From contig JAIQES010000002.1 in assembly GCA_020073705.1 (NCBI GenBank), forward strand, positions 62,001-126,000: a DNA stretch of 64,000 bases, in the 5' to 3' direction. The first letter of the stretch is position 1, and each line of letters begins with the position of its first letter. The position numbers and the translations under genes were made by a program. This document shows positions 1 to 64,000 of this stretch, piece by piece. The notes under the pieces are model-generated. The model was not told the origin of the DNA. It searched no databases and saw only the letters and a program-made list of their open reading frames with translations. Source of the DNA: Terriglobia bacterium. Lineage in GTDB: Bacteria; Acidobacteriota; Terriglobia; Acidiferrales; UBA7541.

Positions 1-1
1 T

Positions 2-1357
2 GCGGTGCTCGGCTGGGGCGGCTATTGGTCCTGGGACCCGGTGGAGAATGCTTCGCTGATGCCTTGGCTGACAGGCACGGCGTTCCTACACTCCGTCATG
101 ATGCAGGAAAAGCGCGGCATGATGCGCGTGTGGAACGTTTGGCTGGTCTTCACGACGTTCCTGTTGGTCATCTTCGGAACATTCCTGACCCGCAGTGGCG
201 TGGTCAGCTCCGTGCATGCGTTCGCGCAGTCCTCGATCGGACGCTGGTTCGTCGGCTTCCTCATTCTTGCGATTGCGGTTTGCCTTGCGGCGTTCCTGAA
301 GAATCGTGACTATTTGCGCAGCGATAACCAGCTCGACTCGATGCTTTCCCGCGAGTCAAGCTTCCTTTTCAATAACCTGATCTTGTTGGTTGCCTGTGTC
401 GCGGTTCTCTCCGGCACGCTCTTTCCGGTGCTGTCCGAGGCGGTTCGCGGAACGAAGATCAGCGTGGGCGCGCCGTTCTTCAACCGCGTCAATATTCCGA
501 TCGCCATGTTTCTCCTGTTCCTGACCGGCGTTGGCCCGCTCCTTGCCTGGCGCAAGACTTCGGTGGAAAGTCTCCGCCGGAATTTTGGCTGGCCTCTGCT
601 TGCCGGCATCGTAGGCGCCGTAATTGCCGTGGCATTCGGCCTTCGCGATTTTTACGTCACGCTTTGTCTGTTGCTGTCGGCGTTTGTGACTTTCACGATT
701 CTTTCAGAGTTCTACCGTGGAGCGCGTGTCATCTCTGCTCGCACCGGGTCGAATCTGCTCTCCTCCGCCAGGCAGCTCACCATGCGGAATACGCGCCGGT
801 ATGGCGGATACGTCATCCACTTCGGAATGGTGCTGATCTTTATTGGCATCTGCGGGCAGGCGTTCAATCAGGATAAGCAGATGGACATGTCGGCGGGCTC
901 GGTCATGACGATTGGGCCCTACAGACTCCACCTTCAGAATTTCGATTCCGACCAGCAGCCCAACTACTCCTCCGAGCGCGCCACGATTGACGTCGACCAG
1001 GGAGGCCGCTCCGTGATGATGCTCTATCCGCAGCGGCGCTTCTATCCGTCGAATGAAGAGTCCGGCACAATGGTCGCGATCTCCTCAACACTCCGAGAAG
1101 ACCTGTACGTGGTGTACGCCGGACGCAGTCCGGACTCCAATCTCCCGGTCATCCACGCCTACTTGAATCCGCTGGTAAAGTGGATCTGGTTGGGTGGCGT
1201 GATCGTTGTCCTGGGGACAATTCTGGCGCTGCTACCGAATCGCCACGCTGTTCTTGTGATGTCCCCCGCGACGGAAAGCGCTTTTGTCCCTGCTGGAGCG
1301 CAGCCCGCCCGCGCGTCGATTTCTGCGAGAGCGCAGATTCCGAGAGACAATGACTGA
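2..1357 (+). CDS. ccmF: Cytochrome c heme lyase subunit CcmF (5' end outside window)
   Basis: C-terminal part of CcmF, the membrane protein that, with CcmH, ligates heme to apocytochrome c on the outer face of the inner membrane. The reading frame is open from the window edge, so the true start lies upstream. The first visible residues carry the tryptophan-rich heme-handling motif (WGGYWSWDPVENASL), followed by several membrane segments, a soluble loop of about 80 residues near visible residues 290-375, and a last membrane helix near 395-412. It overlaps the next gene by 8 bases, which indicates translational coupling in a ccm operon. About 450 residues are visible; full CcmF proteins are usually 640 or more. 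Confidence 0.95.
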   Translation, partial: AVLGWGGYWSWDPVENASLMPWLTGTAFLHSVMMQEKRGMMRVWNVWLVFTTFLLVIFGTFLTRSGVVSSVHAFAQSSIGRWFVGFLILAIAVCLAAFLKNRDYLRSDNQLDSMLSRESSFLFNNLILLVACVAVLSGTLFPVLSEAVRGTKISVGAPFFNRVNIPIAMFLLFLTGVGPLLAWRKTSVESLRRNFGWPLLAGIVGAVIAVAFGLRDFYVTLCLLLSAFVTFTILSEFYRGARVISARTGSNLLSSARQLTMRNTRRYGGYVIHFGMVLIFIGICGQAFNQDKQMDMSAGSVMTIGPYRLHLQNFDSDQQPNYSSERATIDVDQGGRSVMMLYPQRRFYPSNEESGTMVAISSTLREDLYVVYAGRSPDSNLPVIHAYLNPLVKWIWLGGVIVVLGTILALLPNRHAVLVMSPATESAFVPAGAQPARASISARAQIPRDND

Positions 1358-1868
1358 GCGTCGCCGTCTCGCACTGATTTTCTCCGTCGTCGTGGGAATT
1401 GCCTCGGCGATGCTTCCTCTGCATGTGGACGCGCAGAAGACCGAACGCGCCAAGGTCTTGGGTGCGAGGCTCATGTGCATGTGTGGTTGCGGTCAGATCC
1501 TTACGCAATGTAACCACCTCAATTGCCCGTCTTCCGGGCCCATGCTCAAGGAGCTCGACCAGCACGTGGCTGCGGGCGAAGCGGATGACTTGATCGTTCA
1601 GGATTTTGTGCAAGAGTATGGAGAGAAGGTGTTGAGTGCGCCGCCCTCCACCGGTTTCAACAGCATCGCGTGGTACATTCCGGGAGTTGCGTTCGCTGTG
1701 GGACTTGGAATTGTCATGGTTGTGATTCGATTATGGCGCCAGCGGGACATTGCCAGACTCGCGGCTGCTCCCGGGGCGCCCGCGAGCGCGGCAACTCCCG
1801 CTTCCGAAGCACGAAACGTGCAACTGGAGCGCGCCCGCCAGCAAGCGGACCGGGAGACTGAGGACTGA
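1350..1868 (+). CDS. ccmH: Cytochrome c maturation protein CcmH/CycL
   Basis: CcmH family protein of 172 residues, the thiol-disulfide component that keeps apocytochrome CXXCH cysteines reduced for heme ligation. The ATG at 1350 is chosen because it places a hydrophobic export segment (LALIFSVVVGIASA) at the N-terminus and overlaps the ccmF stop. The redox region reads LMCMCGCGQILTQC near residues 40-53, a cysteine-rich variant of the usual LRCxxC motif. A C-terminal anchor helix (IAWYIPGVAFAVGLGIVMVV) lies near residues 105-125. The extra cysteines are unusual against proteobacterial CcmH but fit longer CcmH/NrfF-type proteins. Confidence 0.93.
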   Translation: MTERRRLALIFSVVVGIASAMLPLHVDAQKTERAKVLGARLMCMCGCGQILTQCNHLNCPSSGPMLKELDQHVAAGEADDLIVQDFVQEYGEKVLSAPPSTGFNSIAWYIPGVAFAVGLGIVMVVIRLWRQRDIARLAAAPGAPASAATPASEARNVQLERARQQADRETED

Positions 1869-1874
1869 AAATCG

Positions 1875-2240
1875 ATGATGGTGACGTTTGCATTCGCCGC
1901 AATTGTCCTTCCGGATACGGTCATGGTTTCGGCTTGCCTGGTCCTTACCCTGGCTGCGCTCATCTTTGTCTTCTGGATCGAACCGGACGCCGGAGACTCC
2001 GCGCCACACCGCTCGCAACTGGATCAATTACTCGAGCGCCGGGACTCGATCTACGACAATTTGCGCGATCTGAAGTTTGAAAACCGGGCGGGGAAGTACG
2101 CGGAACAGGACTACGAACAAATGAGGGACGCGCTGGAGCAGGAGGCTGCTCAAGTGCTGTTGGAAATCGAAAATGTGACCGGAAATCAGGCGCATCTCGC
2201 GCGCCGAGATCCCGCGACCGCCACGTCCCGGCGTCCATAG
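1875..2240 (+). CDS. CcmI-like small membrane protein
   Basis: A 121-residue protein starting 6 bases after ccmH. It has a hydrophobic N-terminal segment (residues about 5-32), then a soluble helical part with LLERRDSIYDNLRDLKFE and a second helix ending EQEAAQVLLEIENV. This looks like the N-terminal membrane-plus-coiled-coil part of CcmI, the chaperone that presents apocytochrome to CcmF/CcmH; the TPR half of classical CcmI is absent. Position in the ccm operon supports the role. The exact family assignment is inference. Confidence 0.75.
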   Translation: MMVTFAFAAIVLPDTVMVSACLVLTLAALIFVFWIEPDAGDSAPHRSQLDQLLERRDSIYDNLRDLKFENRAGKYAEQDYEQMRDALEQEAAQVLLEIENVTGNQAHLARRDPATATSRRP

Positions 2241-2450
2241 TGATTTAGCCTGGAGAATCGTCTTTTTGTGGAATACTGTGCTTCCTCATGCTCGTGCAAA
2301 TGAGGATGAGATTGCTTGAAGCCGTCCAGCGGCGCCAAGTGTGGGCCTCGACGGTAAAGCTGACGCAATAGAGATTTCCGTTCTTGGCGCCGAGTTGAGG
2401 AAGCAGCGCCGAACAGTTCAATTAAATACTTCAGAGGATTAATTTCATTC

Positions 2451-3752
2451 ATGAAGACTCGCCTGGATCGGAATCGATTGCGCCAGATCTTCGTCGTCCT
2501 GCTGCTGTTGGTTGCGGCGACAACTGCTCACGCGGGCACGGTTTCAGGCGTCGTCCGCAACGGAACGAACAGCAATAAACCTGCCGCCGGCGTTGACGTC
2601 CTGTTGATCGAACTGCAGGGAGGCATGCAGACCGTAGCGAGCACGAAAACCGATGCCGAAGGCCGCTATCGGTTCGATAGCACCGCGATTGGCGCCGCGC
2701 CGATGCTGATTCGCGCTGTTTACCGGGGTATGAATTTTCACCAACCACTCATTTCCGGAGCCCCTACGGTCGATGTTACCGTATATGAGCCAACGACGAA
2801 TCCTCAAGCCTTGCAGATTGCGATGCGTCTTCTGGTATTTCAGCCAAACGGAGAGAAGCTCCTGGTTGGCGAGGAGTATTCCATTCAGAACGACTCGAAC
2901 CCTCCAGCCGCTTATTACAAGCAGGACGGCGATTTCGAGTTCACGACTCCCCAGGGTGCCCAGCTCGGGCAGGTATCCACAGTTGGTCCCTCCGGCATGC
3001 CCGTGACTCAGGGAACGATCGACAAAGGGAAGGGCCGTTATGCAATTGCCTATGTGTTTCAGCCCGGAAAGAATGTAGTGCGTCTCTCCTATGTCGTTCC
3101 TTATACCGGCAATCAGGCCTCACTGCGTGAGGCTTCGTCCTACGATGCACAGCGGGTCTTGTTGGTAATCCCGCCGACCATGCAGATTTCAAGCCCCGGA
3201 TTCAATGCCGCAGGCATGGAGCAGGGATTTAACGTCTTCTCAAAAGAGTCGGTCAAGGCGGGTACAGGGTTTGATGTTTCGATCTCGGGCACCGCGCCGC
3301 CACCGTCAGAAGCCTCCGGGGCGCCGGACCAGACCAATGGACGCGACTCAGGCCCAGGCCCCACGGTTGAAACTGCTCCCGCCCGCCTGGGCGACGAGAA
3401 ATGGATTCTGCTCGGAGGACTGGCGGCGATCTTTGCCGTGGGCGTGGGATTGCTGTTGCGTCGACCTGCTCCGGCCGTGCCCAGCGCACCGCCTCCGGCT
3501 TCACCATCTTCGGGCCCAAAAGGGCGCAAGGCTCAACGCGCGGCGCAGGCACAAGCAAAGACAAAATCCGCGGCAATGCCTGCTCCCCTGGCTGAAAAGG
3601 TGGATCAGGAAGTGAACACGAACCTCGACTCACTGAAGGACACGCTGCTGCGCATCGAATTGCGCCGCCAGGCGGGTACGATCTCTGAAGAGGAGTATGC
3701 CCGGGAGCGCGGTCGCGCAGAACAATTGTTGCGCGATCTGGTCCAGGGCTGA
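2451..3752 (+). CDS. Exported carboxypeptidase-regulatory-domain membrane protein
   Basis: A 433-residue protein with an N-terminal signal (residues about 13-28, ending in THA). It has a carboxypeptidase-regulatory-like beta fold near residues 30-110 (GTVSGVVRN, ITDAEGRYRF-type pattern), a further beta-rich periplasmic part, and one transmembrane helix near 318-335 (WILLGGLAAIFAVGVGLLL). A proline/alanine-rich linker and a cytosolic helical tail (LRIELRRQAGTISEEEYARE) follow. The tail resembles the soluble helix of the CcmI-like gene upstream. It sits between ccmI-like and ccmA, so a role in cytochrome c maturation or heme delivery is plausible but not shown. Confidence 0.75.
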   Translation: MKTRLDRNRLRQIFVVLLLLVAATTAHAGTVSGVVRNGTNSNKPAAGVDVLLIELQGGMQTVASTKTDAEGRYRFDSTAIGAAPMLIRAVYRGMNFHQPLISGAPTVDVTVYEPTTNPQALQIAMRLLVFQPNGEKLLVGEEYSIQNDSNPPAAYYKQDGDFEFTTPQGAQLGQVSTVGPSGMPVTQGTIDKGKGRYAIAYVFQPGKNVVRLSYVVPYTGNQASLREASSYDAQRVLLVIPPTMQISSPGFNAAGMEQGFNVFSKESVKAGTGFDVSISGTAPPPSEASGAPDQTNGRDSGPGPTVETAPARLGDEKWILLGGLAAIFAVGVGLLLRRPAPAVPSAPPPASPSSGPKGRKAQRAAQAQAKTKSAAMPAPLAEKVDQEVNTNLDSLKDTLLRIELRRQAGTISEEEYARERGRAEQLLRDLVQG

Positions 3753-3762
3753 GCTGCCGCGC

Positions 3763-4512
3763 GTGTCCACGCCGTTTGCATCCTCCCCCAATGCCGGATT
3801 GCGGATCAGCTTTTCCGATATCGAGAAGCGCTTCGGAATGCGAATGGCGTTGCGGGGAGTTTCGCTGGAGATTGCCGCGGGGGAGTGCGTCGCACTGGTG
3901 GGGCACAACGGCTCCGGCAAGACAACGCTGCTCAAGATTGCGGCGCAACTTTCCCGCCCCTCACGAGGCGAGATTACGTTCTACTCCGGAATGACCGCGC
4001 TGGAGGCCGATGTTGTGAAACGCCGGATCGGGATGGTCGCTCACCACACGCTTGTGTACGATGAACTCACCGCCGAGGAAAATCTGGTCTTTTTCGCCAA
4101 GCTTTTTGGCTTGCCGGACCCTGTCGCGCGGGCGCGCCAATCCCTCGAACCGGTTGGGCTTGCGCGCCGCTCTGCAGATTTAGTGCGGACGTTTTCACGC
4201 GGCATGCGGCAGCGCCTGGCGATTGCGCGCGCTCTTCTTGCTTCACCTGAATTGCTCCTTCTCGACGAGCCAGCCGCGGGCCTGGACCCGGAAGGCCAGC
4301 TATGGCTGGGCACGACGCTCGCGCAACTCCATTCCTCCGGCTGCACCATCCTGATGAGCACGCACGGACGGAACGAAACACAGGCCTCGGTGACGCGAGC
4401 AATTCGCTTGGAAGGCGGGATTGTCACGCACGATTCGGGCCCCTGTGGCGATCCCTACGGCGTCATGGCGTTGGCTGCGGTGCGTGAGGCGGTTGAAGGG
4501 GACGGGCGATGA
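3763..4512 (+). CDS. ccmA: Heme exporter ATP-binding protein CcmA
   Basis: ABC-transporter ATPase of the CcmABCD heme-handling complex; ATP hydrolysis releases holo-CcmE. Walker A is GHNGSGKTT, the signature is FSRGMRQRLAIARALL, and Walker B is LLLLDEPAAGLDPEG followed by a switch His (MSTHGRNE). The frame is open from 3697 with an ATG that would overlap the previous gene; the GTG at 3763, 10 bases after that gene's stop, gives the usual CcmA length (249 residues) and is preferred. The end overlaps ccmB by ATGA. Confidence 0.93.
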   Translation: MSTPFASSPNAGLRISFSDIEKRFGMRMALRGVSLEIAAGECVALVGHNGSGKTTLLKIAAQLSRPSRGEITFYSGMTALEADVVKRRIGMVAHHTLVYDELTAEENLVFFAKLFGLPDPVARARQSLEPVGLARRSADLVRTFSRGMRQRLAIARALLASPELLLLDEPAAGLDPEGQLWLGTTLAQLHSSGCTILMSTHGRNETQASVTRAIRLEGGIVTHDSGPCGDPYGVMALAAVREAVEGDGR

Positions 4513-5183
4513 GCCTGGGCCACGCCACCGTTGCAATCCTCGCTAAGGAACTCAAGACCGAGTTCCGATCACGGGAGCTGCTCGGGACGACGATTGTCTT
4601 CGTGCTGATTGTTCTTGTGCTGTTCAGTTTTACGTTCGATCCGACGTCTTCGGAGTCACGGCGCTTCGGCCCCGGTCTTCTCTGGCTCGCATTTCTTTTT
4701 GCAGGCTCGCTCATGTTGCAACCGTCTTTCCTGCGCGAGCAGACGAACGACACGTTGGCTGCTCTGCGCCTCGCCCCGATTGACCCATTCAGTATCCTGG
4801 CGGGCAAAATGGCGGCCAATTTCCTGTTTCTGCTCCTGGTCGAGCTGATTCTCCTTCCAGTGTTCGCAGTGTTGTACAACATTGCGATAGTCCCGGTGCT
4901 TGCGCCGCTGGTTTTGGTCCTTGCGCTCGGAACGATTGGCCTGGCAACAACGGGCACTGTGTTTTCCGCCGTGGCGGCGCAGGCGCGTCTGCGCGAGTTG
5001 CTGCTCCCGCTGTTGCTGCTGCCGGTGCTGGCGCCCGTACTGATTGCGAGCACCGAAGCCACGTCGGGGATTCTGCGGGACCCTTCGGATTTGTCCCCGG
5101 TATGGCTGACATTTTTAGCCGCGTTTGACATCATATTTTTGACGGCGGCGTGGTTGTTCGGCGAATATCTCTTGGAGGAGTGA
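4509..5183 (+). CDS. ccmB: Heme exporter membrane protein CcmB
   Basis: A 224-residue integral membrane protein with about six hydrophobic segments, the permease partner of CcmA. The N-terminus (AILAKELKTEFRSRELLGTT) and the later LREQTNDTLAALRLAPID region are typical of CcmB. The start ATG overlaps the ccmA stop (ATGA), and the stop lies 1 base before ccmC. This is the usual ccmA-ccmB-ccmC order. Confidence 0.93.
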   Translation: MSLGHATVAILAKELKTEFRSRELLGTTIVFVLIVLVLFSFTFDPTSSESRRFGPGLLWLAFLFAGSLMLQPSFLREQTNDTLAALRLAPIDPFSILAGKMAANFLFLLLVELILLPVFAVLYNIAIVPVLAPLVLVLALGTIGLATTGTVFSAVAAQARLRELLLPLLLLPVLAPVLIASTEATSGILRDPSDLSPVWLTFLAAFDIIFLTAAWLFGEYLLEE

Positions 5184-5184
5184 C

Positions 5185-5898
5185 ATGGGAAGTGACTCTC
5201 AATCCCGGACTCCGTCCGGCGCGGTGATTTCATTGTCGTCGGTGGTGGTTGTCTTTCTCCTTCTGGCGGCGGGCAGCTACGGCGCTCTGATTAAAGCTCC
5301 GACCGAGGCAACCATGGGGCTGATCCAGCGCATTTTTTATTTTCACGTCTCAAGCGCGTGGACGGGTTTTATCGCCTTTTTCCTGGTATTCATTGGCAGC
5401 ATTGCCTACCTGCGCACGCGGTCGTTGAAGTGGGACTGGCTCAGCGTTGCATCCGCGGAAGTAGGCGTGGCGTTTTTTACTGTCGTCCTCGTGACCGGAC
5501 CCATTTGGGCCAAGCCGGTGTGGGGAATCTGGTGGACGTGGGATGCAAGACTGACGTCGTCGTTTCTGTTGTGGGTCTTGTTTGTAAGTTATCTTTTGCT
5601 TCGAACTTTGGTCGACGAGCCTGAGCGCCGGGCGGTGGTGGCGGCCGTGTTCGGAATTTTTGCGACCATGGATATTCCGCTGGTTTATTTCTCAATCTGG
5701 TGGTTTCGGACGCAGCACCCGCAACCCGTGATGGGCAAGGGCGGTTCGCTGGATCCTACGATGTGGTGGGTGCTGATACTGTGCTGGTGCGCGACCCTCG
5801 GTGTGATGACGCTGTTGATCCGAGTCCGTTACCGTCTGGAAGGGCTGCGCGCGGAAGTGGATGCGCTTCGCCTGGAAGCATCGCGCAACGCGCGCTGA
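5185..5898 (+). CDS. ccmC: Heme transporter subunit CcmC
   Basis: A 237-residue, six-helix membrane protein that loads heme onto CcmE. It carries the WWD-type motif (WGIWWTWDARLTS) and conserved histidines on external loops (FYFHVSSAW and RTQHPQPV). A strong GGAGGAG ribosome binding site precedes the ATG. The C-terminal helix (LEGLRAEVDALRLEA) is cytosolic. No ccmE is seen in the window; it may lie upstream or elsewhere. Confidence 0.95.
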   Translation: MGSDSQSRTPSGAVISLSSVVVVFLLLAAGSYGALIKAPTEATMGLIQRIFYFHVSSAWTGFIAFFLVFIGSIAYLRTRSLKWDWLSVASAEVGVAFFTVVLVTGPIWAKPVWGIWWTWDARLTSSFLLWVLFVSYLLLRTLVDEPERRAVVAAVFGIFATMDIPLVYFSIWWFRTQHPQPVMGKGGSLDPTMWWVLILCWCATLGVMTLLIRVRYRLEGLRAEVDALRLEASRNAR

Positions 5899-5956
5899 GT
5901 ACGTCGACGAAACAGGTATCGAAGAATTTCGCTCGTTTTACTTAGGGAGAGAACAA

Positions 5957-6091
5957 ATGAAGGATATGAAATTTTTAGTAGCTGCCTATGTGGCGATTTG
6001 GGCTATTTTTTGCGTGTACCTGTTTTCGGTCGCCCGCCGCATGGCGAGCCTGCAAGACGATATACGCCGTTTGAAAGAGGGCGGGAAGTAG
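5957..6091 (+). CDS. CcmD-like small membrane protein
   Basis: A 44-residue protein with one transmembrane helix (FLVAAYVAIWAIFCVYLF) followed by a short basic amphipathic helix (ARRMASLQDDIRRL). This is the architecture of CcmD, which holds CcmE in the CcmABC complex. The frame is open further upstream, but the ATG at 5957 has a GGGAGAG ribosome binding site just before it and gives the right size. Sequence conservation in CcmD is too low to be certain; position after ccmC is the main support. Confidence 0.8.
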   Translation: MKDMKFLVAAYVAIWAIFCVYLFSVARRMASLQDDIRRLKEGGK

Positions 6092-6123
6092 TGAATCCGT
6101 CATGCGGATTACGAGAATGACTT

Positions 6124-7101
6124 GTGAGCGAGAAGCGAAAGATCAGCGTCGTGCTGTTTCAATTAGGTGGGCCGGATTCTCCGGCTGCGGTTGAGCCGTT
6201 TCTCTACAACCTGTTTTGCGATCCAGACATCATCGATTTCTTCGGGGCCTGGCTTGCGCGGCGGCCTCTGGCGCGCTGGATCGCCCGGAACCGCGCCGGC
6301 GTAGTGCGCGAGCACTACGATGCCATCGGCGGATACTCGCCCATCCGGCTGCTTACCGAGCGGCAGGCCCGCGCGCTCGAAGCAGCGCTGGCCCCGCACT
6401 GCGAAGCGCGATGTTTTGTTGCGATGCGCTACTGGAACCCGCTCACAGCGGTAGCCGTAGCCGAAGTGAGCGCCTCGGGCGCCCCGGAACTCGTGCTTCT
6501 GCCTCTCTATCCGCAGTATTCGTTCGCCACCACGTCGAGCAGCTTGAAAGAATGGAAGAGGCTTTTTCACCCGGACGGAAACGCCCCGCGGACGTATACG
6601 ATTGAACAGTTCTTCGATCATCCGCTCTACATCCAGTCAGTCGCCGAAAAGATTGCGCTCTCGCTGACCCACTTTGACGAACCAGATCGCGCGCAAATCG
6701 TTTTTAGCGCGCATGGCCTGCCACTCAGCTTGATCGAGCGTGGAGATCCGTACGCCCGGCAAGTGGAGGAAACCGTACGGCGCGTGATGGAGCGCGGTGG
6801 TTGGAGTAACGCGTATACGTTGTGCTATCAGAGCAAGGTGGGACGCCGCAAGTGGCTGTCGCCTTCGCTGACCGATACAATCGAACGGCTGGCGCACTCG
6901 GGGGAGAAGAATCTACTGGTGGCTCCCATCGCCTTTGTCACCGAGCACATTGAAACTCTTCATGAGATCAATATCGAAGCCCGCGACAAAGCGCTGAAAC
7001 TCGGCGTGAAGCAATTTGAAATGATGCCGGCCGTGGGCGACTCGCCTACATTTATTTCCGCCCTCGCCGCCCTCGTGCTGAAAGCTCTCGATATGGTCTA
7101 A
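6124..7101 (+). CDS. hemH: Ferrochelatase
   Basis: A 325-residue ferrochelatase, which inserts Fe2+ into protoporphyrin IX (or coproporphyrin III) as the last or penultimate heme step. It begins VVLFQLGGPDSPAAVEPFL, carries the catalytic-His segment IVFSAHGLPLSLIERGDPY, and has the YQSKVGRRKWLSPS and PIAFVTEHIETLHEINIE blocks typical of the family. The start is GTG at 6124; there is no strong ribosome binding site. It lies 32 bases after the ccmD-like gene and is followed by a palindromic family A element, so it may be the last gene of the ccm transcript. Confidence 0.96.
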   Translation: MSEKRKISVVLFQLGGPDSPAAVEPFLYNLFCDPDIIDFFGAWLARRPLARWIARNRAGVVREHYDAIGGYSPIRLLTERQARALEAALAPHCEARCFVAMRYWNPLTAVAVAEVSASGAPELVLLPLYPQYSFATTSSSLKEWKRLFHPDGNAPRTYTIEQFFDHPLYIQSVAEKIALSLTHFDEPDRAQIVFSAHGLPLSLIERGDPYARQVEETVRRVMERGGWSNAYTLCYQSKVGRRKWLSPSLTDTIERLAHSGEKNLLVAPIAFVTEHIETLHEINIEARDKALKLGVKQFEMMPAVGDSPTFISALAALVLKALDMV

Positions 7102-7239
7102 CAGGCTGCGGGAAAAGTGACTTAGGGTGTCATTCCGAGCGAAGCGAGGAATCTCTCTTTGTTCAAAACCCAAGAAAAGAGAGATTCCTCGGCACGCAGC
7201 GTGCCTCGGAATGACAACGTTTTGAGTTTTCCGCAGCCT
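7102..7239. repeat. Family A palindromic element, full copy with terminal inverted repeats
   Basis: A 138-base element beginning AGGCTGCGGGAAAA and ending TTTTCCGCAGCCT, so its ends are inverted repeats. Inside are two inner arms: GTCATTCCGAGCGAAGCGAG near 7129 and its inverted partner ending CTCGGAATGAC near 7215. It is the only copy in the first 25 kb and could also act as the hemH terminator. The rest of the gap up to the promoter at 7388 holds nothing I recognise. Confidence 0.85.
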
Positions 7240-7387
7240 CCTAAATCCCGGTCAGGCTCAGCCTGCTCTGACATCGTTGTCGTACGGAATGGCTGCCGGG
7301 TCGGCCCATCTCACACGGTTTGAGTGCGAGAGCTTGCAACGATAAACCGGACTCTTGCAGAGAAGTTTGCCAAAGCGGGAATTCGTC

Positions 7388-7416
7388 TTGACACACAGGG
7401 AGGCGCAGAATATATA
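7388..7416 (+). promoter_or_regulatory. Sigma-70-type promoter for the cupredoxin lipoprotein gene
   Basis: TTGACA at 7388-7393, a 17-base spacer, and TATATA at 7411-7416. This is a near-consensus promoter about 100 bases upstream of the lipoprotein start, so a leader of roughly 95 bases is predicted. Confidence 0.65.
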
Positions 7417-7520
7417 AGAGAGCAGATCTCGGCGTGGCGAATTCATCGATTCATACTTTCTACCGAGAGGTTAAGGCGGGCCGTTATGGCCGACCGCGTA
7501 ATAACGGAGGAGCTTTTTTC

Positions 7521-8324
7521 TTGAGGAACCGGGAATTAGCAATGTATTCGCTGGCCCTCGGGGCGTTTGCTCTGGCCATGGCGGGTTGCGGTGGAAAAAA
7601 AGAGGGGGCCTTGGAAACGCCCGCGCCGTCGGCAAGTGCACCTGCCGGGAAGACGGTTGACGCGGCTACGGCTGGCGAAGTCACCGGGACGGTGAAACTC
7701 GACGGGCCAGCACCCAAGATGAAGGCAATCAACATGGCGGCGGACCCGGCCTGCGCCAAGGCGCATACAAGTCCCGTGACCAACGAGGAAGTCTTAACCG
7801 GGGACGACGGCACGTTGGCCAACGTCGTGGTCTATGTGAAGAGTGGGTTGGATGGCTATTCATTCCCAGCTCCATCTACGCCGGTAAAATTGGATCAGCC
7901 GGGATGTCGGTATCATCCTCACGTGATAGGAGCCCAGGTCGGACAGAATATTGAGGTGTTCAATAGCGACCAGACGATTCACAACACTCACCTCAGTTCG
8001 AAGGAAAACCGGGAATTGAACCAGTCGCAACTGCCCGGGGCACAGCCGATCGAAAAGTCGTTTGCCCGCGAGGAAATCGCGATCCCGGTGAGGTGCAATG
8101 TTCATCCATGGATGAAGGCATACATGGCCGTGCTACCAAATCCCTACTTCCAGGTGACGGGTAAGGACGGGGCATTCGACCTAAAAGATCTTCCCCCAGG
8201 CACATACATTCTGGTCGCCTGGCATGAGATCTACGGGACGAGCGAGCAGACCATCACCATCGGACCCAAAGAGTCCAAGAGCGTGACGTTTGCGTTCAAG
8301 GCTTCTGCAGCCGCCGGAGACTAA
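7521..8324 (+). CDS. Cupredoxin-like lipoprotein
   Basis: A 267-residue lipoprotein. The TTG at 7521 is chosen because GGAGGAG lies 8 bases upstream and it gives a compact type II signal peptide ending in the lipobox LAMAGC. The mature protein has an Ala/Pro-rich linker, then a beta-rich region with the cupredoxin pattern: EVFNSDQTIHNTH near the middle and RCNVHPWMKAYMAV, where Cys and two His could bind copper. A carboxypeptidase-regulatory-like strand set ends the protein (GAFDLKDLPPGTYILVAWHE). It sits directly upstream of ctaA, which suggests a role in electron transfer or copper handling for the terminal oxidase. Confidence 0.8.
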   Translation: MRNRELAMYSLALGAFALAMAGCGGKKEGALETPAPSASAPAGKTVDAATAGEVTGTVKLDGPAPKMKAINMAADPACAKAHTSPVTNEEVLTGDDGTLANVVVYVKSGLDGYSFPAPSTPVKLDQPGCRYHPHVIGAQVGQNIEVFNSDQTIHNTHLSSKENRELNQSQLPGAQPIEKSFAREEIAIPVRCNVHPWMKAYMAVLPNPYFQVTGKDGAFDLKDLPPGTYILVAWHEIYGTSEQTITIGPKESKSVTFAFKASAAAGD

Positions 8325-8393
8325 ACTAGCGCCGTCCGGAAATCACAGGGGAGGCCGAGCACATGGAAATAGCGCTCCGCCGGCCGCAACGCC

Positions 8394-9323
8394 ATGGATA
8401 CCACGCCCAATCGAAGCTTGCACAAATACGCCATCTTCACGGCGCTTTCTACGTTTTTTCTGCTGATTGCTGGAGCATTGGTGACCTCAAACGACGCCGG
8501 ACTTTCCATTCCCGATTGGCCGCTGGCTTATGGGTCGCTGGTCCCGCCGATGGTGGGCGGGATTCGATATGAGTACATTCATCGTGTGGTCGCAACCTTT
8601 GTGGGGTTGCTCACCATCGGGCTTGCCACGTGGCTATGGAGGGCCGAAAAACGCGTCTGGTTGCGCTGGCTTGGCCTGGCAGCCTTGGGTGGCGTGGTCG
8701 CGCAGGGGATTCTCGGTGGCATGACCGTCCGCATGTACCAGCCTCCAGCAGTATCTGCGGCACATGCCACGCTGGCGCAACTCTTCTTTTCGACAGTCAT
8801 TGCCATTGCCGTATTTACCAGTGCATGGTGGCAAAATGAATTGGTGGAAATGGAAGACAGGGGTGCGCCCCGCGTCCGGTGTTTGGCCATTTGGACGACC
8901 GTGGCCGTGTTCCTACAGCTGATTTTGGGTGCTGCGTTCCGGCATAACGGATTTGGAATCATTCCGCACTTGATTGGTGCGGCCATTGTTACCATACTGA
9001 TTTTCCTGACGGCAGGTGCGCTGAAGCGCCACTTTTCGCACTCTCGGCCACTTCGAAAGTGCGCGCGGCTTTTGCGCATCCTGATCGGAGTGCAACTGTT
9101 GCTGGGCGCTGGGGCCTGGTGGTCAAGGGTGTACTCGGCGCAATTCCCGCAGCCGATAGCGGTAATGGTAACGCTTACGGTCGTGCACACGGTCACGGGA
9201 GCTCTGGTGCTGGCGGCGATCTTGGTTACGACGCTGGTACTCTACCGTATACTGGGGGTAGGTGTGGGAACAACAATGGCAGATTCAGATTCCTCCGCAA
9301 CCACGGAGCGGATCGCGCAATGA
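8394..9323 (+). CDS. ctaA: Heme A synthase CtaA/COX15
   Basis: A 309-residue, eight-helix membrane enzyme that oxidises the C8 methyl of heme O to the formyl of heme A. Typical features are the early loop SNDAGLSIPDWPLAYGSLVPP, the EYIHRVVAT motif with the heme-ligand His and essential Glu, SAAHATLAQL with the second His, and later histidine pairs (FRHNGFGIIPHL, TVVHTVTGAL). The gene overlaps ctaB by ATGA, so the two enzymes of the heme O/A branch are co-translated. Confidence 0.94.
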   Translation: MDTTPNRSLHKYAIFTALSTFFLLIAGALVTSNDAGLSIPDWPLAYGSLVPPMVGGIRYEYIHRVVATFVGLLTIGLATWLWRAEKRVWLRWLGLAALGGVVAQGILGGMTVRMYQPPAVSAAHATLAQLFFSTVIAIAVFTSAWWQNELVEMEDRGAPRVRCLAIWTTVAVFLQLILGAAFRHNGFGIIPHLIGAAIVTILIFLTAGALKRHFSHSRPLRKCARLLRILIGVQLLLGAGAWWSRVYSAQFPQPIAVMVTLTVVHTVTGALVLAAILVTTLVLYRILGVGVGTTMADSDSSATTERIAQ

Positions 9324-10222
9324 GAAACTCGATGCAAACGACGGGACTAGTCGCTTCAGAGGCCAGCCGCCCTGCATTGTACTTGGCGTTGACCAAGCCG
9401 GATGTGTCGTTCCTGGTCATCTTGACGACTGTGGCGGGGTATGCGCTGGGGACCCGCGGTCCGCTGGACTGGTTGCGAATGGGGCACACGGTCTTCGGGA
9501 CCACGCTGATCGCGGCGGGAACATCTGCCCTCAATCATTACATCGAACGCGACACAGACGCCCAGATGCGGCGAACGGCTTCCCGGCCGCTGCCATCCGG
9601 CCAGTTGCAGCCTCGCGAGGCTTTTTGGTTTGGCGTGAGCTTGATCGCGGCTGGCACCTTGTATCTTGCTTTGGCGACCAACGCCTTGGCAACTCTGCTT
9701 GGAATCTTGACGTCGGTGACCTACCTTTGCGCCTATACACCGCTGAAGCGCAGGACGACCCTGGCAACGTTGGTAGGAGCATTTCCAGGCGCCGTGCCGC
9801 CACTGATCGGCTGGGCGGCGGCACGGGGCACGATTACCCTAGATGCGTGGACCCTGTACGCCATACTATTCCTGTGGCAATTCCCGCATTTCGATGCCAT
9901 CTCATGGGTGTATCGGGAAGATTACCGCCGCGCGGGAATCCGCATGCTCCCGGTAGTGGACCGCGAGGGAAAGCGAACATTTCGTGAAATCCTTTTGACG
10001 GCTGCGCTGCTCGTTCCAGTCAGCCTGCTTCCGGCTGTGACGGGCCTTGCCGGCGCGCGCTACTTTTTCGGGGCAGTGGTTTTGGGGATTATGCTTGTGG
10101 AAGTATGTCTATGGGCCGCGGCCTCGAAAAGCAACGTTCGCGCGAAATGGCTCATACATGCAACCGTGCTTCACCTGCCGTTGCTGTTGGGACTGCTGAT
10201 CTACGACAAATTCATCCGGTAA
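9320..10222 (+). CDS. ctaB: Protoheme IX farnesyltransferase (heme O synthase)
   Basis: A 300-residue UbiA-family prenyltransferase that adds farnesyl diphosphate to protoheme to give heme O. The diagnostic Asp-rich site NHYIERDTDAQMRRTASRPLPSG is followed by YTPLKRRTTLATLVGAFPGAVPPLIGW and the second Asp site (WQFPHFDAISWVYREDYRRAG). The frame is open well upstream, but the ATG at 9320, overlapping the ctaA stop, gives the normal length. Confidence 0.96.
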   Translation: MRNSMQTTGLVASEASRPALYLALTKPDVSFLVILTTVAGYALGTRGPLDWLRMGHTVFGTTLIAAGTSALNHYIERDTDAQMRRTASRPLPSGQLQPREAFWFGVSLIAAGTLYLALATNALATLLGILTSVTYLCAYTPLKRRTTLATLVGAFPGAVPPLIGWAAARGTITLDAWTLYAILFLWQFPHFDAISWVYREDYRRAGIRMLPVVDREGKRTFREILLTAALLVPVSLLPAVTGLAGARYFFGAVVLGIMLVEVCLWAAASKSNVRAKWLIHATVLHLPLLLGLLIYDKFIR

Positions 10223-10322
10223 TTTAAGATTGGATCGGCAAGCGCGAACACGATGGTGCTGCGATTCCTTCGTCTAGTGCAGGGAAGTAGCGTCCACGGA
10301 GAAAGCCTGAGGAAGTGCTCAG

Positions 10323-10748
10323 TTGATCGCCCACGCCGCCTGGAACGCCATTCTCAATGGTTCGAGCGCTGTTCTGATCACGACAGGGTACGTCATGATT
10401 CGCAGCAAGCGCGTGCAGGCGCACAAGGCATGCATGCTCGCAGCGGTTGGGACGTCGACGGCGTTCCTGATTTCCTATGTCGTGTATCACTTACGTGTGG
10501 GTTCCGTCCGGTTCCCAGGACAGGGTTTCGCGCGTCATGTCTATCTCACAATGCTGGGGTCACATACAATCCTTGCGGCGGCCATGGTTCCGCTGGTGAT
10601 CGTGACGCTGGTCCGCGCGTTCCGGGGAAGGTTCTCGGATCACAAACGCATCGCACGCTGGACCTTGCCGCTATGGGCGTATGTGTCCGTTACGGGCGTC
10701 CTCATCTACATCCTGCTCTACCAGGTCTATGCGGCGCCTCACCCCTGA
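10323..10748 (+). CDS. DUF420 membrane protein
   Basis: A 141-residue protein with four hydrophobic segments. The pattern NAILNGSSAVLITTGYVMIRSKRVQAHKACMLAA, SYVVYH and HKRIARWTLPLWAYVSVTGV matches the DUF420 family, commonly found beside cytochrome oxidase and heme A genes. The start is TTG at 10323, the only candidate after an upstream stop, with a GAGGAAG ribosome binding site 7 bases before. Function is unknown; an oxidase-assembly role is inferred from context. Confidence 0.85.
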   Translation: MIAHAAWNAILNGSSAVLITTGYVMIRSKRVQAHKACMLAAVGTSTAFLISYVVYHLRVGSVRFPGQGFARHVYLTMLGSHTILAAAMVPLVIVTLVRAFRGRFSDHKRIARWTLPLWAYVSVTGVLIYILLYQVYAAPHP

Positions 10749-10935
10749 TTTGTGATGCCGTGGCGTGTGATGAATAACGCGCAACATTATAATGCTTGCC
10801 GACAAAGTACGAGTTGTCGACTGGCAGCACCGCAGCTTGTAAGTATAAGCCAGCCGACCGATAATTATGTGCCCCGAGGGACGAGTTGGACGAACGGCGG
10901 CCGCCCGTCTCACTCGGGAAAATCGCTTTTTTTGC

Positions 10936-10964
10936 TTGCACTCGCGCACAGGGGCGAGTAAATT
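10936..10964 (+). promoter_or_regulatory. Sigma-70-type promoter upstream of parA
   Basis: TTGCAC at 10936-10941, a 17-base spacer and TAAATT at 10959-10964, about 100 bases before parA. The remaining bases between 10749 and 11050 show no gene; a GC-rich imperfect palindrome around GGCGGCCGCC lies near 10898. Confidence 0.5.
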
Positions 10965-11065
10965 GAGCGTACCCTGAGGGCCGGGTGGGCAGTCCCACAA
11001 GATATTTTGTATGGGTTGCCACCGACGGAGGTTTTTGAGCCCGCGCTCAAATGCCCGGGCAGTTT

Positions 11066-11866
11066 ATGACCGCCATCCTGACCATCGCAAATCAGAAAGG
11101 CGGAGTGGGGAAGACCACCACTGCCATCAATCTAGCTGCCGCCATTTCCCTGCGGAAAAAGAAAACACTTCTAATCGACCTCGATCCGCAGTCCAATTCC
11201 ACAATTGCCTTCTTCGATGCGGGCGATATTCAGACGTCGATGTTCGATGTGCTGGGCGATCACCGCGCCGAAATGGCGAGTGTCATCAAGGCGTCCAAGA
11301 ATCCGATGCTGTCCGTCGCGCCCGCGCGGCTGGCTCTGGCGAAGCTGGAACAACAGCTCGCGGGACAGTTTGATGCGCCGTACAAGCTGAAGGACGCGCT
11401 CGCGCCGATCATCAAGGACTACGATTACATCGTGATCGATACTCCGCCGGCGCTCGGCATCCTGACGGTCAACGCCATGGTGGCCTCCACGCACCTTCTG
11501 GTGCCGATTCAGGCAGCATACTTCGCCATTGAGGGCACCGATGACCTGCTGGAGACCTATGAGCGCATCCGCTCGCGGCCCAATCCCGCGCTCAAGGTTC
11601 TCGGCGTATTGATAACGTTGTTCGACAAGCGCACCAACATCTCCCGCGACACACACGAGCAAATCCGCTCCGTGTTCGGCTCGATGCTGTTCAAGACGCG
11701 TATCGGTAAGAACGTGCGTTTAGAGGAAAGCCCAGCCTACAAAGAAACAATCATGACGTTCGCGCCAAAGTCGCCCGGCGCGAAGGAGTACGGCAAGCTC
11801 GCCCTGGAGGTTATCCAACGTGTCGAAGAGGATCGGATTGCCCGTCACGCTGAAGATGCGGCATGA
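11066..11866 (+). CDS. parA: Chromosome-partitioning ATPase ParA/Soj
   Basis: A 266-residue deviant-Walker ATPase of the ParA family, which moves ParB-bound DNA. It shows KGGVGKTTTAINLA (Walker A with the signature Lys), LLIDLDPQSNST (A'), and DYIVIDTPPALGILTVNAM (Walker B). An ATG at 11051 is also possible; 11066 gives the usual short N-terminus, and neither has a strong ribosome binding site. It is coupled to parB downstream. Confidence 0.93.
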   Translation: MTAILTIANQKGGVGKTTTAINLAAAISLRKKKTLLIDLDPQSNSTIAFFDAGDIQTSMFDVLGDHRAEMASVIKASKNPMLSVAPARLALAKLEQQLAGQFDAPYKLKDALAPIIKDYDYIVIDTPPALGILTVNAMVASTHLLVPIQAAYFAIEGTDDLLETYERIRSRPNPALKVLGVLITLFDKRTNISRDTHEQIRSVFGSMLFKTRIGKNVRLEESPAYKETIMTFAPKSPGAKEYGKLALEVIQRVEEDRIARHAEDAA

Positions 11867-12695
11867 CGCGCACTACGTAGAACAACTCACCAGTTTCAGC
11901 GGCGCCGCCGTCGGCCGCATGATTCCGGTCGATAAAATCAGGCCAAACCCCGATCAGCCCCGCAAGGCTCTCGGCGACCTGCGCGAACTCACGGAGTCCA
12001 TCGCGGAAAAAGGAGTGCTCGAGCCGCTCCTGGTGCGCTTCATGCCGCGTGACGATTGCTACCACATTATCTCCGGCGAGCGCCGGTACCATGCGTCGCG
12101 CGCCGCGGGCCTGCGGGAAGTGCCATGCATCGAGAAAATTGCGGATGATGCGGAAACACTCGAACTGGCTCTGATCGAGAACCTGCAGCGCAAGGACCTG
12201 ACACCGTTTGAGGAAGCCGACGGCCTGCAACGGCTGGCAGAACAGTTTGACTACACCCACGAGGACATCGCCAAGAAGATTGCAAAAGCGCGCTCGTCGG
12301 TGACGGAAACGATGTCGCTGCGCGTGATTCCGGAGGCGCTGCGCAAGCGTTGTATCGAACATGGCATTGTCCTGAAATCACTGCTTCTCCAGATCGCCCG
12401 GCAGCCCAACGAAAAAAAGATGCAGGAAGCCATCCAGCGCATCGCGCAGGGCGGCCTCACGCGCGACGAAGCGAGGCGCGAACGCCAGGAAGAGAAAAAT
12501 GCTGGTCCTCGCCCGCAACCCTTCATCTTCAACTATCGTCCGGAGAGCGAGGCATTCCGGTTGCGAATTCAGTTCCGGAAGAGCCACGTCTCGCGGGACG
12601 AACTGATCGACACACTACGCAATCTTCTCGCGATGCTGGAGCAGAATCGAACTTCCTCTACCGACGCGGGTGCGCAGGATCCAGCCGTCGCCTGA
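11820..12695 (+). CDS. parB: Chromosome-partitioning protein ParB
   Basis: A 291-residue ParB/Spo0J-type CTPase and DNA-binding protein. It contains the ParB N-terminal motifs (IPVDKIRPNPDQPRK, SGERRYHASRAAGL, ENLQRKDLTPFEEADG) and a helix-turn-helix (THEDIAKKIAKARSSVTETM). The GTG at 11820 has GGAGG 9 bases upstream inside the end of parA; a later ATG at 11856 is less well supported. No canonical parS site was seen in the window. Confidence 0.93.
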   Translation: MSKRIGLPVTLKMRHDAHYVEQLTSFSGAAVGRMIPVDKIRPNPDQPRKALGDLRELTESIAEKGVLEPLLVRFMPRDDCYHIISGERRYHASRAAGLREVPCIEKIADDAETLELALIENLQRKDLTPFEEADGLQRLAEQFDYTHEDIAKKIAKARSSVTETMSLRVIPEALRKRCIEHGIVLKSLLLQIARQPNEKKMQEAIQRIAQGGLTRDEARRERQEEKNAGPRPQPFIFNYRPESEAFRLRIQFRKSHVSRDELIDTLRNLLAMLEQNRTSSTDAGAQDPAVA

Positions 12696-12848
12696 ACTGA
12701 TTCTCTTTGGAAACCGCCGCGGCAAACGTAAAATTCAGACGGAATCTTCGGTGCAACCGAAAGGTTGCGGCATCTTTCGCTTTCCCTCAGGACAAGTGGC
12801 GCGCCCTGCAAGTGTTTCTGGTCTGAAATACATCCGGTTTAGGACTTC

Positions 12849-13178
12849 ATGAGCGAACTCACCCCACAACAGATCGTGATATTGGAGCGGCTGCTGGCGA
12901 ATGGTTTTACTCCGGTCGCATTCCCTCTTTACGCGAATGTTGTTGGAATTCGGAAAGGGGGCTGCGCCGCCCTGCTGGAGCCGATTTCAGGGGGAGGATT
13001 CCGCCTGTTCGGCGAGCCTTGTGTCCTGCTCGATGGCAATCTAACCGTCCGAGTCACGCACGGAGGCCAATCCTGGTTTGTGTGGAAAAAACAGCGGCTT
13101 GAGGCAACTCCGCAGCGGCTCGCTGAACTGGATCGTTTCATTTCCGAACTGAAACTTCAGCTGGAGCCGCATGCGTGA
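12849..13178 (+). CDS. Conserved-looking small protein of unknown function
   Basis: A 109-residue soluble protein with a helical start (TPQQIVILERLLANGF) and end (QRLAELDRFISELKLQL) around a beta-rich core (LLEPISGGGFRLFGEPCVLL, LTVRVTHGGQSWFVWKK). No family recognised. It follows parB by about 150 bases on the same strand and is convergent with sixA. Confidence 0.65.
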   Translation: MSELTPQQIVILERLLANGFTPVAFPLYANVVGIRKGGCAALLEPISGGGFRLFGEPCVLLDGNLTVRVTHGGQSWFVWKKQRLEATPQRLAELDRFISELKLQLEPHA

Positions 13179-13261
13179 GTGTTTCTGGGATGTGGGACGA
13201 ACCCTCCGCTTCAGGCGGCGTCTTTGCATGGATTGGTAATCCCGTCCTGCTGTCAATCCGG

Positions 13262-13762
13262 CTATTTGCCGAGGAGTCGCAGCGTCTTGGCCGGATAAAG
13301 GGCGAGCAGTTGCCCTTTAGGGGGTGATAGGCGTTCTAGTGTCAGGCAGGCGACTCCCGCCTTCTTCAGATCCGCGATGCCGACTCTGGTGTGAAGAACC
13401 TCGCAGATGACAAGGTGCAACTGAGGCTCGTGGCCGAAGCAAACCACCTCCCTTGCTTTCAGCTTCTCTAACTGGCGAAGCAATTCCGCCGGGGTGCTGG
13501 TCCCTTTGAGCGCATCCGTACAGACGATCCTGCTCGATGAGAAGCCGATCACCTCACAGAAGATTTCAGCGGTTTGCGCGGCTCGCAGCCATGGGCTGGT
13601 CAGGACAGCGTCAGGCTTCACGCCCAGCGCAAATAATCCAAGCGCGGCAGCGTGAGTTTTCTTCATACCCTTTGGTGTAAGCGGGCGTTCTGTATCCGGG
13701 GGACAGTCAGGGTCGTCGCGGTCCACCGCTATCCCGTGACGAACCAGGTAGAGATGCATCAT
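13262..13762 (-). CDS. sixA: Phosphohistidine phosphatase SixA
   Basis: A 166-residue histidine-phosphatase-superfamily protein. The catalytic LYLVRHGIA motif is at the N-terminus, TSPWLRAAQTAEIF carries the second Arg, and VVCFGHEPQLHLV has the second catalytic His. SixA removes phosphate from phosphohistidine, classically on phosphotransfer domains. ATG at 13762 is preferred over the upstream TTG because it overlaps the ppx stop as TGATG. It is the last gene of a four-gene overlapping operon. Confidence 0.9.
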   Translation of the reverse strand: MMHLYLVRHGIAVDRDDPDCPPDTERPLTPKGMKKTHAAALGLFALGVKPDAVLTSPWLRAAQTAEIFCEVIGFSSSRIVCTDALKGTSTPAELLRQLEKLKAREVVCFGHEPQLHLVICEVLHTRVGIADLKKAGVACLTLERLSPPKGQLLALYPAKTLRLLGK

Positions 13763-15339
13763 CAAGCTACCTTCTCTTTCTCCACGACCAGGACGCGGTG
13801 AAACGACAGATTCAAATTCAACTCGCGCTGGAGCAGGCGCGCCTTCCGCTCGATGCCGGATAGGTTCAGGCGTGATCCGTCCCGCAATTCCACATGAATC
13901 CTCACGTCGCGCGGGCCGCCTTCGATCGTCAGCCTTGCGATGGCCTGGCGGTGATCGCTTTCGAGATGCTCCGCTAACCGGAGCATGCCGGCCAGGATGC
14001 GCGCTTCCTCTCGACGGTTACGGCTCAGCGAGGCGAAAAGCTTGTGCGCCGCGCTGGGGTCCGACTTCACGTTGTGATAACGCACCAAACACGCCGCCAT
14101 GCTTTTTGCCCATCCTCGCAGTCCTGGGATTTTTGCATTGCGCACGAGGTATTCGCCATGACGGTGGTGCGCCTTGCGATGGATGAGATGCCCTGAATCG
14201 TGAAGCGTCGCCGCAGCTTCGAGAACCGTTCTCAATTCGAAATCCATGTGATGGTACGGCCACAGTTGGTCAAAGAGCTGCAGGGCAAGGCCACGAACCT
14301 GCTCTCCATGTTTCAAGTCGCAACGCATCCGGCAGGCAAATGACTCCGCGCCCGCCATCATGATCTGCGCGTGTTTCCGCTGCTCGACGGTGGGTTCCGG
14401 CGGCGCCATCTGTGCGGCTGCGAGGTCATAGAGCAAACCTTCGCGCACGCCCACGCGCGGCGTGATCATGAACCGGAGCCGCAACCATCGCGCAACCGTC
14501 ACCAAAACAATGGCTGCGACGCCCATGACCTCCGCGCGGTCGCGGCGCACTGAAAATGCCTTCATACGATTCTCCACATCAAGCTGGAGAATTTGCCAGA
14601 GACGATCCCGCAGCAGCCTCGGGTTGAGTGTTCCCAGGCCTCCAACCCTTGGCCCGGACGCCAGTCCTGCAAGCGTCTCCGCATTTCCACCGCAGGCGAC
14701 TGCAAGAGCTGTCGCGGACCGCGGCCGTTCCGGCAGGACACTCTGTAGGACCGACAGAACATGAAGCCTGAGATCATCCGCCGTGTGTTCATGTATCGTG
14801 CCTTGGAGACGGAACGCCTCCATTAAACGGACGGTTCCGAGCGGCAGACCGATGCTTTTTTGGAGGACTCCTCCCCTCAGCTCATTGAGTTCCAGGCTGC
14901 CGCCGCCCAAATCGAGGATGAAACGGGGCGGCTCCAATCCGCGCAAAGCCCGGAGTGCCGCTACGCGCACCAGCCGGGCTTCTTCTTCCCCCGAAATGAC
15001 TTCGAGATCGATCTTCGCTTCGTGACGTATGCGCTCGACCAGGGCGTGGCGGTTGCTCGCCTCGCGTGCCGCGCTGGTTGCTACGGCTCGGTACGCGGCC
15101 ACCCCGTGCCGGTCCATCATTCGCCGGAACTGGCGGAAAGCAGCCGCGGCATCGCGCAAAGTCTTGCGGTCAAATTGTCCGGACGTGAAAGCGGAGTGGC
15201 CCAAACGCACTGGTGCACGAACGGATTCGTCAATCTCCCAATCATCCGTGGAACGGACGCGCGCGATGCTCAGCCGAAACGCATTCGAGCCGGCGTCGAT
15301 CGCGGCCAGGTGTAATGGATTGGCGAGTTTCAGCGCCAC
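13762..15339 (-). CDS. ppx: Ppx/GppA phosphatase with C-terminal HD domain
   Basis: A 525-residue exopolyphosphatase / guanosine pentaphosphatase family protein. The ASKHA-type N-terminal half has AAIDAGSNAFRLSIA, the VISGEEEARL block and ILDLGGGSLEL; the C-terminal half has an HD-type helical domain with TLHDSGHLIHRKAHHRHGEYLV. Length matches E. coli Ppx (513). It begins inside the end of the kinase gene upstream (10-base overlap). Whether it prefers polyphosphate or pppGpp cannot be told from sequence alone. Confidence 0.92.
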   Translation of the reverse strand: MALKLANPLHLAAIDAGSNAFRLSIARVRSTDDWEIDESVRAPVRLGHSAFTSGQFDRKTLRDAAAAFRQFRRMMDRHGVAAYRAVATSAAREASNRHALVERIRHEAKIDLEVISGEEEARLVRVAALRALRGLEPPRFILDLGGGSLELNELRGGVLQKSIGLPLGTVRLMEAFRLQGTIHEHTADDLRLHVLSVLQSVLPERPRSATALAVACGGNAETLAGLASGPRVGGLGTLNPRLLRDRLWQILQLDVENRMKAFSVRRDRAEVMGVAAIVLVTVARWLRLRFMITPRVGVREGLLYDLAAAQMAPPEPTVEQRKHAQIMMAGAESFACRMRCDLKHGEQVRGLALQLFDQLWPYHHMDFELRTVLEAAATLHDSGHLIHRKAHHRHGEYLVRNAKIPGLRGWAKSMAACLVRYHNVKSDPSAAHKLFASLSRNRREEARILAGMLRLAEHLESDHRQAIARLTIEGGPRDVRIHVELRDGSRLNLSGIERKARLLQRELNLNLSFHRVLVVEKEKVA

Positions 15340-16127
15340 AGGGAAGCCAGCGCAGCGGAGGGCCTGTAGTGCGTCCGCTGGATGCCGAGGTGCGCGGCGA
15401 TGCGCTTGCGCAGCTCTGCGTTCACAGTGGCCACGCTGGCCTCGCCGTCCATCGCGAGGAAACCGTGCCTCTCAGCAAGCGCTTCGAATTCCTTTCTTAT
15501 TTTGGCCTGATACATGATGAAGGATTGGAACAGATCGTTTGAAAGCGACATGTCGCGTCCGGATTCCCAGTAGCTGATGGCATGGGATTTGCGGAACTCG
15601 CGTTCGAAGGCGACCTCGGGGCGGACGTTGAGCCAGAAAGTAAGGTCGGGCCGCAGGGCCATTTCGTACAGCCCGTGCAAATAGTCGCGTTGGATGCCGC
15701 GCGCAGCCGCACGGGCAATCAAAGTGTAGAAGTAGCGGTCTGCCAGCACGACAAAATCAGACCGCAACGATGGGATGATGCGATGTTCGAGTTGATCGTA
15801 GAAATCGGTCGCGTACATCAGGGTCAGCGTCATCCGCGTGATCGTATTCTCGGCAAGCAGCGCGTCAATGTCTTTGGCCACCAGTCCCGAGCGCCGCAGC
15901 CCCATTGTCTGGACCGCGAAGCCTTCGGATTCGAGCCACTCGGTCAGCAGGGAGATCTGGGTCGAACGGCCCGAACCGTCCATTCCCTCAATCACAATCA
16001 GAGAGCCGCCAAACTCTTCATCATTCACACCGGGAAGGGGCAGTCCATAGTTGCGCGGGGTTGTCCCGGCTGGAGGCGGAGCCTGTTTGGGGCCGCCGTT
16101 TATTCGATTTGACCGCGACGGCTTCAT
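15330..16127 (-). CDS. Thymidylate-kinase-like P-loop kinase (second paralogue)
   Basis: A 265-residue protein of the thymidylate-kinase fold: P-loop IVIEGMDGSGRSTQ near residues 43-55, the VVLADRYFYT (DRY/F) motif, and PDLTFWLNVRPEVAFER before a lid region. Compared with its neighbour the P-loop has Arg for Lys before Ser-Thr (GSGRST), which could impair phosphate binding. About 40 extra N-terminal residues precede the fold. Both paralogues share an unusual Y(W/Y)E(S/A)GxDM segment where Tmk has its lid. The start overlaps the upstream kinase stop by ATGA. Substrate may differ from dTMP. Confidence 0.85.
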   Translation of the reverse strand: MKPSRSNRINGGPKQAPPPAGTTPRNYGLPLPGVNDEEFGGSLIVIEGMDGSGRSTQISLLTEWLESEGFAVQTMGLRRSGLVAKDIDALLAENTITRMTLTLMYATDFYDQLEHRIIPSLRSDFVVLADRYFYTLIARAAARGIQRDYLHGLYEMALRPDLTFWLNVRPEVAFEREFRKSHAISYWESGRDMSLSNDLFQSFIMYQAKIRKEFEALAERHGFLAMDGEASVATVNAELRKRIAAHLGIQRTHYRPSAALASLWR

Positions 16128-16879
16128 CGCGGCCTCCGCGCCATCTTCTTGGGGGCAAATCGTGACAAATCAATGCGCGACTTCACAAACTGGCGCATCT
16201 GCTTTTGGAGCTTGTTCACGGGAAGTGTTCCGTCCATCACCACGAACCGGTCTGATTCGATCATTTCGTCGTACTGCGCCAGGATGCGTCCCTGAAAAAT
16301 GCGAAAACTTTCTGCGCGGTCGAGAGATAAATTCATATCCATTCCGGCTTCATAATACTTCAACTTCGGCCGGCCGCTCATGATGCGGTTGACGGCCACG
16401 TCCAGTGGCGCGCGGAAGTAAAAAGTGATGTCCGGAATTGGCGCGAACCGATAGAGATTCCGCAGCCAGCGTGGCGAGCAGTTTCGCGCCACGTCGCGGG
16501 CAAATGCCGTGTAAACATACCGGTCCGCTAGGACCAAGTACCCTCCATGAAGAAGCGGCAGGATCTGCCTTTCACACCGGTCCGCAAAGTCGGCGGCGTG
16601 CAGGAGAGAAAACGTCGTGGGCGTCAGCAACCGGCGCTGCTTCCCGCGCCGCGTCGCTGACTTCACCAGCGGGGATGAGTTCCATTCCGTGAAATGAAGC
16701 CGATAGCCGCCGATTTCAAGCCATCGTTTGAGCAGGTAGAGCTGCGTGCTTTTTCCGGAGCCGTCGATGCCTTCGACAACGACCAGCGCCCCGGGGTACG
16801 AACGGGCAGGTTCGAGAAACTGGGGTGTCCCCCGAGGCAGCTCAACTGTTGCAGTGGATGTGGAGTCGGCACCCGTCAT
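16124..16879 (-). CDS. Thymidylate-kinase-like P-loop kinase (first paralogue)
   Basis: A 251-residue thymidylate-kinase-fold protein and first gene of the operon. The P-loop is intact (VVEGIDGSGKSTQLYLL), with YLVLADRYVYTAFARD and PDITFYFRAPLDVAVNRI following. The chain is longer than usual Tmk (about 205-215), with an N-terminal extension and a C-terminal basic tail. A TATAAT -10 box on the minus strand (16917-16922) lies 38 bases upstream; no good -35 was seen. Paired with a Ppx/GppA and SixA, it may act on a phosphorylated nucleotide other than dTMP. Confidence 0.85.
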   Translation of the reverse strand: MTGADSTSTATVELPRGTPQFLEPARSYPGALVVVEGIDGSGKSTQLYLLKRWLEIGGYRLHFTEWNSSPLVKSATRRGKQRRLLTPTTFSLLHAADFADRCERQILPLLHGGYLVLADRYVYTAFARDVARNCSPRWLRNLYRFAPIPDITFYFRAPLDVAVNRIMSGRPKLKYYEAGMDMNLSLDRAESFRIFQGRILAQYDEMIESDRFVVMDGTLPVNKLQKQMRQFVKSRIDLSRFAPKKMARRPR

Positions 16880-17024
16880 GGATTGAGATGGAAAATCGGC
16901 CTTTCACCTGGCCCTGATTATACGCGAAGAATGTAAAAGTTTGGTTACAACAACGTAATGACTGAATGAATGCGCGCCATTCCCGCTGGTTGCAAATGCG
17001 CCTTTCGCAAGGCAAACTATTTTC

Positions 17025-18020
17025 GTGACCACATTCGACCTGATTTGTATCGGAGCGGGGCCGACTGGATTGGCCTGCTCCATTGAAGCAAAACGGGCGG
17101 GTCTGCACCCCCTGGTGATCGACAAGGGCTGCCTCTGCAACTCGCTTTATCATTATCCCGTAAACATGGTCTTTTTCACCACTCCGGAGCTGCTCGAAAT
17201 CGGCGATTTGCCGCTCACCAGCGCCACGGAAAAGCCCACTCGCACCGAGGCTCTCAAATATTACCGCAAATGCGCGGAGCACTACGCGCTGGACGTGCGG
17301 TTGGGTGAGCGTGTCGAGCGGGTGGAAGGCAGTAACGGCCGATTCCTGGTACAAACTCGCAATGAGCAGGGAACCGCGGCGCAATTCGCGGCCAAAAAGA
17401 TAGTCGTCGCTACCGGGTATTACGACCTTCCGAACCGACTCGGCGTGCCCGGGGAGGACTTGCCTCACGTCTCCCATTACTACACCGAGCCTCACCCCTT
17501 TTGGCGGCAGGATGTCGTGGTCATCGGCGGTAAGAACTCGGCCGCTGAAGCGGCGCTCGATCTTTATCGCTCCGGCGCACGGGTAACGCTGGTTCATCGT
17601 CGCGCGGAGCTCGGATCAACAATCAAGTATTGGGTGCGGCCCGATATTGAGAATCGCATCAAGGCAGGGCAGATTCGAGCACTGTTCGAAACCGAAGTGA
17701 GGCGCATCGAACCGGGTTGCATCTGGGTTTCAAATCATGCAGGCGAGCACGCCTTGCCAGCCGTTCAAGTTTTCGCATTGACCGGCTACCACCCCGACTT
17801 CGAATTTCTGCGCTCACTTGGCATCTCGCTGGATCGGACAACGAATAAGCCTGCGATGGACCCTCAAACGCACGAAAGCAATGTCCCGGGTATCTTTCTC
17901 GCGGGCGTAGTCATTGGCGGGAACCATACGAGCGAAATATTTATCGAAAATGGCCGATTCCACGGCAAACAGATTGTGTCCGCTCTGATCGGCCGCCAGA
18001 CCCATTCGCATCGCTCCTGA
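17025..18020 (+). CDS. ypdA: YpdA-type bacillithiol disulfide reductase
   Basis: A 331-residue FAD/NADPH flavoprotein of the YpdA (Bdr) family, which reduces bacillithiol disulfide. The FAD-binding motif is CIGAGPTGLACSIEAKRAG, followed by the YpdA hallmark DKGCLCNSLYHYPVNMVFFTTPELLEIG. The NADPH-binding loop is VVIGGKNSAAEAALDLYRSGA, and a second ATG motif (ATGYYDLPNRLGVPGEDLPHV) is present. It starts with GTG and is divergent from the kinase operon. It implies bacillithiol chemistry in the host. Confidence 0.92.
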   Translation: MTTFDLICIGAGPTGLACSIEAKRAGLHPLVIDKGCLCNSLYHYPVNMVFFTTPELLEIGDLPLTSATEKPTRTEALKYYRKCAEHYALDVRLGERVERVEGSNGRFLVQTRNEQGTAAQFAAKKIVVATGYYDLPNRLGVPGEDLPHVSHYYTEPHPFWRQDVVVIGGKNSAAEAALDLYRSGARVTLVHRRAELGSTIKYWVRPDIENRIKAGQIRALFETEVRRIEPGCIWVSNHAGEHALPAVQVFALTGYHPDFEFLRSLGISLDRTTNKPAMDPQTHESNVPGIFLAGVVIGGNHTSEIFIENGRFHGKQIVSALIGRQTHSHRS

Positions 18021-18062
18021 TTAGCCAGAGACTGATTCCCGGGCTCCGCAAGTCCTTACGAT

Positions 18063-18091
18063 TTGCCGTGCATCCTGCTCTTTGCTAAACT
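18063..18091 (+). promoter_or_regulatory. Possible promoter giving a leaderless nuoI transcript
   Basis: TTGCCG at 18063-18068, a 17-base spacer and TAAACT at 18086-18091. The predicted transcription start falls at about 18098, next to the ATG at 18100. There is no ribosome binding site, so a leaderless mRNA is possible. Confidence 0.4.
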
Positions 18092-18099
18092 GACCTGCG

Positions 18100-18585
18100 A
18101 TGTCCTCCATCCTAAGAGAAGCTGGCGAAACATTCGTCACCCTGGCGAAGGGTTTCAGCGTGACCTTCAGCAATATGCTGCGGAAAACCGTCACTGAAAA
18201 CTATCCGGAAGAGCCAGTACATTTCCAGGATCGTTACCGTGGCATCCACGTTCTTCACCGGGATGAAAATGGGCTGGAAAAATGCGTTGGTTGCTTCTTG
18301 TGTGCTGCGGCCTGTCCGGCGCGCTGCATTTATATCGAGGCCGCGGAAAACACGGATGCGCAGCGCATTTCCGCTGGTGAGCGATACGCGCGCGTTTACA
18401 ACATCGATTACTCGCGTTGCATCTTCTGCGGCTATTGCGTCGAGGCATGCCCGACTGACGCCATCACGCATGGGCACGGATTCGAGCTTGCCCCGTCGGA
18501 CATCAATGCGCTGATTTACCGCAAAGAGAAGCTTCTGGAAAAAGGGACCGTCCGCGACGTAGCTTCTAACCAGCTGTTCTTATAG
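18100..18585 (+). CDS. nuoI: NADH-quinone oxidoreductase subunit I (two 4Fe-4S)
   Basis: A 161-residue iron-sulfur protein. Two CxxCxxCxxxCP clusters, CVGCFLCAAACPARCI and CIFCGYCVEACPTDAI, and the typical N-terminal YPEEPVHFQDRYRG segment identify the TYKY/NuoI subunit of complex I. It stands alone without other nuo genes, so either the complex I genes are dispersed or this is an additional copy. Its 3' end overlaps the aspartase gene tail to tail by 20 bases. Confidence 0.93.
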   Translation: MSSILREAGETFVTLAKGFSVTFSNMLRKTVTENYPEEPVHFQDRYRGIHVLHRDENGLEKCVGCFLCAAACPARCIYIEAAENTDAQRISAGERYARVYNIDYSRCIFCGYCVEACPTDAITHGHGFELAPSDINALIYRKEKLLEKGTVRDVASNQLFL

Positions 18586-19996
18586 TCTTGTTGCGTGCCT
18601 TTTCGATTGGCGGCGCGGGCTCTGTCATGCGCATGGGATCCAGAATTTCCCGCATTGTCTTTTCATCGAGCAGTTTACGTTCGAGAGCAATTTCAGTGAC
18701 CGTCCGGCCCGTTTTGACACTCTCCTTCGCAATCTCGGCCGCAGCGGCATATCCAATATACGGATTCAGGGCCGCCGCAATCGAAATCGTCGCATTCGCG
18801 TAATAATGGCAGCGTTCCTCGTTTGCCGTAATACCGTCGACACACTTTGCGGCCACGACGCGCATTGTATTCTTCAGAATTTCCGCGGCATGTAGCACAT
18901 TCCAGGCCATCGCCGGCATCATGACGTTCAATTCGAGCTGGCCGGCTTGCACTGCCATTGCTGTTGCAAGGTCTGCCCCCATGGTCTGGAAACCCACCAT
19001 AGCCGTCAGTTCGGCTATCACGGGATTGATTTTCCCGGGCATGATCGATGAACCCGGTTGCAGCGCAGGCAGTGCAATCTCCGCCAACCCAGTGTTCGGC
19101 CCGCTGGACAGCAAGCGCAGGTCATTTGCGATTCGGATCAATTCAAGAGCGAGATTGCGGAGCGCAGCAGATGCGACGCTCATTGCAAGATTGGACTGCA
19201 TCGCGTAACGCAAATCGTCTGTTGGCATTAGCGCTTGCTTGGAAATCTTGCTCAAATGCTTCACCGCAAGTCTCTGATACTTCGGGTGTGTGTTGACTCC
19301 CGTCCCCACAGCCGAGCCACCGAGCCCCACTTCGCGGAGCAATTCCTGGGCCTGCTTCAAGACGGCCGCGCATCGCCGCATCGCCGTTGCATATGCGCCG
19401 AATTCCTGTCCCAGTCGAATTGGTACCGCGTCCATCATGTGCGTGCGCCCGGACTTCAGGATGTGGCCAAACGCCTTCGCTTTTCTCGCGAACGATTGCT
19501 CCAAAACCCCAAGTGCATTCAGTACGTCGTCGAACAGAAGCGCCGCAGCCAGGCGCATTGCCGTCGGAAAAACATCATTGGTCGACTGCCCAAAGTTCAC
19601 ATGATCATTTGGATGACAAACTTGGTAGTCGCCTCGTCTTCCGCCCAGGATTTCGATGGTGCGGTTCGCGATCACTTCATTTGTGTTCATGTGGAACGAT
19701 ACGCCTGCACCCGCCTGGTAAACATCCACCACAAATTGGTCGTTCCATTTACCCGCGATCACCTCATCCGCCGCGCGCACAATCGCGCCAGCACGTCTAG
19801 CATCCAGCAGTTTCAATTCGCGGTTTGCCGTCGCGGCAGCCTTCTTGATCATCCCCATTGCCCGAATGAGCTGTGGATGTGCTCGATAGCCGCTAATGGC
19901 GTAGTTATCGAGCGCGCGCTGCGTCTGAATGCCGTAGTACGCTTTGCCAGGCACTTCCCGCTGACCAAGCGAATCCTTCTCCATCCGCATCTTCAT
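18566..19996 (-). CDS. aspA: Aspartate ammonia-lyase
   Basis: A 476-residue member of the aspartase/fumarase superfamily. Signatures are GQSTNDVFPTAMRLA, SGRTHMMDAVPIRLGQEF and the catalytic flexible loop GSSIMPGKINPVIAE. The N-terminal EKDSLGQREVPGKAYYGIQTQRA and VDVYQAGAGVSFHMNTNEV fit aspartase (aspartate to fumarate plus ammonia) better than class II fumarase. Several ATGs lie close together at the start (19996 chosen). Substrate choice is by motif only. Confidence 0.88.
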   Translation of the reverse strand: MKMRMEKDSLGQREVPGKAYYGIQTQRALDNYAISGYRAHPQLIRAMGMIKKAAATANRELKLLDARRAGAIVRAADEVIAGKWNDQFVVDVYQAGAGVSFHMNTNEVIANRTIEILGGRRGDYQVCHPNDHVNFGQSTNDVFPTAMRLAAALLFDDVLNALGVLEQSFARKAKAFGHILKSGRTHMMDAVPIRLGQEFGAYATAMRRCAAVLKQAQELLREVGLGGSAVGTGVNTHPKYQRLAVKHLSKISKQALMPTDDLRYAMQSNLAMSVASAALRNLALELIRIANDLRLLSSGPNTGLAEIALPALQPGSSIMPGKINPVIAELTAMVGFQTMGADLATAMAVQAGQLELNVMMPAMAWNVLHAAEILKNTMRVVAAKCVDGITANEERCHYYANATISIAAALNPYIGYAAAAEIAKESVKTGRTVTEIALERKLLDEKTMREILDPMRMTEPAPPIEKARNKTIRTAG

Positions 19997-20542
19997 CTGT
20001 ATGGCTCCTATCTATGCAATCAGGTGTCAGGTCCGATCTCCGAATAGCACACGCCCAACACTCCGCTCTTGAGGCTTCTCCACCACTCAACAGTATATCT
20101 GTCTTAGTCACACTTCGAGAGGAAGGGGTCTAAAGTCTCCGGACTCACGCCAAGAGATCCCTATGATCCGCTGCGGCGTCTCCATTGTGGCCATTGCGCT
20201 GATCTTGCTTACTTGCGAAGAGGACATCTTCAGATCGTGAGCCTGAGTCTCAGCACCTAACACTCCCAGGTGGTTCCGGAGAAAATAGCCGTCTTCTCTT
20301 TCCACGCCACCCTTTTCGTGCCCCTCACCCGCCGTGCAAAACTCCGATGCAAAGCCCTCAGTGACAGCAGCACTTCCACCGCCAATGGCCGGGCTCCCAT
20401 AACCGCAAACTTCTGCTTGGCCTTGTTTGCACTTCTATGATATGTGTTCCTCACAGCTGCTCTCCTCTCGAATAGAGATTGTTCATCCCGAACTCTAACC
20501 GGGTCCGGGCCGAGAGCCGCTGCGTTCCATCTCAGTTTTCAA
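19997..20542. other. Intergenic stretch with no recognised gene
   Basis: Between aspA and the transposase remnant. Two short minus-strand open frames are present but have no recognisable similarity, no convincing ribosome binding site and overlapping ends. The stretch may be degraded flanking DNA of the insertion sequence. Confidence 0.4.
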
Positions 20543-21703
20543 CTAAAGGCGGGACAATTTCTGCCAGTAGCTGTGGCAGTGTTTCCTGCATGGGCGTGGT
20601 TGGAAAGGATTATCGATCCAGACCCACAGATCACGGTAAACAAACAGTTGCTGGCGTAGTAACGCCACAAGGTATGCTAGGGACCAACCAAAGGCCGACT
20701 TCAACTGCAAGTATTTCAACAGCAGCATGGCGATCAACGCCGTCCAGAGTTGCGTCTTCAACACTTGGGCCGAAGTTCCCACAAAGGTTTTTACTCGAAG
20801 CGATTGCTTCCGGGCCGTGAAAAACAGCTCTATCCGCCACCGCTCCTTGTATACTGGCGCGATCGTAGCCCCCGCCAACTTCATGTGGCTGCTCAAAAAC
20901 ACCAGTACCGGATCGTGCTCCTCATCGTAGAATTCGATGCGCCGGAAGTAGGCATCGATGACCACTTGGGCCAATTGGTACAAAAAGCTCATTTGCTCGC
21001 GTCGCACGCCTCGCCAATAGGAAACCGCGAAGTCTTCCACTACTCCGTAGTACGCGCTATCTTTCAAACGCGTCACGAGATAGACCCCTTGCTTGATCAA
21101 GCGCACAAACCACTGATAATCCGTATATGTCCGGCCAGACACCAGAATGGTTTCCGGCGTGAATCGCATCTCGCGACACGCACCTCATGTTTCGTGCCCT
21201 CGGTGATGACCGCAAACGACGGCAGGTATCCATCATGATTCAGCAGCAAATGGAGCTTCACCGCCCCTTTGGTTCAACGAACCTTCGCCCAATCAAACAT
21301 TGTGGCGCAAAGATCGATCACCGAGGCGTCCAGACTCAGCAGACGGTTCTTAAATCGGGACTTCCTCTTCTTTCGAGTTCCTGGCTGGCAGCCAAGGTCT
21401 GACACTTCGCGAGCAATTGGTCAAACACCGTTCGGTACAACTGCCAAGGCCGATGTTCATTGGCGTAAGCTAGGGTGGAACGAGCGGGTCCCTCGGGTAG
21501 GCCCAGATGGCGAAGTTTGCCTTCGCTGGCGGCCAAGCCGCCGCATATTTCGCGCAACGACTTGGCGTCTCCCCTCCAGCAAAAGAGCACGGCAATCAAC
21601 TGCCCCAACTATTGAAACCTTGGGCATGCCGTTCAGCGCCGTGCTTGCGCACGGCAGATTCAAATCCCAGGCGGGCCATCAACTGCAGAATCTGTGAGAA
21701 CAT
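20543..21703 (-). pseudogene. IS4-family transposase, frameshifted remnant
   Basis: A broken DDE transposase. From the ATG at 21701-21703 the frame reads MFSQILQLMARLGFESAVRK, then shifts near 21610 into QLIAVLFCWRGDAKSLREICG and STLAYANEHRPWQLY, then shifts again into HEVRVA-like sequence and the C-terminal fragment. That fragment has YKERWRIELFF (the Y-(2)-R-(3)-E region) and LRVKTFVGTSAQVLKTQ. The catalytic Asp expected in the FDRGYTDY motif is lost (reads SGRTYTDY). Intact relatives run about 385 residues in one frame. Terminal inverted repeats could not be made out. Confidence 0.85.
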
Positions 21704-22404
21704 TACTGCAGACTCGAGTCAAGGCTGAGCCTCCTTAGCGTGTGATTGGTTCGTCGCAGAATCCAACCTCAAGCTATCAGATGCTCGGCCTTTTTTCTTT
21801 GAGGAATCCACATCGTCAATCGGATAATAGTGAATATATCCTATATTATATAAATACATAATATATGACCGATAAGTTATATAAGGAGAGTTGGGACATA
21901 GAGGAGGTATTCGGGAATATGAAAAAGCCAAACCAGGGAAAGCCGAGTGAGGCGCGTCGAAATGTGATGGCGTGAACGAATAGCACAAATCGGGGCCAGA
22001 AACGGCAGAGTCTGATACTTGTGGACACGTTTCTATAAGGCGTTATCAAGTCGGTCCGTGGCATCACAATGAAGAGGTCCCGAAAAAGGGACGGCATACT
22101 TCGGCGGATGTGATCGGTGTGAAGAAGGCACATGGAAAAGCTACATCTCCACGAGGCGTGCCGTCAGTGAATTTCAACGTGCGACGGGTGAAACACTATT
22201 GATAAACATCGCAGGGACGCGGTCGCGAAACAACATTCGCAATAGACGGAACGCTTACAACCGGGTGCTGTTCACAGTTGCTCCTGAATTGCATGTGGCT
22301 GCAAAAGATAAGTGAATGCGACTTGAAACAAGCCAGCGTAATTGCCGGCGATTTGGCTTCCATGTATCTGGCGGCGTTTAGTGGCGACAGAAGGTGTGCG
22401 AGAC
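21704..22404. other. AT-rich, gene-poor stretch
   Basis: A 700-base stretch with a strongly AT-rich centre (about 21800-21890, runs of TATATA) in an otherwise GC-rich window. Short frames on both strands overlap and none has a good ribosome binding site. It probably marks foreign or decayed DNA at the edge of the prophage. Confidence 0.5.
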
Positions 22405-22773
22405 CTATTTCTGAGGCTTGGCGCCACGGGTTCCTATAATCGGTTGGCGAATCTGCGGGAAGCCGGGCGGCGCGGGACGGCCATCGGCCAGCGGCTTCGG
22501 AATGTCCGGGAACGGATCAGCGGGAGGGTCCTGAAACGCGCGGAGAATCTCCGATGCGGGCAGGGGCGGCTGATGAATCGAGCTGTGATTCTCCAGCATC
22601 CAGCGCGCCAGCATAGCTTCGCATGTCTCTTTAATCCATTGGTCGATCAAGACAGAAATGTCACGGCGCAAATTGGCGGCGTGATTCAGCCGGGCCATTT
22701 CAAAACTCTGCAATGAGGAACGCGAGGCCGTGTGCAGGTAGTCGATTGGGGGAACAATGAGGGTTTTCGCCAT
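22405..22773 (-). CDS. Small phage-type protein of unknown function
   Basis: A 122-residue protein. The frame opens earlier, but the ATG at 22771-22773 has GGAGGAG 9 bases upstream. It reads AKTLIVPPIDYLHTASRSSL and continues as a helical region (NHAANLRRDISVLIDQWIKETCEAMLARWML) and a proline-rich tail. No family recognised. It is the only convincing gene between the transposase remnant and the phage block and is read leftward. Confidence 0.6.
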   Translation of the reverse strand: MAKTLIVPPIDYLHTASRSSLQSFEMARLNHAANLRRDISVLIDQWIKETCEAMLARWMLENHSSIHQPPLPASEILRAFQDPPADPFPDIPKPLADGRPAPPGFPQIRQPIIGTRGAKPQK

Positions 22774-22845
22774 GGCTGACGCTCCTCCAGAAAAACGGCC
22801 CCTCATCCGTCGCCGGTACATATTACTGAGACACTGATGTGTGCA

Positions 22846-22865
22846 TTATAGTACTTGCGTACTAT
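22846..22865. promoter_or_regulatory. Small palindrome in the gene-poor stretch
   Basis: TAGTAC-TTGC-GTACTA hairpin or operator-like dyad upstream of the leftward small gene. Confidence 0.35.
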
Positions 22866-23304
22866 ACATGTCGATATAGTCACTTTTGAAGGGAAGCCTG
22901 CATGTCTGTGCCTTTGGCGCAACTTCGTGAAGGGGCGAAGTAAGGTGCTCAGGACTTGGAATCGTGGCTAGGCGCAATGGTGGCATGAGACCGCTTTAGG
23001 GGGGAATAGGAACGTCCGATAATGCCGTGATTGGCTATCAGGAATCAGGAAAAGGGGGAATCTATCGTCTCGCGATATATTATCGGACGCCCTCTGTCAG
23101 CGGCACGTCAAGGAGAATGATTCGCGTATTCGCTATACGGCTATATGTGCGGGTCGGCCGGGCGATGCGGCGAGTCGTATGCCATCTGCTAGTAAACAGA
23201 ATATGGGTGAGGTTATGTCAGGTTCGATAGGTAAAGACGAGGCGACGACTTTGCAGTGCACGTTATCGGACGTTCCGACAGCGCGGCGCAGCGAACCTCA
23301 TGGG

Positions 23305-23402
23305 GTAGATTTTTTTCGCGCGCGCTGGTTTTTCGCCAGAGCGCACGGCCGGCCAGACGGCGTGCCCGGAAGAAATCCCGGCGCGCGCGAGAAAAATCTG
23401 CA
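23305..23402. repeat. Long imperfect inverted repeat
   Basis: Left arm at about 23305-23328 (AGATTTTTTTCGCGCGCGCT) pairs with the right arm at about 23379-23402 (GCGCGCGCGAGAAAAATCTG) with few mismatches, enclosing about 50 bases. It would form a strong stem just upstream of the first rightward phage gene. Confidence 0.55.
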
Positions 23403-23567
23403 GCGACAATCAGGCACATCATCCGATGGAACTTTAACAGCGCGGCGCGCAAAGAGTCCAGGCGCTATAGCGCCACATTTTCTGAAGCTCAATTGTCGCG
23501 GCTGAAACCGCGGTCCGCAAACAGTCGTAATGCACAGTGCACGCTGTGCGTGCAAGAGGAGGGAAAG

Positions 23568-24131
23568 ATGGAATCCGGGTCTGGTCTTTCCGAACATTCG
23601 GGAAAGTTTACGCGGAAGGTGACAGGAGGAGGGGCTGCGCGGGGAGCGCGTAACCACCGCCGAAATGTCGATGCGCATGGCGATCAACAAATCATCCAGC
23701 GGAGACGTGTTGGCCCCGCCGGGTGCGTTGGGAGCCTGCCAGCGGATGTGCGAGCGAGTGTTGCGGTAAGGCGCGGCGAATACGACGCGCGGCGCTTGCG
23801 TTCGCAGCGGGATGTGATCCGCGATGTGATGCTCTCCGCCGCGGAATGCGACACCTGGCTGACGTTGGGCGAGTTGCGCGCGCTGACGCACTACGGTGAG
23901 GCGTCGATTTCGGCGCAACTCCGGCATTTGCGCAAGCTGGAAAACGGCGGATATGACGTTGCCAAGCGGCATCGGGAGGACGGGGCGCCTGCGCACACGG
24001 GTGCGGGCGGGCGCGGCGAATGCGTATGGGAATATCGCGTCGCGCGGAGTATCCACGGAGGACAGCGCTTTACTTCTGAAGTGGGAAGTGAAGTCCTAGA
24101 ATTGAGTCCACAGTTTACAGTTCAGAGTTGA
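23568..24131 (+). CDS. HTH-type phage regulatory protein (start uncertain)
   Basis: Frame with a strong AGGAGG ribosome binding site before ATG 23568. The C-terminal third (DVMLSAAECDTWLTLGELRALTHYGEASISAQLRHLRKLENGGY ... ECVWEYRV) looks like a winged-helix DNA-binding domain. The first 60 residues are Arg/Gly-rich and less protein-like; an alternative start at GTG 23748 would keep only the domain. Another frame encodes a short 34-codon ORF at 23663, so a frameshift is possible. Confidence 0.6.
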   Translation: MESGSGLSEHSGKFTRKVTGGGAARGARNHRRNVDAHGDQQIIQRRRVGPAGCVGSLPADVRASVAVRRGEYDARRLRSQRDVIRDVMLSAAECDTWLTLGELRALTHYGEASISAQLRHLRKLENGGYDVAKRHREDGAPAHTGAGGRGECVWEYRVARSIHGGQRFTSEVGSEVLELSPQFTVQS

Positions 24132-24178
24132 GAGCCGACTGTTAACTCTCAACTATCATGCCATTGCCGAGGTAACAA

Positions 24179-25060
24179 ATGCCGAAGCGCGTGCTTGATT
24201 TCGATGCCATGTGGGGTTCGGACAAGCTGGCGTCGTGCGCAGAGTGGGCACAGGCCGAGTATGCATGGCTCTACGGGCTGGCCGATGCCTCGGGCTGCTT
24301 CGAGCTGACGAACCTGCGCGTGATCTGGGGCCGCGTGGCGGCGATCCGTCGAAACCTCACACTCGAACGGCTCGAGCAGATCTTCAACGAATTTCAAGAC
24401 AAAGGCTTGCTGTTTGCCTGGGAAGAAAACGGCAAGCGCTATGGGCATTGGACCGGCAGCGATGTGCCAGGACGTCTGCCTCCGCCTTCGTGGCGCATGC
24501 GTCTGGAACGGCTGGCTCCGCCGGTGCCGAAACAACTGTTCGCCGAATACATGTCCCGGTTTTCGCGCGGTCGCGCGACTTCGCCGGGCGGAGGATTCCA
24601 TGCCGATAACTCTCAGGGGGCGACTCAAGGATCACTCAAGCCTCCCCTTGATCGAGGACTCCAGGGGGGCCTTGAGGAGGCTCAAGCACAGGATTGGAAG
24701 TGGAATAAGAAAGAGAGTAAGGAAGTGAAGCAGCACACCTCGGACAAACGAGGAGCCGAGAGGGAACCATCGCAGCAGCCAGAACAAGACCAACCCGTTC
24801 TCCCAAATCTAAATTCAAATCCTAGCATTCCACAACCTGAACAGCAGGGAGCTGCTCCGCATCCCGCTTTTAGGAGCCTGCCTGCACGCGCAGCCGCGGC
24901 TGATGCGGCTCCTGCGGCGCCTATCAGATATGTACGCGACAAATCATCTTTCGTAGCGCGCGAATTGGCAGTCGGGCAGGGACCTTCTTGTGGACCGGTG
25001 CGGGTGAAACCACAAGTTCTGGATCGAATCCGCGCCCGCGACGGCTCACGATCACCGTAG
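24179..25060 (+). CDS. Phage replication-initiation-like protein
   Basis: A 293-residue protein. The first 130 residues (DFDAMWGSDKLASCAEWAQA, YAWLYGLADASGCFELTNL, TLERLEQIFNEFQDKGLLF) look like a DnaD/replisome-organiser-type helical domain. The rest is a low-complexity linker rich in Gln/Pro/Ser and a basic tail. The gene position among early phage genes agrees. Within the linker an imperfect inverted repeat (near 24625-24690, arms CTCAAGCCTCC and GGAGGCTCAAG) is translated. Function is inferred from architecture. Confidence 0.6.
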   Translation: MPKRVLDFDAMWGSDKLASCAEWAQAEYAWLYGLADASGCFELTNLRVIWGRVAAIRRNLTLERLEQIFNEFQDKGLLFAWEENGKRYGHWTGSDVPGRLPPPSWRMRLERLAPPVPKQLFAEYMSRFSRGRATSPGGGFHADNSQGATQGSLKPPLDRGLQGGLEEAQAQDWKWNKKESKEVKQHTSDKRGAEREPSQQPEQDQPVLPNLNSNPSIPQPEQQGAAPHPAFRSLPARAAAADAAPAAPIRYVRDKSSFVARELAVGQGPSCGPVRVKPQVLDRIRARDGSRSP

Positions 25061-25080
25061 TTTATGGAGGTTCCAAGCCG

Positions 25081-25122
25081 CGGAGAGATTCCTCGGGCCA
25101 GACCCCGGCCCTCGGAATGACA
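25081..25122. repeat. Family A half element
   Basis: Right half only: GAGAGATTCCTCGG, a GGCC-rich tip, and CTCGGAATGACA. Confidence 0.7.
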
Positions 25123-25150
25123 AACTGCTTTTAATTATTGATGAGGTTCG

Positions 25151-25225
25151 TGGCACAGACTTCAGTCTGTGCGGTGTTTGGGTGCGAATAAAACCAAAAG
25201 CGCACAGGCTGAAGCCTCTGCTACT
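25151..25225. repeat. Family B (REP-like) palindrome pair
   Basis: Left palindrome GCACAGACTTCAGTCTGTGC and an inverted right partner of the GGCT/AGCC type with one mismatch, separated by about 33 bases. First family B copy in the window. Confidence 0.85.
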
Positions 25226-25304
25226 GGACGTGACCCAAAAGTCAGGTGAATCGCAGTAGCTAGACAAATCGGAAGTGTACGTCAAGCCGTGTGGAGGAGA
25301 GACC

Positions 25305-25859
25305 ATGCTAGCGACGTTTGCATTCGATGTTTGTCACGATGTGTACCGGGCGGCACGCGAGGCGATCGACTCGAAGATTCCGACGCTGAATCTGGAATCT
25401 TCGGGGAAATACATGTGGCGTCCGGACCGGGCACCGCGGCTGGCCGAGTACGTCGCCGACTTTGCCCGTGCGGGCGAGCGGGCGCTGGAGGGGCAGGGCG
25501 TGGCTGCGCGCGGGGCAAGCCCTTCGCTGCAACCGCTCAGGGCAAGCCGCATGGTGATGTTCCGCGTGTATTACCTGGGCGGCGCCGAATACCAGGCCGC
25601 GCGGCGCCATCTCGGCATCAGCGAGCTGACCTGGGCAGATTGGGCGGAGGAGATCCGCACGCGCGTTGGGCGCGAACTCATACGCGCAGGAGTGTTTCCG
25701 CCGTCGCGTTACTTTTTGAAGCCTAGTGAAATCCTCGTTCCATGCCGGAATCCACACGAGCAGTTTCAGGTCAAAGAGGCCGAACGCTCTTGCGGTCCAG
25801 AGGCGTCACCTTCTGATGACCTCCACTTCGCTTACTTCTCCTGCAGGGACGCCAGATAG
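25305..25859 (+). CDS. Phage protein of unknown function, HTH-like
   Basis: A 184-residue protein. The ATG at 25305 has GGAGGAGAG just upstream and is preferred over an upstream GTG at 25275. It reads LATFAFDVCHDVYRAAREAI and contains YYLGGAEYQAARRHLGISELTWADWAEEIR, a spacing compatible with a helix-turn-helix as in phage late regulators. The end overlaps the cytochrome c gene tail to tail by 28 bases. No family recognised with confidence. Confidence 0.65.
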   Translation: MLATFAFDVCHDVYRAAREAIDSKIPTLNLESSGKYMWRPDRAPRLAEYVADFARAGERALEGQGVAARGASPSLQPLRASRMVMFRVYYLGGAEYQAARRHLGISELTWADWAEEIRTRVGRELIRAGVFPPSRYFLKPSEILVPCRNPHEQFQVKEAERSCGPEASPSDDLHFAYFSCRDAR

Positions 25860-26257
25860 TCACAGAGGTTCTTGATGCGTTTTTGTACGGCAGCTTGGTT
25901 GTATTTGTCGAGGTATTGGAAGAGGGCGCCCCAGGTGGGCATGTCGGCAGAACCGTGAGCCGAGAAGCCCGGTCCAAAGCGGAGAATGCTCGAGACATAG
26001 TCGGTTGGGAATTTCCCTTCGTGACGCTTGGCGAGGGTGGTTAGATCGGGCGCCGGTATCTTGAGCGAGTACGTAACAGGTCCGCGGCCCTTGCCGTCGG
26101 CGCCGTGGCAGGCGGCGCAATAGTCTTTGAACATCTGCTTGCCGGACGGCACATAGGTCGCGGGAAGCTGTGGCTGATCCACGGCCGGTTTGGCATGGGC
26201 GCTCGTAGCGCACACGACAAAGAACAAAGCAGGAAATAGAATTGCGTTGCGCATCAT
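25832..26257 (-). CDS. Secreted c-type cytochrome
   Basis: A 141-residue protein with a signal peptide (residues 1-22, ending AHA) and one class I cytochrome c domain: QMFKDYCAACHGADGKGRGP provides the CxxCH heme site and DMPTWGALF the distal Met. It would be matured by the ccm system at the left of the window. It is read leftward inside the phage block, so it is either cargo or host sequence left between phage genes. Confidence 0.88.
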   Translation of the reverse strand: MMRNAILFPALFFVVCATSAHAKPAVDQPQLPATYVPSGKQMFKDYCAACHGADGKGRGPVTYSLKIPAPDLTTLAKRHEGKFPTDYVSSILRFGPGFSAHGSADMPTWGALFQYLDKYNQAAVQKRIKNLCDYLASLQEK

Positions 26258-26281
26258 GATGATCTCCTCGGGACTCTTACC

Positions 26282-26446
26282 TGGCTGCGGGAAAACTCAA
26301 AACGTTGTCATTCCGAGGCACGCTGCGTGCCGAGGAATCTCTCTTTTCTTGGGTCTTGAACAAAGAGAGATTCCTCGCTTCGCCTCGGCGCGAGGCCTCG
26401 GTGCGAGCGCTCGGAATGACACCCTAACCCACTTTTTCCGCAACCT
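26282..26446. repeat. Family A element, full copy
   Basis: Begins GGCTGCGGGAAAACTCAAAA and ends TTTTTCCGCAACCT, with GTCATTCCGAGGCACGCTGC and CTCGGAATGAC inner arms. The following bases (GCCGCGACCCGCAAGGCTT) are shared with the copy at 31.9-32.1 kb, so those two may be one longer unit. Confidence 0.85.
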
Positions 26447-26628
26447 GTGAAGCCGCGACCCGCAAGGCTTTGACCGTTCTTCTGCAAGCTCTTAAGCCTG
26501 CTCGGCAGGGAAGAGTAGATTCCCAGGGAGCGGCCGCTCGAAGAGACTATATCAGGATTGCGTCAGCGGCGCAGCGTCCAGCTCCCGTGGCTGCTTAAGA
26601 AGAGCCGCTAAGAATTTATAGAATTATC

Positions 26629-26658
26629 TTGACAAATAAGTATTGCTTGTGCTAATCT
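26629..26658 (+). promoter_or_regulatory. Sigma-70-type promoter before a short terminated transcript
   Basis: TTGACA at 26629-26634, an 18-base spacer and TAATCT at 26653-26658. A strong hairpin and T-run follow within 60 bases. Confidence 0.6.
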
Positions 26659-26664
26659 TCTGCT

Positions 26665-26724
26665 CGCAGAAATATAGTCACCCGCCCTCGCCAGGAAATG
26701 GCTGCGGCGGGTGTTCCTGTTTTT
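26665..26724 (+). ncRNA. Candidate small RNA of about 60 nt
   Basis: From the predicted start to a terminator-like end. CACCCGCC (26679-26686) pairs with GGCGGGTG (26706-26713), an inner GCCA/TGGC stem closes a GGAAA loop, and the tail is TTCCTGTTTTT. It lies upstream of the first structural genes. Purely from promoter and fold; function unknown. Confidence 0.4.
26679..26724 (+). terminator. Rho-independent terminator-like hairpin
   Basis: Eight-base perfect GC-rich stem followed by a T-rich run. Confidence 0.6.
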
Positions 26725-26753
26725 AGGGACTTCTTGAAAAAGGCTTCTGAACC

Positions 26754-26839
26754 TGTCATTCCGAGCGTAGCGAGGAATCTCTCTTAGACAATAACCAAGA
26801 AAAGAGAGATTCCTCGTCGCGTCGCTCCTCGGAATGACG
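26754..26839. repeat. Family A element
   Basis: Arms TGTCATTCCGAGCGTAGCGA and the inverted CTCCTCGGAATGACG, spacer of about 30 bases; upstream of the first structural gene. Confidence 0.8.
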
Positions 26840-26977
26840 AGTCGCAAGAGTATTTCAGCAAACGGTTAGGGGCTTCCACCAGCGCCCAGGCCTCAAATGG
26901 TTTCTCAATTTGAAATTTCTTATTTTGAGAAATCCCCACCGCACCGCGATTCCGGATTTCCTCAGGAGGTTTTTCCC

Positions 26978-27349
26978 ATGCCCGCCTACAGTAATGCCAC
27001 GCCGCCGCTGGCACTTTTCCCCGGCGACGTCGGATTCAGCTTCAATGCCGAGACCTTTCCCGCCGACGGCACCGCCGGCGCGCAGTTTGCCGTGCCCGAA
27101 CCCGCGGGCCTGCCCGATCAGGGCCACACCGTGCGATGGCAGACGATCTTCGGTACCGCACCTTCGGCAATCAATATCCGCCTGCAGGGAGCGATGGCCG
27201 ATGTGGACGCGGAGTTTTCCGACATCGACACTTCCACGGCCACAACCGGGGAAGCGCGGACGGTGACAGGCGTGCGCGCACGATTCTTGCGCGTAAAGAA
27301 AGTGACGTCGAGTGGCGGAACGTCCCTGACCGCGAAGATTTTGCCGTAG
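26978..27349 (+). CDS. Phage structural-type protein of unknown function
   Basis: A 123-residue protein with AGGAGG 8 bases before the ATG. It has a beta-rich composition (PLALFPGDVGFSFNAETF, AINIRLQGAMADVDAEFSDID, GVRARFLRVKKV), like a small head-decoration or fibre accessory protein. Family not recognised. It is the first gene of the rightward structural block. Confidence 0.65.
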   Translation: MPAYSNATPPLALFPGDVGFSFNAETFPADGTAGAQFAVPEPAGLPDQGHTVRWQTIFGTAPSAINIRLQGAMADVDAEFSDIDTSTATTGEARTVTGVRARFLRVKKVTSSGGTSLTAKILP

Positions 27350-27425
27350 TCAGACGTGATTCGTGGATCGTGATTCGTAAAGAGATGCGGATCCCAAGGA
27401 TTAACCCGCGTGTGAGGGCTCTTGA

Positions 27426-27500
27426 GTAGCACAGACTTCAGTCTGTGCAGGGTCCTGAGTGGCTGAAAACCAAAACCGCACAGGCTGAAGCCTGTGCTAC
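27426..27500. repeat. Family B palindrome pair
   Basis: Left GACT/AGTC palindrome, right GGCT/AGCC palindrome, about 35 bases between them. Confidence 0.85.
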
Positions 27501-27532
27501 CAGCCGCATCCGGAGTGGCGGAAGACTCTGCG

Positions 27533-27697
27533 TCAGCCGGTCTTGCGACCACCGCCGCCGACGGAGTGCTTGCGCGATTCCCTTGCCTTCGTGAATTCTT
27601 CGGCGCCGTGCTGCATTAATTTTTTTCCGCCGAGACGGTCCAGGTTTCCGAGGAAGGCGTTCTTTTGGGGTTTCTTGGAGTTCTTTTTCTTAGCCAT
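27533..27697 (-). CDS. Small basic protein
   Basis: A 54-residue, lysine-rich protein starting AKKKNSKKPQKNAFLGNLDR and ending SVGGGGRKTG. The ATG at 27695-27697 is chosen over an upstream start because it gives the compact basic protein. Possibly nucleic-acid binding; no family recognised. It is read against the phage genes. Confidence 0.5.
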   Translation of the reverse strand: MAKKKNSKKPQKNAFLGNLDRLGGKKLMQHGAEEFTKARESRKHSVGGGGRKTG

Positions 27698-27754
27698 AGC
27701 TGCACAGTAATCGAATCCTCGGCGGACGTCAATTAGACAGATTTTCACATTCCC

Positions 27755-28075
27755 ATGGCCTCCAATCCAAATTACGTGAAGAAGCAGCTCGCGGTGGACA
27801 CCGTGTCGTGGACCGCCATCATCGCGGCAATTGATTGCATGGCCGTGGCGATCAAGAACTCGGCGCTGGTGGATCTCCGCATCCGCACCGATTCATCCGA
27901 CGCGACCACGCAAGACACGATTCCGGCAGGCAGCCTGGAAACGATTGTCGCGCCGCGCCACGATTCGGGCGTGCAGGACGGCGGGTCGGGTGCGCGATTT
28001 CTTGCGGGCGACACGATTGCGTACCTCCAGGCCGCGAGCGGCACGGGCCCCGCGCTGCTGACGTTTGTGCGCTGA
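27755..28075 (+). CDS. Phage structural-type protein of unknown function
   Basis: A 106-residue beta-rich protein (TVSWTAIIAAIDCMAVAIKN, LVDLRIRTDSSDATTQDTI, AGDTIAYLQAASGTGPALLTF). It resembles the small beta-sandwich proteins seen near phage head or fibre genes. No signal or membrane segment; no family recognised. Confidence 0.6.
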   Translation: MASNPNYVKKQLAVDTVSWTAIIAAIDCMAVAIKNSALVDLRIRTDSSDATTQDTIPAGSLETIVAPRHDSGVQDGGSGARFLAGDTIAYLQAASGTGPALLTFVR

Positions 28076-28116
28076 CGGCGCCGACGTCGCACAGGTCTTG
28101 CGGACAATGTAAATGC

Positions 28117-28139
28117 GCACAGACTAAAGTCTGTGCTAC
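28117..28139. repeat. Family B half element
   Basis: Single palindrome of the GACTAAAGTC type. A decayed partner may lie at about 28089. Confidence 0.7.
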
Positions 28140-28166
28140 TGAATCCGATTCACCCCCTCTGTATGT

Positions 28167-28269
28167 CGTCATTCCGAGCGGAGCGAGGAATCTCTCTGCG
28201 GGTTTACTCGTTTGGAAGGCAAATGCGAGGAGAGATTCCTCGGGCCGCAAACCGGCCCTCGGAATGACA
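28167..28269. repeat. Family A element
   Basis: Complete pair of arms with a GGCC-rich tip. With the flanking half family B copies it fills the gap between two structural genes. Confidence 0.8.
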
Positions 28270-28284
28270 GCGCAAGAGAAGCCG

Positions 28285-28308
28285 CGCACAGACTAAAGTC
28301 TGTGCTAC
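28285..28308. repeat. Family B half element
   Basis: Single palindrome GCACAGACTAAAGTCTGTGC. Confidence 0.7.
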
Positions 28309-28350
28309 GGACATCGTTTCACCACCCGGTATCCCCTTTCACGAGACAAC

Positions 28351-30543
28351 ATGCGAATCAAAATAATTGGCGAAAACAACTGCGCTCGCGCGACCCGGCA
28401 CCTGCTGCGGCAGGCGGGCTTTGCGGTGACCGAATTTCTTTCCGCTGAAGTCATCACGCAAGCACCGCACTCGGGTTACGCCATCACCATCGATCTCGCC
28501 CCGGCCCCTCACACCCCCACGGGGAGAACCCTCGGGGTGAACCCTGACCCCACCTCCAAGCCGGACGACTCCACGCACGGCCAACCCGCCACAGCCAACG
28601 AGGAAGCGTCGCCAGCACATGGAGGCGCTTCCTCGCCCACCGCTTTGTGTAGGAACACAGACTTGAGTCTGTGCAAGGGACAGGATGGGCCAAAAAGCAA
28701 GGGCGCACAGACTGAAGTCTGTGCTACTGGCCTCATCCATTTCGATTCAGTGGATAGCGCGCTGGAAGCGGCGATCTTACGGCACGTCACGCAGCTCGCT
28801 GTGACTCCGGTCGTGGTGGACCGCCCGGGCGGGGTAGTGCACTCCGAGCGCGAGGTGCGCATCGTCATCCCGCGCAGCGGCAATGCCAAGGCCGACGAAG
28901 CCGCGGCGGTGGCGGTCGAATTCGGCGTTTTGCGGGGATTACTCGACCTGACCTCGCCGCCTGCGCCCGCAGTTGCGGAGGACAAAGCAAGCCAAGGCGC
29001 GAGCGGAGGACGTAAGAAGTGGTGGATGTTCGGCATCGTGCTGCTCACCGGCTCGCTGCTGGCGCTCACCGGGAGCTTGCAGGCTTCGCCCCGGCTCGCC
29101 GTGAACGCTTCAGCGCGAGGCCTCAGCGCGAGCGCTCGCCGTGAACGGCGCGTAGTCGAGGGACGCGGCGCGGACGGCGCATTCCTGCACCTGGAAGCGG
29201 CGCTGGCTCCGGCGCAAGGACAATTCGGCACCGGACTGATGGACCTCGCGCTGATCGGGGGCGCGGCCGTGTCGAGTTCGCTCTACGACTCCGGCAACAC
29301 GGCGCTCAAGGTGAATTGCGTGGTGGGATGCGGCGCCGCATCGGGCTTCAGCGACAACGCGGCGTTCACGGCAGGCTCGACAGCAGTAAATAACATTTCA
29401 GCGGTATTCAATGATTCGATCACAGCGCTTACCATCGGCAATGCCGGCGCTCTTCGCTCTACTTCTGACCGTATGCTCTACGTCAATCTTGGCAAACTTG
29501 GGGGCACCGCTCTTTCTGGCGCTAACGTCGTTGATAGCGGCAATACCGCTTTTCGCGTCAATTGTGTTGTTGGGTGTTCCTCTTCCGCAGGGTTCACCGA
29601 CAATTCCGCCTTCACCGCCGGCGCGACCAGCGAGAGCAACGTCGGAGGCGTATTCAACGACGGGCTCGCGACGCTCTCCTCGGGCAACGCGGCCGCGGCG
29701 CGCATCACGGCGTCTCGCGCGCTGCACGTAAATTTGCGTAACGCTTCCGGCGCCGAAATCGGAACTTCGGGAGCGCCGATTCGCACTGATCCCACGGGCG
29801 CGACGACGCAGCCGGTTAGCGGAACGTTTTGGCAAGCCACTCAGCCTGTGAGCGGAACTTTTTGGCAAGCCACTCAGCCGGTAAGTATTGCCACTATGCC
29901 GACGACACCCGTGACAGGCACGTTTTGGCAGACGACTCAGCCCGTATCCTGGTCAGGGCAATCGGTTAGTCTTACTGGATCATGGCCCTATTCGGGAGCG
30001 CTCGGCACCGTTAGTCTTACTGGCAGCCTGCCTGGATTTGCCAGTACACCCGCAGTGAGTCTTAGTGGTTCCTGGCCTTACTCGGGGGCTTTGGGCACGG
30101 TCAGTCTCACCGGCACGCTCCCGGCCTTTGCGAGCACGCCGAGCGTGAAGGTCACTGACGGCGCCAACACGGCGGTCGTGGACCCCTGCAAGGGACAGAC
30201 GAAACTCTACGCCAGCATAAGTTTGACGGCAAACACGCAGCTTGTTACCGGAACTTCCGCAAAGAAAATCTATATCTGCTCGTTTCATATTGTGACGGCT
30301 TCGGCCGAGAACGTCGCACTGGTCGAGGGAACCGGCACGGTCTGCGGCACCGGCACCGCCGGAGTAGGTGGATTCGGTGGTTCAAGCGCAGCTACAGGCT
30401 GGAACTTCGCAGCCAACGGCGGCATAGCGATGGGGAACGGAGATTCCTCGATAGGCGCGGAAGGAACCAACGCCAACAATGTCTGCCTGCTGGTTTCCGG
30501 CTCGGGGCAAAAATCCGGCGGCTTTAGTTACGTGGTGCAATGA
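28351..30543 (+). CDS. Composite virion-surface-like protein with repeats
   Basis: A 730-residue protein in three parts. Residues 1-170 form a soluble domain, interrupted at about 100-129 by a translated family B pair (NTDLSLC ... QTEVCATG). A hydrophobic segment follows at about 224-242 (WMFGIVLLTGSLLALTGSLQ). The rest is a long Ala/Gly/Ser/Thr-rich part with two copies of a roughly 70-residue unit (DSGNTALKVNCVVGC and DSGNTAFRVNCVVGC) and short repeats (TQPVSGTFWQA; SLTGSWPYSGALGTV). The central helix looks like a signal peptide, so two genes may have been fused. The stop overlaps the next gene by ATGA. Confidence 0.65.
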   Translation: MRIKIIGENNCARATRHLLRQAGFAVTEFLSAEVITQAPHSGYAITIDLAPAPHTPTGRTLGVNPDPTSKPDDSTHGQPATANEEASPAHGGASSPTALCRNTDLSLCKGQDGPKSKGAQTEVCATGLIHFDSVDSALEAAILRHVTQLAVTPVVVDRPGGVVHSEREVRIVIPRSGNAKADEAAAVAVEFGVLRGLLDLTSPPAPAVAEDKASQGASGGRKKWWMFGIVLLTGSLLALTGSLQASPRLAVNASARGLSASARRERRVVEGRGADGAFLHLEAALAPAQGQFGTGLMDLALIGGAAVSSSLYDSGNTALKVNCVVGCGAASGFSDNAAFTAGSTAVNNISAVFNDSITALTIGNAGALRSTSDRMLYVNLGKLGGTALSGANVVDSGNTAFRVNCVVGCSSSAGFTDNSAFTAGATSESNVGGVFNDGLATLSSGNAAAARITASRALHVNLRNASGAEIGTSGAPIRTDPTGATTQPVSGTFWQATQPVSGTFWQATQPVSIATMPTTPVTGTFWQTTQPVSWSGQSVSLTGSWPYSGALGTVSLTGSLPGFASTPAVSLSGSWPYSGALGTVSLTGTLPAFASTPSVKVTDGANTAVVDPCKGQTKLYASISLTANTQLVTGTSAKKIYICSFHIVTASAENVALVEGTGTVCGTGTAGVGGFGGSSAATGWNFAANGGIAMGNGDSSIGAEGTNANNVCLLVSGSGQKSGGFSYVVQ
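28649..28730. repeat. Family B pair translated inside a gene
   Basis: Both palindromes are present and the reading frame stays open across them, adding about 28 residues to the 730-residue protein. Confidence 0.85.
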
Positions 30544-31367
30544 TGCGCCCTTCCCCTCAAAACTCGGGACAAGCGAGACTCAGGATGAACCGTTCACGGA
30601 GAACGTTCTCGGTGAACCGGCTGCTCCAACTCACTCTTCTCTGTCTGGTGGCTTCGGTGCCGGCAAGCGCCGCTTGTTCAGGTACCGCTCTTGGCGCGTT
30701 CACTTGCATTCAGGCGTGCAATAATTGGAGCTATTCCGGGACAACCATCACTTGCTCGTTTTCGTCGGCCTTGACCGCGGGCAGCGAAATTGTCGTTACC
30801 GGCCTTGCCTATGCCACAGAGACCAGCATGGTGTATAGCGGATGTTCTCTCACATTTTCTGACTTGGATGGAATCAAGTCCGGGGGCAGCGGATGGTTCA
30901 ACCAGGCTTGGGCTGCCAACAGCGGAACTGGCTCATGCACGGTCACGCTAACCGTAGGAACTTCCGCGAGCAAAGGAATCTTCGCGCTTGAGATCGGCGG
31001 CTCGAATCAAACTGTGGATGCCCATAGTTTGCGGTACGCCGGGACAGTGACGGCGGGCAATCCCATTACCCCCACCGCTATCACCACTGCCGTAGACGGC
31101 GATCTGATTATTGAGTTCGTCATAGATGTCACTGGTTCATCCGTCACGTATACGGCTGGCAGCGGAACGCTCTTTGTGCAGACAAGCGACTATTGGGCAG
31201 CGCAAGGCCAGATTCAAACCGCGCACGGATCAGTTACGCCAAATGTGACTGCAAGCGGCACGTACAACTTCTCGGCGGGAGCAATTGCCTTGGAGCCAAC
31301 CGGCGGTGGTGGTCCGCCAGCTTGCAAGCCGACGCTGACGCTGCTGGGCGTGGGGCGGTGCAATTGA
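30540..31367 (+). CDS. Secreted beta-rich protein
   Basis: A 275-residue protein beginning in the ATGA overlap with the previous gene; ATG 30585 is an alternative giving the signal sequence a normal N-terminus (LLQLTLLCLVASVPASA). The mature part is Gly/Ser/Thr-rich with paired cysteines (CSGTALGAFTCIQAC, CTVTLTV) and looks like an adhesive or fibre domain. The first codons run through a family C palindrome (GTTCACGGAGAACGTTCTC at about 30592). No family recognised. Confidence 0.65.
   Translation: MMRPSPQNSGQARLRMNRSRRTFSVNRLLQLTLLCLVASVPASAACSGTALGAFTCIQACNNWSYSGTTITCSFSSALTAGSEIVVTGLAYATETSMVYSGCSLTFSDLDGIKSGGSGWFNQAWAANSGTGSCTVTLTVGTSASKGIFALEIGGSNQTVDAHSLRYAGTVTAGNPITPTAITTAVDGDLIIEFVIDVTGSSVTYTAGSGTLFVQTSDYWAAQGQIQTAHGSVTPNVTASGTYNFSAGAIALEPTGGGGPPACKPTLTLLGVGRCN
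30592..30617. repeat. Family C palindrome
   Basis: GTTCACGGAGAACGTTCTC plus GGTGAAC, a near-perfect dyad lying in the coding start of the secreted protein. A related direct copy lies at about 31370-31411 after its stop. Confidence 0.6.
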
Positions 31368-31484
31368 CCCTGAGCCGCGAGGGTTCACCCTGAACGTTCT
31401 CCCTGAAGGGGATAAAGATTTTTGGGCCGAACTTCAAATCGCATAAGGATTCATCCGGAAGAGATTCATCCGGAAGGAGACAGC

Positions 31485-31889
31485 ATGGCAAACAAATTCG
31501 TTTCGTTCCTACAAAGCCTGGGCCGGGATTTTAAGGCAGGGCTCAGCAAGCTTGATCCGTTCGTGAAGAAAGCGATCTCGGTGGCGCAGGCGGCAGAGCC
31601 GGAAATCACGGCGCTGGACCCGGCCATTGGCACGATCTTCACGACCGTGGTTACGGTGGTTTCCTCGATCGAACAGAAGTTCGCGGCGATGGGGCAGCAG
31701 ACCGGAACAGGAGTGCAGAAGCTGGCCGAGGCCACGTCCATCCTCGCGCCGGTCGTGACCCAGGCGTTCACGGCGGCCGGCAAGGCGGCGGACCTGCCCA
31801 CCGTGCAGAACTACATCAGCGCGGTCGTGAATTTCCTGAACGCGATTCCAGCGACGCCCGCGCCAAGTTCAACTCCAGCCACGAGCTAA
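31485..31889 (+). CDS. Small phage helical protein
   Basis: A 134-residue, mostly helical protein (FVSFLQSLGRDFKAGLSKLD, PTVQNYISAVVNFLNAI) with a hydrophobic middle (IGTIFTTVVTVVSSI). The ATG at 31485 has GGAAGGAGA upstream; the open frame extends further but without a start signal. It could be a minor virion or membrane-acting protein. Family not recognised. Confidence 0.65.
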   Translation: MANKFVSFLQSLGRDFKAGLSKLDPFVKKAISVAQAAEPEITALDPAIGTIFTTVVTVVSSIEQKFAAMGQQTGTGVQKLAEATSILAPVVTQAFTAAGKAADLPTVQNYISAVVNFLNAIPATPAPSSTPATS

Positions 31890-31914
31890 GCAACGGCCGG
31901 GCTGGCTTCTAACA

Positions 31915-32078
31915 AGTTGCCGAAAAACTTTAATCGTTGTCATTCCGAGGCACGCTGCGTGCCGAGGAATCTCTCTTTTCTTGGTTTTTGAACAGAGAGA
32001 GATTCCTCGCTTCGCCTCGGCGCGAGGCCTCGGTGCGAGCGCTCGGAATGACATCCTAACCTAGTTTTTCCGCAAGCT
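31915..32078. repeat. Family A element, full copy
   Basis: Same long form as at 26.3 kb and 63.4 kb, including flanks (TTGCCGAAAAACTTT ... TTTTTCCGCAAGC). It separates the small helical protein from the terminase. Confidence 0.85.
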
Positions 32079-32167
32079 GAGAAGCCGCGACCCACAAGGC
32101 TTCGAGCATTTTTCTGCAAGCTGCTGAGCGCCCAGTTGGACAGGCGCTGCTGCCTGACCGATTACCC

Positions 32168-33646
32168 ATGCCATCCAAATCCAAGCCTGCGGTCCCCAAG
32201 CATGCCGACAAGCCCGAACGGTTCTTCAAATCTTTCAAGTATGGGCCCTTTGACCGGCAGAAAGAGTTTCACCATTCCGGCGCAAAATACCGGTTGTTTG
32301 GCGGGGCGGCAGGACCGGGAAAGACGAAGGCGCTGCTCTACGAGGCGATCCGTCAGGCCCACTTGCATCCTGGAGTGGACACGCTGCTGATGCGGCGGAC
32401 GTATCCGGAGCTGGAAGCTTCACTGCTCACTTATTTTCGCCGCGACGTGCCTCGCGAGCTATACGAGAAGTACAACGAGGCCAAGCACGTCGTTACGTGG
32501 CTGAACGGCTCGACGACGCGCTTTGCTTACTGCGACAGCGAAAACGATGTTTACCGCTATCAGGGCGCGGAATACCTTTTCATCGGCGTCGATGAGCTCA
32601 CGCACTTCACGCTGAAGCAGTGGCAGTTCCTCAGCAGCCGGAATCGCTGCAGCATCCGGAAGGCACGACCGTGCATGGCGGGTGCCACGAATCCCGGGAA
32701 CATCGGCCACGCCTGGGTGAAGGCGCTGTGGGTCGACCGGGTCCCCGCGCCGGGAATGGACCGGCCCGATCAGTACGACGCGGACGACTACGCGTTCATT
32801 CGCGCGACGATTGCCGATAATCCGCTGTTCAAGGACGACACGCAGTATCACAAGACGCTGGGGCAGCTCCCCGAAGCGCTGCGCCGCGCGTTCCTGGACG
32901 GCGAGTGGGACGTTTACGCGGGGCAATACTTCGACATTTTTGCGCCAGCGCGGCACACGGTGCGTCCCGAACAGGTGCAGCTCGATGCGTGGACTCCGCG
33001 CTGGATCTCGATTGACTGGGGATTCGAGCACCCCAGCGCGGTGTACTGGCACGCGACGCGCAGCGACGGCGTCGTGGTGACCTATCGCGAATTCGTGCAG
33101 AACCACCTCTCGCCGCGCATGCTCGCCGCGGCCATCGCGGAACGCAGCGTGGACCGCATGGGCCGCGCCGAGCGCGTCCGCGACGTGTATCTCTCGCCCG
33201 ACGCCTTCGCGCAACGCACCGCCGACGCGTCGATTGCCGAGCAACTCGGCGACGGGCTGGCCGCCGCGGGGTTGCCGCGTCCCGCGCCCGCCGACAATGA
33301 CCGCGTGGGGGGCTGGATGCTGATGTACCAGGCGCTCGAAAGCGATCACTGGCTGATCGCCGAGAATTGCACGCGCCTGATTGAGAACTTGCCGACGCTC
33401 ACGCGCGATCCCGCGAACGTCGAGGACACGCTGAAGTGCGACGGCGACGATCCCGCCGACGCCGCGCGGTACGGGCTGAAGTCGGCGCTCGAACCGGGCC
33501 GCGCGCCCGCCGATGTAGTCGCCGCCGAGCGCGTCACGGCCGTCGATCCGACTTCGCGCGCCATCTGGCTCAAGAAGTTTTCCGCCGAGGAGTCGCGTCG
33601 CCTCGTTCCGGTCATTCCGCGCCGCTGGAGGCCGAGCGGGTGGTAG
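32168..33646 (+). CDS. Phage terminase large subunit
   Basis: A 492-residue DNA-packaging motor. The ATPase half has the adenine/Walker A region FGGAAGPGKTKALL, Walker B YLFIGVDELTH, and the coupling motif AGATNPGN. The nuclease half starts with WISIDWGFEHPS (first metal-binding Asp) and has VYLSPDAF later. No small terminase subunit was identified upstream. The stop codon TAG directly abuts a family B repeat. Confidence 0.95.
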   Translation: MPSKSKPAVPKHADKPERFFKSFKYGPFDRQKEFHHSGAKYRLFGGAAGPGKTKALLYEAIRQAHLHPGVDTLLMRRTYPELEASLLTYFRRDVPRELYEKYNEAKHVVTWLNGSTTRFAYCDSENDVYRYQGAEYLFIGVDELTHFTLKQWQFLSSRNRCSIRKARPCMAGATNPGNIGHAWVKALWVDRVPAPGMDRPDQYDADDYAFIRATIADNPLFKDDTQYHKTLGQLPEALRRAFLDGEWDVYAGQYFDIFAPARHTVRPEQVQLDAWTPRWISIDWGFEHPSAVYWHATRSDGVVVTYREFVQNHLSPRMLAAAIAERSVDRMGRAERVRDVYLSPDAFAQRTADASIAEQLGDGLAAAGLPRPAPADNDRVGGWMLMYQALESDHWLIAENCTRLIENLPTLTRDPANVEDTLKCDGDDPADAARYGLKSALEPGRAPADVVAAERVTAVDPTSRAIWLKKFSAEESRRLVPVIPRRWRPSGW

Positions 33647-33718
33647 TAGCACAGACTTCAGTCTGTGCGGTTTTGGGTTGGCGATAGGAAAAGGCGCACA
33701 GGCTGAAGCCTGTGCTAC
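33646..33718. repeat. Family B palindrome pair
   Basis: Begins GTAGCACAG at the terminase stop codon and ends GTGCTAC. Confidence 0.88.
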
Positions 33719-33757
33719 TAGCGTAGCTGGCTGTCTTGCTGGATGAAAACCAAATGC

Positions 33758-33829
33758 GCACAGACTGAAGTCTGTGCGGCGTGTTGCATGGGCGAAAGGC
33801 AAGAGCGCACAGACTGAAGTCTGTGCTAC
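33758..33829. repeat. Family B palindrome pair at the RAYT stop codon
   Basis: Two GACTGAAGTC palindromes in direct orientation. The last TAG (minus strand) of this repeat is the stop codon of the RAYT gene. Confidence 0.88.
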
Positions 33830-34359
33830 TGAGTGCGCGACGCGCTCGACCAGGGCCATTCTTCCGGGGTTTGCACCCGGCCCGCTGCCACCGGATTCCG
33901 TTCGATGTAGGCGCGGATACGGTGCCATTGCGGTGTGTTGCGAATCCAGTGATCGAACGATTCGTCTTGCCAAAATCGCGTTCCAGTGAGACTTAGAATA
34001 CGGTTCGCCTCCCGCGCGGTCGCGCCCTTTATTATTTTTGTAATTCGGGCGATCGGGATTCTCGGCTCAAGCAGGACGTGGACGTGATTGGCCATGACGA
34101 CGTAGGCGTGGAGGCAAAACATCTCTTGCGCCTGTCCCCTGTGCAGAGCCGCGACGACGCATGTGGCGACACGCGGGTCCATCAGCCATACGGGACCGGC
34201 GGCAGCCAGATCCAGTGCGCGATCAAAACTCCGGAAACGCCTGCCGGCGGAATCGGGGATTTTGAGGTGCGCGGGAAGCGACCCATTCAGCCGCCACGTA
34301 ATGAAAACGTCTTTGCCAGCCGGCTGCCAGTGCGGAAGGTTTCGCACATAGTAGGTCAT
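33826..34359 (-). CDS. REP-associated tyrosine transposase (RAYT)
   Basis: A 177-residue Y1-type HUH transposase of the REP-associated subfamily (TnpA-REP). It begins with a typical LPHWQPAGKDVFITWRLNGS, has the metal-binding HUH motif in YVVMANHVHVLLEP, and the catalytic Tyr in IRAYIERNPVAAG. The ATG at 34357-34359 is chosen because the upstream part of the open frame is only translated REP sequence. The gene is flanked on both sides by family B pairs (33758-33829 and 34412-34486), the classical REPtron arrangement, which points to this enzyme as the mobiliser of family B. Confidence 0.92.
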   Translation of the reverse strand: MTYYVRNLPHWQPAGKDVFITWRLNGSLPAHLKIPDSAGRRFRSFDRALDLAAAGPVWLMDPRVATCVVAALHRGQAQEMFCLHAYVVMANHVHVLLEPRIPIARITKIIKGATAREANRILSLTGTRFWQDESFDHWIRNTPQWHRIRAYIERNPVAAGRVQTPEEWPWSSASRTQ

Positions 34360-34411
34360 TCTGCGGCGGGAGATTAACACGACCTGCGCGGGCAGACAAC
34401 AGCAAGTGGTG

Positions 34412-34486
34412 GTAGCACAGACTTCAGTCTGTGCGGGGTGCTGACTGGCGAAAAACCAAAACTGCACAGGCTGAAGCCTGTGCTAC
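34412..34486. repeat. Family B palindrome pair upstream of RAYT
   Basis: Left GACT/AGTC and right GGCT/AGCC palindromes with GTAG and CTAC ends. Confidence 0.88.
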
Positions 34487-34532
34487 CGTGCCAATATCGA
34501 ATCGTTAGAAGTAGAGCGGCCGCAGAAACGGC

Positions 34533-35822
34533 TCACGCTCTGGGCGTGACGTCACGGTGGTCGATGATCAGCCTTGGCAGGAATGGTATCACCAGCAGGA
34601 TCAGCGCCGTTGTGCCGGCGTTGAGCCACACGAGCTTGAAGAAGCTGACGTGGTGCTGGTCGATCAGCCACGAACCGAAAATATCCGAAAGCGCCTGGCC
34701 GCCATTGCGCACGCTCATCATCAGGGCGAAGCCGAGGCCTTCACTGCCGCGAGGCGTGGCGCGCGCGGCGAGGTCCATCAGGGCAAGCTCCGCGACGGTG
34801 GCGATCAGGCCATTCTGGCTCTCGATGATAACGGCGGCCGTAGCCGAGCGATAGAACAGGAAGCACAGCGTGGTCAGCGTGCTGATGATGATGCCGATGT
34901 ACAACAGAGTCCGCAGATTCAACCTCCGGCACAACACGGCATAGATACCCGCGCCGACAATTCCGAAGGCCCCGGACAGCAGGATCAGCGTGCCAATGAA
35001 CGGCTGCGACAGCTTGAGGGTGTCCGTCTGGAAGTAGTAAAGCGGCGTCGAGAAGCCCGGAGCGATGTAAACCAGAAAAAGCAGTCCGGCGGCGCTCCAG
35101 AGCGTTTTGGATTGCATCAGCGTCCCGAATTGCGCCTTCGCGTTGATCCAGGCCTGGGAGCTTTTGTGCGCCAGGGGCGGTTCCTTGAGCATCAACCAGG
35201 CGAAGGGCACCACGGACAATGCGATTACAGCGCCGGCGACGGCGGTGAGTCCAAACGCGCGCGCGGCGAGGAACCCGCCGAGCGGTCCGCCGATCAACGT
35301 GCAGGCATTCATGACGAAGTAGCGCGCCGAATTGAGGCGGCCGGTGGCGCCCTCGCGCTGGCCGATCTCGACCGCGACACCGCCAACCACGGTGCTGCCG
35401 ATGACCAGCATGACGTTCACCGCGATCATTGCCAGAAGAACCGACGTGTACGTGCGGGGCACTATGCCGACGATGAGATACAGGGCGCCCGCGGCGATGG
35501 CGCTCAGAATCAGATAGTGTTTGCGGCGCGTTCCGAAGATCGGCACGCTGTCGGTAAAGATCCCGGCGAGCGGCTTGAAGTACCAAGCCAAAGTGCTGAC
35601 GGCGAAGAACGACGCCATGGCCTGGCGGGAAACGTGCAAGTCGGCTTTGAGCAGGTTCTGAAACGGCAGTCGGAGGACCGCAGGCTGCGACATGGTCGTG
35701 GCGAAAACGCCCGCGCCAATGAGCAGGGCCCAGCGGGCGAGATGCGGCTTTTCCTTCGCGGTTTGCGACACAGCTTCCGGCGTCGTAGCGCCGGCGAGAG
35801 TGCCCGGGATATCTTCGTTCAC
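34533..35822 (-). CDS. MFS transporter, folate-biopterin-transporter-like
   Basis: A 429-residue membrane protein with about 12 hydrophobic segments. FTDSVPIFGTRRKHYLILSA matches the loop 2-3 motif of the FBT/BT1 family (and related MFS). The substrate is not predictable. The start is GTG at 35822. It lies leftward between RAYT and phage genes and carries no phage function that I can see, so it is probable cargo or host sequence. Confidence 0.8.
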   Translation of the reverse strand: MNEDIPGTLAGATTPEAVSQTAKEKPHLARWALLIGAGVFATTMSQPAVLRLPFQNLLKADLHVSRQAMASFFAVSTLAWYFKPLAGIFTDSVPIFGTRRKHYLILSAIAAGALYLIVGIVPRTYTSVLLAMIAVNVMLVIGSTVVGGVAVEIGQREGATGRLNSARYFVMNACTLIGGPLGGFLAARAFGLTAVAGAVIALSVVPFAWLMLKEPPLAHKSSQAWINAKAQFGTLMQSKTLWSAAGLLFLVYIAPGFSTPLYYFQTDTLKLSQPFIGTLILLSGAFGIVGAGIYAVLCRRLNLRTLLYIGIIISTLTTLCFLFYRSATAAVIIESQNGLIATVAELALMDLAARATPRGSEGLGFALMMSVRNGGQALSDIFGSWLIDQHHVSFFKLVWLNAGTTALILLVIPFLPRLIIDHRDVTPRA

Positions 35823-35945
35823 GCGATTCCCGTCGCGCGCGAAAGTCGCTTCGTTGATTGGCTCATGTGAATTGAGATTCCTGTTTTGTTCTTAAAGCTG
35901 CCCGGTACTATACAACGGAGTTGTGCGGCATGGGTAGTTTCAGTA

Positions 35946-36021
35946 GTAGCACAGACTTTAGTCTGTGCGGGGTTTTGGGCGGGCGAAAAGGAAAAAGCGC
36001 ACAGACTAAAGTCTGTGCTAC
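35946..36021. repeat. Family B palindrome pair
   Basis: GACTTTAGTC and GACTAAAGTC palindromes, about 30 bases apart. Confidence 0.88.
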
Positions 36022-36031
36022 GGAACGCTTC

Positions 36032-36295
36032 ATGTGGCAAGACATTGTGAGATGGTTCGCGAAGCACGCACGAAGCCGGTACGTGCGGATGCTGGAGGAA
36101 GACGTTGCGCGGATGCGCGCGGAGAACCGCGCGCTGGTGAATTCGCTGCTCGGAACGGCGGGATTTCCGCCGCTTGCGCTCGAAGACGAGCTCCGGCGCG
36201 GCACCGTGGCCATGCCGCCGGTGCGGCGGCGCACCTGGACGCAGATCGCGCGCGAGAGGGAATTCACGGCGGGAAAAAGCGCGTCGAACAAATAG
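36032..36295 (+). CDS. Small phage coiled-coil protein
   Basis: An 87-residue protein starting at ATG 36032, 11 bases after the repeat. Helical N-terminal half (YVRMLEEDVARMRAENRALV) with coiled-coil spacing, then a basic tail (PPVRRRTWTQIARERE). No strong ribosome binding site. Function unknown; the opposite-strand frame is considered a shadow. Confidence 0.55.
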   Translation: MWQDIVRWFAKHARSRYVRMLEEDVARMRAENRALVNSLLGTAGFPPLALEDELRRGTVAMPPVRRRTWTQIAREREFTAGKSASNK

Positions 36296-36360
36296 CGCAA
36301 CTTCAGGGTGCATCTCAAAGGCGCGTTGCAAGAGTTCACGTAGGAGGCTAGACTTCGGGC

Positions 36361-36771
36361 ATGGTCCGAAATGTGTTGCTATTGACGACGCTGGTTGCCG
36401 TCGCTTTGTCAGCGGGCGGCGCTCCGCAGCGCGTTCACAAACGCAAGATACCTTGTAAGACGCCTGCAAATGAGGCGTCGTGTTACTGGACGCATGGTCG
36501 TCTAAGCTTCTACAATGGCACCCCTTCGTATCGCTTGTGGAAGATCGGAACAAGGCGGATTCTAGCAGTCCATAGCGGCCCGAGCGTGAAGAGAGGGACC
36601 CAATGGGACAACGAAAATCCGGAATTGCCAGCAAACGTGGAGCGGGCTTTTAAGGGACCATTCAATTTGATTTTTGCTGATTTCGAGGTTTGCCCACTGG
36701 AACCTGAAAAGGCGGGAGTGATGCAACGCATGTGCATTGAATCCGCGAAAAATATCTTCGCTGAACACTGA
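36361..36771 (+). CDS. Small Sec-exported cysteine-containing protein, paralogue 1
   Basis: A 136-residue protein with a signal peptide (LLLTTLVAVALSAGGA). The mature part has CYWTHGRLSFYNGTPSYRLW, VCPLEPEKAGVMQRMCIESA and three or four cysteines. It is closely similar along its whole length to the protein at 37098. AGGAGG lies 16 bases before the ATG, somewhat far. Small size, export and tandem duplication fit an immunity or inhibitor protein, but this is inference. Confidence 0.7.
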   Translation: MVRNVLLLTTLVAVALSAGGAPQRVHKRKIPCKTPANEASCYWTHGRLSFYNGTPSYRLWKIGTRRILAVHSGPSVKRGTQWDNENPELPANVERAFKGPFNLIFADFEVCPLEPEKAGVMQRMCIESAKNIFAEH

Positions 36772-36790
36772 ACGAGCAGATAAGGAACAA

Positions 36791-37109
36791 ATGGCCCCAA
36801 GCGGACTGACTTTCCGACAACGGCTTCCCCGAGCGAGCCTTCCGCAAAAGACTACAGAAGGAAGGTGTTCGACAGGCGTATGATGCTCGCTCAAGAGGGC
36901 TCGGGAGGCCTATCTGAGTGGCACTGATCCGACGAATGGCGCTACAAATCTCAATTTCCGTACGAGCTCAGATCGGTCCAATCTAACGTTCAGGGGAGGC
37001 AACCCAAATGGCCTACCCCTAAAGACTCAATCCGGCCCCTTCACGAATTCCTTTTTCAATGGAGACGTTCCATCGCGACAGGTTTGGGTGAACACCTATG
37101 GGCGTGACT
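36791..37109 (+). pseudogene. Broken remnant of an effector-like protein
   Basis: Three frames in succession carry protein-like sequence: a start at ATG 36791, RKRLQKEGVRQAYDARS near 36840-36890, and from about 36895 an uninterrupted tail AREAYLSGTDPTNGATNLNF ... QSGPFTNSFFNGDVPSRQVW ... NTYGRD and a TAA at 37107-37109. The tail matches the C-terminus of the 215-residue protein at 57747 (THFYLD ... YGPFRNDAGDGDVPKGAKVW). Its stop overlaps the start of the next exported protein. Confidence 0.6.
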
Positions 37110-37529
37110 AAGAAGATTGCTATGCTACAAGCGATCCTTCTGGCGACTGTGCTTGCCATCGCTCTGTTGGCAAGTGGTGCTCCGGGACGCGATCCAAGCC
37201 GCAAGATACCCTGTAAAACAGCCGAGATTGCTGCGAAGTGTTACTGGACTCATGGGCGTCTAAGCGTTTACAACGGCACCCCATCGTGGCGTCTGTGGAA
37301 GATCGGAACACACCACATTTTAGGAATCCACAGCGGGTCGGGCGCTGAAAGAATCGACCCGCTAGATAATGAACATCCGGAATTCCCTGCAAATCTGGAA
37401 CGAGCATTTAAAACGCCATACGACTGGATTTTCGCTGCCTTCGAGGTATGCCCGTTGGAACCGGAAAAGGCAGGCGTGATGCAGCGCGTGTGCATCGAAT
37501 CCGCGAAAAATATTGTCGTAGGCCAATGA
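37098..37529 (+). CDS. Small Sec-exported cysteine-containing protein, paralogue 2
   Basis: A 143-residue protein with a signal peptide (MLQAILLATVLAIALLASGA). It shares CYWTHGRLSVYNGTPSWRLW and VCPLEPEKAGVMQRVCIESA with paralogue 1. It starts inside the last codons of the broken effector-like ORF, an arrangement expected for a co-expressed pair. Family not recognised. Confidence 0.7.
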   Translation: MGVTKKIAMLQAILLATVLAIALLASGAPGRDPSRKIPCKTAEIAAKCYWTHGRLSVYNGTPSWRLWKIGTHHILGIHSGSGAERIDPLDNEHPEFPANLERAFKTPYDWIFAAFEVCPLEPEKAGVMQRVCIESAKNIVVGQ

Positions 37530-37568
37530 CCTGCGTCTGATTTCTTGCGCGAATAACGTGCCGTCGCG

Positions 37569-37820
37569 TTAGGCTTTTTTTACCAGGCGCACGAGCCAGA
37601 GGAAAATCACGGCGCCGGCAAAGGCCACCACGATCGTGCCGAGCATGCCGCCGAAGGGAAATCCTCCCAAGCGGCCGAAAATCCATCCGCCGATGATGGC
37701 ACCGACGATGCCGACGACGATGTCCATCAGCACGCCGAAGCCGCTGCCTTTCATCACTTTTCCGGCCAGCCAGCCGGCAATGAGTCCGACCAGGATCCAC
37801 CAGATCAAGCCATGCAACAT
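37569..37820 (-). CDS. GlsB/YeaQ/YmgE-type small membrane protein
   Basis: An 83-residue, three-helix glycine-rich membrane protein (LIWWILVGLIAGWLAGKVMK, GIVGAIIGGWIFGRLGG, GGMLGTIVVAFAGAVIFLWL). This is the transglycosylase-associated/GlsB family, common in stress responses. It is read leftward and probably cargo or host-derived. Confidence 0.9.
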   Translation of the reverse strand: MLHGLIWWILVGLIAGWLAGKVMKGSGFGVLMDIVVGIVGAIIGGWIFGRLGGFPFGGMLGTIVVAFAGAVIFLWLVRLVKKA

Positions 37821-37911
37821 TGTAGCCTCCAGTCAGTTTGAAATGGCCTTGCAGGCACTCTTTTAGACCACTCTCTGCTGACCGTCAATCGAAACAAAGA
37901 CACGCTACGAC

Positions 37912-37934
37912 GCACAGACTGAAGTCTGTGCTAC
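37912..37934. repeat. Family B half element
   Basis: Single palindrome ending GTGCTAC. Confidence 0.7.
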
Positions 37935-37948
37935 TTGCGCCTCCTGTT

Positions 37949-38045
37949 GTCATTCCGAACGAAGTGAAGAATCTCTCTGTGGGTTTATCGCTCGGAAGGC
38001 AAAGGCGATGAGAGATTCCTCGTCGCTTCTCTCCTGGGAATGACG
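37949..38045. repeat. Family A element
   Basis: Complete arms. The right flank continues CAAGAGTTTTTCAACAAACTG, a decayed terminal repeat. Confidence 0.8.
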
Positions 38046-38153
38046 CGCCGCAAGAGTTTTTCAACAAACTGATACAACACTCCCTGCTGAACGTCAATCG
38101 AAACAAAGCTGCGCCACGACACATGCCGCACAGAGTGAAGTTTGCGCGTCGGA

Positions 38154-38227
38154 GTAGCACAGACTTTAGTCTGTGCGGTTTTGGGTTGGCGATAGGAAAA
38201 GGCGCACAGACTGAGGCCTGTGCTGCT
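38154..38227. repeat. Family B palindrome pair
   Basis: Left GACTTTAGTC, right partner mutated to GACTGAGGCC. A further half copy follows at 38263-38288, just before the portal gene. No gene is seen between 37821 and 38300. Confidence 0.85.
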
Positions 38228-38300
38228 GGCGTAGCTGGCTGTCTTGCTGGCTGAAAACTAAAAGCGCACAGACTGAAGTCTGTGCTACTACGACACTACG

Positions 38301-41069
38301 ATGACAACCAATGGAATATTCCCTGTAGACGAAGCGACGCCGACAGTGGCGCCGGATTCTCCGGATTACGCGCCCGCGGATGGAAAAGTTGCGCCACGAG
38401 ACGGCAATTCGCCGCAGCCGCCTGCGAACTTGAAGGAGGCGCTGCGGCAGCTCGGGCTGGGACCAAATAATGAGTTGCTCGAGGATCAGCGTCCGGACCT
38501 GGTGAACGCGCTGCGCGAACTGGAGGTGCAGTATCGCCAGGAGGGAATTGTGGCGCGGCGGCACGAAATTCGGCGGATCCGGCAGGCGCGGCTGTTCTGG
38601 CAGGGCTTGCAGTACGCGTGGTGGAATCCGCAGGACATGACCTGGCACCTGCCGTACGAGTCCAAGATCTACGACGACGCAGCCATGGCGGAGATGCCAC
38701 GCTACCAGTTCGTTACGAACCTGTACCAGGCGTTCGGACTTTCGTTTATTTCGGTGCTCAGCCAGGATGTGCCCGCCACGCGATTTTATCCGCAGTCGGC
38801 GCAGTCGATTGCCGACATCAGCACGGCAAAGGCCGCCTCACAGGTGTCCGAGCTGGTCGAGCAAAACAACCGGGTGCAGCATCTGCTCACCGGCGTGGCG
38901 TTTTATCTGTGGACCGACGGCAAGATTGGCGGCTACGTGCGCTACATCGCCGACGCGCAGCGATTCGGGTCGCACGACGAGCCGGTGATCGAGGAGCATT
39001 ACGTGCCGCTCGGCGAGGACACCTATGCGTGCCCCGGGTGCGGCGAAGAGCAGGCGGTCGGTGCGTCCCAAGATGAGAGTGTCATTCCGAGTGCTCGCAC
39101 CGAGGCCCCGCGCCGAGGCGAAGCGAGGAATCTCTCTGCAAGTATTGGCGATCCAGGGGATCAATCGAAGAGGGATTCCTCGGCACGCAGCGTGCCTCGG
39201 AACGAGAACGGTAGGAATATTAGCGATCCCCCTGAGGATGACAACGGGGGAAATACTGGCGATCCCTCTGGGGATGACAGGGGAAGCATTGGCGCCCCGT
39301 CATTGCTGCCGCCGGTGGTTTGCCGGAACTGTGGCGCGTCGCTCGGGCCAGAGCACTTCAAACCCGCGCAGCGCGTGGCGATTCCGGTGGTGACCGGAGT
39401 GCGCCGCGTGGCCAATGGGCAGGAAGTCATCTCGGTGGTCGGCGGTCTGGAGCTGAACACGCCGGTCTGGGCGAACGAGATGCACGAGTTTCCCTACCTC
39501 CAGTGGTCCATGGAGGTGCACCGCGCGAAGCTGAAGGCGAGCTACCCGCATGCGGCGGACAAAATTCAAATGGGCGGGCCGCAGTCGGCCGACGAAGTGT
39601 ACGCGCGCGCGTCTCGCGTGGCGATCGCGCAGGGCTTGCCGACGACGCATCCCGGCGACGCGCTGTTCAACCTCGTCACGTTTTCGCGGACCTGGATCCG
39701 TCCGTGGGCGTTCTACGCCATCGAAGATAAAGCGGTTCGCGACGCGCTGCTCGCGCTGTTTCCCGACGGCTGCTACGTGGCGTTCGCCGGAGACACGTAT
39801 TGCGAGTCGCGCAATGAAACGATGGACGACCGCTGGCGCGTGATGCACGCGCTGCCCGGCGACGGACAGAACCGCCCGTCGGTCGGCGATTCTCTGGTGC
39901 AGATACAGGAACGCTACAACACGCTCTCAAACATTCAGGCCGAAACGTACGAGTACGGCATCCCGCCGATTTACGCTGATCCGCAGGTGCTCGACTTCGA
40001 CGCGCTCTCCAATCAAACCGCCGAACCCGCCGCGCACTATCCCGCGCGCGCGCGGCCCGGACAGCCGCTTGCCGCGGGATTCTTCCAGCCCGCTCCGGCG
40101 CAAGTGCCGCCGGATCTGGTGCGGCATCAGCAGGATTTGATGGGGCCGGTCGCGCAATTTCTCACCGGCCTGTTTCCCGCCGTGTTCGGCGGGGAAATGG
40201 ATTCGCAGAAGACGGCGACCGGCTATGCCATGGCGCGAGACCAGGCCCTGGGCCGGCTGGGATTGGTGTGGCGGCGCCTCAAGCAGTTTTACGCCGACGT
40301 GATGCTGCTCTCGGTCGATTGCTTCCGCAAGAATCGCCCCGAGGACGCGGAGATTCCCATTCTCGGTCCGGGCGGGGAGTTTGAGTCGCGCTGGATTCGC
40401 CTGGCCGATCTGAGAGGCAACATTCAGGCGCATCCGGAAAGCGACGAGACGTTTCCGCGCCTGAAATCGCAGCAGCGCGCCGTCGTCCAGCAATTGATGG
40501 CCTCGTCCGATCCGCTCATCCAGCAAGCGCTCGCCGATCCCGCCAACATCGGCTTCGTGAAGTCCGTGCTGGGGCTGGCCGACCTGGTCGTGCCGGGAGA
40601 GGATTCGCGCAACAAGCAGTTGCGCGAGATTGAAATGCTCTTGCAGTCAGCGCCGATTTCCGCGAATGTCATTCCGAGTCCTGGCGAAGCCGGAACGAGG
40701 AATCTCTCCGGGGTTCTTAGCGGTACTGGTGGAAAGCAACAGAGAGATTCCTCGGGCCATACAGCGGCCCTCGGAATGACAGCGCGATTGGAAAGTCAGC
40801 CTCCTCGGAATGGCAACGATGGTGCGGCCGTGTCCCCCGGTGCTACGCTGCTGCCCACCGTGCAGGTCGATCTGCTGTTCGACAATCACGCCGTGGAACT
40901 CGAGGAGTGCCGCCGGTGGGCAAACTCAGACGCCGGGCAGGTCGCGCACATGGAAAATCCCGCGGGATTCGCCAACGTCCGCGCCCACGCCGAAGCGCAT
41001 TTGCGCGCGATTGGGCTGGCGTATGCGGCGCAGAGTGCAGCGCCCGCAGCGCAAACCACCAAGACTTGA
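38301..41069 (+). CDS. Phage portal protein with in-frame repeat insertions
   Basis: A 922-residue portal-like protein. It has a central QFLTGLFPAVFGGEMDSQKTATGYAMARDQALGRLG region and Gln/Arg-rich wing helices (RRHEIRRIRQARLFWQGLQY). A zinc ribbon lies in the first half: knuckles C244/C247 (CPGCGEE) and C341/C344 (CRNCGAS). Between them, at about residues 261-330, a translated family A element and short tandem spacer repeats are inserted; a second family A insertion lies at about 790-833 near the C-terminus. Without them the protein would be about 810 residues. Identity as portal rests on position between terminase and capsid and on these motifs. Confidence 0.85.
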   Translation: MTTNGIFPVDEATPTVAPDSPDYAPADGKVAPRDGNSPQPPANLKEALRQLGLGPNNELLEDQRPDLVNALRELEVQYRQEGIVARRHEIRRIRQARLFWQGLQYAWWNPQDMTWHLPYESKIYDDAAMAEMPRYQFVTNLYQAFGLSFISVLSQDVPATRFYPQSAQSIADISTAKAASQVSELVEQNNRVQHLLTGVAFYLWTDGKIGGYVRYIADAQRFGSHDEPVIEEHYVPLGEDTYACPGCGEEQAVGASQDESVIPSARTEAPRRGEARNLSASIGDPGDQSKRDSSARSVPRNENGRNISDPPEDDNGGNTGDPSGDDRGSIGAPSLLPPVVCRNCGASLGPEHFKPAQRVAIPVVTGVRRVANGQEVISVVGGLELNTPVWANEMHEFPYLQWSMEVHRAKLKASYPHAADKIQMGGPQSADEVYARASRVAIAQGLPTTHPGDALFNLVTFSRTWIRPWAFYAIEDKAVRDALLALFPDGCYVAFAGDTYCESRNETMDDRWRVMHALPGDGQNRPSVGDSLVQIQERYNTLSNIQAETYEYGIPPIYADPQVLDFDALSNQTAEPAAHYPARARPGQPLAAGFFQPAPAQVPPDLVRHQQDLMGPVAQFLTGLFPAVFGGEMDSQKTATGYAMARDQALGRLGLVWRRLKQFYADVMLLSVDCFRKNRPEDAEIPILGPGGEFESRWIRLADLRGNIQAHPESDETFPRLKSQQRAVVQQLMASSDPLIQQALADPANIGFVKSVLGLADLVVPGEDSRNKQLREIEMLLQSAPISANVIPSPGEAGTRNLSGVLSGTGGKQQRDSSGHTAALGMTARLESQPPRNGNDGAAVSPGATLLPTVQVDLLFDNHAVELEECRRWANSDAGQVAHMENPAGFANVRAHAEAHLRAIGLAYAAQSAAPAAQTTKT
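39081..39206. repeat. Family A element in frame inside the portal zinc ribbon
   Basis: Translated as VIPSARTEAP ... ARNLS ... RDSSARSVPRNEN. It is followed by two roughly 27-base tandem copies (GGCGATCCCTCTGGGGATGA type) to about 39285. Confidence 0.9.
40668..40781. repeat. Family A element in frame near the portal C-terminus
   Basis: Translated as VIPSPGEAGTRNLS ... RDSSG ... ALGMTA. The frame shifts relative to the element between its two arms but stays open. Confidence 0.9.
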
Positions 41070-41097
41070 ACACCAACAATTGCGGCGCAGGATTTTG

Positions 41098-41195
41098 GTG
41101 GCACAGACTTCAGTCTGTGTGTGGTTGGAGTTTGGGCTCCGCGAAGCGACACGCGGGACTCGAAGTCAAAAGCGCACAGACTGAAGTCTGTGCTA
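41098..41195. repeat. Family B palindrome pair
   Basis: Left GACTTCAGTC and right GACTGAAGTC, with a longer spacer (about 55 bases). Confidence 0.85.
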
Positions 41196-41250
41196 CTCAG
41201 CAGCTCCCGCAGCCGATGCAGGGTCGTGCTACCCGACAAGGAGTTAATCG

Positions 41251-42615
41251 ATGAGCAGTGGAACGCAGATTGAGCTGGATGTGCTTGGCAGCGATGGCGG
41301 GCAGGGTGTGGCGGCAACCGCACCGGCGAGTGGCGCAAATGGCGCCGGCCCCCGTCCAGGAGTGTATCCGACCGATGAAGAAATTCTTGGGATGGAGCCG
41401 GCCGGAGCGATCACACCCGCCCGCCGCGATGTCATTCCGAGCGCTCGCACCGAGGCCTCGCACCGAGGCGACGCGAGGAATCTCTCTTCGATCGATGATG
41501 CCGGCAACGCAGGAACACAGAGGGATTCCTCGGGCAAAGACAGCCCTCGGAATGACAACCTGCAAACAAATGCTGCAATGCCGGAGTGGATGCAATCGCT
41601 TGCCGGCGACCCGCAGCATGGGGCGGAGGCGCAGCAACTCTGGCAGGAGCACCAGGCGTTCCGCGCGGCCTTTTCGTCTCCGGATGAGGCGCGGGCGATC
41701 AAGGAATTATTTCCCGGCGGGGCGCAGGAAGCGCGCACGCTGAGGCAAGCGGCGCAGGCGGTGGACCAGCTCGATGCCGCGATTTATTCAGGCGACGCGC
41801 GCGCGCAGTCGGAGGTGGTGGCGGAGCTGGCGCGCGCAAATCCTGCGGCGTTTCGTCAGCTGTTCGCCGAGGCCGCGAAGGTGCTCGCCGGAATGGGCCA
41901 GGCCAATGCACAGAGAGATTCCTCGGGCCAACCCCCCGCCCTCGGAATGACAGCGCAATTGCCCACGATGCACGGTGTCATTCCGAGCGAAGCGAGGAAT
42001 CTCTCTTCGATCGATGACCGTGCGACGTCGGGAGCGAGGAGAGATTCCTCGTCGAGCCTGAACAACGGCTCTCCTCGGAATGACAACGGGGATGTAAATG
42101 CAAGTCAGCAAACGCCGCAATTTGATCCGGCGGCGTACGCGGCGTTTGAGCGCTCGACCAACGATGTCGTGGCGCGCGACGTGCGAGCGGCGGTCAGCGA
42201 TACGCTTACGCGCGTGTTGCCCGAGGGCGTGGCGGAAGGCGCGGCCCGCCGCATCGGCGACGATATCTTCAACGAAATTCACCGCACGCTGGCCGCGGAT
42301 CGCACGCTTTCCGAGCAAGTGGGCGATGTGCTGCGCGACCGGCGGTTTGGGGCGGCGGAACAACAGCGCGTCGCTTCACTGCTCGCAGGACGCGCGAAGC
42401 AGCTTGTGCCGGGCGTGGCGCGCCGCGTGATCGGCGAATGGACCAGCTCCGTGCTGGGGACCGCGCGCACCAAGGCGGCGCGGCAGGCCGCCGCGGCGGC
42501 GCGCGTCGATATCGCCGCCCCCGGCGGGTCGCTCGATTCGATGCCGCTGCGCCCGATGTCTGCGCGCGAGATCGATTACGCCTCGATGAGCGACGACGAA
42601 ATTCTAGGAATGTAA
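41251..42615 (+). CDS. Scaffold-like phage protein with three in-frame repeat insertions
   Basis: A 454-residue acidic, Ala/Gln-rich helical protein between portal and capsid, the usual scaffold position. AAGGAG precedes the ATG. Family A copies are translated at about residues 61-102, 221-235 (half) and 242-279. The motif DEEILGM occurs at residues 42-48 and again as the last seven residues (DDEILGM), so both ends may dock onto the same partner. Scaffold function is inferred. Confidence 0.75.
   Translation: MSSGTQIELDVLGSDGGQGVAATAPASGANGAGPRPGVYPTDEEILGMEPAGAITPARRDVIPSARTEASHRGDARNLSSIDDAGNAGTQRDSSGKDSPRNDNLQTNAAMPEWMQSLAGDPQHGAEAQQLWQEHQAFRAAFSSPDEARAIKELFPGGAQEARTLRQAAQAVDQLDAAIYSGDARAQSEVVAELARANPAAFRQLFAEAAKVLAGMGQANAQRDSSGQPPALGMTAQLPTMHGVIPSEARNLSSIDDRATSGARRDSSSSLNNGSPRNDNGDVNASQQTPQFDPAAYAAFERSTNDVVARDVRAAVSDTLTRVLPEGVAEGAARRIGDDIFNEIHRTLAADRTLSEQVGDVLRDRRFGAAEQQRVASLLAGRAKQLVPGVARRVIGEWTSSVLGTARTKAARQAAAAARVDIAAPGGSLDSMPLRPMSAREIDYASMSDDEILGM
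41431..41557. repeat. Family A element in frame, scaffold gene, first copy
   Basis: Translated VIPSARTEASHRGDARNLSS ... RDSSGKDSPRNDN. Confidence 0.9.
41911..41952. repeat. Family A half element in frame, scaffold gene
   Basis: Right half only, translated QRDSSGQPPALGMTA. Confidence 0.8.
41976..42085. repeat. Family A element in frame, scaffold gene, third copy
   Basis: Translated VIPSEARNLSSIDD ... RRDSSSS ... SPRNDNG. Confidence 0.9.
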
Positions 42616-42620
42616 ATCCA

Positions 42621-42697
42621 GTAGCACAGGCTTCAGCCTGTGCGGTTTTCATTTTCAGGCGCTCGGGGCAAGGTGCACAGACTGAAGTCTGTGCTAC
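42621..42697. repeat. Family B palindrome pair
   Basis: Left GGCT/AGCC and right GACT/AGTC palindromes, 6 bases after the scaffold stop. Confidence 0.87.
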
Positions 42698-42708
42698 TGA
42701 TTGCATTA

Positions 42709-42817
42709 TCCGAAAGGCAAAGGCGAAGAGTGATTCCCCGTCGCTTTGCTCCTCGGAATGACAACGCTTCTTCTTTTTCCAAATTCATTCCGTGTCACAG
42801 ACTGAAACCTGTGCCAC
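42709..42817. repeat. Family A half element and decayed family B half
   Basis: GAGTGATTCCCCGTCGC ... CTCGGAATGACA, then CACAGACTGAAACCTGTG, a mutated family B palindrome. Confidence 0.65.
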
Positions 42818-42851
42818 ATGCACTCATACTTCATCGTAAGGAGAAATCATA

Positions 42852-44123
42852 ATGGCTGCACAAAACAACGCGCAGACCATCGCGTTGCAACTGGAGAAGG
42901 TGCGCGACAAAGTGCCCCTGCTCTACGAGCGCGACGATGTTCTGCTCAGCATGATCCAGCAACGCGGCGATATCGAAAAAGTCAGCTCGCGAAATATGCG
43001 CTTGCCGCTGCAATTGATCCCCGGCGGCAAGGCCGGAAGCTACAGCGCCGACGGCGGCGACCTCGGACGCGGGTCGGGCACCACCTACGACGTCGCGCAA
43101 GTCTCGCCGATCTTTTTCCGGTTCGCGGTGGAAATCACCAAGCTCGTCGAGTACGCCTCGAATTCGCGAGAGAAGGCGATTGAGAACGCCGTCAAGCGGG
43201 AAGTCGCCAGCGGCATGAAACAATTCCGGTCGTTTCTCGACAAGGTGATCCAGACCGCGGGCAACGGCGTCCTCGGCACGATCAGCGCGATCAATGGTTC
43301 GACGTTCACGATGACCATCCCATACGGCGCGGCGCTGGTGTACGTGGGCCAGACGATCCAGATCTACGACCCGACGCTGACGACAAACCGCAACGTCGCG
43401 GCGAGTGTGGTCTCCAGCGTCACCGGGGCCGACCCGATTTCGCCGACGCAGACGATCACCGTGGACAACGTGCCTGCGAACACCGCCGTCAACGACGTGA
43501 TCGTGCACGACGGGTTGACAGGCTCATCGCCGGTGTCGCTGTTCGGAATCAAGTATCACCAGAGCAACGCCACCACTGGAACATGGCTCAACCTCAACCG
43601 GGCCACGTATCCACAACAATTGCAAACGCCGCGCGTGAACGCCGCCAATGCCGCGCTGGTCCCCGGCCATGTCCGCCTCGCCATCAACAAGGTGAGGAAA
43701 GCGCTGGGCATCAACCAGCTCGGCAAGCTCATCGCGTACACCAGCGTCGAGCAGGAACATGCCTGGGAAAATCTCGGCATCACGATTTCCCAGGTGATCA
43801 AGGAAGGCGCCGGAGGCCGCGCCAGCGACCTCGACCTGCTGTTCTCCGGCAAGAAGACCATGTCCGGCGTGCCGATCAAGTCTTCGGTGAACGCCGATCA
43901 GACGCGCGTGGATTTCCTCGACCTATCGCATTGGGGCCGCGCCGTGATGAAGGACATCGACTTCTTCGAGGTGGGCGGACAAACCGTCTTCCCGATCTAC
44001 GGCGCAAGCGGAGGCGTCTCGGCGTCGTTCATCTTCTACTTCGACACCGGCTTCCAGGTGTGGGATGACTCCCCGCGCAGCGGCAGCTACATCGATGCGC
44101 TCGCGCGGCCAAGCGGATACTAA
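42852..44123 (+). CDS. Phage major capsid protein
   Basis: A 423-residue protein with AAGGAG before the ATG. It reads like an HK97-fold capsid protein: a helical N-terminal arm (IALQLEKVRDKVPLLYERDD), a E-loop-like region (LQLIPGGKAGSYSADGGDLG), a spine helix (NSREKAIENAVKREVASGMKQF) and a beta-rich middle with an Ig-like insertion (STFTMTIPYGAALVYVGQTI). The C-terminal half (KLIAYTSVEQEHAWENL, GVPIKSSVNADQTRVDFLD) ends the fold. It is followed by a strong hairpin, suggesting it ends a transcript. Confidence 0.85.
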   Translation: MAAQNNAQTIALQLEKVRDKVPLLYERDDVLLSMIQQRGDIEKVSSRNMRLPLQLIPGGKAGSYSADGGDLGRGSGTTYDVAQVSPIFFRFAVEITKLVEYASNSREKAIENAVKREVASGMKQFRSFLDKVIQTAGNGVLGTISAINGSTFTMTIPYGAALVYVGQTIQIYDPTLTTNRNVAASVVSSVTGADPISPTQTITVDNVPANTAVNDVIVHDGLTGSSPVSLFGIKYHQSNATTGTWLNLNRATYPQQLQTPRVNAANAALVPGHVRLAINKVRKALGINQLGKLIAYTSVEQEHAWENLGITISQVIKEGAGGRASDLDLLFSGKKTMSGVPIKSSVNADQTRVDFLDLSHWGRAVMKDIDFFEVGGQTVFPIYGASGGVSASFIFYFDTGFQVWDDSPRSGSYIDALARPSGY

Positions 44124-44132
44124 ACAACTAGC

Positions 44133-44179
44133 CACAGAGGCACGGAGAGAGCAACCATTCTCGCCGTGCCTCTGTGTTT
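44133..44179 (+). terminator. Strong hairpin after the capsid gene
   Basis: CACAGAGGCACGG at 44133-44145 pairs perfectly with CCGTGCCTCTGTG at 44164-44176, with GAGA/TCTC extension inside and TTTA after. It could end capsid transcription or cap the mRNA 3' end. Confidence 0.65.
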
Positions 44180-44199
44180 ACATACCCAAAGAACGAGTT

Positions 44200-44300
44200 G
44201 TCATTCCGAACAGAGTGAGGAATCTCTCTCCGGTCTCCCTCGGCCTGCCCTAAATCCACGGAGAGATTCCTCGGACCAAACTCCGGCCCTCGGAATGACA
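44200..44300. repeat. Family A element
   Basis: Complete arms; a left-arm fragment recurs at 44333-44346. The gap 44124-44429 holds no gene. Confidence 0.8.
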
Positions 44301-44388
44301 ATGCGAAAAGTAGGGCCGCTGAAAGAACGAATTGTCATTCCGAACGGAATTCTGTGCTGCGTCCTGAGTCGTCGAAGGCCAAACATTT

Positions 44389-44409
44389 ACAGACTGAAGT
44401 CTGTGCTAC
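44389..44409. repeat. Family B half element
   Basis: Single palindrome ending GTGCTACC. Confidence 0.65.
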
Positions 44410-44429
44410 CTGGCGCACACGAACCATTT

Positions 44430-44978
44430 ATGATTCGAGTTCTTCGAGAATCGCACCAGACTCCGCGTTTCGTGGATGAAGCGCTGCGCCTGGCGGGCGG
44501 CTGCAACCGCTTCGGCGAGCCGAACTACCGCGCGGTGTGGGGATGGTCGCGCCTGGACTGGATCGGCGGGAAGTGGGAAGACCGCGACGCCGCCGGCACG
44601 CTGCTGCGCGAAGTGGTCGAGCTGCGTCGGGAACCAAAATATACGCCGCATAACCGCTGGCACATCGAGCGGTGGCTTCCTCCGGAAACCTACGGCTCAC
44701 CGGAGCAGTGGCATGCGGCGACCATCGAAATCGAAAACGGGCGCAACATCCCGGCGCTGGGGCCCTATCCGTCGCGCGGAGAATACGAGCACTGCTTCAC
44801 ACTGGAAGGCCCGCGCGGCGAATTCGTGCAATTGACGCCGGCCGTGGCGCGCCACATTGCGCGCGCCATCGAGGCCAGCCGCAATGCGCCGCGCGCAAAG
44901 AGCAGGGAAGCGCTCGACGAGCGCACGCGCCGCGAGGAACGAGAATACGACTCCTTCGCGGATGCGGTGCTGTCTTGA
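44430..44978 (+). CDS. Phage protein of unknown function after the capsid gene
   Basis: A 182-residue soluble protein. ATG 44430 excludes translated repeat upstream. It has many Trp/Tyr/Arg residues in the first half (PNYRAVWGWSRLDWIGGKWE, HNRWHIERWLPPETYGSPEQ) and an Arg/Glu-rich helix at the end (ALDERTRREEREYDSF). No family recognised; similar small genes often follow capsid genes as completion proteins. Confidence 0.65.
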   Translation: MIRVLRESHQTPRFVDEALRLAGGCNRFGEPNYRAVWGWSRLDWIGGKWEDRDAAGTLLREVVELRREPKYTPHNRWHIERWLPPETYGSPEQWHAATIEIENGRNIPALGPYPSRGEYEHCFTLEGPRGEFVQLTPAVARHIARAIEASRNAPRAKSREALDERTRREEREYDSFADAVLS

Positions 44979-44992
44979 ATTCGTAGCACAGG

Positions 44993-45059
44993 TTTCGGCT
45001 TGTGCGGTTTTCATTTTCAGGCGCTCAGGGCAAGGCGCACAGACTGAAGTCTGTGCTAC
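44993..45059. repeat. Family B palindrome pair
   Basis: The left palindrome is mutated to CACAGGTTTCGGCTTGTGC, keeping most pairing; the right is intact. Confidence 0.82.
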
Positions 45060-45081
45060 TGAAGCCGGGCGAGTTCTTTTT

Positions 45082-45153
45082 GTAGCACAGGCTTCAGCCT
45101 GTGCGCGTTTCGATTACTCAAAGCTAAACCGCACAGACTGAAGTCTGTGCTAC
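45082..45153. repeat. Family B palindrome pair
   Basis: Left GGCT/AGCC, right GACT/AGTC. The flank GAAGCCGGGCGAGTTCTTTT is shared with the copies at 52.1 and 54.6 kb. Confidence 0.88.
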
Positions 45154-45172
45154 TAAATTGGAGATTTGACAG

Positions 45173-45850
45173 ATGAGCAACGAAACCGCAGTTCACACGG
45201 AACGTTCACCGCAAGCAGTTCACACGGAACGTTCACCGCAAGCGGTGATCGCAAACATCACCGAGCAGAGTTACCTGGCGCACCGGACGTACGGCACGTT
45301 TCAGATCGCCGGCCGCGCCGCCGGCAAGGAGTACGCGCTGACGCGCGTCACGCCACGCACGGCCGTGATGGACTATGGCGACAAGCGCACCCTGCCGCTC
45401 GCCATCACGGCGCGCGAAATCGCGGAAGATCTCTGCCGCGAAGTAAATTCCGACGCCGGGGAACACAGTTATCTCGGCGTATTCGTCTGCGCGGGGGACA
45501 TCCCCGGCGAGGACGAACTACGCAGCGCGCAGGCCCGGCTCACGGAGTTCTACCGCGCTCTGGTTGCCGCGGCGGACCGCGAGTGGGAACGCTCGCACTC
45601 GTTTCTGTTCATCCATGACCTGCAACGGCGCGCGGCCGCGAATCTGGGTCTCGACAAGGAGTGGCATTACCAGGCGCGGGAGACAGCGGAATGTCCCGGC
45701 TGCGGAGAGCGCGTCAAGCCAGGCGTGGCCGTTTGCAAATCGTGCGGGGCGATTCTCGATCGCGAGAAGGCGCTGGCGCTGGGATTGGTTCAGGCGCCGA
45801 GTGCAAGCCCATCGCACGCGGAACGTCCAGCGGCGCCGCGGCGCGCGTAG
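45173..45850 (+). CDS. Phage protein with C-terminal zinc ribbon
   Basis: A 225-residue protein with GGAG before the ATG. Near the N-terminus an 11-residue unit (AVHTERSPQ) is directly duplicated through a family C-like repeat (45194-45250). The C-terminal part has a zinc ribbon, CPGCGERVKPGVAVCKSCGA. The stop codon TAG is the GTAG of the following family B repeat. Function unknown; perhaps DNA- or portal-associated given a similar ribbon in the portal. Confidence 0.7.
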   Translation: MSNETAVHTERSPQAVHTERSPQAVIANITEQSYLAHRTYGTFQIAGRAAGKEYALTRVTPRTAVMDYGDKRTLPLAITAREIAEDLCREVNSDAGEHSYLGVFVCAGDIPGEDELRSAQARLTEFYRALVAAADREWERSHSFLFIHDLQRRAAANLGLDKEWHYQARETAECPGCGERVKPGVAVCKSCGAILDREKALALGLVQAPSASPSHAERPAAPRRA

Positions 45851-45921
45851 CGCAGACTTCAGTCTGTGCGGCGTCTTGCGCAACCGAGAACCAAAAGCGC
45901 ACAGGCTGAAGCCTGTGCTAC
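45847..45921. repeat. Family B palindrome pair
   Basis: Its first bases provide the stop codon of the upstream gene; right partner of the GGCT/AGCC type. Confidence 0.88.
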
Positions 45922-45968
45922 CGTTACGGAAAGCGACACACGAAACTTTCGCAAAGGGACTTATCGAA

Positions 45969-48900
45969 ATGATCAGAGTCACGAAACACATTTTCGTTTC
46001 TGCGTTGTTCACGATGATCGTGATCGCGGCATGCACGGGAATAGCCCAGGCGCAGGGCTCGCGCAAGGACGACATCGTGTTCAACGCGCAGGGACGTCCG
46101 ATGGCGGGAGCGACGGTGCGCGTTTGCACGTCCGGCGCCACCGGACAGCCGTGCGCGCCGCTGGCGCAGATCTACTCCGATGCGGCGCTGACCCAGGCGC
46201 TCGCGAATCCGACCTCCACGGACGGATTGGGGAATTACAGCTTCTATGCCGCACCCGGACGATACATGATTGAGATCAGCGGGCCGGGAATCACGACCAA
46301 GCAACTCCCCAACGTAATCCTGCCGAGCGATCCGAGTTCGCCGACGTTCACAAGCGTCACCACGACCAGCGGTATCTCCGCGTTCTCGTTGTCACTCACC
46401 GGGAACCTCACCGTCAACGGCTCTACGGCCGTGGTGGGATCGCTCACCGTCGGCGGCGCACCAGTGCCATCGACCAAGGCCGATAATCAGTGGACGAACA
46501 ATCAGCGGTTCAAGGGGCCTGACCCCTGGCGCGATTTCACCGCGTACATGCCCACCGGCGGGTGCAGTTCGACCGATTCTCCCGGATATTTCGATACGGG
46601 CACAGTCGGCGCGGGAAGCTCCACGATGACTGTCACAACCTCGCACGAGATTTTTAAGAATGGATGCGGGATTGCAGTGCTCCATGCGGGACCGACGGCC
46701 ACCATAAATCGGCCTGGGGCGGGCTGCTCGATCTCGTCCATCACCGGATCGGGAACTCTCGCCACGATTACCTGCGCCGCGCCGCACGGCCTGATTATCT
46801 CTACCCCTGACTACGGCAACGGCGCGGGCTATGGCATGGTGGTTGCGGGCGTAACCGATACCAGCTTCAACGGAACATTCACCGTCTCGACCGTTCCTGA
46901 CTCAACGCACATCACCTACAGGACGGCTCATTCGGGCTCAAGTTCTGGCGGCACGGCGAATACGTTGTGGGGCTACGCGCATGGCGTCACCGGCTCGACC
47001 ACCTACAATTACAAGCTGGTCAACGTCGATGGGCACATGGGCTACTCGGCGGCGTCTGCGGCTATCAGCATTACCAACGGCAATGCGACGCTATCGGCCA
47101 CGGATCTGAATTACAATTGGATCAACGTTCCTATGACCGTGGATTATCCGCTGGACCTAAACGCCAGCGCGTTTATGACCGCCGTGTACAGCGACAAGGG
47201 GCTCGGCGGAGCTTATAGCTGCATCGGAGTGACCTATAGCCGGGGCTTCTCGGATTATGGTCTGGGTTACGATTATCCGACTGTGCGCTGCCCGCAATTC
47301 CTGCCCGCCACGCCGCCTTCTTCGCCGGGCAATCAAACGCTCAACACGACGATTGTTTCGGGCGGCGGGACTTCCACGCTCACGCTGGCGGCTGCGGCGA
47401 CCAATGCGATTACTTCCCAAAGCGTGCTCCATGACGAATCCAGTTTCCTGCAGGCGTGCGTCAACGATGTGATCGCGGACCAGGCATCGGTGGGCGGAAA
47501 CAACGCCTCGTCCATGGGATGCTACATTCCGGCGGGATTCTATTGGATGAACAACGTGCTTCCCACCGCGAACGGGACATCGAACTACCTGACCAGAATT
47601 AACGTCGCGGGCACTCTCCGCTTCGATTTGCTGCCGTGGTTCATTCAGCATGGCGGATGGGACATCGAAGGCGTCGGCAGCGGCGGCTCCGGGAGCGGCT
47701 ATGCCGTCACGCCGAGCACGCAAATTGCCTTTGCCCATGATGGATTCGTCCTGACGCGCTCGGTCAGTCAGACGCTCATCAAGGGCTTTGCCCTACCGAA
47801 CATGAATGGGCATGGAATTTACAGCAGCGGCGGAGGCGTTGCCGGAAACGAATTTGGCAATCTGTATATCGGCGATGGCGCGGGCAGCAACGGCGCTCCG
47901 ATCTGGCTCGACAACGGCACGCGGGGCTTTACCTTCAACAACGTCTCGCTCACGCCCAGAGATTCGGGAGGCCTGCCCATCGCGGTGTTCACCATGTCGG
48001 ACTACGGCGGGGACACCGTTTGCTGCAATACATTTAACAATCTGGTCAGCTACTACCACGGAATGCGTATTGATGGTCCTGCCGGGAACCTGACCGGAGG
48101 CGGCATCAGTGGCCCGACGGTGCATGGCTGGCTGTCCGAGTCCAATCACGATGCCTGGATGATTAACCACGACAACGGGGACAATGCGCCGGGCACGGGC
48201 GCGATCAATGCGCAGGGCGTAACACTGGAAGATGTGAGCAACGCCGACGCTTACCAGACCGGATTTGTCCACCAGCGGTACGGAATGGGCACCGCCACTG
48301 CGCCACACACATATTCTAGCTTCAATCTTGCCGTGACAAATTCTTTCGACGGATCGTTGATGTCTTGCGGCCCTGATGCGTCTTGCGATGTTCCGGGCGT
48401 GGCCTACACGGCCATCGGCTCAAACGACACAAATGCCGCAGGCAGTAGAGGCGGCGGCACGGGATTCTCGACCGGCTCAAACGCCGTCACCATAAAAGGA
48501 ATGCCGCTGCTCCTGAAAGCCAACAAACCTCAACTCGTTAACTACGGCATGCCCGCACTGGAGATGGTGCTGCCCCCAGCAACGAATTTCACGGCGACAG
48601 CCGGATCGGGCAGTTTGTCCGCTGGAACCTGGTGCGCCGTCGTGTACGGTTACGATTCTCAGGCGACTCCCGGCTACACCGACCCGTCGCACGAAATTTG
48701 CACGACGGTCGGAGGCAGTTCATCTATCGCTTTCACATGGACCTATGATGGCTACTTGAGAGGCATGTACGCCGGATGGCGAATTTACTATGGGCCAAGT
48801 TCCGGCGGCGAGAACAAATACTACGATCTCGGCGTGGCGGGTTCTTACACCCTCACAACTGACGGCGGAACGGGTGGATCACTGCCGACCGGAACGCCGA

Positions 48901-49454
48901 ATGCCTTTCTCTCGAAAGTAAACTGGAACGGCGGCGGCAGCGGCTCATGTCTGCTCTGCGGCTCAACGACATATCCTGCCAGCGCGGGCGCTTTACCCCT
49001 GGGAATCGGAGTCTGGCCTGTGGATGGCAGCGGCGTCAAGCTGGACGTGGGCGGAGGAACGATTCGGGGACAGGGCGGCATTCAGGCGGGAACCGATACC
49101 GCCTTCAACGCGTCGCCGCGGGGAGCCTACAATGCGTTTCTGCCGAACCTGACGTCGGCCGCGGGAACTTACCAGCGCATGACACTGGACAAGGCCATTA
49201 CCGTCACGCGATTTCAGCTCGTGCTGGGGACCGCGGGCTCGGGATGTACGACGCAATCCACGGTGAGCGTGACCGACGGCGCCAATTCCGTCACGCTGAC
49301 CACGGCGAACGGCACGGCCATCTACGATTCGGGTGCGGTGTCGCAGAACTTCGCTGCTGCCGCGAATCTCGACATCAAGATCGCCACGGCGGCCAGCGGC
49401 TGCACCACCGCGCCACAAAACGCCAACGTCACCGCGCAGTACCGTATGCAGTAG
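45969..49454 (+). CDS. Large exported tail-fibre/spike-like protein
   Basis: A 1161-residue protein. ATG 45969 puts a signal-like segment first (IFVSALFTMIVIAACTGIAQA). It continues with a carboxypeptidase-regulatory-like domain (NAQGRPMAGATVRVC, GLGNYSFYAAPGRYMIEI) and then long Gly/Ser/Thr/Asn-rich beta structure. Residues about 266-331 (GVTDTSFNGTFTVSTVPDST) recur in the 908-residue virion protein. The middle resembles a beta-helix (NMNGHGIYSSGGGVAGNEFG, WLDNGTRGFTFNNVSL). A signal peptide is unusual for a fibre, so it may instead be a host-surface protein carried by the phage. Confidence 0.7.
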   Translation: MIRVTKHIFVSALFTMIVIAACTGIAQAQGSRKDDIVFNAQGRPMAGATVRVCTSGATGQPCAPLAQIYSDAALTQALANPTSTDGLGNYSFYAAPGRYMIEISGPGITTKQLPNVILPSDPSSPTFTSVTTTSGISAFSLSLTGNLTVNGSTAVVGSLTVGGAPVPSTKADNQWTNNQRFKGPDPWRDFTAYMPTGGCSSTDSPGYFDTGTVGAGSSTMTVTTSHEIFKNGCGIAVLHAGPTATINRPGAGCSISSITGSGTLATITCAAPHGLIISTPDYGNGAGYGMVVAGVTDTSFNGTFTVSTVPDSTHITYRTAHSGSSSGGTANTLWGYAHGVTGSTTYNYKLVNVDGHMGYSAASAAISITNGNATLSATDLNYNWINVPMTVDYPLDLNASAFMTAVYSDKGLGGAYSCIGVTYSRGFSDYGLGYDYPTVRCPQFLPATPPSSPGNQTLNTTIVSGGGTSTLTLAAAATNAITSQSVLHDESSFLQACVNDVIADQASVGGNNASSMGCYIPAGFYWMNNVLPTANGTSNYLTRINVAGTLRFDLLPWFIQHGGWDIEGVGSGGSGSGYAVTPSTQIAFAHDGFVLTRSVSQTLIKGFALPNMNGHGIYSSGGGVAGNEFGNLYIGDGAGSNGAPIWLDNGTRGFTFNNVSLTPRDSGGLPIAVFTMSDYGGDTVCCNTFNNLVSYYHGMRIDGPAGNLTGGGISGPTVHGWLSESNHDAWMINHDNGDNAPGTGAINAQGVTLEDVSNADAYQTGFVHQRYGMGTATAPHTYSSFNLAVTNSFDGSLMSCGPDASCDVPGVAYTAIGSNDTNAAGSRGGGTGFSTGSNAVTIKGMPLLLKANKPQLVNYGMPALEMVLPPATNFTATAGSGSLSAGTWCAVVYGYDSQATPGYTDPSHEICTTVGGSSSIAFTWTYDGYLRGMYAGWRIYYGPSSGGENKYYDLGVAGSYTLTTDGGTGGSLPTGTPNAFLSKVNWNGGGSGSCLLCGSTTYPASAGALPLGIGVWPVDGSGVKLDVGGGTIRGQGGIQAGTDTAFNASPRGAYNAFLPNLTSAAGTYQRMTLDKAITVTRFQLVLGTAGSGCTTQSTVSVTDGANSVTLTTANGTAIYDSGAVSQNFAAAANLDIKIATAASGCTTAPQNANVTAQYRMQ

Positions 49455-49455
49455 G

Positions 49456-50595
49456 CTAATACTTGTACGCGTGGCCGCGGCGAAGAAGCGGCTCCTCGAA
49501 GAATTTCCAGGACAATTTTGCGATGGCGTAGGTGATCGAGGCAGCGAGGATCGTTACCGCAGCAGCCTTCCCATTGGTAACAACAGGCAGGGTGTGCAGA
49601 AGTATCTGGTGGCAGAACAAAAATATCGCGGAGTGAATGATGTAAATGCAATAGGAAACACCGCCAAGGTCGCGGAGAAATCCTAGCCGCGCCAGGACCG
49701 CTACCGGAGCTGCCGGGCACGACAGCGCCAGAAGCACCATCACGGCGAAAAACAAGGCGAGCCATGTATAACCGAGCGTCTCGGTCAGTGGAAGCAACGG
49801 GTCCGAAGACCACCTCCATAACCAGGCGACGCCGGCCAGCAGCACGCCAAATAAACCATGTAAATAGAAGCTGTGGGCCGCGGCCCATTCGCGAAATCTG
49901 GCGTTCCTCCACAATACGGCCGCAAGCATGCCCATGGCGAGCGAGTCGGCACGGCAGGGCATCAGGCGGAATGCCAGCCAGGGCCCCGAATCGAAGTGAC
50001 TGCGGATGACCAGCCGCAACAGCGGCGCGCCCGCGGTAACCGCGATGAGAAATGCAGTCAGCGTGCGCTTGGACGCGTACCGGACGAGCAGCGGAGAAAC
50101 CAGATAAAACTGCTCTTCGATAGCCAGCGACCAGGTGACCGCAAACCACCAGAATGAAACCGCGCTGGTGAGGAATTCGCCAAAATTCTGCAAGAAGAGA
50201 AATTGCGACAGGACCGCGAAATCAACGCCTTCAAACGTTCCGAAATGCGCGATGAGGAACGGCCCTGCGGCGGTGACCAGCACGATGTAAGCTACAATCC
50301 AGGCGTAATAGAGGGGAATGATGCGGTAAATTCTGCGAGCATAAAATGTCTTGAAATAGCTGGGAGAGTCCCGGACATCCAGCAGAATTCCCCCGATCAG
50401 AAATCCGGAGAGAACAAAGAACAGATCTACACCGGTCCAACCGAGCCGGAACCAGTAACCGTCCAGAAAACGAAACATTCCCTCGCCGGGAATGGCAAAG
50501 TAATGTCCGATCCAGACTGCCAAGATGGCCATTCCCCGGAGACCGTCAAGTTCGGGGATGCGTGCTTGTGAAATGCGATCCGGATGCGCGGCCAC
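49456..50595 (-). CDS. Acyltransferase 3 family protein (OafA/YrhL-type)
   Basis: A 379-residue membrane O-acyltransferase with about ten helices. The family start ARIPELDGLRGMAILAVWIGHYF carries the catalytic-type His, then WTGVDLFFVLSGFLIGGILL and FYARRIYRIIPLYYAWI follow. Such enzymes acetylate O-antigen or other surface glycans. It starts with GTG, is convergent with the fibre-like gene, and is divergent from the glycosyltransferase. It is likely prophage cargo for surface change. Confidence 0.9.
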   Translation of the reverse strand: MAAHPDRISQARIPELDGLRGMAILAVWIGHYFAIPGEGMFRFLDGYWFRLGWTGVDLFFVLSGFLIGGILLDVRDSPSYFKTFYARRIYRIIPLYYAWIVAYIVLVTAAGPFLIAHFGTFEGVDFAVLSQFLFLQNFGEFLTSAVSFWWFAVTWSLAIEEQFYLVSPLLVRYASKRTLTAFLIAVTAGAPLLRLVIRSHFDSGPWLAFRLMPCRADSLAMGMLAAVLWRNARFREWAAAHSFYLHGLFGVLLAGVAWLWRWSSDPLLPLTETLGYTWLALFFAVMVLLALSCPAAPVAVLARLGFLRDLGGVSYCIYIIHSAIFLFCHQILLHTLPVVTNGKAAAVTILAASITYAIAKLSWKFFEEPLLRRGHAYKY

Positions 50596-50776
50596 ACGAA
50601 ACGTTAACAGCGGGCACCAAGACGGTCAAGCAAGGCGATGAGCAGCGAAAGCTGCGCAGGTTTTATCCAGCCGCTGCGTCTCGCGCGCTTGCGGACCGGG
50701 CTGGTTTATCGTTTCGCTCATGCCTCTTTTCGGGATGCGCTGGATGAGTTACAGTTCCTCATGGTAGGTGGCTTTA

Positions 50777-50851
50777 GTAGCACAGACTTCAGTCTGTGCA
50801 GCGTCATGAGTGGCTGAAAACCAAAAGCGCACAGACTGAAGTCTGTGCTAC
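50777..50851. repeat. Family B palindrome pair
   Basis: Two GACT/AGTC palindromes. Between 50596 and 50877 no gene is seen apart from this repeat. Confidence 0.87.
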
Positions 50852-50877
50852 ATCGACGCCGGGGGATGCTCGACAGG

Positions 50878-52077
50878 ATGACATCGGCGACGGAAACGCA
50901 AATCGCTCCATCGAGACTGCAAACCGGAGAGGACATCGAACTCTCCATCGTGATGCCTTGTTTGAACGAGAGCGCGACGATCGGGACCTGCGTCAAGAAG
51001 GCGCTCGGCGCGATGACGCGGCATGGGATTCGCGGCGAGGTGATCGTGGCGGACAACGGCAGCACGGACGGGTCGCAACAACTTGCGGCGGACCTCGGCG
51101 CGCGCGTCGTTCCCATTGAGCGGCAAGGTTACGGGAGCGCGCTGCGCGGGGGCATCGCCGCCGCGCGCGGACGCTTTGTCCTGATGGGCGATGCCGATGA
51201 CAGCTATGATTTCACGCAAGCGAACGAGTTCGTCATGAAGCTCAGGGAAGGATACGACCTGGTGATGGGGAATCGGTTTCAGGGCGGAATCCTGCCGGGC
51301 GCGATGCCTCCCCTGCATCAATATCTCGGCAATCCCGTTCTCACCGCAATTGCGCGCCTGTTCTTCAAGACCCCGATTGGCGATATTTATTGCGGCCTGC
51401 GCGCATTTCGCAAGGAAGCGATCGAGCGGCTTCAGTTGCGGACGCTGGGCATGGAATATGCCAACGAAATGGTGGTGAAGGCGACGAGGTTCGGCTTGCG
51501 CGTCACGGAAATCCCGACGGTCTTATCTCCGGACGGGCGCGGACGGCCGCCACACCTTCGTACCTGGAGGGATGGCTGGCGCACGCTGCGCTTTCTGCTG
51601 TTGTATAGCCCGCGATGGCTGTTTCTTTATCCGGGAATTTTCTCGCTTGTGCTGGGAGTCGTGGTTGGCGGGCTCCTGCTGCCTGGTCCGCTGACGATCG
51701 GAAACGTCGCGTTCGACGTTCATACGTTGCTGTTTGCAGCCATGGCGATCCTGATCGGTTTCCAATCGATGGTTTTCGCCACATTCACCAAACTGTTCGC
51801 CATTTCCGAAGGACTGCTGCCGGAAGACCCGCGTCTCAATTGGCTGTTTCGGCATGTCACCCTCGAAGTCGGACTCGTTGTCGGGGTGTTACTCATCGTT
51901 GCCGGCACCGGAGCGTGGGGGCTGGGCCTGGCGTACTGGCAAAACCACCACTTCGGCGCGCTCGACCCGGAAGAGACGTTGCGCATCGTGATTCCCGGAC
52001 TGGTGTGTTTCACACTGGGGTTCCAGACCATTCTTTCGAGTTTCTTCCTGAGCGTTCTGGGGATGTCGCGCCGGTGA
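50878..52077 (+). CDS. Family 2 glycosyltransferase with C-terminal membrane domain
   Basis: A 399-residue protein. The GT2 catalytic domain has LSIVMPCLNESATIGTCVKK, VIVADNGSTDGSQQLA, and GDADDSYDF as the metal-binding DxD, as in dolichol-phosphate mannosyltransferase-like enzymes. Four C-terminal membrane helices follow (LLLYSPRWLFLYPGIFSLVL onward). ATG 50878 is preferred; upstream in-frame starts lie in or next to repeat sequence. It probably transfers a sugar to a polyprenyl phosphate, as in prophage-borne glucosylation modules. Confidence 0.88.
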   Translation: MTSATETQIAPSRLQTGEDIELSIVMPCLNESATIGTCVKKALGAMTRHGIRGEVIVADNGSTDGSQQLAADLGARVVPIERQGYGSALRGGIAAARGRFVLMGDADDSYDFTQANEFVMKLREGYDLVMGNRFQGGILPGAMPPLHQYLGNPVLTAIARLFFKTPIGDIYCGLRAFRKEAIERLQLRTLGMEYANEMVVKATRFGLRVTEIPTVLSPDGRGRPPHLRTWRDGWRTLRFLLLYSPRWLFLYPGIFSLVLGVVVGGLLLPGPLTIGNVAFDVHTLLFAAMAILIGFQSMVFATFTKLFAISEGLLPEDPRLNWLFRHVTLEVGLVVGVLLIVAGTGAWGLGLAYWQNHHFGALDPEETLRIVIPGLVCFTLGFQTILSSFFLSVLGMSRR

Positions 52078-52345
52078 GTAGCACAGGCTTCAGCCTGTGC
52101 GGTTTTGGTTTTCTCGACGCGTCACGCTGCACAGACTGAAGTCTGTGTTACTGAAGCCGGAAGAGCTCTTTTTGTAGCACAGGCTTCAGCCTGTGCGATT
52201 TTGCTTTTCTCGACGCGTCACGCTGCACAGACTGAAGTCTGTGCTACTGAAGCCGGAAGAGCTCTTTTTGTAGCACAGGCTTCAGCCTGTGCGATTTTGC
52301 TTTTCTCGACGCGTCACGCTGCACAGACTGAAGTCTGTGTTACTG
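52078..52345. repeat. Three tandem 96-base units of family B
   Basis: Units start at 52078, 52174 and 52270. Each has a GGCT/AGCC left palindrome, a spacer with CTCGACGCGTCACGCTG, a GACT/AGTC right palindrome and a GAAGCCGGAAGAGCTCTTTT linker. The units differ at only a few bases. Confidence 0.92.
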
Positions 52346-52355
52346 GAGAAGGGAA

Positions 52356-53060
52356 TTGGCGTTGCCGGCGCAGAAGGACCTGTTCGATCAGTACGCGGTC
52401 TCTTACGATGAGACCCTGGCGAACGCGATCGCACCATCAGGAGAAAGCCGGGAATTCTTCGCCGCGGGCCGCGTAGCGTGGCTGAAGCGCTGCCTGGATG
52501 AAGCGAACCAGACGCCGCGCGCGCTGCTCGATTTCGGCTGCGGCGACGGCGCAACGACGCCTCTGCTGCTGGCCGCGCTCCGGTCGGAATCAGCGGCCGG
52601 CATCGATGTCTCCGCCAAGTCTCTGGAAATTGCGCGAAAGCAGTACGCCAGCGCGCGGATTAGGTATGAAACGATCGGAGAATTCCAAGCGTTTGCGCAA
52701 ATGGATCTGGCTTACTGCAATGGCGTATTTCACCACATTCCGCCGGCGCAGCGCGCCGAGGCCCTCGCGCTGGTGAATGGAGCGCTGCGCGTGGGCGGGC
52801 TGTTTTCCTTCTGGGAAAATAGTCCCTGGAGTCTGGCCACGCGATATGTGATGTCTCGATGCGCATTCGATCGCGACGCGATCATGCTCACACCGCCCGA
52901 GGCCCGCGCGTTGCTGCGTAACGGCGGTTTCGAGATTCTGCGCACCGATTTCCGGTTTATTTTTCCGCGAGCGCTGCGCGCCTTCCGGAAAATCGAAGAC
53001 TTCGTCTACCGCCTGCCCCTCGGCACGCAATATCAAGTCCTCTGCCGCAAAGTCCGCTGA
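52356..53060 (+). CDS. SAM-dependent methyltransferase
   Basis: A 234-residue class I methyltransferase. Motif I is LLDFGCGDGATTPLLLAAL, with GIDVSAKSLEIARKQY (motif II) and DLAYCNGVFHHIP (motif IV). The C-terminal basic segment (FRFIFPRALRAFRKIEDF) resembles methyltransferases of sugar or lipid biosynthesis clusters. The TTG start has GGAGAAGGGA upstream. It is probably part of the surface-modification set with the acyltransferase and glycosyltransferase. Confidence 0.88.
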   Translation: MALPAQKDLFDQYAVSYDETLANAIAPSGESREFFAAGRVAWLKRCLDEANQTPRALLDFGCGDGATTPLLLAALRSESAAGIDVSAKSLEIARKQYASARIRYETIGEFQAFAQMDLAYCNGVFHHIPPAQRAEALALVNGALRVGGLFSFWENSPWSLATRYVMSRCAFDRDAIMLTPPEARALLRNGGFEILRTDFRFIFPRALRAFRKIEDFVYRLPLGTQYQVLCRKVR

Positions 53061-53066
53061 ACTGAG

Positions 53067-53142
53067 GTAGCACAGACTTCAGTCTGTGCGCTTTCGGTTT
53101 TTCGTGCGTTCCGTACGGTGCACAGACTGAAGTCTGTGCTAC
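53067..53142. repeat. Family B palindrome pair
   Basis: Two GACT/AGTC palindromes directly after the methyltransferase stop. Confidence 0.87.
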
Positions 53143-53155
53143 CAAACCCAAAGCC

Positions 53156-53252
53156 GTCATTCCGAGCGCAGCGAGGAATCTCTCCGTGCTCTTAATCATT
53201 CGGAATGCAAAACCGAAGAGAGATTCCTCGTCGCTTTGCTCCTCGGAATGAC
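53156..53252. repeat. Family A element
   Basis: Complete arms, tip TCGCTTTGCTC. It ends 45 bases before the holin-like gene. Confidence 0.8.
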
Positions 53253-53297
53253 AACGCGCATTCTTGTTGCGTTATGCAAGCCTACTCAGGAGCGTTC

Positions 53298-53525
53298 ATG
53301 TCGAGCTGGGAAATCTGGCTGAAGGGAATTGTGGCCGCCGGGATTGCCGGCGGGGCCAACGGCGTCATCACCGGATTTGCGGCGGTGGGCATCGATCCGC
53401 AGCATTTCAATCTGCAGGGCGGCCTGCACCCGACACTTGCGATTGCTGGGGTCAGCGCGCTCATGTCCGGCATCATCGGGATCGCCGCGTACTTGAAGCA
53501 GTCACCGCTGCCGAAAGAACAGTGA
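53298..53525 (+). CDS. Two-helix holin-like protein
   Basis: A 75-residue membrane protein with two helices (GIVAAGIAGGANGVITGFAA and LAIAGVSALMSGIIGIAAYL) and a short polar tail. ATG 53298 has AGGAG 6 bases upstream. Size and topology fit a class II holin, which would open the membrane for the lytic enzyme; small phage membrane proteins of other function look alike. Confidence 0.6.
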   Translation: MSSWEIWLKGIVAAGIAGGANGVITGFAAVGIDPQHFNLQGGLHPTLAIAGVSALMSGIIGIAAYLKQSPLPKEQ

Positions 53526-53533
53526 CTGGTGAA

Positions 53534-53608
53534 GTAGCACAGGCTTCAGCCTGTGCCGTTTTGGTTGTCATCCACACAGGACGCTGCACAGACTGAAGTC
53601 TGTGCTAC
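53534..53608. repeat. Family B palindrome pair
   Basis: Left GGCT/AGCC, right GACT/AGTC. Confidence 0.87.
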
Positions 53609-53626
53609 TTAAGACTAGGAGTTGCC

Positions 53627-54352
53627 ATGCCGGTCGTCGGAACCACTGCATACAACACCGCGGGGCAGATCACGGCGCTGGTGCGCTCGCTGCTCAACGA
53701 CGCCGCGGGAAATCTCTTTACCGACGCGGTGCTGCTGCCGTACGTCAACTCCGGCTACCGCAAGGTGCAACGCGCCCTGGCGAACGTGCAGTCCGGCACG
53801 TTCCTGAGCGACAACGCGCTGCTGGTGGTCCCTGCGGTCGCGCAGGTGGACGCCTCGGCGCAAGTGTCCATCACCGACGCCACGGCGCCGCCCAATCAGT
53901 TGCCGCCGGACTTGCTCGTTCCGGTGAAATTGTGGGAGCGCGTCAACGGCAGCTCTGACGATTTCATGGAGATGACCGATCTGACCGATCACGACGGTCT
54001 GCCGTCGGAGCCGCAGTCGCAGATGCTGCGCTATTGGGAGTGGCGCGCGGACGGCCTCTATTTCCTCGGCGCGACACAGGACACGCAGATCCGCCTGCGC
54101 TATCAGAAGTCGTATCCCGATCTGACCGATGCGACCAGTCCCGTGCTCGTCCGCCAGGCGCAGGAAGCGATTGCTTACTGCGCCGCCGCGATGGCCGGAG
54201 CGGCTCGCGGCGCGCCTCTGGCGGAACGCTGGGACGCCGCCGGTGGCGACGCGCTCGAGGATCTAATTACACGCGCCGCGCAGCGCGAACAACAGACCGG
54301 ACGCCGCCGCCGGCCGTTTTCTTCCCGCGCGGGATTCGCACCGTTGATTTGA
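53627..54352 (+). CDS. Phage head-tail adaptor-like protein
   Basis: A 241-residue protein with AGGAG before the ATG. N-terminal helical half: TAGQITALVRSLLNDAAGNL, LLPYVNSGYRKVQRALANVQ. Then a beta segment (DGLYFLGATQDTQIRLRYQK) and a C-terminal helical part (AQEAIAYCAAAMAGAARGAP). The helical-beta-helical layout fits adaptor or connector proteins that bind under the portal. Family inferred from order (portal-capsid-adaptor-tail). Confidence 0.65.
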   Translation: MPVVGTTAYNTAGQITALVRSLLNDAAGNLFTDAVLLPYVNSGYRKVQRALANVQSGTFLSDNALLVVPAVAQVDASAQVSITDATAPPNQLPPDLLVPVKLWERVNGSSDDFMEMTDLTDHDGLPSEPQSQMLRYWEWRADGLYFLGATQDTQIRLRYQKSYPDLTDATSPVLVRQAQEAIAYCAAAMAGAARGAPLAERWDAAGGDALEDLITRAAQREQQTGRRRRPFSSRAGFAPLI

Positions 54353-54359
54353 GAAACCG

Positions 54360-54392
54360 CAGAGAGATTCCTCGCTTCGCTCGGAATGACAA
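54360..54392. repeat. Family A half element
   Basis: GAGAGATTCCTCGCTTCGCT and GGAATGACA. Confidence 0.65.
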
Positions 54393-54428
54393 CGCTTCTG
54401 TATTCTTAACACCCAACAAACAAAGGGC

Positions 54429-54520
54429 GTCATTCCGAGGCACGCTGCGTGCCGAGGAATCTCTCCTGTGGTGTTCGGCAATGAGGATGTGACGTTGTTC
54501 GCGCTTCGCTGGGAATGACA
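54429..54520. repeat. Family A element, decayed
   Basis: Left arm GTCATTCCGAGGCACGCTGC intact; right arm degenerate but ends GGGAATGACA. Confidence 0.65.
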
Positions 54521-54532
54521 AAAGGACAAACG

Positions 54533-54652
54533 GCACAGACTGAAGTCTGTGCTACTGAAGCCCGAAGAGTTCTTTTTGTAGCACAGGCTTCAGCCTGTGC
54601 GGTTTTGCTTTTCTCGATGCATCACGCTGCACAGACTGAAGTCTGTGCTACC
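54533..54652. repeat. Family B half plus full pair
   Basis: A half copy at 54533-54556, then a full pair at 54578-54652 with the same linker as the 52.1-kb array. Confidence 0.87.
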
Positions 54653-54702
54653 TAGAACACGAACCAGAGCAAATCACACAGGGAACCCTGAGCTACCTAA
54701 TC

Positions 54703-57429
54703 ATGTCTATCGCAGGAACAATTGACGCGCCGCTGGATTTGTTCGGCGGGCTAGTGACCGATATGGCCGCGGCGGACTTGCCGCAAGGCGTCTCGCCCGA
54801 CTGCCAGGACGTTGCCTTCTTGCAGGGTGCGGTGAAAACACGGCCGGGACTGGTCTCGGTATTTTCACCGATCGTTTCTCCAACGGGGGGCAATCCCACG
54901 GTCAACTACCTGAAGACCTACACGCAGCCGAACCTCGCGCAAACGCTGCTGGCGCTCGATTCGGCGGGCACGTTGTGGAAAGAGACCTCTCCTGGCGTAC
55001 TGTCGCAGGTCGCCACGGGCCTGCCGGCGAACGCCGCGGCGAGTTCCACGTCGCTTTTTGGCCGTGAATATATCGCGCTGCACGACGGCCAGTTTGGCGT
55101 GGACCCGCCGCGACAGTACGACGGCACGAACTTCGACCGCGTAAGCCAGATCGGGCCCGGCGCGGGAGTGGCCGCGATCAGCGACATCGTGGCCAACATT
55201 TCCGCGATCTCGCGGGCTTCGGGGATCGTTACGGTAACCACCGCGACACCTCTCGGATTAATTGCCAGCGACCAGGTCACCATCGCGGGCGTAACGAACA
55301 CGAGCTTTAACGGCACATTTGCTGTCGCGTCAATCCCGGATTCGCTGCATTTCACCTACGCTCAGGCCCTCGCCGACACGACGTCGAGCGGTGGCACAGC
55401 GGCTCCGGTCGGCTCGATCGCGGCGGGCGTGCATCAGTGCGCCGTGATTTTCGTCACGCGGCAGGGCTATCTGACGCGGCCGTCGCCACCGGTATCGTGG
55501 ACCTCGGCCGGCGGATGCCGCGCCATCGTAACGGGAATCCCGGTGCCATCCGGTTTGCCGAACATCGTGGCGCGCATTCTGGCGTTCACCGGCGCGGGCG
55601 GCGACAATTTCTACTACACGACGGGACTTGACGGCGCGCCGCAGATGCAGGTCTCCGATAATTCAGCGTCGTTGTTCGTCGTAGATTTTTCGGACACCGC
55701 GCTGATCGCGGGGCTTTCCGCGGATTCGCTGTTTCAATTGGTTGAACTCGGAGAATGCGCGGGCGTGCTCGGCTACGCGGAACGGTTATTCTGGTGGGGC
55801 GAACGGAACAAGCAGAACAACTGGGACAATCTCACCTTTGACGGCTGTTTCAACGGCGACGTGCCTCTCGGATGGACCACCGATGCAACCTACGGCGCCG
55901 GCGGCGGCCGCGATTCAACGGGAAAAGCCGTCTGGGGCGGCGCATATTCGATCCTGGGCGACGGCGCGACGCCCACGCGCGGGCTGATCACGCAATCCGC
56001 GGTCGTGGATTACAACGGGGCGCCGCGCCTGCAGCCGAACACAGCGTACTCGGCGCGCGCCCGCGTGCGCATGACGGGAGCGCTCACGCAGGGCACCCTG
56101 CACGTCCATCTTTACAGCGCCTCACTGGGGATTTCGACCACGGGCATCGCGGTGCCCGCGGCCCAAGTCACCACAAGCGCCTGGAAGGAATTTATCGCGC
56201 CGATCACTCCTTCGGGCGGGCCTTCGGGCGGGCCATCGGGCGGGTTCGCGACGATCCCGCCAGACCTGCTGCTGCGCGTCTATGCCGACGGCACGCCAAC
56301 AAACGGCGCCGGCTTCCTGGTCGAGAACATCGAAATCTTTCGCGCGGCCGAGCCGTACAACACATCGCTGGTGCGCGCTTCCTTCGCCGAGGACCCGGAC
56401 AGTTACGACGGCGTCAGCGGCTTTATGAGTGTCTCCGAAAACGACGGGCAGACGGTGCGCGCGGCGTTCGTGCTGCGCGAGAATCTCTACCTCGTGAAGG
56501 ACCGCTCGATCTACGTCACCTCGGACGACGGCGTGAACGAGCCGGCTTCGTGGGCGATCAAGGAAGTCTCGGTCACGGTGGGTACACCTTCGGTCGCGGG
56601 CGTGGATACGGGAGAGGACTGGGCCGTGATCGCCGGGCGCGCCGGGATGTACATCTTCGACGGCGGCCAGGTGGTAAAAATCTCGCAGGAGATCCAGCCG
56701 CTGTGGGACCAGATCAACTGGGCCGCGGGACATACGCTCTGGGTGCGCGTCGACACGCTCAACAAGCGCATCCTGTGCGGCGTTCCGATCGGCGCCGCCA
56801 CTTCGCCCAACCGCATCCTCGTGCTCGACTATCGCAGCCTGGCCAGCGCCGGAGAAATCGCGTCGCTGGGCTCCGTGCTCTTCTCTACGATGTCCGGCAA
56901 ACTGTACGCGGTGGGCCGGTCGCGCAAGTGGTGCCCGTGGAATATCACGGCAAGCTCCTGCGCGCTTGCCGAGCGTCCCGACGGCACCTCGCAAATCTTT
57001 CTTGGAAACGGAAGCATGAACGGCGCGGGCAACGGCAAAATCTATCAACTTTCCGACACGCAATTCTCCGACGACGGCGCGGCAATCAATTCCTACTACA
57101 CGACGTACTTTTTTCTGAGCAACGAACTCGAACAAGCCTACCAGGTGCGCTCGCACCGGAAACTGTTCGCATATTTGGCGATATACGCCGAAGGGGCAGG
57201 GAACTTGAACCTCTCCGCGTTCGTGGCGAACGAGGCCTATCCGACCGCGCTCGCGCCGCTGCCGCTTTCCTCGCCTTCGCCGAAGGACCTCGAACTGCCC
57301 ATCAATTTGCTCGGAGAACGTGTCGCGTTCCAGGTGGGCACCAACTCCCCAGGCGCGTGGTTCAAGCTCGAACGGTTTATCCCCTCGCTGCTGCCTGATC
57401 CCTGGGCCCCGGTCAGGGGAGGGAATTGA
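54703..57429 (+). CDS. Large phage tail/nozzle-like virion protein
   Basis: A 908-residue protein. The N-terminus (DLFGGLVTDMAAADLPQGVSPDCQDVAFL) is of the kind seen in podovirus tail-nozzle/tail-stabilising proteins, followed by beta-rich repeats; residues about 176-233 share the GVTNTSFNGTFAVASIPDS unit with the fibre-like protein. The later half includes lectin-like (LFQLVELGECAGVLGYAERL) and propeller-like (GEDWAVIAGRAGMYIFDGGQ) segments. The last about 40 residues (ERVAFQVGTNSPGAWFKLER ... RFIPSLLPDPWAPVRGGN) are duplicated twice downstream at DNA level. No strong ribosome binding site. Confidence 0.75.
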   Translation: MSIAGTIDAPLDLFGGLVTDMAAADLPQGVSPDCQDVAFLQGAVKTRPGLVSVFSPIVSPTGGNPTVNYLKTYTQPNLAQTLLALDSAGTLWKETSPGVLSQVATGLPANAAASSTSLFGREYIALHDGQFGVDPPRQYDGTNFDRVSQIGPGAGVAAISDIVANISAISRASGIVTVTTATPLGLIASDQVTIAGVTNTSFNGTFAVASIPDSLHFTYAQALADTTSSGGTAAPVGSIAAGVHQCAVIFVTRQGYLTRPSPPVSWTSAGGCRAIVTGIPVPSGLPNIVARILAFTGAGGDNFYYTTGLDGAPQMQVSDNSASLFVVDFSDTALIAGLSADSLFQLVELGECAGVLGYAERLFWWGERNKQNNWDNLTFDGCFNGDVPLGWTTDATYGAGGGRDSTGKAVWGGAYSILGDGATPTRGLITQSAVVDYNGAPRLQPNTAYSARARVRMTGALTQGTLHVHLYSASLGISTTGIAVPAAQVTTSAWKEFIAPITPSGGPSGGPSGGFATIPPDLLLRVYADGTPTNGAGFLVENIEIFRAAEPYNTSLVRASFAEDPDSYDGVSGFMSVSENDGQTVRAAFVLRENLYLVKDRSIYVTSDDGVNEPASWAIKEVSVTVGTPSVAGVDTGEDWAVIAGRAGMYIFDGGQVVKISQEIQPLWDQINWAAGHTLWVRVDTLNKRILCGVPIGAATSPNRILVLDYRSLASAGEIASLGSVLFSTMSGKLYAVGRSRKWCPWNITASSCALAERPDGTSQIFLGNGSMNGAGNGKIYQLSDTQFSDDGAAINSYYTTYFFLSNELEQAYQVRSHRKLFAYLAIYAEGAGNLNLSAFVANEAYPTALAPLPLSSPSPKDLELPINLLGERVAFQVGTNSPGAWFKLERFIPSLLPDPWAPVRGGN
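57309..57429 (+). repeat. 3'-end repeat, copy 1 (inside the 908-residue gene)
   Basis: Original copy of a segment repeated at 58983-59103 (whole) and 59829-59884 (last part). Confidence 0.9.
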
Positions 57430-57434
57430 CGTTA

Positions 57435-57559
57435 GTAGCACAGACTTTAGTCTGTGCGGTTTAGCACTGGCGGCGCGAACGCCCTCAGGCTTAAAGCTGC
57501 ACCCTGCGACGGTCGGGATTCTCAAGCGAAAAATGCGCACAGACTAAAGTCTGTGCTAC
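57435..57559. repeat. Family B pair with long spacer
   Basis: Left GACTTTAGTC and right GACTAAAGTC, about 78 bases between. The same long-spacer form recurs at 59889-60013. Confidence 0.88.
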
Positions 57560-57572
57560 CGACCCCCGTGTT

Positions 57573-57698
57573 GTCATTCCGAACGAAGTGAGGAATCTCT
57601 CTGTGATTTTCGGCTCAGCAGAACCAAAACCACGGAGAGATTCCTCGTCGCTTCGCCCCGACCCGGTCGGGGCCTCGGTGCGAGCGCCCGGAATGACA
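57573..57698. repeat. Family A element
   Basis: Complete arms with an enlarged tip (CGACCCGGTCGGGGCC). Confidence 0.8.
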
Positions 57699-57746
57699 AC
57701 GCGATTGGACACATAGGCTGAAATCCGTCCTGCAAAAGTAAATGTT

Positions 57747-58394
57747 ATGCCCCTCATCAACGGCACGTACTACATGAATCCGCAATACGGCCTGGGGCTC
57801 GAGCGCGCCAAAGCCGCCGATGCCGATTTCAGGAGACTGAACGGAGAGTCAGGGCCATCCTGGCTCGATCATTTCCTCGGTTTTTTGCCGACAGCCGCGG
57901 AGCAAACGAGGGAGCGTGGGCGGAAACAAGCTCAGGAACACGCGCAGAGCGACAGAACTAGTGATGAAACCGTCGGCAATGTTACTTATAATGAAACCGC
58001 TGGACTCAGGGAAACTTCAAAGACCGGAAAAGGGAGTTCGCAAGACCTGCATGAAGCGAGAGTGGGAACGGTGGGCGTCCTCAAGAATCTCGATGCGAAC
58101 GGGCAGAAGCTGGGGAAACCGCTGACGGCACCCACGCACCTCACAACCCAAGAGGCGAAGGCCGTGCGGAACTACGGCCCAGCAAAACATACCTACGAAG
58201 ATTCGCAAACCGCCGCCAGCAAAGCTTCAGGCGACAGAAATGGCCCAACCCATTTCTATCTGGATCATGGTCAGCCCAAGCCCAGGTGGACCAAAGGAAA
58301 GGAACCCAAACAGAGCTATGGCCCGTTCCGGAACGATGCCGGGGACGGGGATGTCCCAAAAGGTGCCAAGGTTTGGATTCGGGTTTATGATTAG
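57747..58394 (+). CDS. Effector-like cassette protein
   Basis: A 215-residue protein. The N-terminal part (YYMNPQYGLGLERAKAADAD ... WLDHFLGFLPTAAEQTRE) looks like a short targeting or virion-linked segment; a polar linker follows. The C-terminal part (about 140-215: GPTHFYLDHGQPKPRW, QSYGPFRNDAGDGDVPKGAK, VWIRVYD) matches the tail of the broken ORF at 36.9-37.1 kb. Catalytic residues are not identifiable, but THFYLDH offers conserved polar side chains. An exported small protein follows 17 bases later with a strong ribosome binding site. A wall-active toxin is a guess. Confidence 0.55.
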   Translation: MPLINGTYYMNPQYGLGLERAKAADADFRRLNGESGPSWLDHFLGFLPTAAEQTRERGRKQAQEHAQSDRTSDETVGNVTYNETAGLRETSKTGKGSSQDLHEARVGTVGVLKNLDANGQKLGKPLTAPTHLTTQEAKAVRNYGPAKHTYEDSQTAASKASGDRNGPTHFYLDHGQPKPRWTKGKEPKQSYGPFRNDAGDGDVPKGAKVWIRVYD

Positions 58395-58411
58395 GCGATA
58401 AGGAGGTCCTT

Positions 58412-58933
58412 GTGAACATCCGGATCCCGATCGCCTTGTTTCTGATGCTTTGTTTGGCAACTGCTCTCCTAGCTGGCCGGTCGCAACAAAAGCGGCCCAT
58501 TCGCGAAGCAGAGATCAATGCCGTCATTGAGGCTATTCAAGACGAAATTTATGACCTGAACTTGGAAAAGGATTTCTTCTCTGTCGGAACGACAACCAAA
58601 GACAATCGCGACCAGGAAATATTGAACGTGTATTTCCAGCCGGACGTCCTTGACAACTCTAGGTCCTGGATCATCTACAAGCTAATGCCCGACGGCGAAA
58701 TCCTGCGAATGTATGAGATTGGCCGCAGCGGGCGCATCTATTTGCACGGCAAGCCGGGCGAATTTCGCATTACGCAGCCTGATTACCCAACAGTATATAT
58801 GGACGATGACGATCTTTGTAAGCTCAAGCACGATTGGATCAAACGTCAGTTCATCGTGGACACGAATCCCGATCCAAGACTAGTGGCCGCCGCGCGCGAG
58901 CGGCAAAGAGCGCGCAGGCAAGCCTCTCGCTGA
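58412..58933 (+). CDS. Small Sec-exported partner protein
   Basis: A 173-residue protein with GTG start and AGGAGG 5 bases upstream. Signal peptide: IRIPIALFLMLCLATALLAG. The mature part is mixed alpha/beta (EINAVIEAIQDEIYDLNLEK, WIIYKLMPDGEILRMYEIGR) with an Arg-rich tail. No family recognised. Tight coupling to the upstream ORF suggests partnership, for example immunity; this is inference. Confidence 0.65.
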   Translation: MNIRIPIALFLMLCLATALLAGRSQQKRPIREAEINAVIEAIQDEIYDLNLEKDFFSVGTTTKDNRDQEILNVYFQPDVLDNSRSWIIYKLMPDGEILRMYEIGRSGRIYLHGKPGEFRITQPDYPTVYMDDDDLCKLKHDWIKRQFIVDTNPDPRLVAAARERQRARRQASR

Positions 58934-58982
58934 CCGGCTGGGCGCTGCCGGCTTGAAAGACGAGACACCGAGCGCTGCCCAG

Positions 58983-59103
58983 GCTCGGAGAACGTGTCGC
59001 GTTCCAGGTGGGCACCAACTCCCCAGGCGCGTGGTTCCGACTCGAGCGGTTTATCCCCTCGCTGCTGCCCGATCCCTGGGCCCCGGTCAGGGGAGGGAAT
59101 TGA
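58983..59103 (+). repeat. 3'-end repeat, copy 2
   Basis: A 121-base copy of the last bases of the 908-residue gene, including its TGA, with few changes. It is not attached to an upstream coding region. Confidence 0.9.
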
Positions 59104-59187
59104 CGCTGCGTCGCCAACAGTCAATTACCGATCATCCGGCTTGGCAGGCACAATCCGAAAGAAGCTGTAGCATTCGTTTGGAAAACG

Positions 59188-59712
59188 TCAAGGGGTTGCA
59201 GGCGCCGCGCGAGGCGGGAATTCCGCCTCATGAAAGTTGCTGATACGCCAGAGCCCGTTCTGCTTAGTTATCACGACGATCATCAGGCCCTTGCGCGCAG
59301 GCCTCAGTGAGCCGTCGGTTCTTCTTGTGCCGGTCATTACCGTATCAGCGTCAACAAGCGCTATTTCCGGCGCGTAAAAACGGATATTCCTGACCGTATC
59401 GGTACGATTCACGTCCTTCAGGGTGCCCGTGAAAAGCTCTCCGAATTTCTGCTCGATCGCTTTTCGCCCGTGAAAGTGGTCGCCAAACATGTTTGTGAAG
59501 TCCACATCTTCGGTAAACGCCATTGCGGCCGCGTGCGCATCATGCCTGCTGAAACTCTGGTAAAAATCGGCAAACGTCTTTTTTATCGCCGCCGTGTCTG
59601 CATCGGAGCCTTTTGGTGAATTCTGCGCCCAGGTGGAAATGGGAACCTGAGTCCATCCGAGCAGGAATAGAGTGAAAAGCAGAGCAGCCTTCACAAAAGC
59701 CGAAATCTTCAT
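59188..59712 (-). CDS. Secreted SnoaL/DUF4440-like protein
   Basis: A 174-residue protein. The ATG at 59710-59712 has GGGGAGG upstream (minus strand) and gives a signal peptide (AALLFTLFLLGWTQVPISTW). The mature part is a cone-shaped SnoaL/NTF2-like fold: IKKTFADFYQSFSRHDAHAA, MAFTEDVDFTNMFGDHFHGR, and WRISNFHEAEFP. Such proteins are common in acidobacteria; enzymatic activity is unclear. It lies between copies 2 and 3 of the 3'-end repeat. Confidence 0.85.
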   Translation of the reverse strand: MKISAFVKAALLFTLFLLGWTQVPISTWAQNSPKGSDADTAAIKKTFADFYQSFSRHDAHAAAMAFTEDVDFTNMFGDHFHGRKAIEQKFGELFTGTLKDVNRTDTVRNIRFYAPEIALVDADTVMTGTRRTDGSLRPARKGLMIVVITKQNGLWRISNFHEAEFPPRAAPATP

Positions 59713-59828
59713 GGGTAGCCTCCCCGAACTTCGTGTTCCCATCCTAGGACGTCTGCTATTGTTCACCAAATGTAGCTCTTGTCAACGTGTTTGAAAGTAT
59801 CCGAACGTGGCGGACCTGATTCACCAAC

Positions 59829-60059
59829 GATTCATCCCCTCGCTGCTGCCCGATCCCTGGGCCCCGGTCAGGGGAGGGAATTGACGTTGGTAGCACAGAC
59901 TTTAGTCTGTGCGGTTTAGCACTGGCGGCGCGAACGCCCTCAGGCTTAAAGCTGCACCCTGCGACGGTCGGGATTCTCAAGCGAAAAATGCGCACAGACT
60001 AAAGTCTGTGCTACCGACCCCTGTGTTGTCATTCCGAACGAAGTGAGGAATCTCTCTGT
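59829..60059 (+). repeat. 3'-end repeat, copy 3, extending through the downstream repeats
   Basis: About 230 bases nearly identical to 57372-57602: the last codons and TGA of the 908-residue gene, the long-spacer family B pair (59889-60013) and the start of a family A element. Confidence 0.9.
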
Positions 60060-60127
60060 TGTTCTGATCGCCCGAAAGGCTAACCACAGAGAGATTCCTC
60101 GGGCCAACTCCCGGCCCTCGGAATGAC
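60028..60127. repeat. Family A element
   Basis: Complete arms; a fragment of the right arm recurs at 60161-60183. No gene between 59713 and 60204. Confidence 0.8.
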
Positions 60128-60204
60128 AACGCACTTTTTCTTCGCGCGAATCACAGGGAACGGTCGAACTCCCTCGGAATGACAACAGACAAAGGCGTAC
60201 GACG

Positions 60205-60744
60205 ATGCTGAAAATCGGCCAACTTGCGCAGATCAAGAGCGAATCGCCATACACCTACGAGGCGCTCACGCAGATTGTGAACGCGGTGAACTCACTGGGC
60301 CGCGCGACCGGCGTCGATCCTTCGGGCACGATCGATCCGCCCGCGCCCATCGGCCGGCTGAGCGTCACCGCCGCCGATGGCATTTTTGATCTCGCCATCA
60401 CGGACAACTCATCCGTGAATCGCGGTATTTTCTATTTCGCCGAATCCGACACGACGCCCGCGTTTGGCAAGCCGTACGTACATTTCCTGGGCAGCTCGCG
60501 CAATCTGCGCATCGCTCTTGGAAATCAAACGCTCTACTGGCGCGCGTATTCTCAATATCTTGGCTCGGCCCCATCCGAGCCGGTCACGTTCGGCTCACCG
60601 GCGACGGCCGTCACCGGCGGCGGAACGGCGGCAGGACCGGCGCTACAGGCTTCGACCGGAAGCGGCACCGCGTCCGGCAGCGAAGGCGGCTCGGGCTTCG
60701 GCACCGTCACCCAGAGCACTTTTGGCCCGGTCATCCTGCGGTAA
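60205..60744 (+). CDS. Phage virion protein with fibronectin-III-like domain
   Basis: A 179-residue protein: helical N-terminus (YTYEALTQIVNAVNSLGRAT), then a beta domain (GIFDLAITDNSSVNRGIFYF, TLYWRAYSQYLGSAPSEPVT) of FnIII/Ig type, and a Gly/Ser-rich tail (GTASGSEGGSGFGTVTQS). Such chains often form base or fibre-attachment parts. No family recognised with certainty. Confidence 0.65.
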   Translation: MLKIGQLAQIKSESPYTYEALTQIVNAVNSLGRATGVDPSGTIDPPAPIGRLSVTAADGIFDLAITDNSSVNRGIFYFAESDTTPAFGKPYVHFLGSSRNLRIALGNQTLYWRAYSQYLGSAPSEPVTFGSPATAVTGGGTAAGPALQASTGSGTASGSEGGSGFGTVTQSTFGPVILR

Positions 60745-60894
60745 TGCGAAGAGAGATTCCTCGCTGCGGCTGCGCCTCCGCTCGGAAAGACGCCACTTAT
60801 CCTTGGCGCGCACGTTAGGACGACGCTGTGTGGTGCGCATCCAAAAAAATGCGTTGTCATTCCGAGGCCCGTTTCCGGCCGAGGAATCTCTCTT
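60739..60894. repeat. Two family A half elements
   Basis: A right half at 60739-60790, a stretch of unrelated bases, and a left half (GTCATTCCGAGG ... CGAGGAATCTCTC) at about 60857-60894. This is the reverse of the normal order. Confidence 0.65.
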
Positions 60895-60905
60895 CGGTTT
60901 TCTCC

Positions 60906-61397
60906 ATGCGCATACGCGAATACACTCCAGGGGATCTCGACGCGCTGCGGCGCATGCACGCCACGCAGGGGTTTGGCTATCCGCTCCCGGATCTCGACAG
61001 CCCAATGTTTGTGTCGAAGCTCGTGCTTGAGGAGGATGGCGAAGACGCCGATGGGGGTTCACCCCGAGGGTTCACCCCGAGGGGAAGGGAAGAGGCGGAC
61101 CGCAGTTTCCCGTTCACGGAGAACGTTCTCTGTGAACCGCGCGTGACGATGGCGGTCCTGCTGCGGCTTACAGCGGAAACATACTTGCTGCACGACCCCG
61201 GCGCCGGAACGCCTCGGCAGCGCTGGCAGCGATTTCTGGCGCTACACGAGGCCGCACGGCGCGATGCCGCCGCCCGCGGTCTCGACGACGTCCAGGCGTT
61301 TCTCCCCCCGCGAATCGCGCGCGCATTCGGCCGGCGCCTGGCGCGCCTGGGCTGGACGCGCGACCCGTGGCCCTGCTTTTCCCGGCGAATTCCCTAG
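60906..61397 (+). CDS. GNAT-like protein with an in-frame repeat insertion
   Basis: A 163-residue protein. ATG 60906 gives the typical start of GNAT acetyltransferases (IREYTPGDLDALRRMHATQG). Residues about 49-79 (GGSPRGFTPRG ... FPFTENVLCEP) are translated family C repeat, with the palindrome at 61109-61138. The remaining C-terminal half is helical (RDAAARGLDDVQAFLPPRIA). Phage genes of this type exist in structural blocks; substrate unknown. Confidence 0.6.
   Translation: MRIREYTPGDLDALRRMHATQGFGYPLPDLDSPMFVSKLVLEEDGEDADGGSPRGFTPRGREEADRSFPFTENVLCEPRVTMAVLLRLTAETYLLHDPGAGTPRQRWQRFLALHEAARRDAAARGLDDVQAFLPPRIARAFGRRLARLGWTRDPWPCFSRRIP
61051..61138. repeat. Family C repeat inside the GNAT-like gene
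   Basis: GGTTCACCCCGAGG twice in tandem, then CGTTCACGGAGAACGTTCTC and TGTGAACC. Related copies lie at 28517, 30592 and 31370. Confidence 0.7.
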
Positions 61398-61417
61398 CCT
61401 GCATTTTTCACAACAAC

Positions 61418-61492
61418 GTAGCACAGACTTCAGTCTGTGCAATGTACTGAGTGGCCGAAACCAAAACCGCACAGACTGAAGTCTGTGCTACA
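61418..61492. repeat. Family B palindrome pair
   Basis: Two GACT/AGTC palindromes; the last family B copy in the window. Confidence 0.87.
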
Positions 61493-61544
61493 CAAGACCA
61501 ACCACGGATCACAAGTCACAACGCGATTTTACGGAGGTGTCCCC

Positions 61545-62090
61545 ATGGGACGCGGCGCACAAGCACAAACGCAACGGATGATCGACCAGCAGCTCTCGCA
61601 GCAGAACGCATTGAACCAGCAGATCTACTCTTCGGGCCAGACGCTCGGCTCGCAGGCCACGGCGGGCTACCAGAATCTGCTCGCCAATCCCGGCTATACA
61701 GGCGCCGAAAAATCAGCGATCACCAACCTCTCGCAGTCGGCGCTTTCGTCCAGCTTCAACGCGCTGGCGCAGAACGCCTCCAATCGCGCCGCGCGCACAC
61801 GCAACTCAGCCGGCTACGGCGAGCTGATTGACTCGCTCGCGCGCGCACAAGGCCAAGACCAGGCGAACCTCGCGCAGCAAAACCAGATCGCCTTCGGCAA
61901 CGCCGCGCGTTCGGATAGGCTCTCGGCCCTCTCCGGACTCTCTGGGCTCTACGGCACGGACACATCGCTGCTCGGCCGCGCGCTCGGCATCCCCGCGCAA
62001 CTGCTCGACGCCAGCGCTCGCAACGCGGCCAGCAGTGGTTTCAAAATTGGCTTCGGACCCGGTGGATTGTCGTTCGGCTTCAACGGATAA
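61545..62090 (+). CDS. Phage internal/ejection-type virion protein
   Basis: A 181-residue Gln/Ala/Ser-rich helical protein with GGAGG before ATG 61545 (QTQRMIDQQLSQQNALNQQI, SSFNALAQNASNRAARTRNS, AQGQDQANLAQQNQIAFGNA). It has a glycine-rich C-terminus (IGFGPGGLSFGFNG). Composition resembles podovirus internal or DNA-ejection proteins. Function inferred from composition and place. Confidence 0.65.
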   Translation: MGRGAQAQTQRMIDQQLSQQNALNQQIYSSGQTLGSQATAGYQNLLANPGYTGAEKSAITNLSQSALSSSFNALAQNASNRAARTRNSAGYGELIDSLARAQGQDQANLAQQNQIAFGNAARSDRLSALSGLSGLYGTDTSLLGRALGIPAQLLDASARNAASSGFKIGFGPGGLSFGFNG

Positions 62091-62092
62091 GC

Positions 62093-62287
62093 TTGGCGAA
62101 TGGAGTGCCGGCAGTGGCCCATGATGCCGCTCGCTACTTGCGGAATTCCAACCAGTGGTGTAGCGTACCGCCCGAAGAAGCTTGGAACCTCGCGCATCAA
62201 GGCGTCGTTATCGCGGGAGTGCAGCCGAATCCAGGCGGACACGGGAATATGGTCACTGTCCGGCGTATGCGCCGAGCACAACAATGA
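62093..62287 (+). pseudogene. C-terminal fragment of a peptidase-like effector
   Basis: A 64-codon open stretch from TTG 62093: AHDAARYLRNSNQWCSVPPE, EAWNLAHQGVVIAGVQPNPG, GHGNMVTVR. The end resembles the C-terminal half of NlpC/CHAP-type cell-wall peptidases, where a GH(V/I/M)xxV strand carries the catalytic His; the catalytic Cys half is missing. It could also be a small intact gene. Its stop overlaps the region of the next start. Confidence 0.45.
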
Positions 62288-62288
62288 T

Positions 62289-62918
62289 ATGACGCGAACG
62301 TTTTGCATGGCCGTTCTTGCAGCAACTCTGCTGGCGAGCCCTTGGCATGCTGCGGCTCAAGCGCAGAGCGGTGGTCCATCACCGCAATCTTCGCAGGCTC
62401 AGACCGGAAATACCTACAATGGCGAATGGTGGCTCGCCGTCGGGGCGGACGAACGCGCCGGTTTCGTCGATGGCGTTGCGGATTGCATGACCTGGGTGGC
62501 CCATATTAACGGATTTTCCGGCACACCACAGGATGTAGACGGACCGATCGCGGACTATTACCAGGCGCATCCTGCTGATCGGGGCATGATCTTCATTGAC
62601 GTGTGGCGAAAGATTCGCCCTGGCGGGCGAACCACAGGGTTCCGATTCGCCGAGGGACATGCCTGGAAGGATCCTCATTGGTATCTGACCGGGCTGTGGT
62701 GGCGGCAAAGTTCGCCTGATGAGCGCGCCGGTTTCCTGGAAGGCTATTTGTGGTGCCTGCAGACCGCTGTCAAACACCCCAGGGAAACCTATTCGCGTCC
62801 GGTCAGTTATTACAGCGATCAGATAACGGCTCACGTCGCGGCCCACCCCGAAGCGGAGGACCAACCGACAGCCGTCATCCTTTCTCGCTTTCGCGACCAA
62901 ACCACGTCGAAGCCATAA
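62289..62918 (+). CDS. Sec-exported protein with an internal duplication
   Basis: A 209-residue protein with a signal peptide (FCMAVLAATLLASPWHAAAQ). Two related segments occur: ADERAGFVDGVADCMTW (about 52-68) and PDERAGFLEGYLWCLQT (about 142-158). They fit a two-lobe helical protein; Rap1a/Tai-type immunity proteins have a loosely similar F..G...C pattern, but the match is weak. It follows the peptidase-like fragment by 1 base. Confidence 0.6.
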   Translation: MTRTFCMAVLAATLLASPWHAAAQAQSGGPSPQSSQAQTGNTYNGEWWLAVGADERAGFVDGVADCMTWVAHINGFSGTPQDVDGPIADYYQAHPADRGMIFIDVWRKIRPGGRTTGFRFAEGHAWKDPHWYLTGLWWRQSSPDERAGFLEGYLWCLQTAVKHPRETYSRPVSYYSDQITAHVAAHPEAEDQPTAVILSRFRDQTTSKP

Positions 62919-62992
62919 TTGCAGCCTGCGCAGCGGTCCCTATCCGGTCGCCGCCGACAACTCGAAAATCACAATCATCCTTGCCAATTCCC

Positions 62993-63238
62993 ATGAATCC
63001 CTACTGGATCATCGTCTTTTTCTCCAGCATCGTGCAGCTAGTAATATTCCTGCGCTGGCTGCATCGCCGCACTCGCGACGACGAAATTCGCTGCGCGTTT
63101 GTTCGCGACATGGCCGTCAATCACCTTCCGCACCTCTATCACGCACTGCGGCAGATCGCCAGCCAGCTCGGCCTGGAACTCCAAGAACCGCCCCCGGTGC
63201 AGTTCATCGAGCTCAACGGCCAAAACCGCAAGATGTAA
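62993..63238 (+). CDS. Small single-helix membrane protein before the lytic enzyme
   Basis: An 81-residue protein with one N-terminal membrane helix (WIIVFFSSIVQLVIFLRWLH) and a soluble helical part (DMAVNHLPHLYHALRQIASQ). Its position 350 bases before the lytic transglycosylase suggests a lysis accessory such as a pinholin or i-spanin-like protein. Not certain. Confidence 0.55.
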   Translation: MNPYWIIVFFSSIVQLVIFLRWLHRRTRDDEIRCAFVRDMAVNHLPHLYHALRQIASQLGLELQEPPPVQFIELNGQNRKM

Positions 63239-63366
63239 TTGCGTGCCGAGAGTGGCCGAATGCCTTGTGGATTGCGGCTCTTGTGGTGAGCTCAAGCCCA
63301 CCATCAGCCTGCGGGGTTTTGCTTTTCGGCCACGCAGGCCGCCGTACAGGATGAACAGGCTGCGCG

Positions 63367-63522
63367 AAAACTCAAAACGTTGTCATTCCGAGGCACGCTG
63401 CGTGCCGAGGAATCTCTCTTTTCTTGGGTTTTGAACAAAGAGAGATTCCTCGCTTCGCCTCGGCGCGAGGCCTCGGTGCGAGCGCTCGGAATGAAATCCT
63501 AACCCACTTTTTCCGCAAGCTG
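63367..63522. repeat. Family A element, full copy
   Basis: Long form with CGCGAAAACTCAAAACG before and CACTTTTTCCGCAAGCTGTG after, like the copies at 26.3 and 32 kb. Confidence 0.83.
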
Positions 63523-63594
63523 TGAACTCTGGGCTGCTACCAGCCTCCAGACACGGGTGGTCAGCCCCCGAATCCCTTTAAATCGCCGTCGCCC

Positions 63595-64000
63595 ATGTCC
63601 GATACCGTACATCCCGAGGTCATCGAACTCGCGCGGCGTATTGCCGCCGCGCACGGGCTCGAGCCCGCGCTGGTCTGCGCCGTCATCGAGCAGGAATCAG
63701 AATGGAATCCATGGGCGGTGCGCTACGAGCCGGGATTTCTCTCACGCTACGTCGCGCCACTGTACACGGCGGGGAAATTAAGCGCCACTGAAGCCTATAC
63801 GCGTTCCATGTCGTGGGGCTTGATGCAGGTGATGGGCCAGGTCGCGCGCGAGTTCGGCTTCGCGGGCGCGTCACTCCCCGAACTGTGCGACCCGGCGACC
63901 GGCATCGAGATGGGATGCCGCAAGCTGGCCGATTGTTTCGCGCGTGCTTTCAGGGGCCTCCCAGGTCCCCGGCAAGGGGAGCCTGGGGATGAAATCGTCT
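63595..64000 (+). CDS. Phage lytic transglycosylase, SLT-type (3' end outside window)
   Basis: Open to the window edge from ATG 63595 (135 residues visible). The lysozyme-like fold is clear: AAHGLEPALVCAVIEQESEW with the catalytic Glu, and SMSWGLMQVMGQVAREFGFA, the SLT glycine/glutamine motif. GIEMGCRKLADCF follows. It cleaves peptidoglycan glycan strands for lysis or DNA entry. The last visible residues (GLPGPRQGEPGD) are translated from a GC-rich inverted repeat (near 63955-63990). Confidence 0.9.
   Translation, partial: MSDTVHPEVIELARRIAAAHGLEPALVCAVIEQESEWNPWAVRYEPGFLSRYVAPLYTAGKLSATEAYTRSMSWGLMQVMGQVAREFGFAGASLPELCDPATGIEMGCRKLADCFARAFRGLPGPRQGEPGDEIV

What the first reader, a model, noticed from the sequence alone, without database searches (positions are those of the whole stretch)
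39081..42085. Palindromic elements translated in frame inside portal and scaffold genes
Five whole or half family A elements lie within two essential head genes, all read in the same strand, each leaving the frame open. The encoded peptides recur (VIPSEARNLS, RDSSG, PRNDN). All three forward frames of the element core appear stop-free, so it is tolerated wherever it lands. This resembles the Rickettsia palindromic elements that insert in frame in genes, but here in a phage.
Basis: partly seen in the sequence, partly recalled or inferred. Interest (0 to 1): 0.9.

Follow-up and report, generated by a model that had tools for sequence, protein, structure and literature searches.

The report
Translated palindromic repeats in prophage proteins
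A virus integrated in a soil acidobacterium, and many related viruses, carry short palindromic genome repeats inside essential virion genes, always in a readable frame and only in floppy linkers, as in Rickettsia genes but now in viral structural proteins and with many unrelated repeat families.

Summary
Five family-A elements (four full, one half) lie in frame in a portal gene (fold confirmed) and a helical gene in scaffold position, in a prophage of an Acidobacteriota genome. Across 77 related viral and prophage loci the same linkers hold at least eight unrelated repeat families. Portal linker 1 matches non-homologous repeat DNA in 24 of 59 loci, against 16 of 745 conserved pieces (p about 1e-19). 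The inserts fall in segments predicted disordered. The genes outside them are under strong purifying selection (portal dN/dS about 0.11-0.14).

Family B (GTAG-tagged) is REPIN-like and flanks the only Y1/RAYT-type transposase detected in the genome, which lies in the prophage. Family A has no recognisable mobiliser.

Best reading: a high load of host-type repeats, filtered by selection so that in-frame copies in disordered linkers survive. This works like Rickettsia palindromic elements but is a separate instance, in virion genes. New variant of a known kind.

The parts
38301..41069 (+). Portal protein gene (922 aa), with two insert-bearing linkers (residues about 255-334 and 792-846)
   Evidence: Foldseek/VIA-align: portals of SU10, Pan3, N4, P22, T7, Z up to 23.8; no PHROG/Pfam/NCBIfam match
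39081..39206 (+). P1: full family-A element in frame, portal linker 1, between two nearly invariant Cys pairs (C244/C247 and C341/C344)
   Evidence: pLDDT<50 at 255-309 and 311-334
40668..40814 (+). P2: family-A element (40668-40780) plus extra right-arm remnant, in frame, portal linker 2
   Evidence: pLDDT<50 at 792-846
41251..42615 (+). Putative scaffold gene (454 aa, all-helical model, between portal and major capsid), two disordered linkers; DEEILGM/DDEILGM motif near both ends
   Evidence: position and model; no family match
41431..41556 (+). S1: full family-A element in frame, scaffold N-linker; element at the same site in L032, L048, L083, L084; left hairpin tip replaced by a long form
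41913..41951 (+). S2: right half of a family-A element, in frame, scaffold mid-linker
41977..42084 (+). S3: full family-A element (VIPSEARNLS...PRND), in frame, scaffold mid-linker
   Evidence: pLDDT<50 at 219-283
28652..28727 (+). Family-B pair (two GTAG-type REP arms, inverted) in frame in ORF 28351-30543; relatives carry other repeats or none at this site
33826..34467 (-). Y1/HUH transposase, RAYT-like (213 aa), the only Y1_Tnp found in this genome; family-B arms on both sides (33646-33829, 34412-34486); homologues at the same place in L033, L048, L084
32168..33646 (+). Terminase large subunit; family-B arm overlaps or abuts its stop codon
42852..44123 (+). Major capsid protein, no inserts
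   Evidence: PHROG 14242 E 1.3e-4, NCBIfam NF033394 E 9e-10 below cut-off

Best explanation
Family A is a host-type interspersed element: an inverted pair of hairpin arms ATTCCGA-[variable self-complementary tip]-GAGGAAT around a 30-60 bp spacer. Together with a second, GTAG-tagged family (B, REPIN-like, with a RAYT-like transposase in the prophage) it has accumulated about 25-fold (A) and 60-fold (B) in this prophage relative to the rest of the host genome. Copies that landed inside essential virion genes survive only where they are tolerated: in disordered linkers (portal between the two Cys pairs, portal C-terminal linker, scaffold N- and mid-linkers, the linker of ORF 28351) and with total length and frame keeping the ORF open. 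There they are predicted to be translated as flexible filler. Linker content turns over: relatives hold other repeat families at the same spots, and tips and arms are swapped within an old element. Shown: presence, frame, linker location, variation and empty sites in relatives, purifying selection outside the linkers. Inferred: translation of the inserts, neutrality, mobilisation of B by the RAYT-like enzyme. Unknown: what mobilises A.
For: In-frame copies. Relatives lack or replace them at the same sites. Linkers match non-homologous repeat DNA: portal linker 1 24/59 vs 16/745 controls, p 1e-19; portal linker 2 8/27, p 4e-7. Independent of family, linkers have more hairpin potential than conserved pieces (mean z -1.12 vs -0.25, p 5e-8). 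Inserts coincide with pLDDT<50 segments of both models. Portal outside linkers dN 0.09-0.12, dS 0.80-0.93. Enrichment: A 29 of 107 arms and B 51 of 75 in about 1.1% of the genome. 12/12 left arms in the VIP frame; most right ends in the ..ND frame, two in LGMT. The S1 site is shared by five phages, and in the window its left tip is 27 bp longer, like prophage intergenic copies. Host control: a radical-SAM gene with A in its inter-domain linker, empty in two congeners. RAYT-like gene flanked by B.
Against: No protein or transcript data. Scaffold linkers are only modestly enriched over scaffold controls (24% and 14% vs 8%). dS inside the shared S1 element is lower than in the rest of the gene (about 0.3-0.5 vs 0.95-1.2 for window against L048, L083, L084), which simple neutrality does not predict; gene conversion or DNA-level constraint may act. 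Orthology lowers the number of independent events behind the frame count. No target-site duplications for A. RAYT HMM score is below the curated cut-off (71.4 vs 80).
Confidence: 0.8

Rival explanations
1. The linkers are kept as capture and exchange sites: repeat-containing linkers recombine with each other and with host repeats, giving useful variation in linker length or sequence, so the elements are selected for rather than tolerated.
For: Same linkers reused by at least eight families across the clade; spacer AATCTCTCTTCGATCG occurs only in coding copies, in two genes and five phages, and not in intergenic copies of this genome; tip swap and low dS in S1; one frame used 12/12 times.
Against: Repeats are at least as frequent in intergenic gaps; the S1 peptide evolves fast (dN/dS about 0.5-0.6); some relatives have short linkers without repeats.
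Confidence: 0.12
2. The prophage is a decaying remnant and the ORFs are open by chance.
For: The prophage carries an unusually heavy repeat load; a few relatives have frame breaks in the portal gene (L036, L053).
Against: Portal dN/dS about 0.11-0.14 against six relatives with intact long ORFs; homologues in most of 77 loci.
Confidence: 0.03
3. VIPSEARNLS/RDSSG is a true protein motif shared by relatives, and the DNA similarity to the repeat is incidental.
For: The S1 peptide is shared by five phages.
Against: Up to 100% DNA identity over 32 bp between coding copies and non-homologous loci; at P1 and P2 most relatives lack the residues; other families fill the same site.
Confidence: 0.02
4. 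Assembly or binning artefact.
For: The genome is in 78 contigs and the named genome relatives are metagenome-assembled.
Against: The prophage region is on one contig with host genes; similar insertions occur in independent viral contigs and genome assemblies.
Confidence: 0.02

Closest known systems
Rickettsia palindromic elements (RPE; Ogata et al. 2000, as summarised in PMC10969869 and PMC2229807)
   Same: About 100-150 bp palindromic hairpin elements, intergenic and in frame inside genes of conserved proteins; predicted or shown tolerated insertions
   Different: Different host phylum, and no sequence relation is known; here many unrelated families share the same linkers; targets are virion assembly genes in a prophage clade; inverted pair of short arms with variable tips
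REP / REPIN with RAYT transposase (PMC3116915; GTAG-tagged REPs incl. Acidobacteria, PMC3733652)
   Same: Family B: GTAG tag, palindrome, inverted pairs about 75 bp, RAYT-like gene flanked by the repeats
   Different: Concentrated in a prophage that carries the only Y1 gene detected; one pair in frame in a coding sequence; family A lacks the GTAG tag and has no linked transposase
Bacterial MITEs read in frame (Correia, ERIC, YPAL; PMC2229807)
   Same: Short non-autonomous elements fused in frame to ORFs
   Different: No target-site duplication found for family A

Membership tests
Rickettsia palindromic elements | Palindromic repeat of about 100-150 bp, intergenic and in frame in genes | tested here: met
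Rickettsia palindromic elements | Occurs in Rickettsia | tested here: not met
   All named genome relatives of the prophage are Acidobacteriota assemblies, and the window's prophage joins host genes
Rickettsia palindromic elements | Belongs to an RPE sequence family | tested here: inconclusive
   Portal and scaffold match no NCBIfam model at E 0.01; no direct comparison with RPE sequences
REPIN/RAYT (family B) | GTAG/GTGG tag followed by a palindrome | tested here: met
   GTAGCACAGACTTCAGTCTGTGC, 75 copies with up to 3 mismatches
REPIN/RAYT (family B) | Arms in inverted pairs | tested here: met
   B+ B- pairs of about 75 bp
REPIN/RAYT (family B) | Linked RAYT tyrosine transposase | tested here: inconclusive
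   Flanking gene is Y1_Tnp above Pfam cut-off; NCBIfam RAYT 71.4 bits, cut-off 80; HVH and Tyr motifs seen by eye
REP (family A) | GTAG or CGTC tag and linked transposase | tested here: not met
   Arms start GTCATTCC with variable flank; only one Y1 gene, next to B
MITE (family A) | Terminal inverted repeats | tested here: met
   GTCATTCCGA...TCGGAATGAC
MITE (family A) | Target-site duplication | tested here: not met
   32 elements, matches at k=2-9 no more than mispaired flanks
Phage portal protein | Portal fold | tested here: met
   Z up to 23.8 to solved portals
Scaffold protein | Scaffolding function | not testable with these tools
   Only position and an all-helical model

The most novel reading that the evidence does not exclude
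This phage lineage has turned disordered linkers of its virion genes into landing and exchange sites for host repeats: a coding-only sublineage of the element moves between linkers of different virion genes in one reading frame, so that a translated mobile repeat diversifies essential viral proteins, with a phage-carried RAYT-like enzyme feeding the supply.
Probability: 0.12. Interest if true: 0.88.

Novelty: new variant of a known kind. Interest (0 to 1): 0.64.

Why it matters
In-frame palindromic elements are best known from Rickettsia genes. Here they occur repeatedly in virion assembly genes, in a clade with tens of sequenced relatives, with empty, filled and re-filled sites. This makes it testable whether translated repeats are neutral filler or raw material for disordered protein linkers, and whether phages carry REP-type elements and a RAYT-like enzyme between hosts. 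In 2.9 million viral contigs, exact family-A arms occur in only 8 stretches and exact family-B arms in 4; at least 6 and all 4 of these belong to this clade.

Tried and rejected
Phage-record searches for the capsid protein, the portal N-terminus and the S3 element found nothing. Pfam/PHROGs/NCBIfam do not recognise portal or scaffold. A first version of the linker test was spoiled by unmasked homologues and was redone. Target-site duplications: none. Two host ORFs spanning family-A copies (L021, L024) have no family match and look spurious. ORF 45564 also spans a family-B pair at residues 94-119, but its domain starts at residue 172 and later starts exist, so that pair is probably upstream of the gene. 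The tRNA-Pro call at 7085-7184 overlaps an A element and is probably false. A literature search with the family-A sequence found nothing relevant.

Full report
What is there. The window lies on a 127.7-kb contig of a 3.79-Mb, 97%-complete genome. Its left part holds host genes (ferrochelatase, ParB, fumarase, Ppx/GppA and others). From about 25 kb it holds a prophage with terminase, portal, putative scaffold and major capsid. All named genome relatives found with the terminase are Acidobacteriota assemblies. The exact left edge of the prophage was not determined.

Two repeat families crowd the prophage. Family A is an inverted pair of arms GTCATTCCGA-[tip]-GAGGAATCTCTC...; the tips vary but are mostly self-complementary. 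Of 107 arms in the genome, 29 lie in the last 40.7 kb of the contig (expected about 1.2 by length). Family B is GTAGCACAGACTTCAGTCTGTGC in inverted pairs, with 51 of 75 copies there (expected about 0.8). Family A is spread through the host genus (12 to 105 exact arms per genome) and patchily through the class; exact B is concentrated in this genome.

The observation. Five A elements (four full, one half) sit in frame in the portal and the putative scaffold. The claim that all three frames are open is wrong for the right arm, which reads TGA in one frame. A further case was missed: a family-B pair in frame in ORF 28351-30543, at a linker where relatives hold other repeats.

Relatives. Terminase searches gave 51 viral-contig loci and 26 genome loci. 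In the seven closest, portal linker 1 has no A element, and portal linker 2 has one only in L033. The scaffold N-linker has an A element at the same site in the window, L032, L048, L083 and L084, so that insertion is old; L033 has family B there and L085 other repeats. In the window copy the left hairpin tip is 27 bp longer than in those relatives, and this long form appears elsewhere only among prophage copies. The spacer AATCTCTCTTCGATCG (exact or nearly so) occurs in S1, S3, the L033 portal and the L048/L083/L084 scaffolds, and in no intergenic copy of the prophage; one match with a mismatch lies elsewhere in the genome, at C2:12473, and was not examined. So some coding copies share a lineage.

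Is it more than chance? Linker DNA was compared with all DNA of the loci after masking the homologous genes. At E 1e-4, 24 of 59 portal linker-1 segments and 8 of 27 linker-2 segments matched non-homologous DNA, against 16 of 745 portal controls. Scaffold linkers are enriched less (24% and 14% against 8%). The matches fall into at least eight families, such as VIPSEARNLS, KSTQAEACAT, GSEDPGYS, TLRKNGEGWGTQ, ITNHESPVTNHQSPVT, VGARHVVPLP, RGATLGSPGRG and ILRSAQND; the family count is by reading the hit list. A test that uses no family, hairpin stability against shuffles, also separates linkers from controls (p 5e-8). These p-values treat related sequences as independent, so they overstate the evidence.

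Selection and structure. Outside the linkers the portal has dN/dS about 0.11-0.14. The shared S1 element has about 0.5-0.6 (window against L048, L083, L084, L032) on only 34-35 codons, with dS below that of the rest of the gene for the first three; this is unexplained and may mean gene conversion. AlphaFold2 models place the inserts in segments with pLDDT below 50: portal 255-334 and 792-846, scaffold 50-106 and 219-283. The portal model matches solved portals. The inserts themselves could lower pLDDT, but relatives without A elements vary in length at the same places.

Frame. All 12 family-A-type left arms found in these genes across the relatives are read in the VIP frame although all three are open. 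Several are orthologous, so the number of independent events is perhaps seven (my estimate). The host radical-SAM copy uses a different frame (SFRGAKRRGIS), so the element itself does not force the frame.

Host control. The radical-SAM/B12-type gene (C29:73732-75267) carries A in the linker between its domains. Two congeners have it (L112, L113), two others do not (L121, L122), nor do the homologues shown from other genera. Of 24 host loci with an exact arm, this is the only clear coding case.

Mechanism. B flanks the only Y1 transposase detected in the genome, a RAYT-like protein inside the prophage with homologues at the same place in three relatives. That B moves by it is inferred. A has no GTAG tag, no target-site duplication and no linked transposase, so its mobiliser is unknown.

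Known context. RPEs in Rickettsia genes (PMC10969869, PMC2229807) are the closest analogue; REPIN/RAYT systems (PMC3116915, PMC3733652) fit family B. I found no paper on such elements in phage structural genes, but the library holds open-licence papers only.

Noticed in passing
window 33644-33668; L083/L086 11431; L141 1303; L142 2459; L143 707; L033 1205: A family-B arm overlaps or closely follows the terminase stop codon in several relatives whose terminases differ by up to about 45%; it may act as a 3' end signal or be inherited.
   Followed up: partly
L094, L097, L098, L099 terminase genes: The terminase loop after IDWGFEHPAAVYWH is hypervariable and carries repeat-like peptides (e.g. GVGAGLKPAPTD) in distant relatives.
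   Followed up: partly
window 41251-42615: Putative scaffold has the motif DEEILGM near the N-terminus and DDEILGM at the C-terminus, kept in close relatives.
   Followed up: no
window 34533-35822 (-): MFS/BT1-type transporter gene between the RAYT-like gene and the portal, possible cargo.
   Followed up: no
window 7085-7215: ARAGORN tRNA-Pro call of 100 nt overlaps a family-A element; probably a false call.
   Followed up: no
window 57371-60059 and 52077-52343: Duplicated stretches of 234 bp (98%) 2455 bp apart, and a 96-bp tandem of family-B pairs.
   Followed up: no
L107: A distant relative has many A arms, including in-frame ones at the portal N-terminus and in the scaffold mid-linker.
   Followed up: partly
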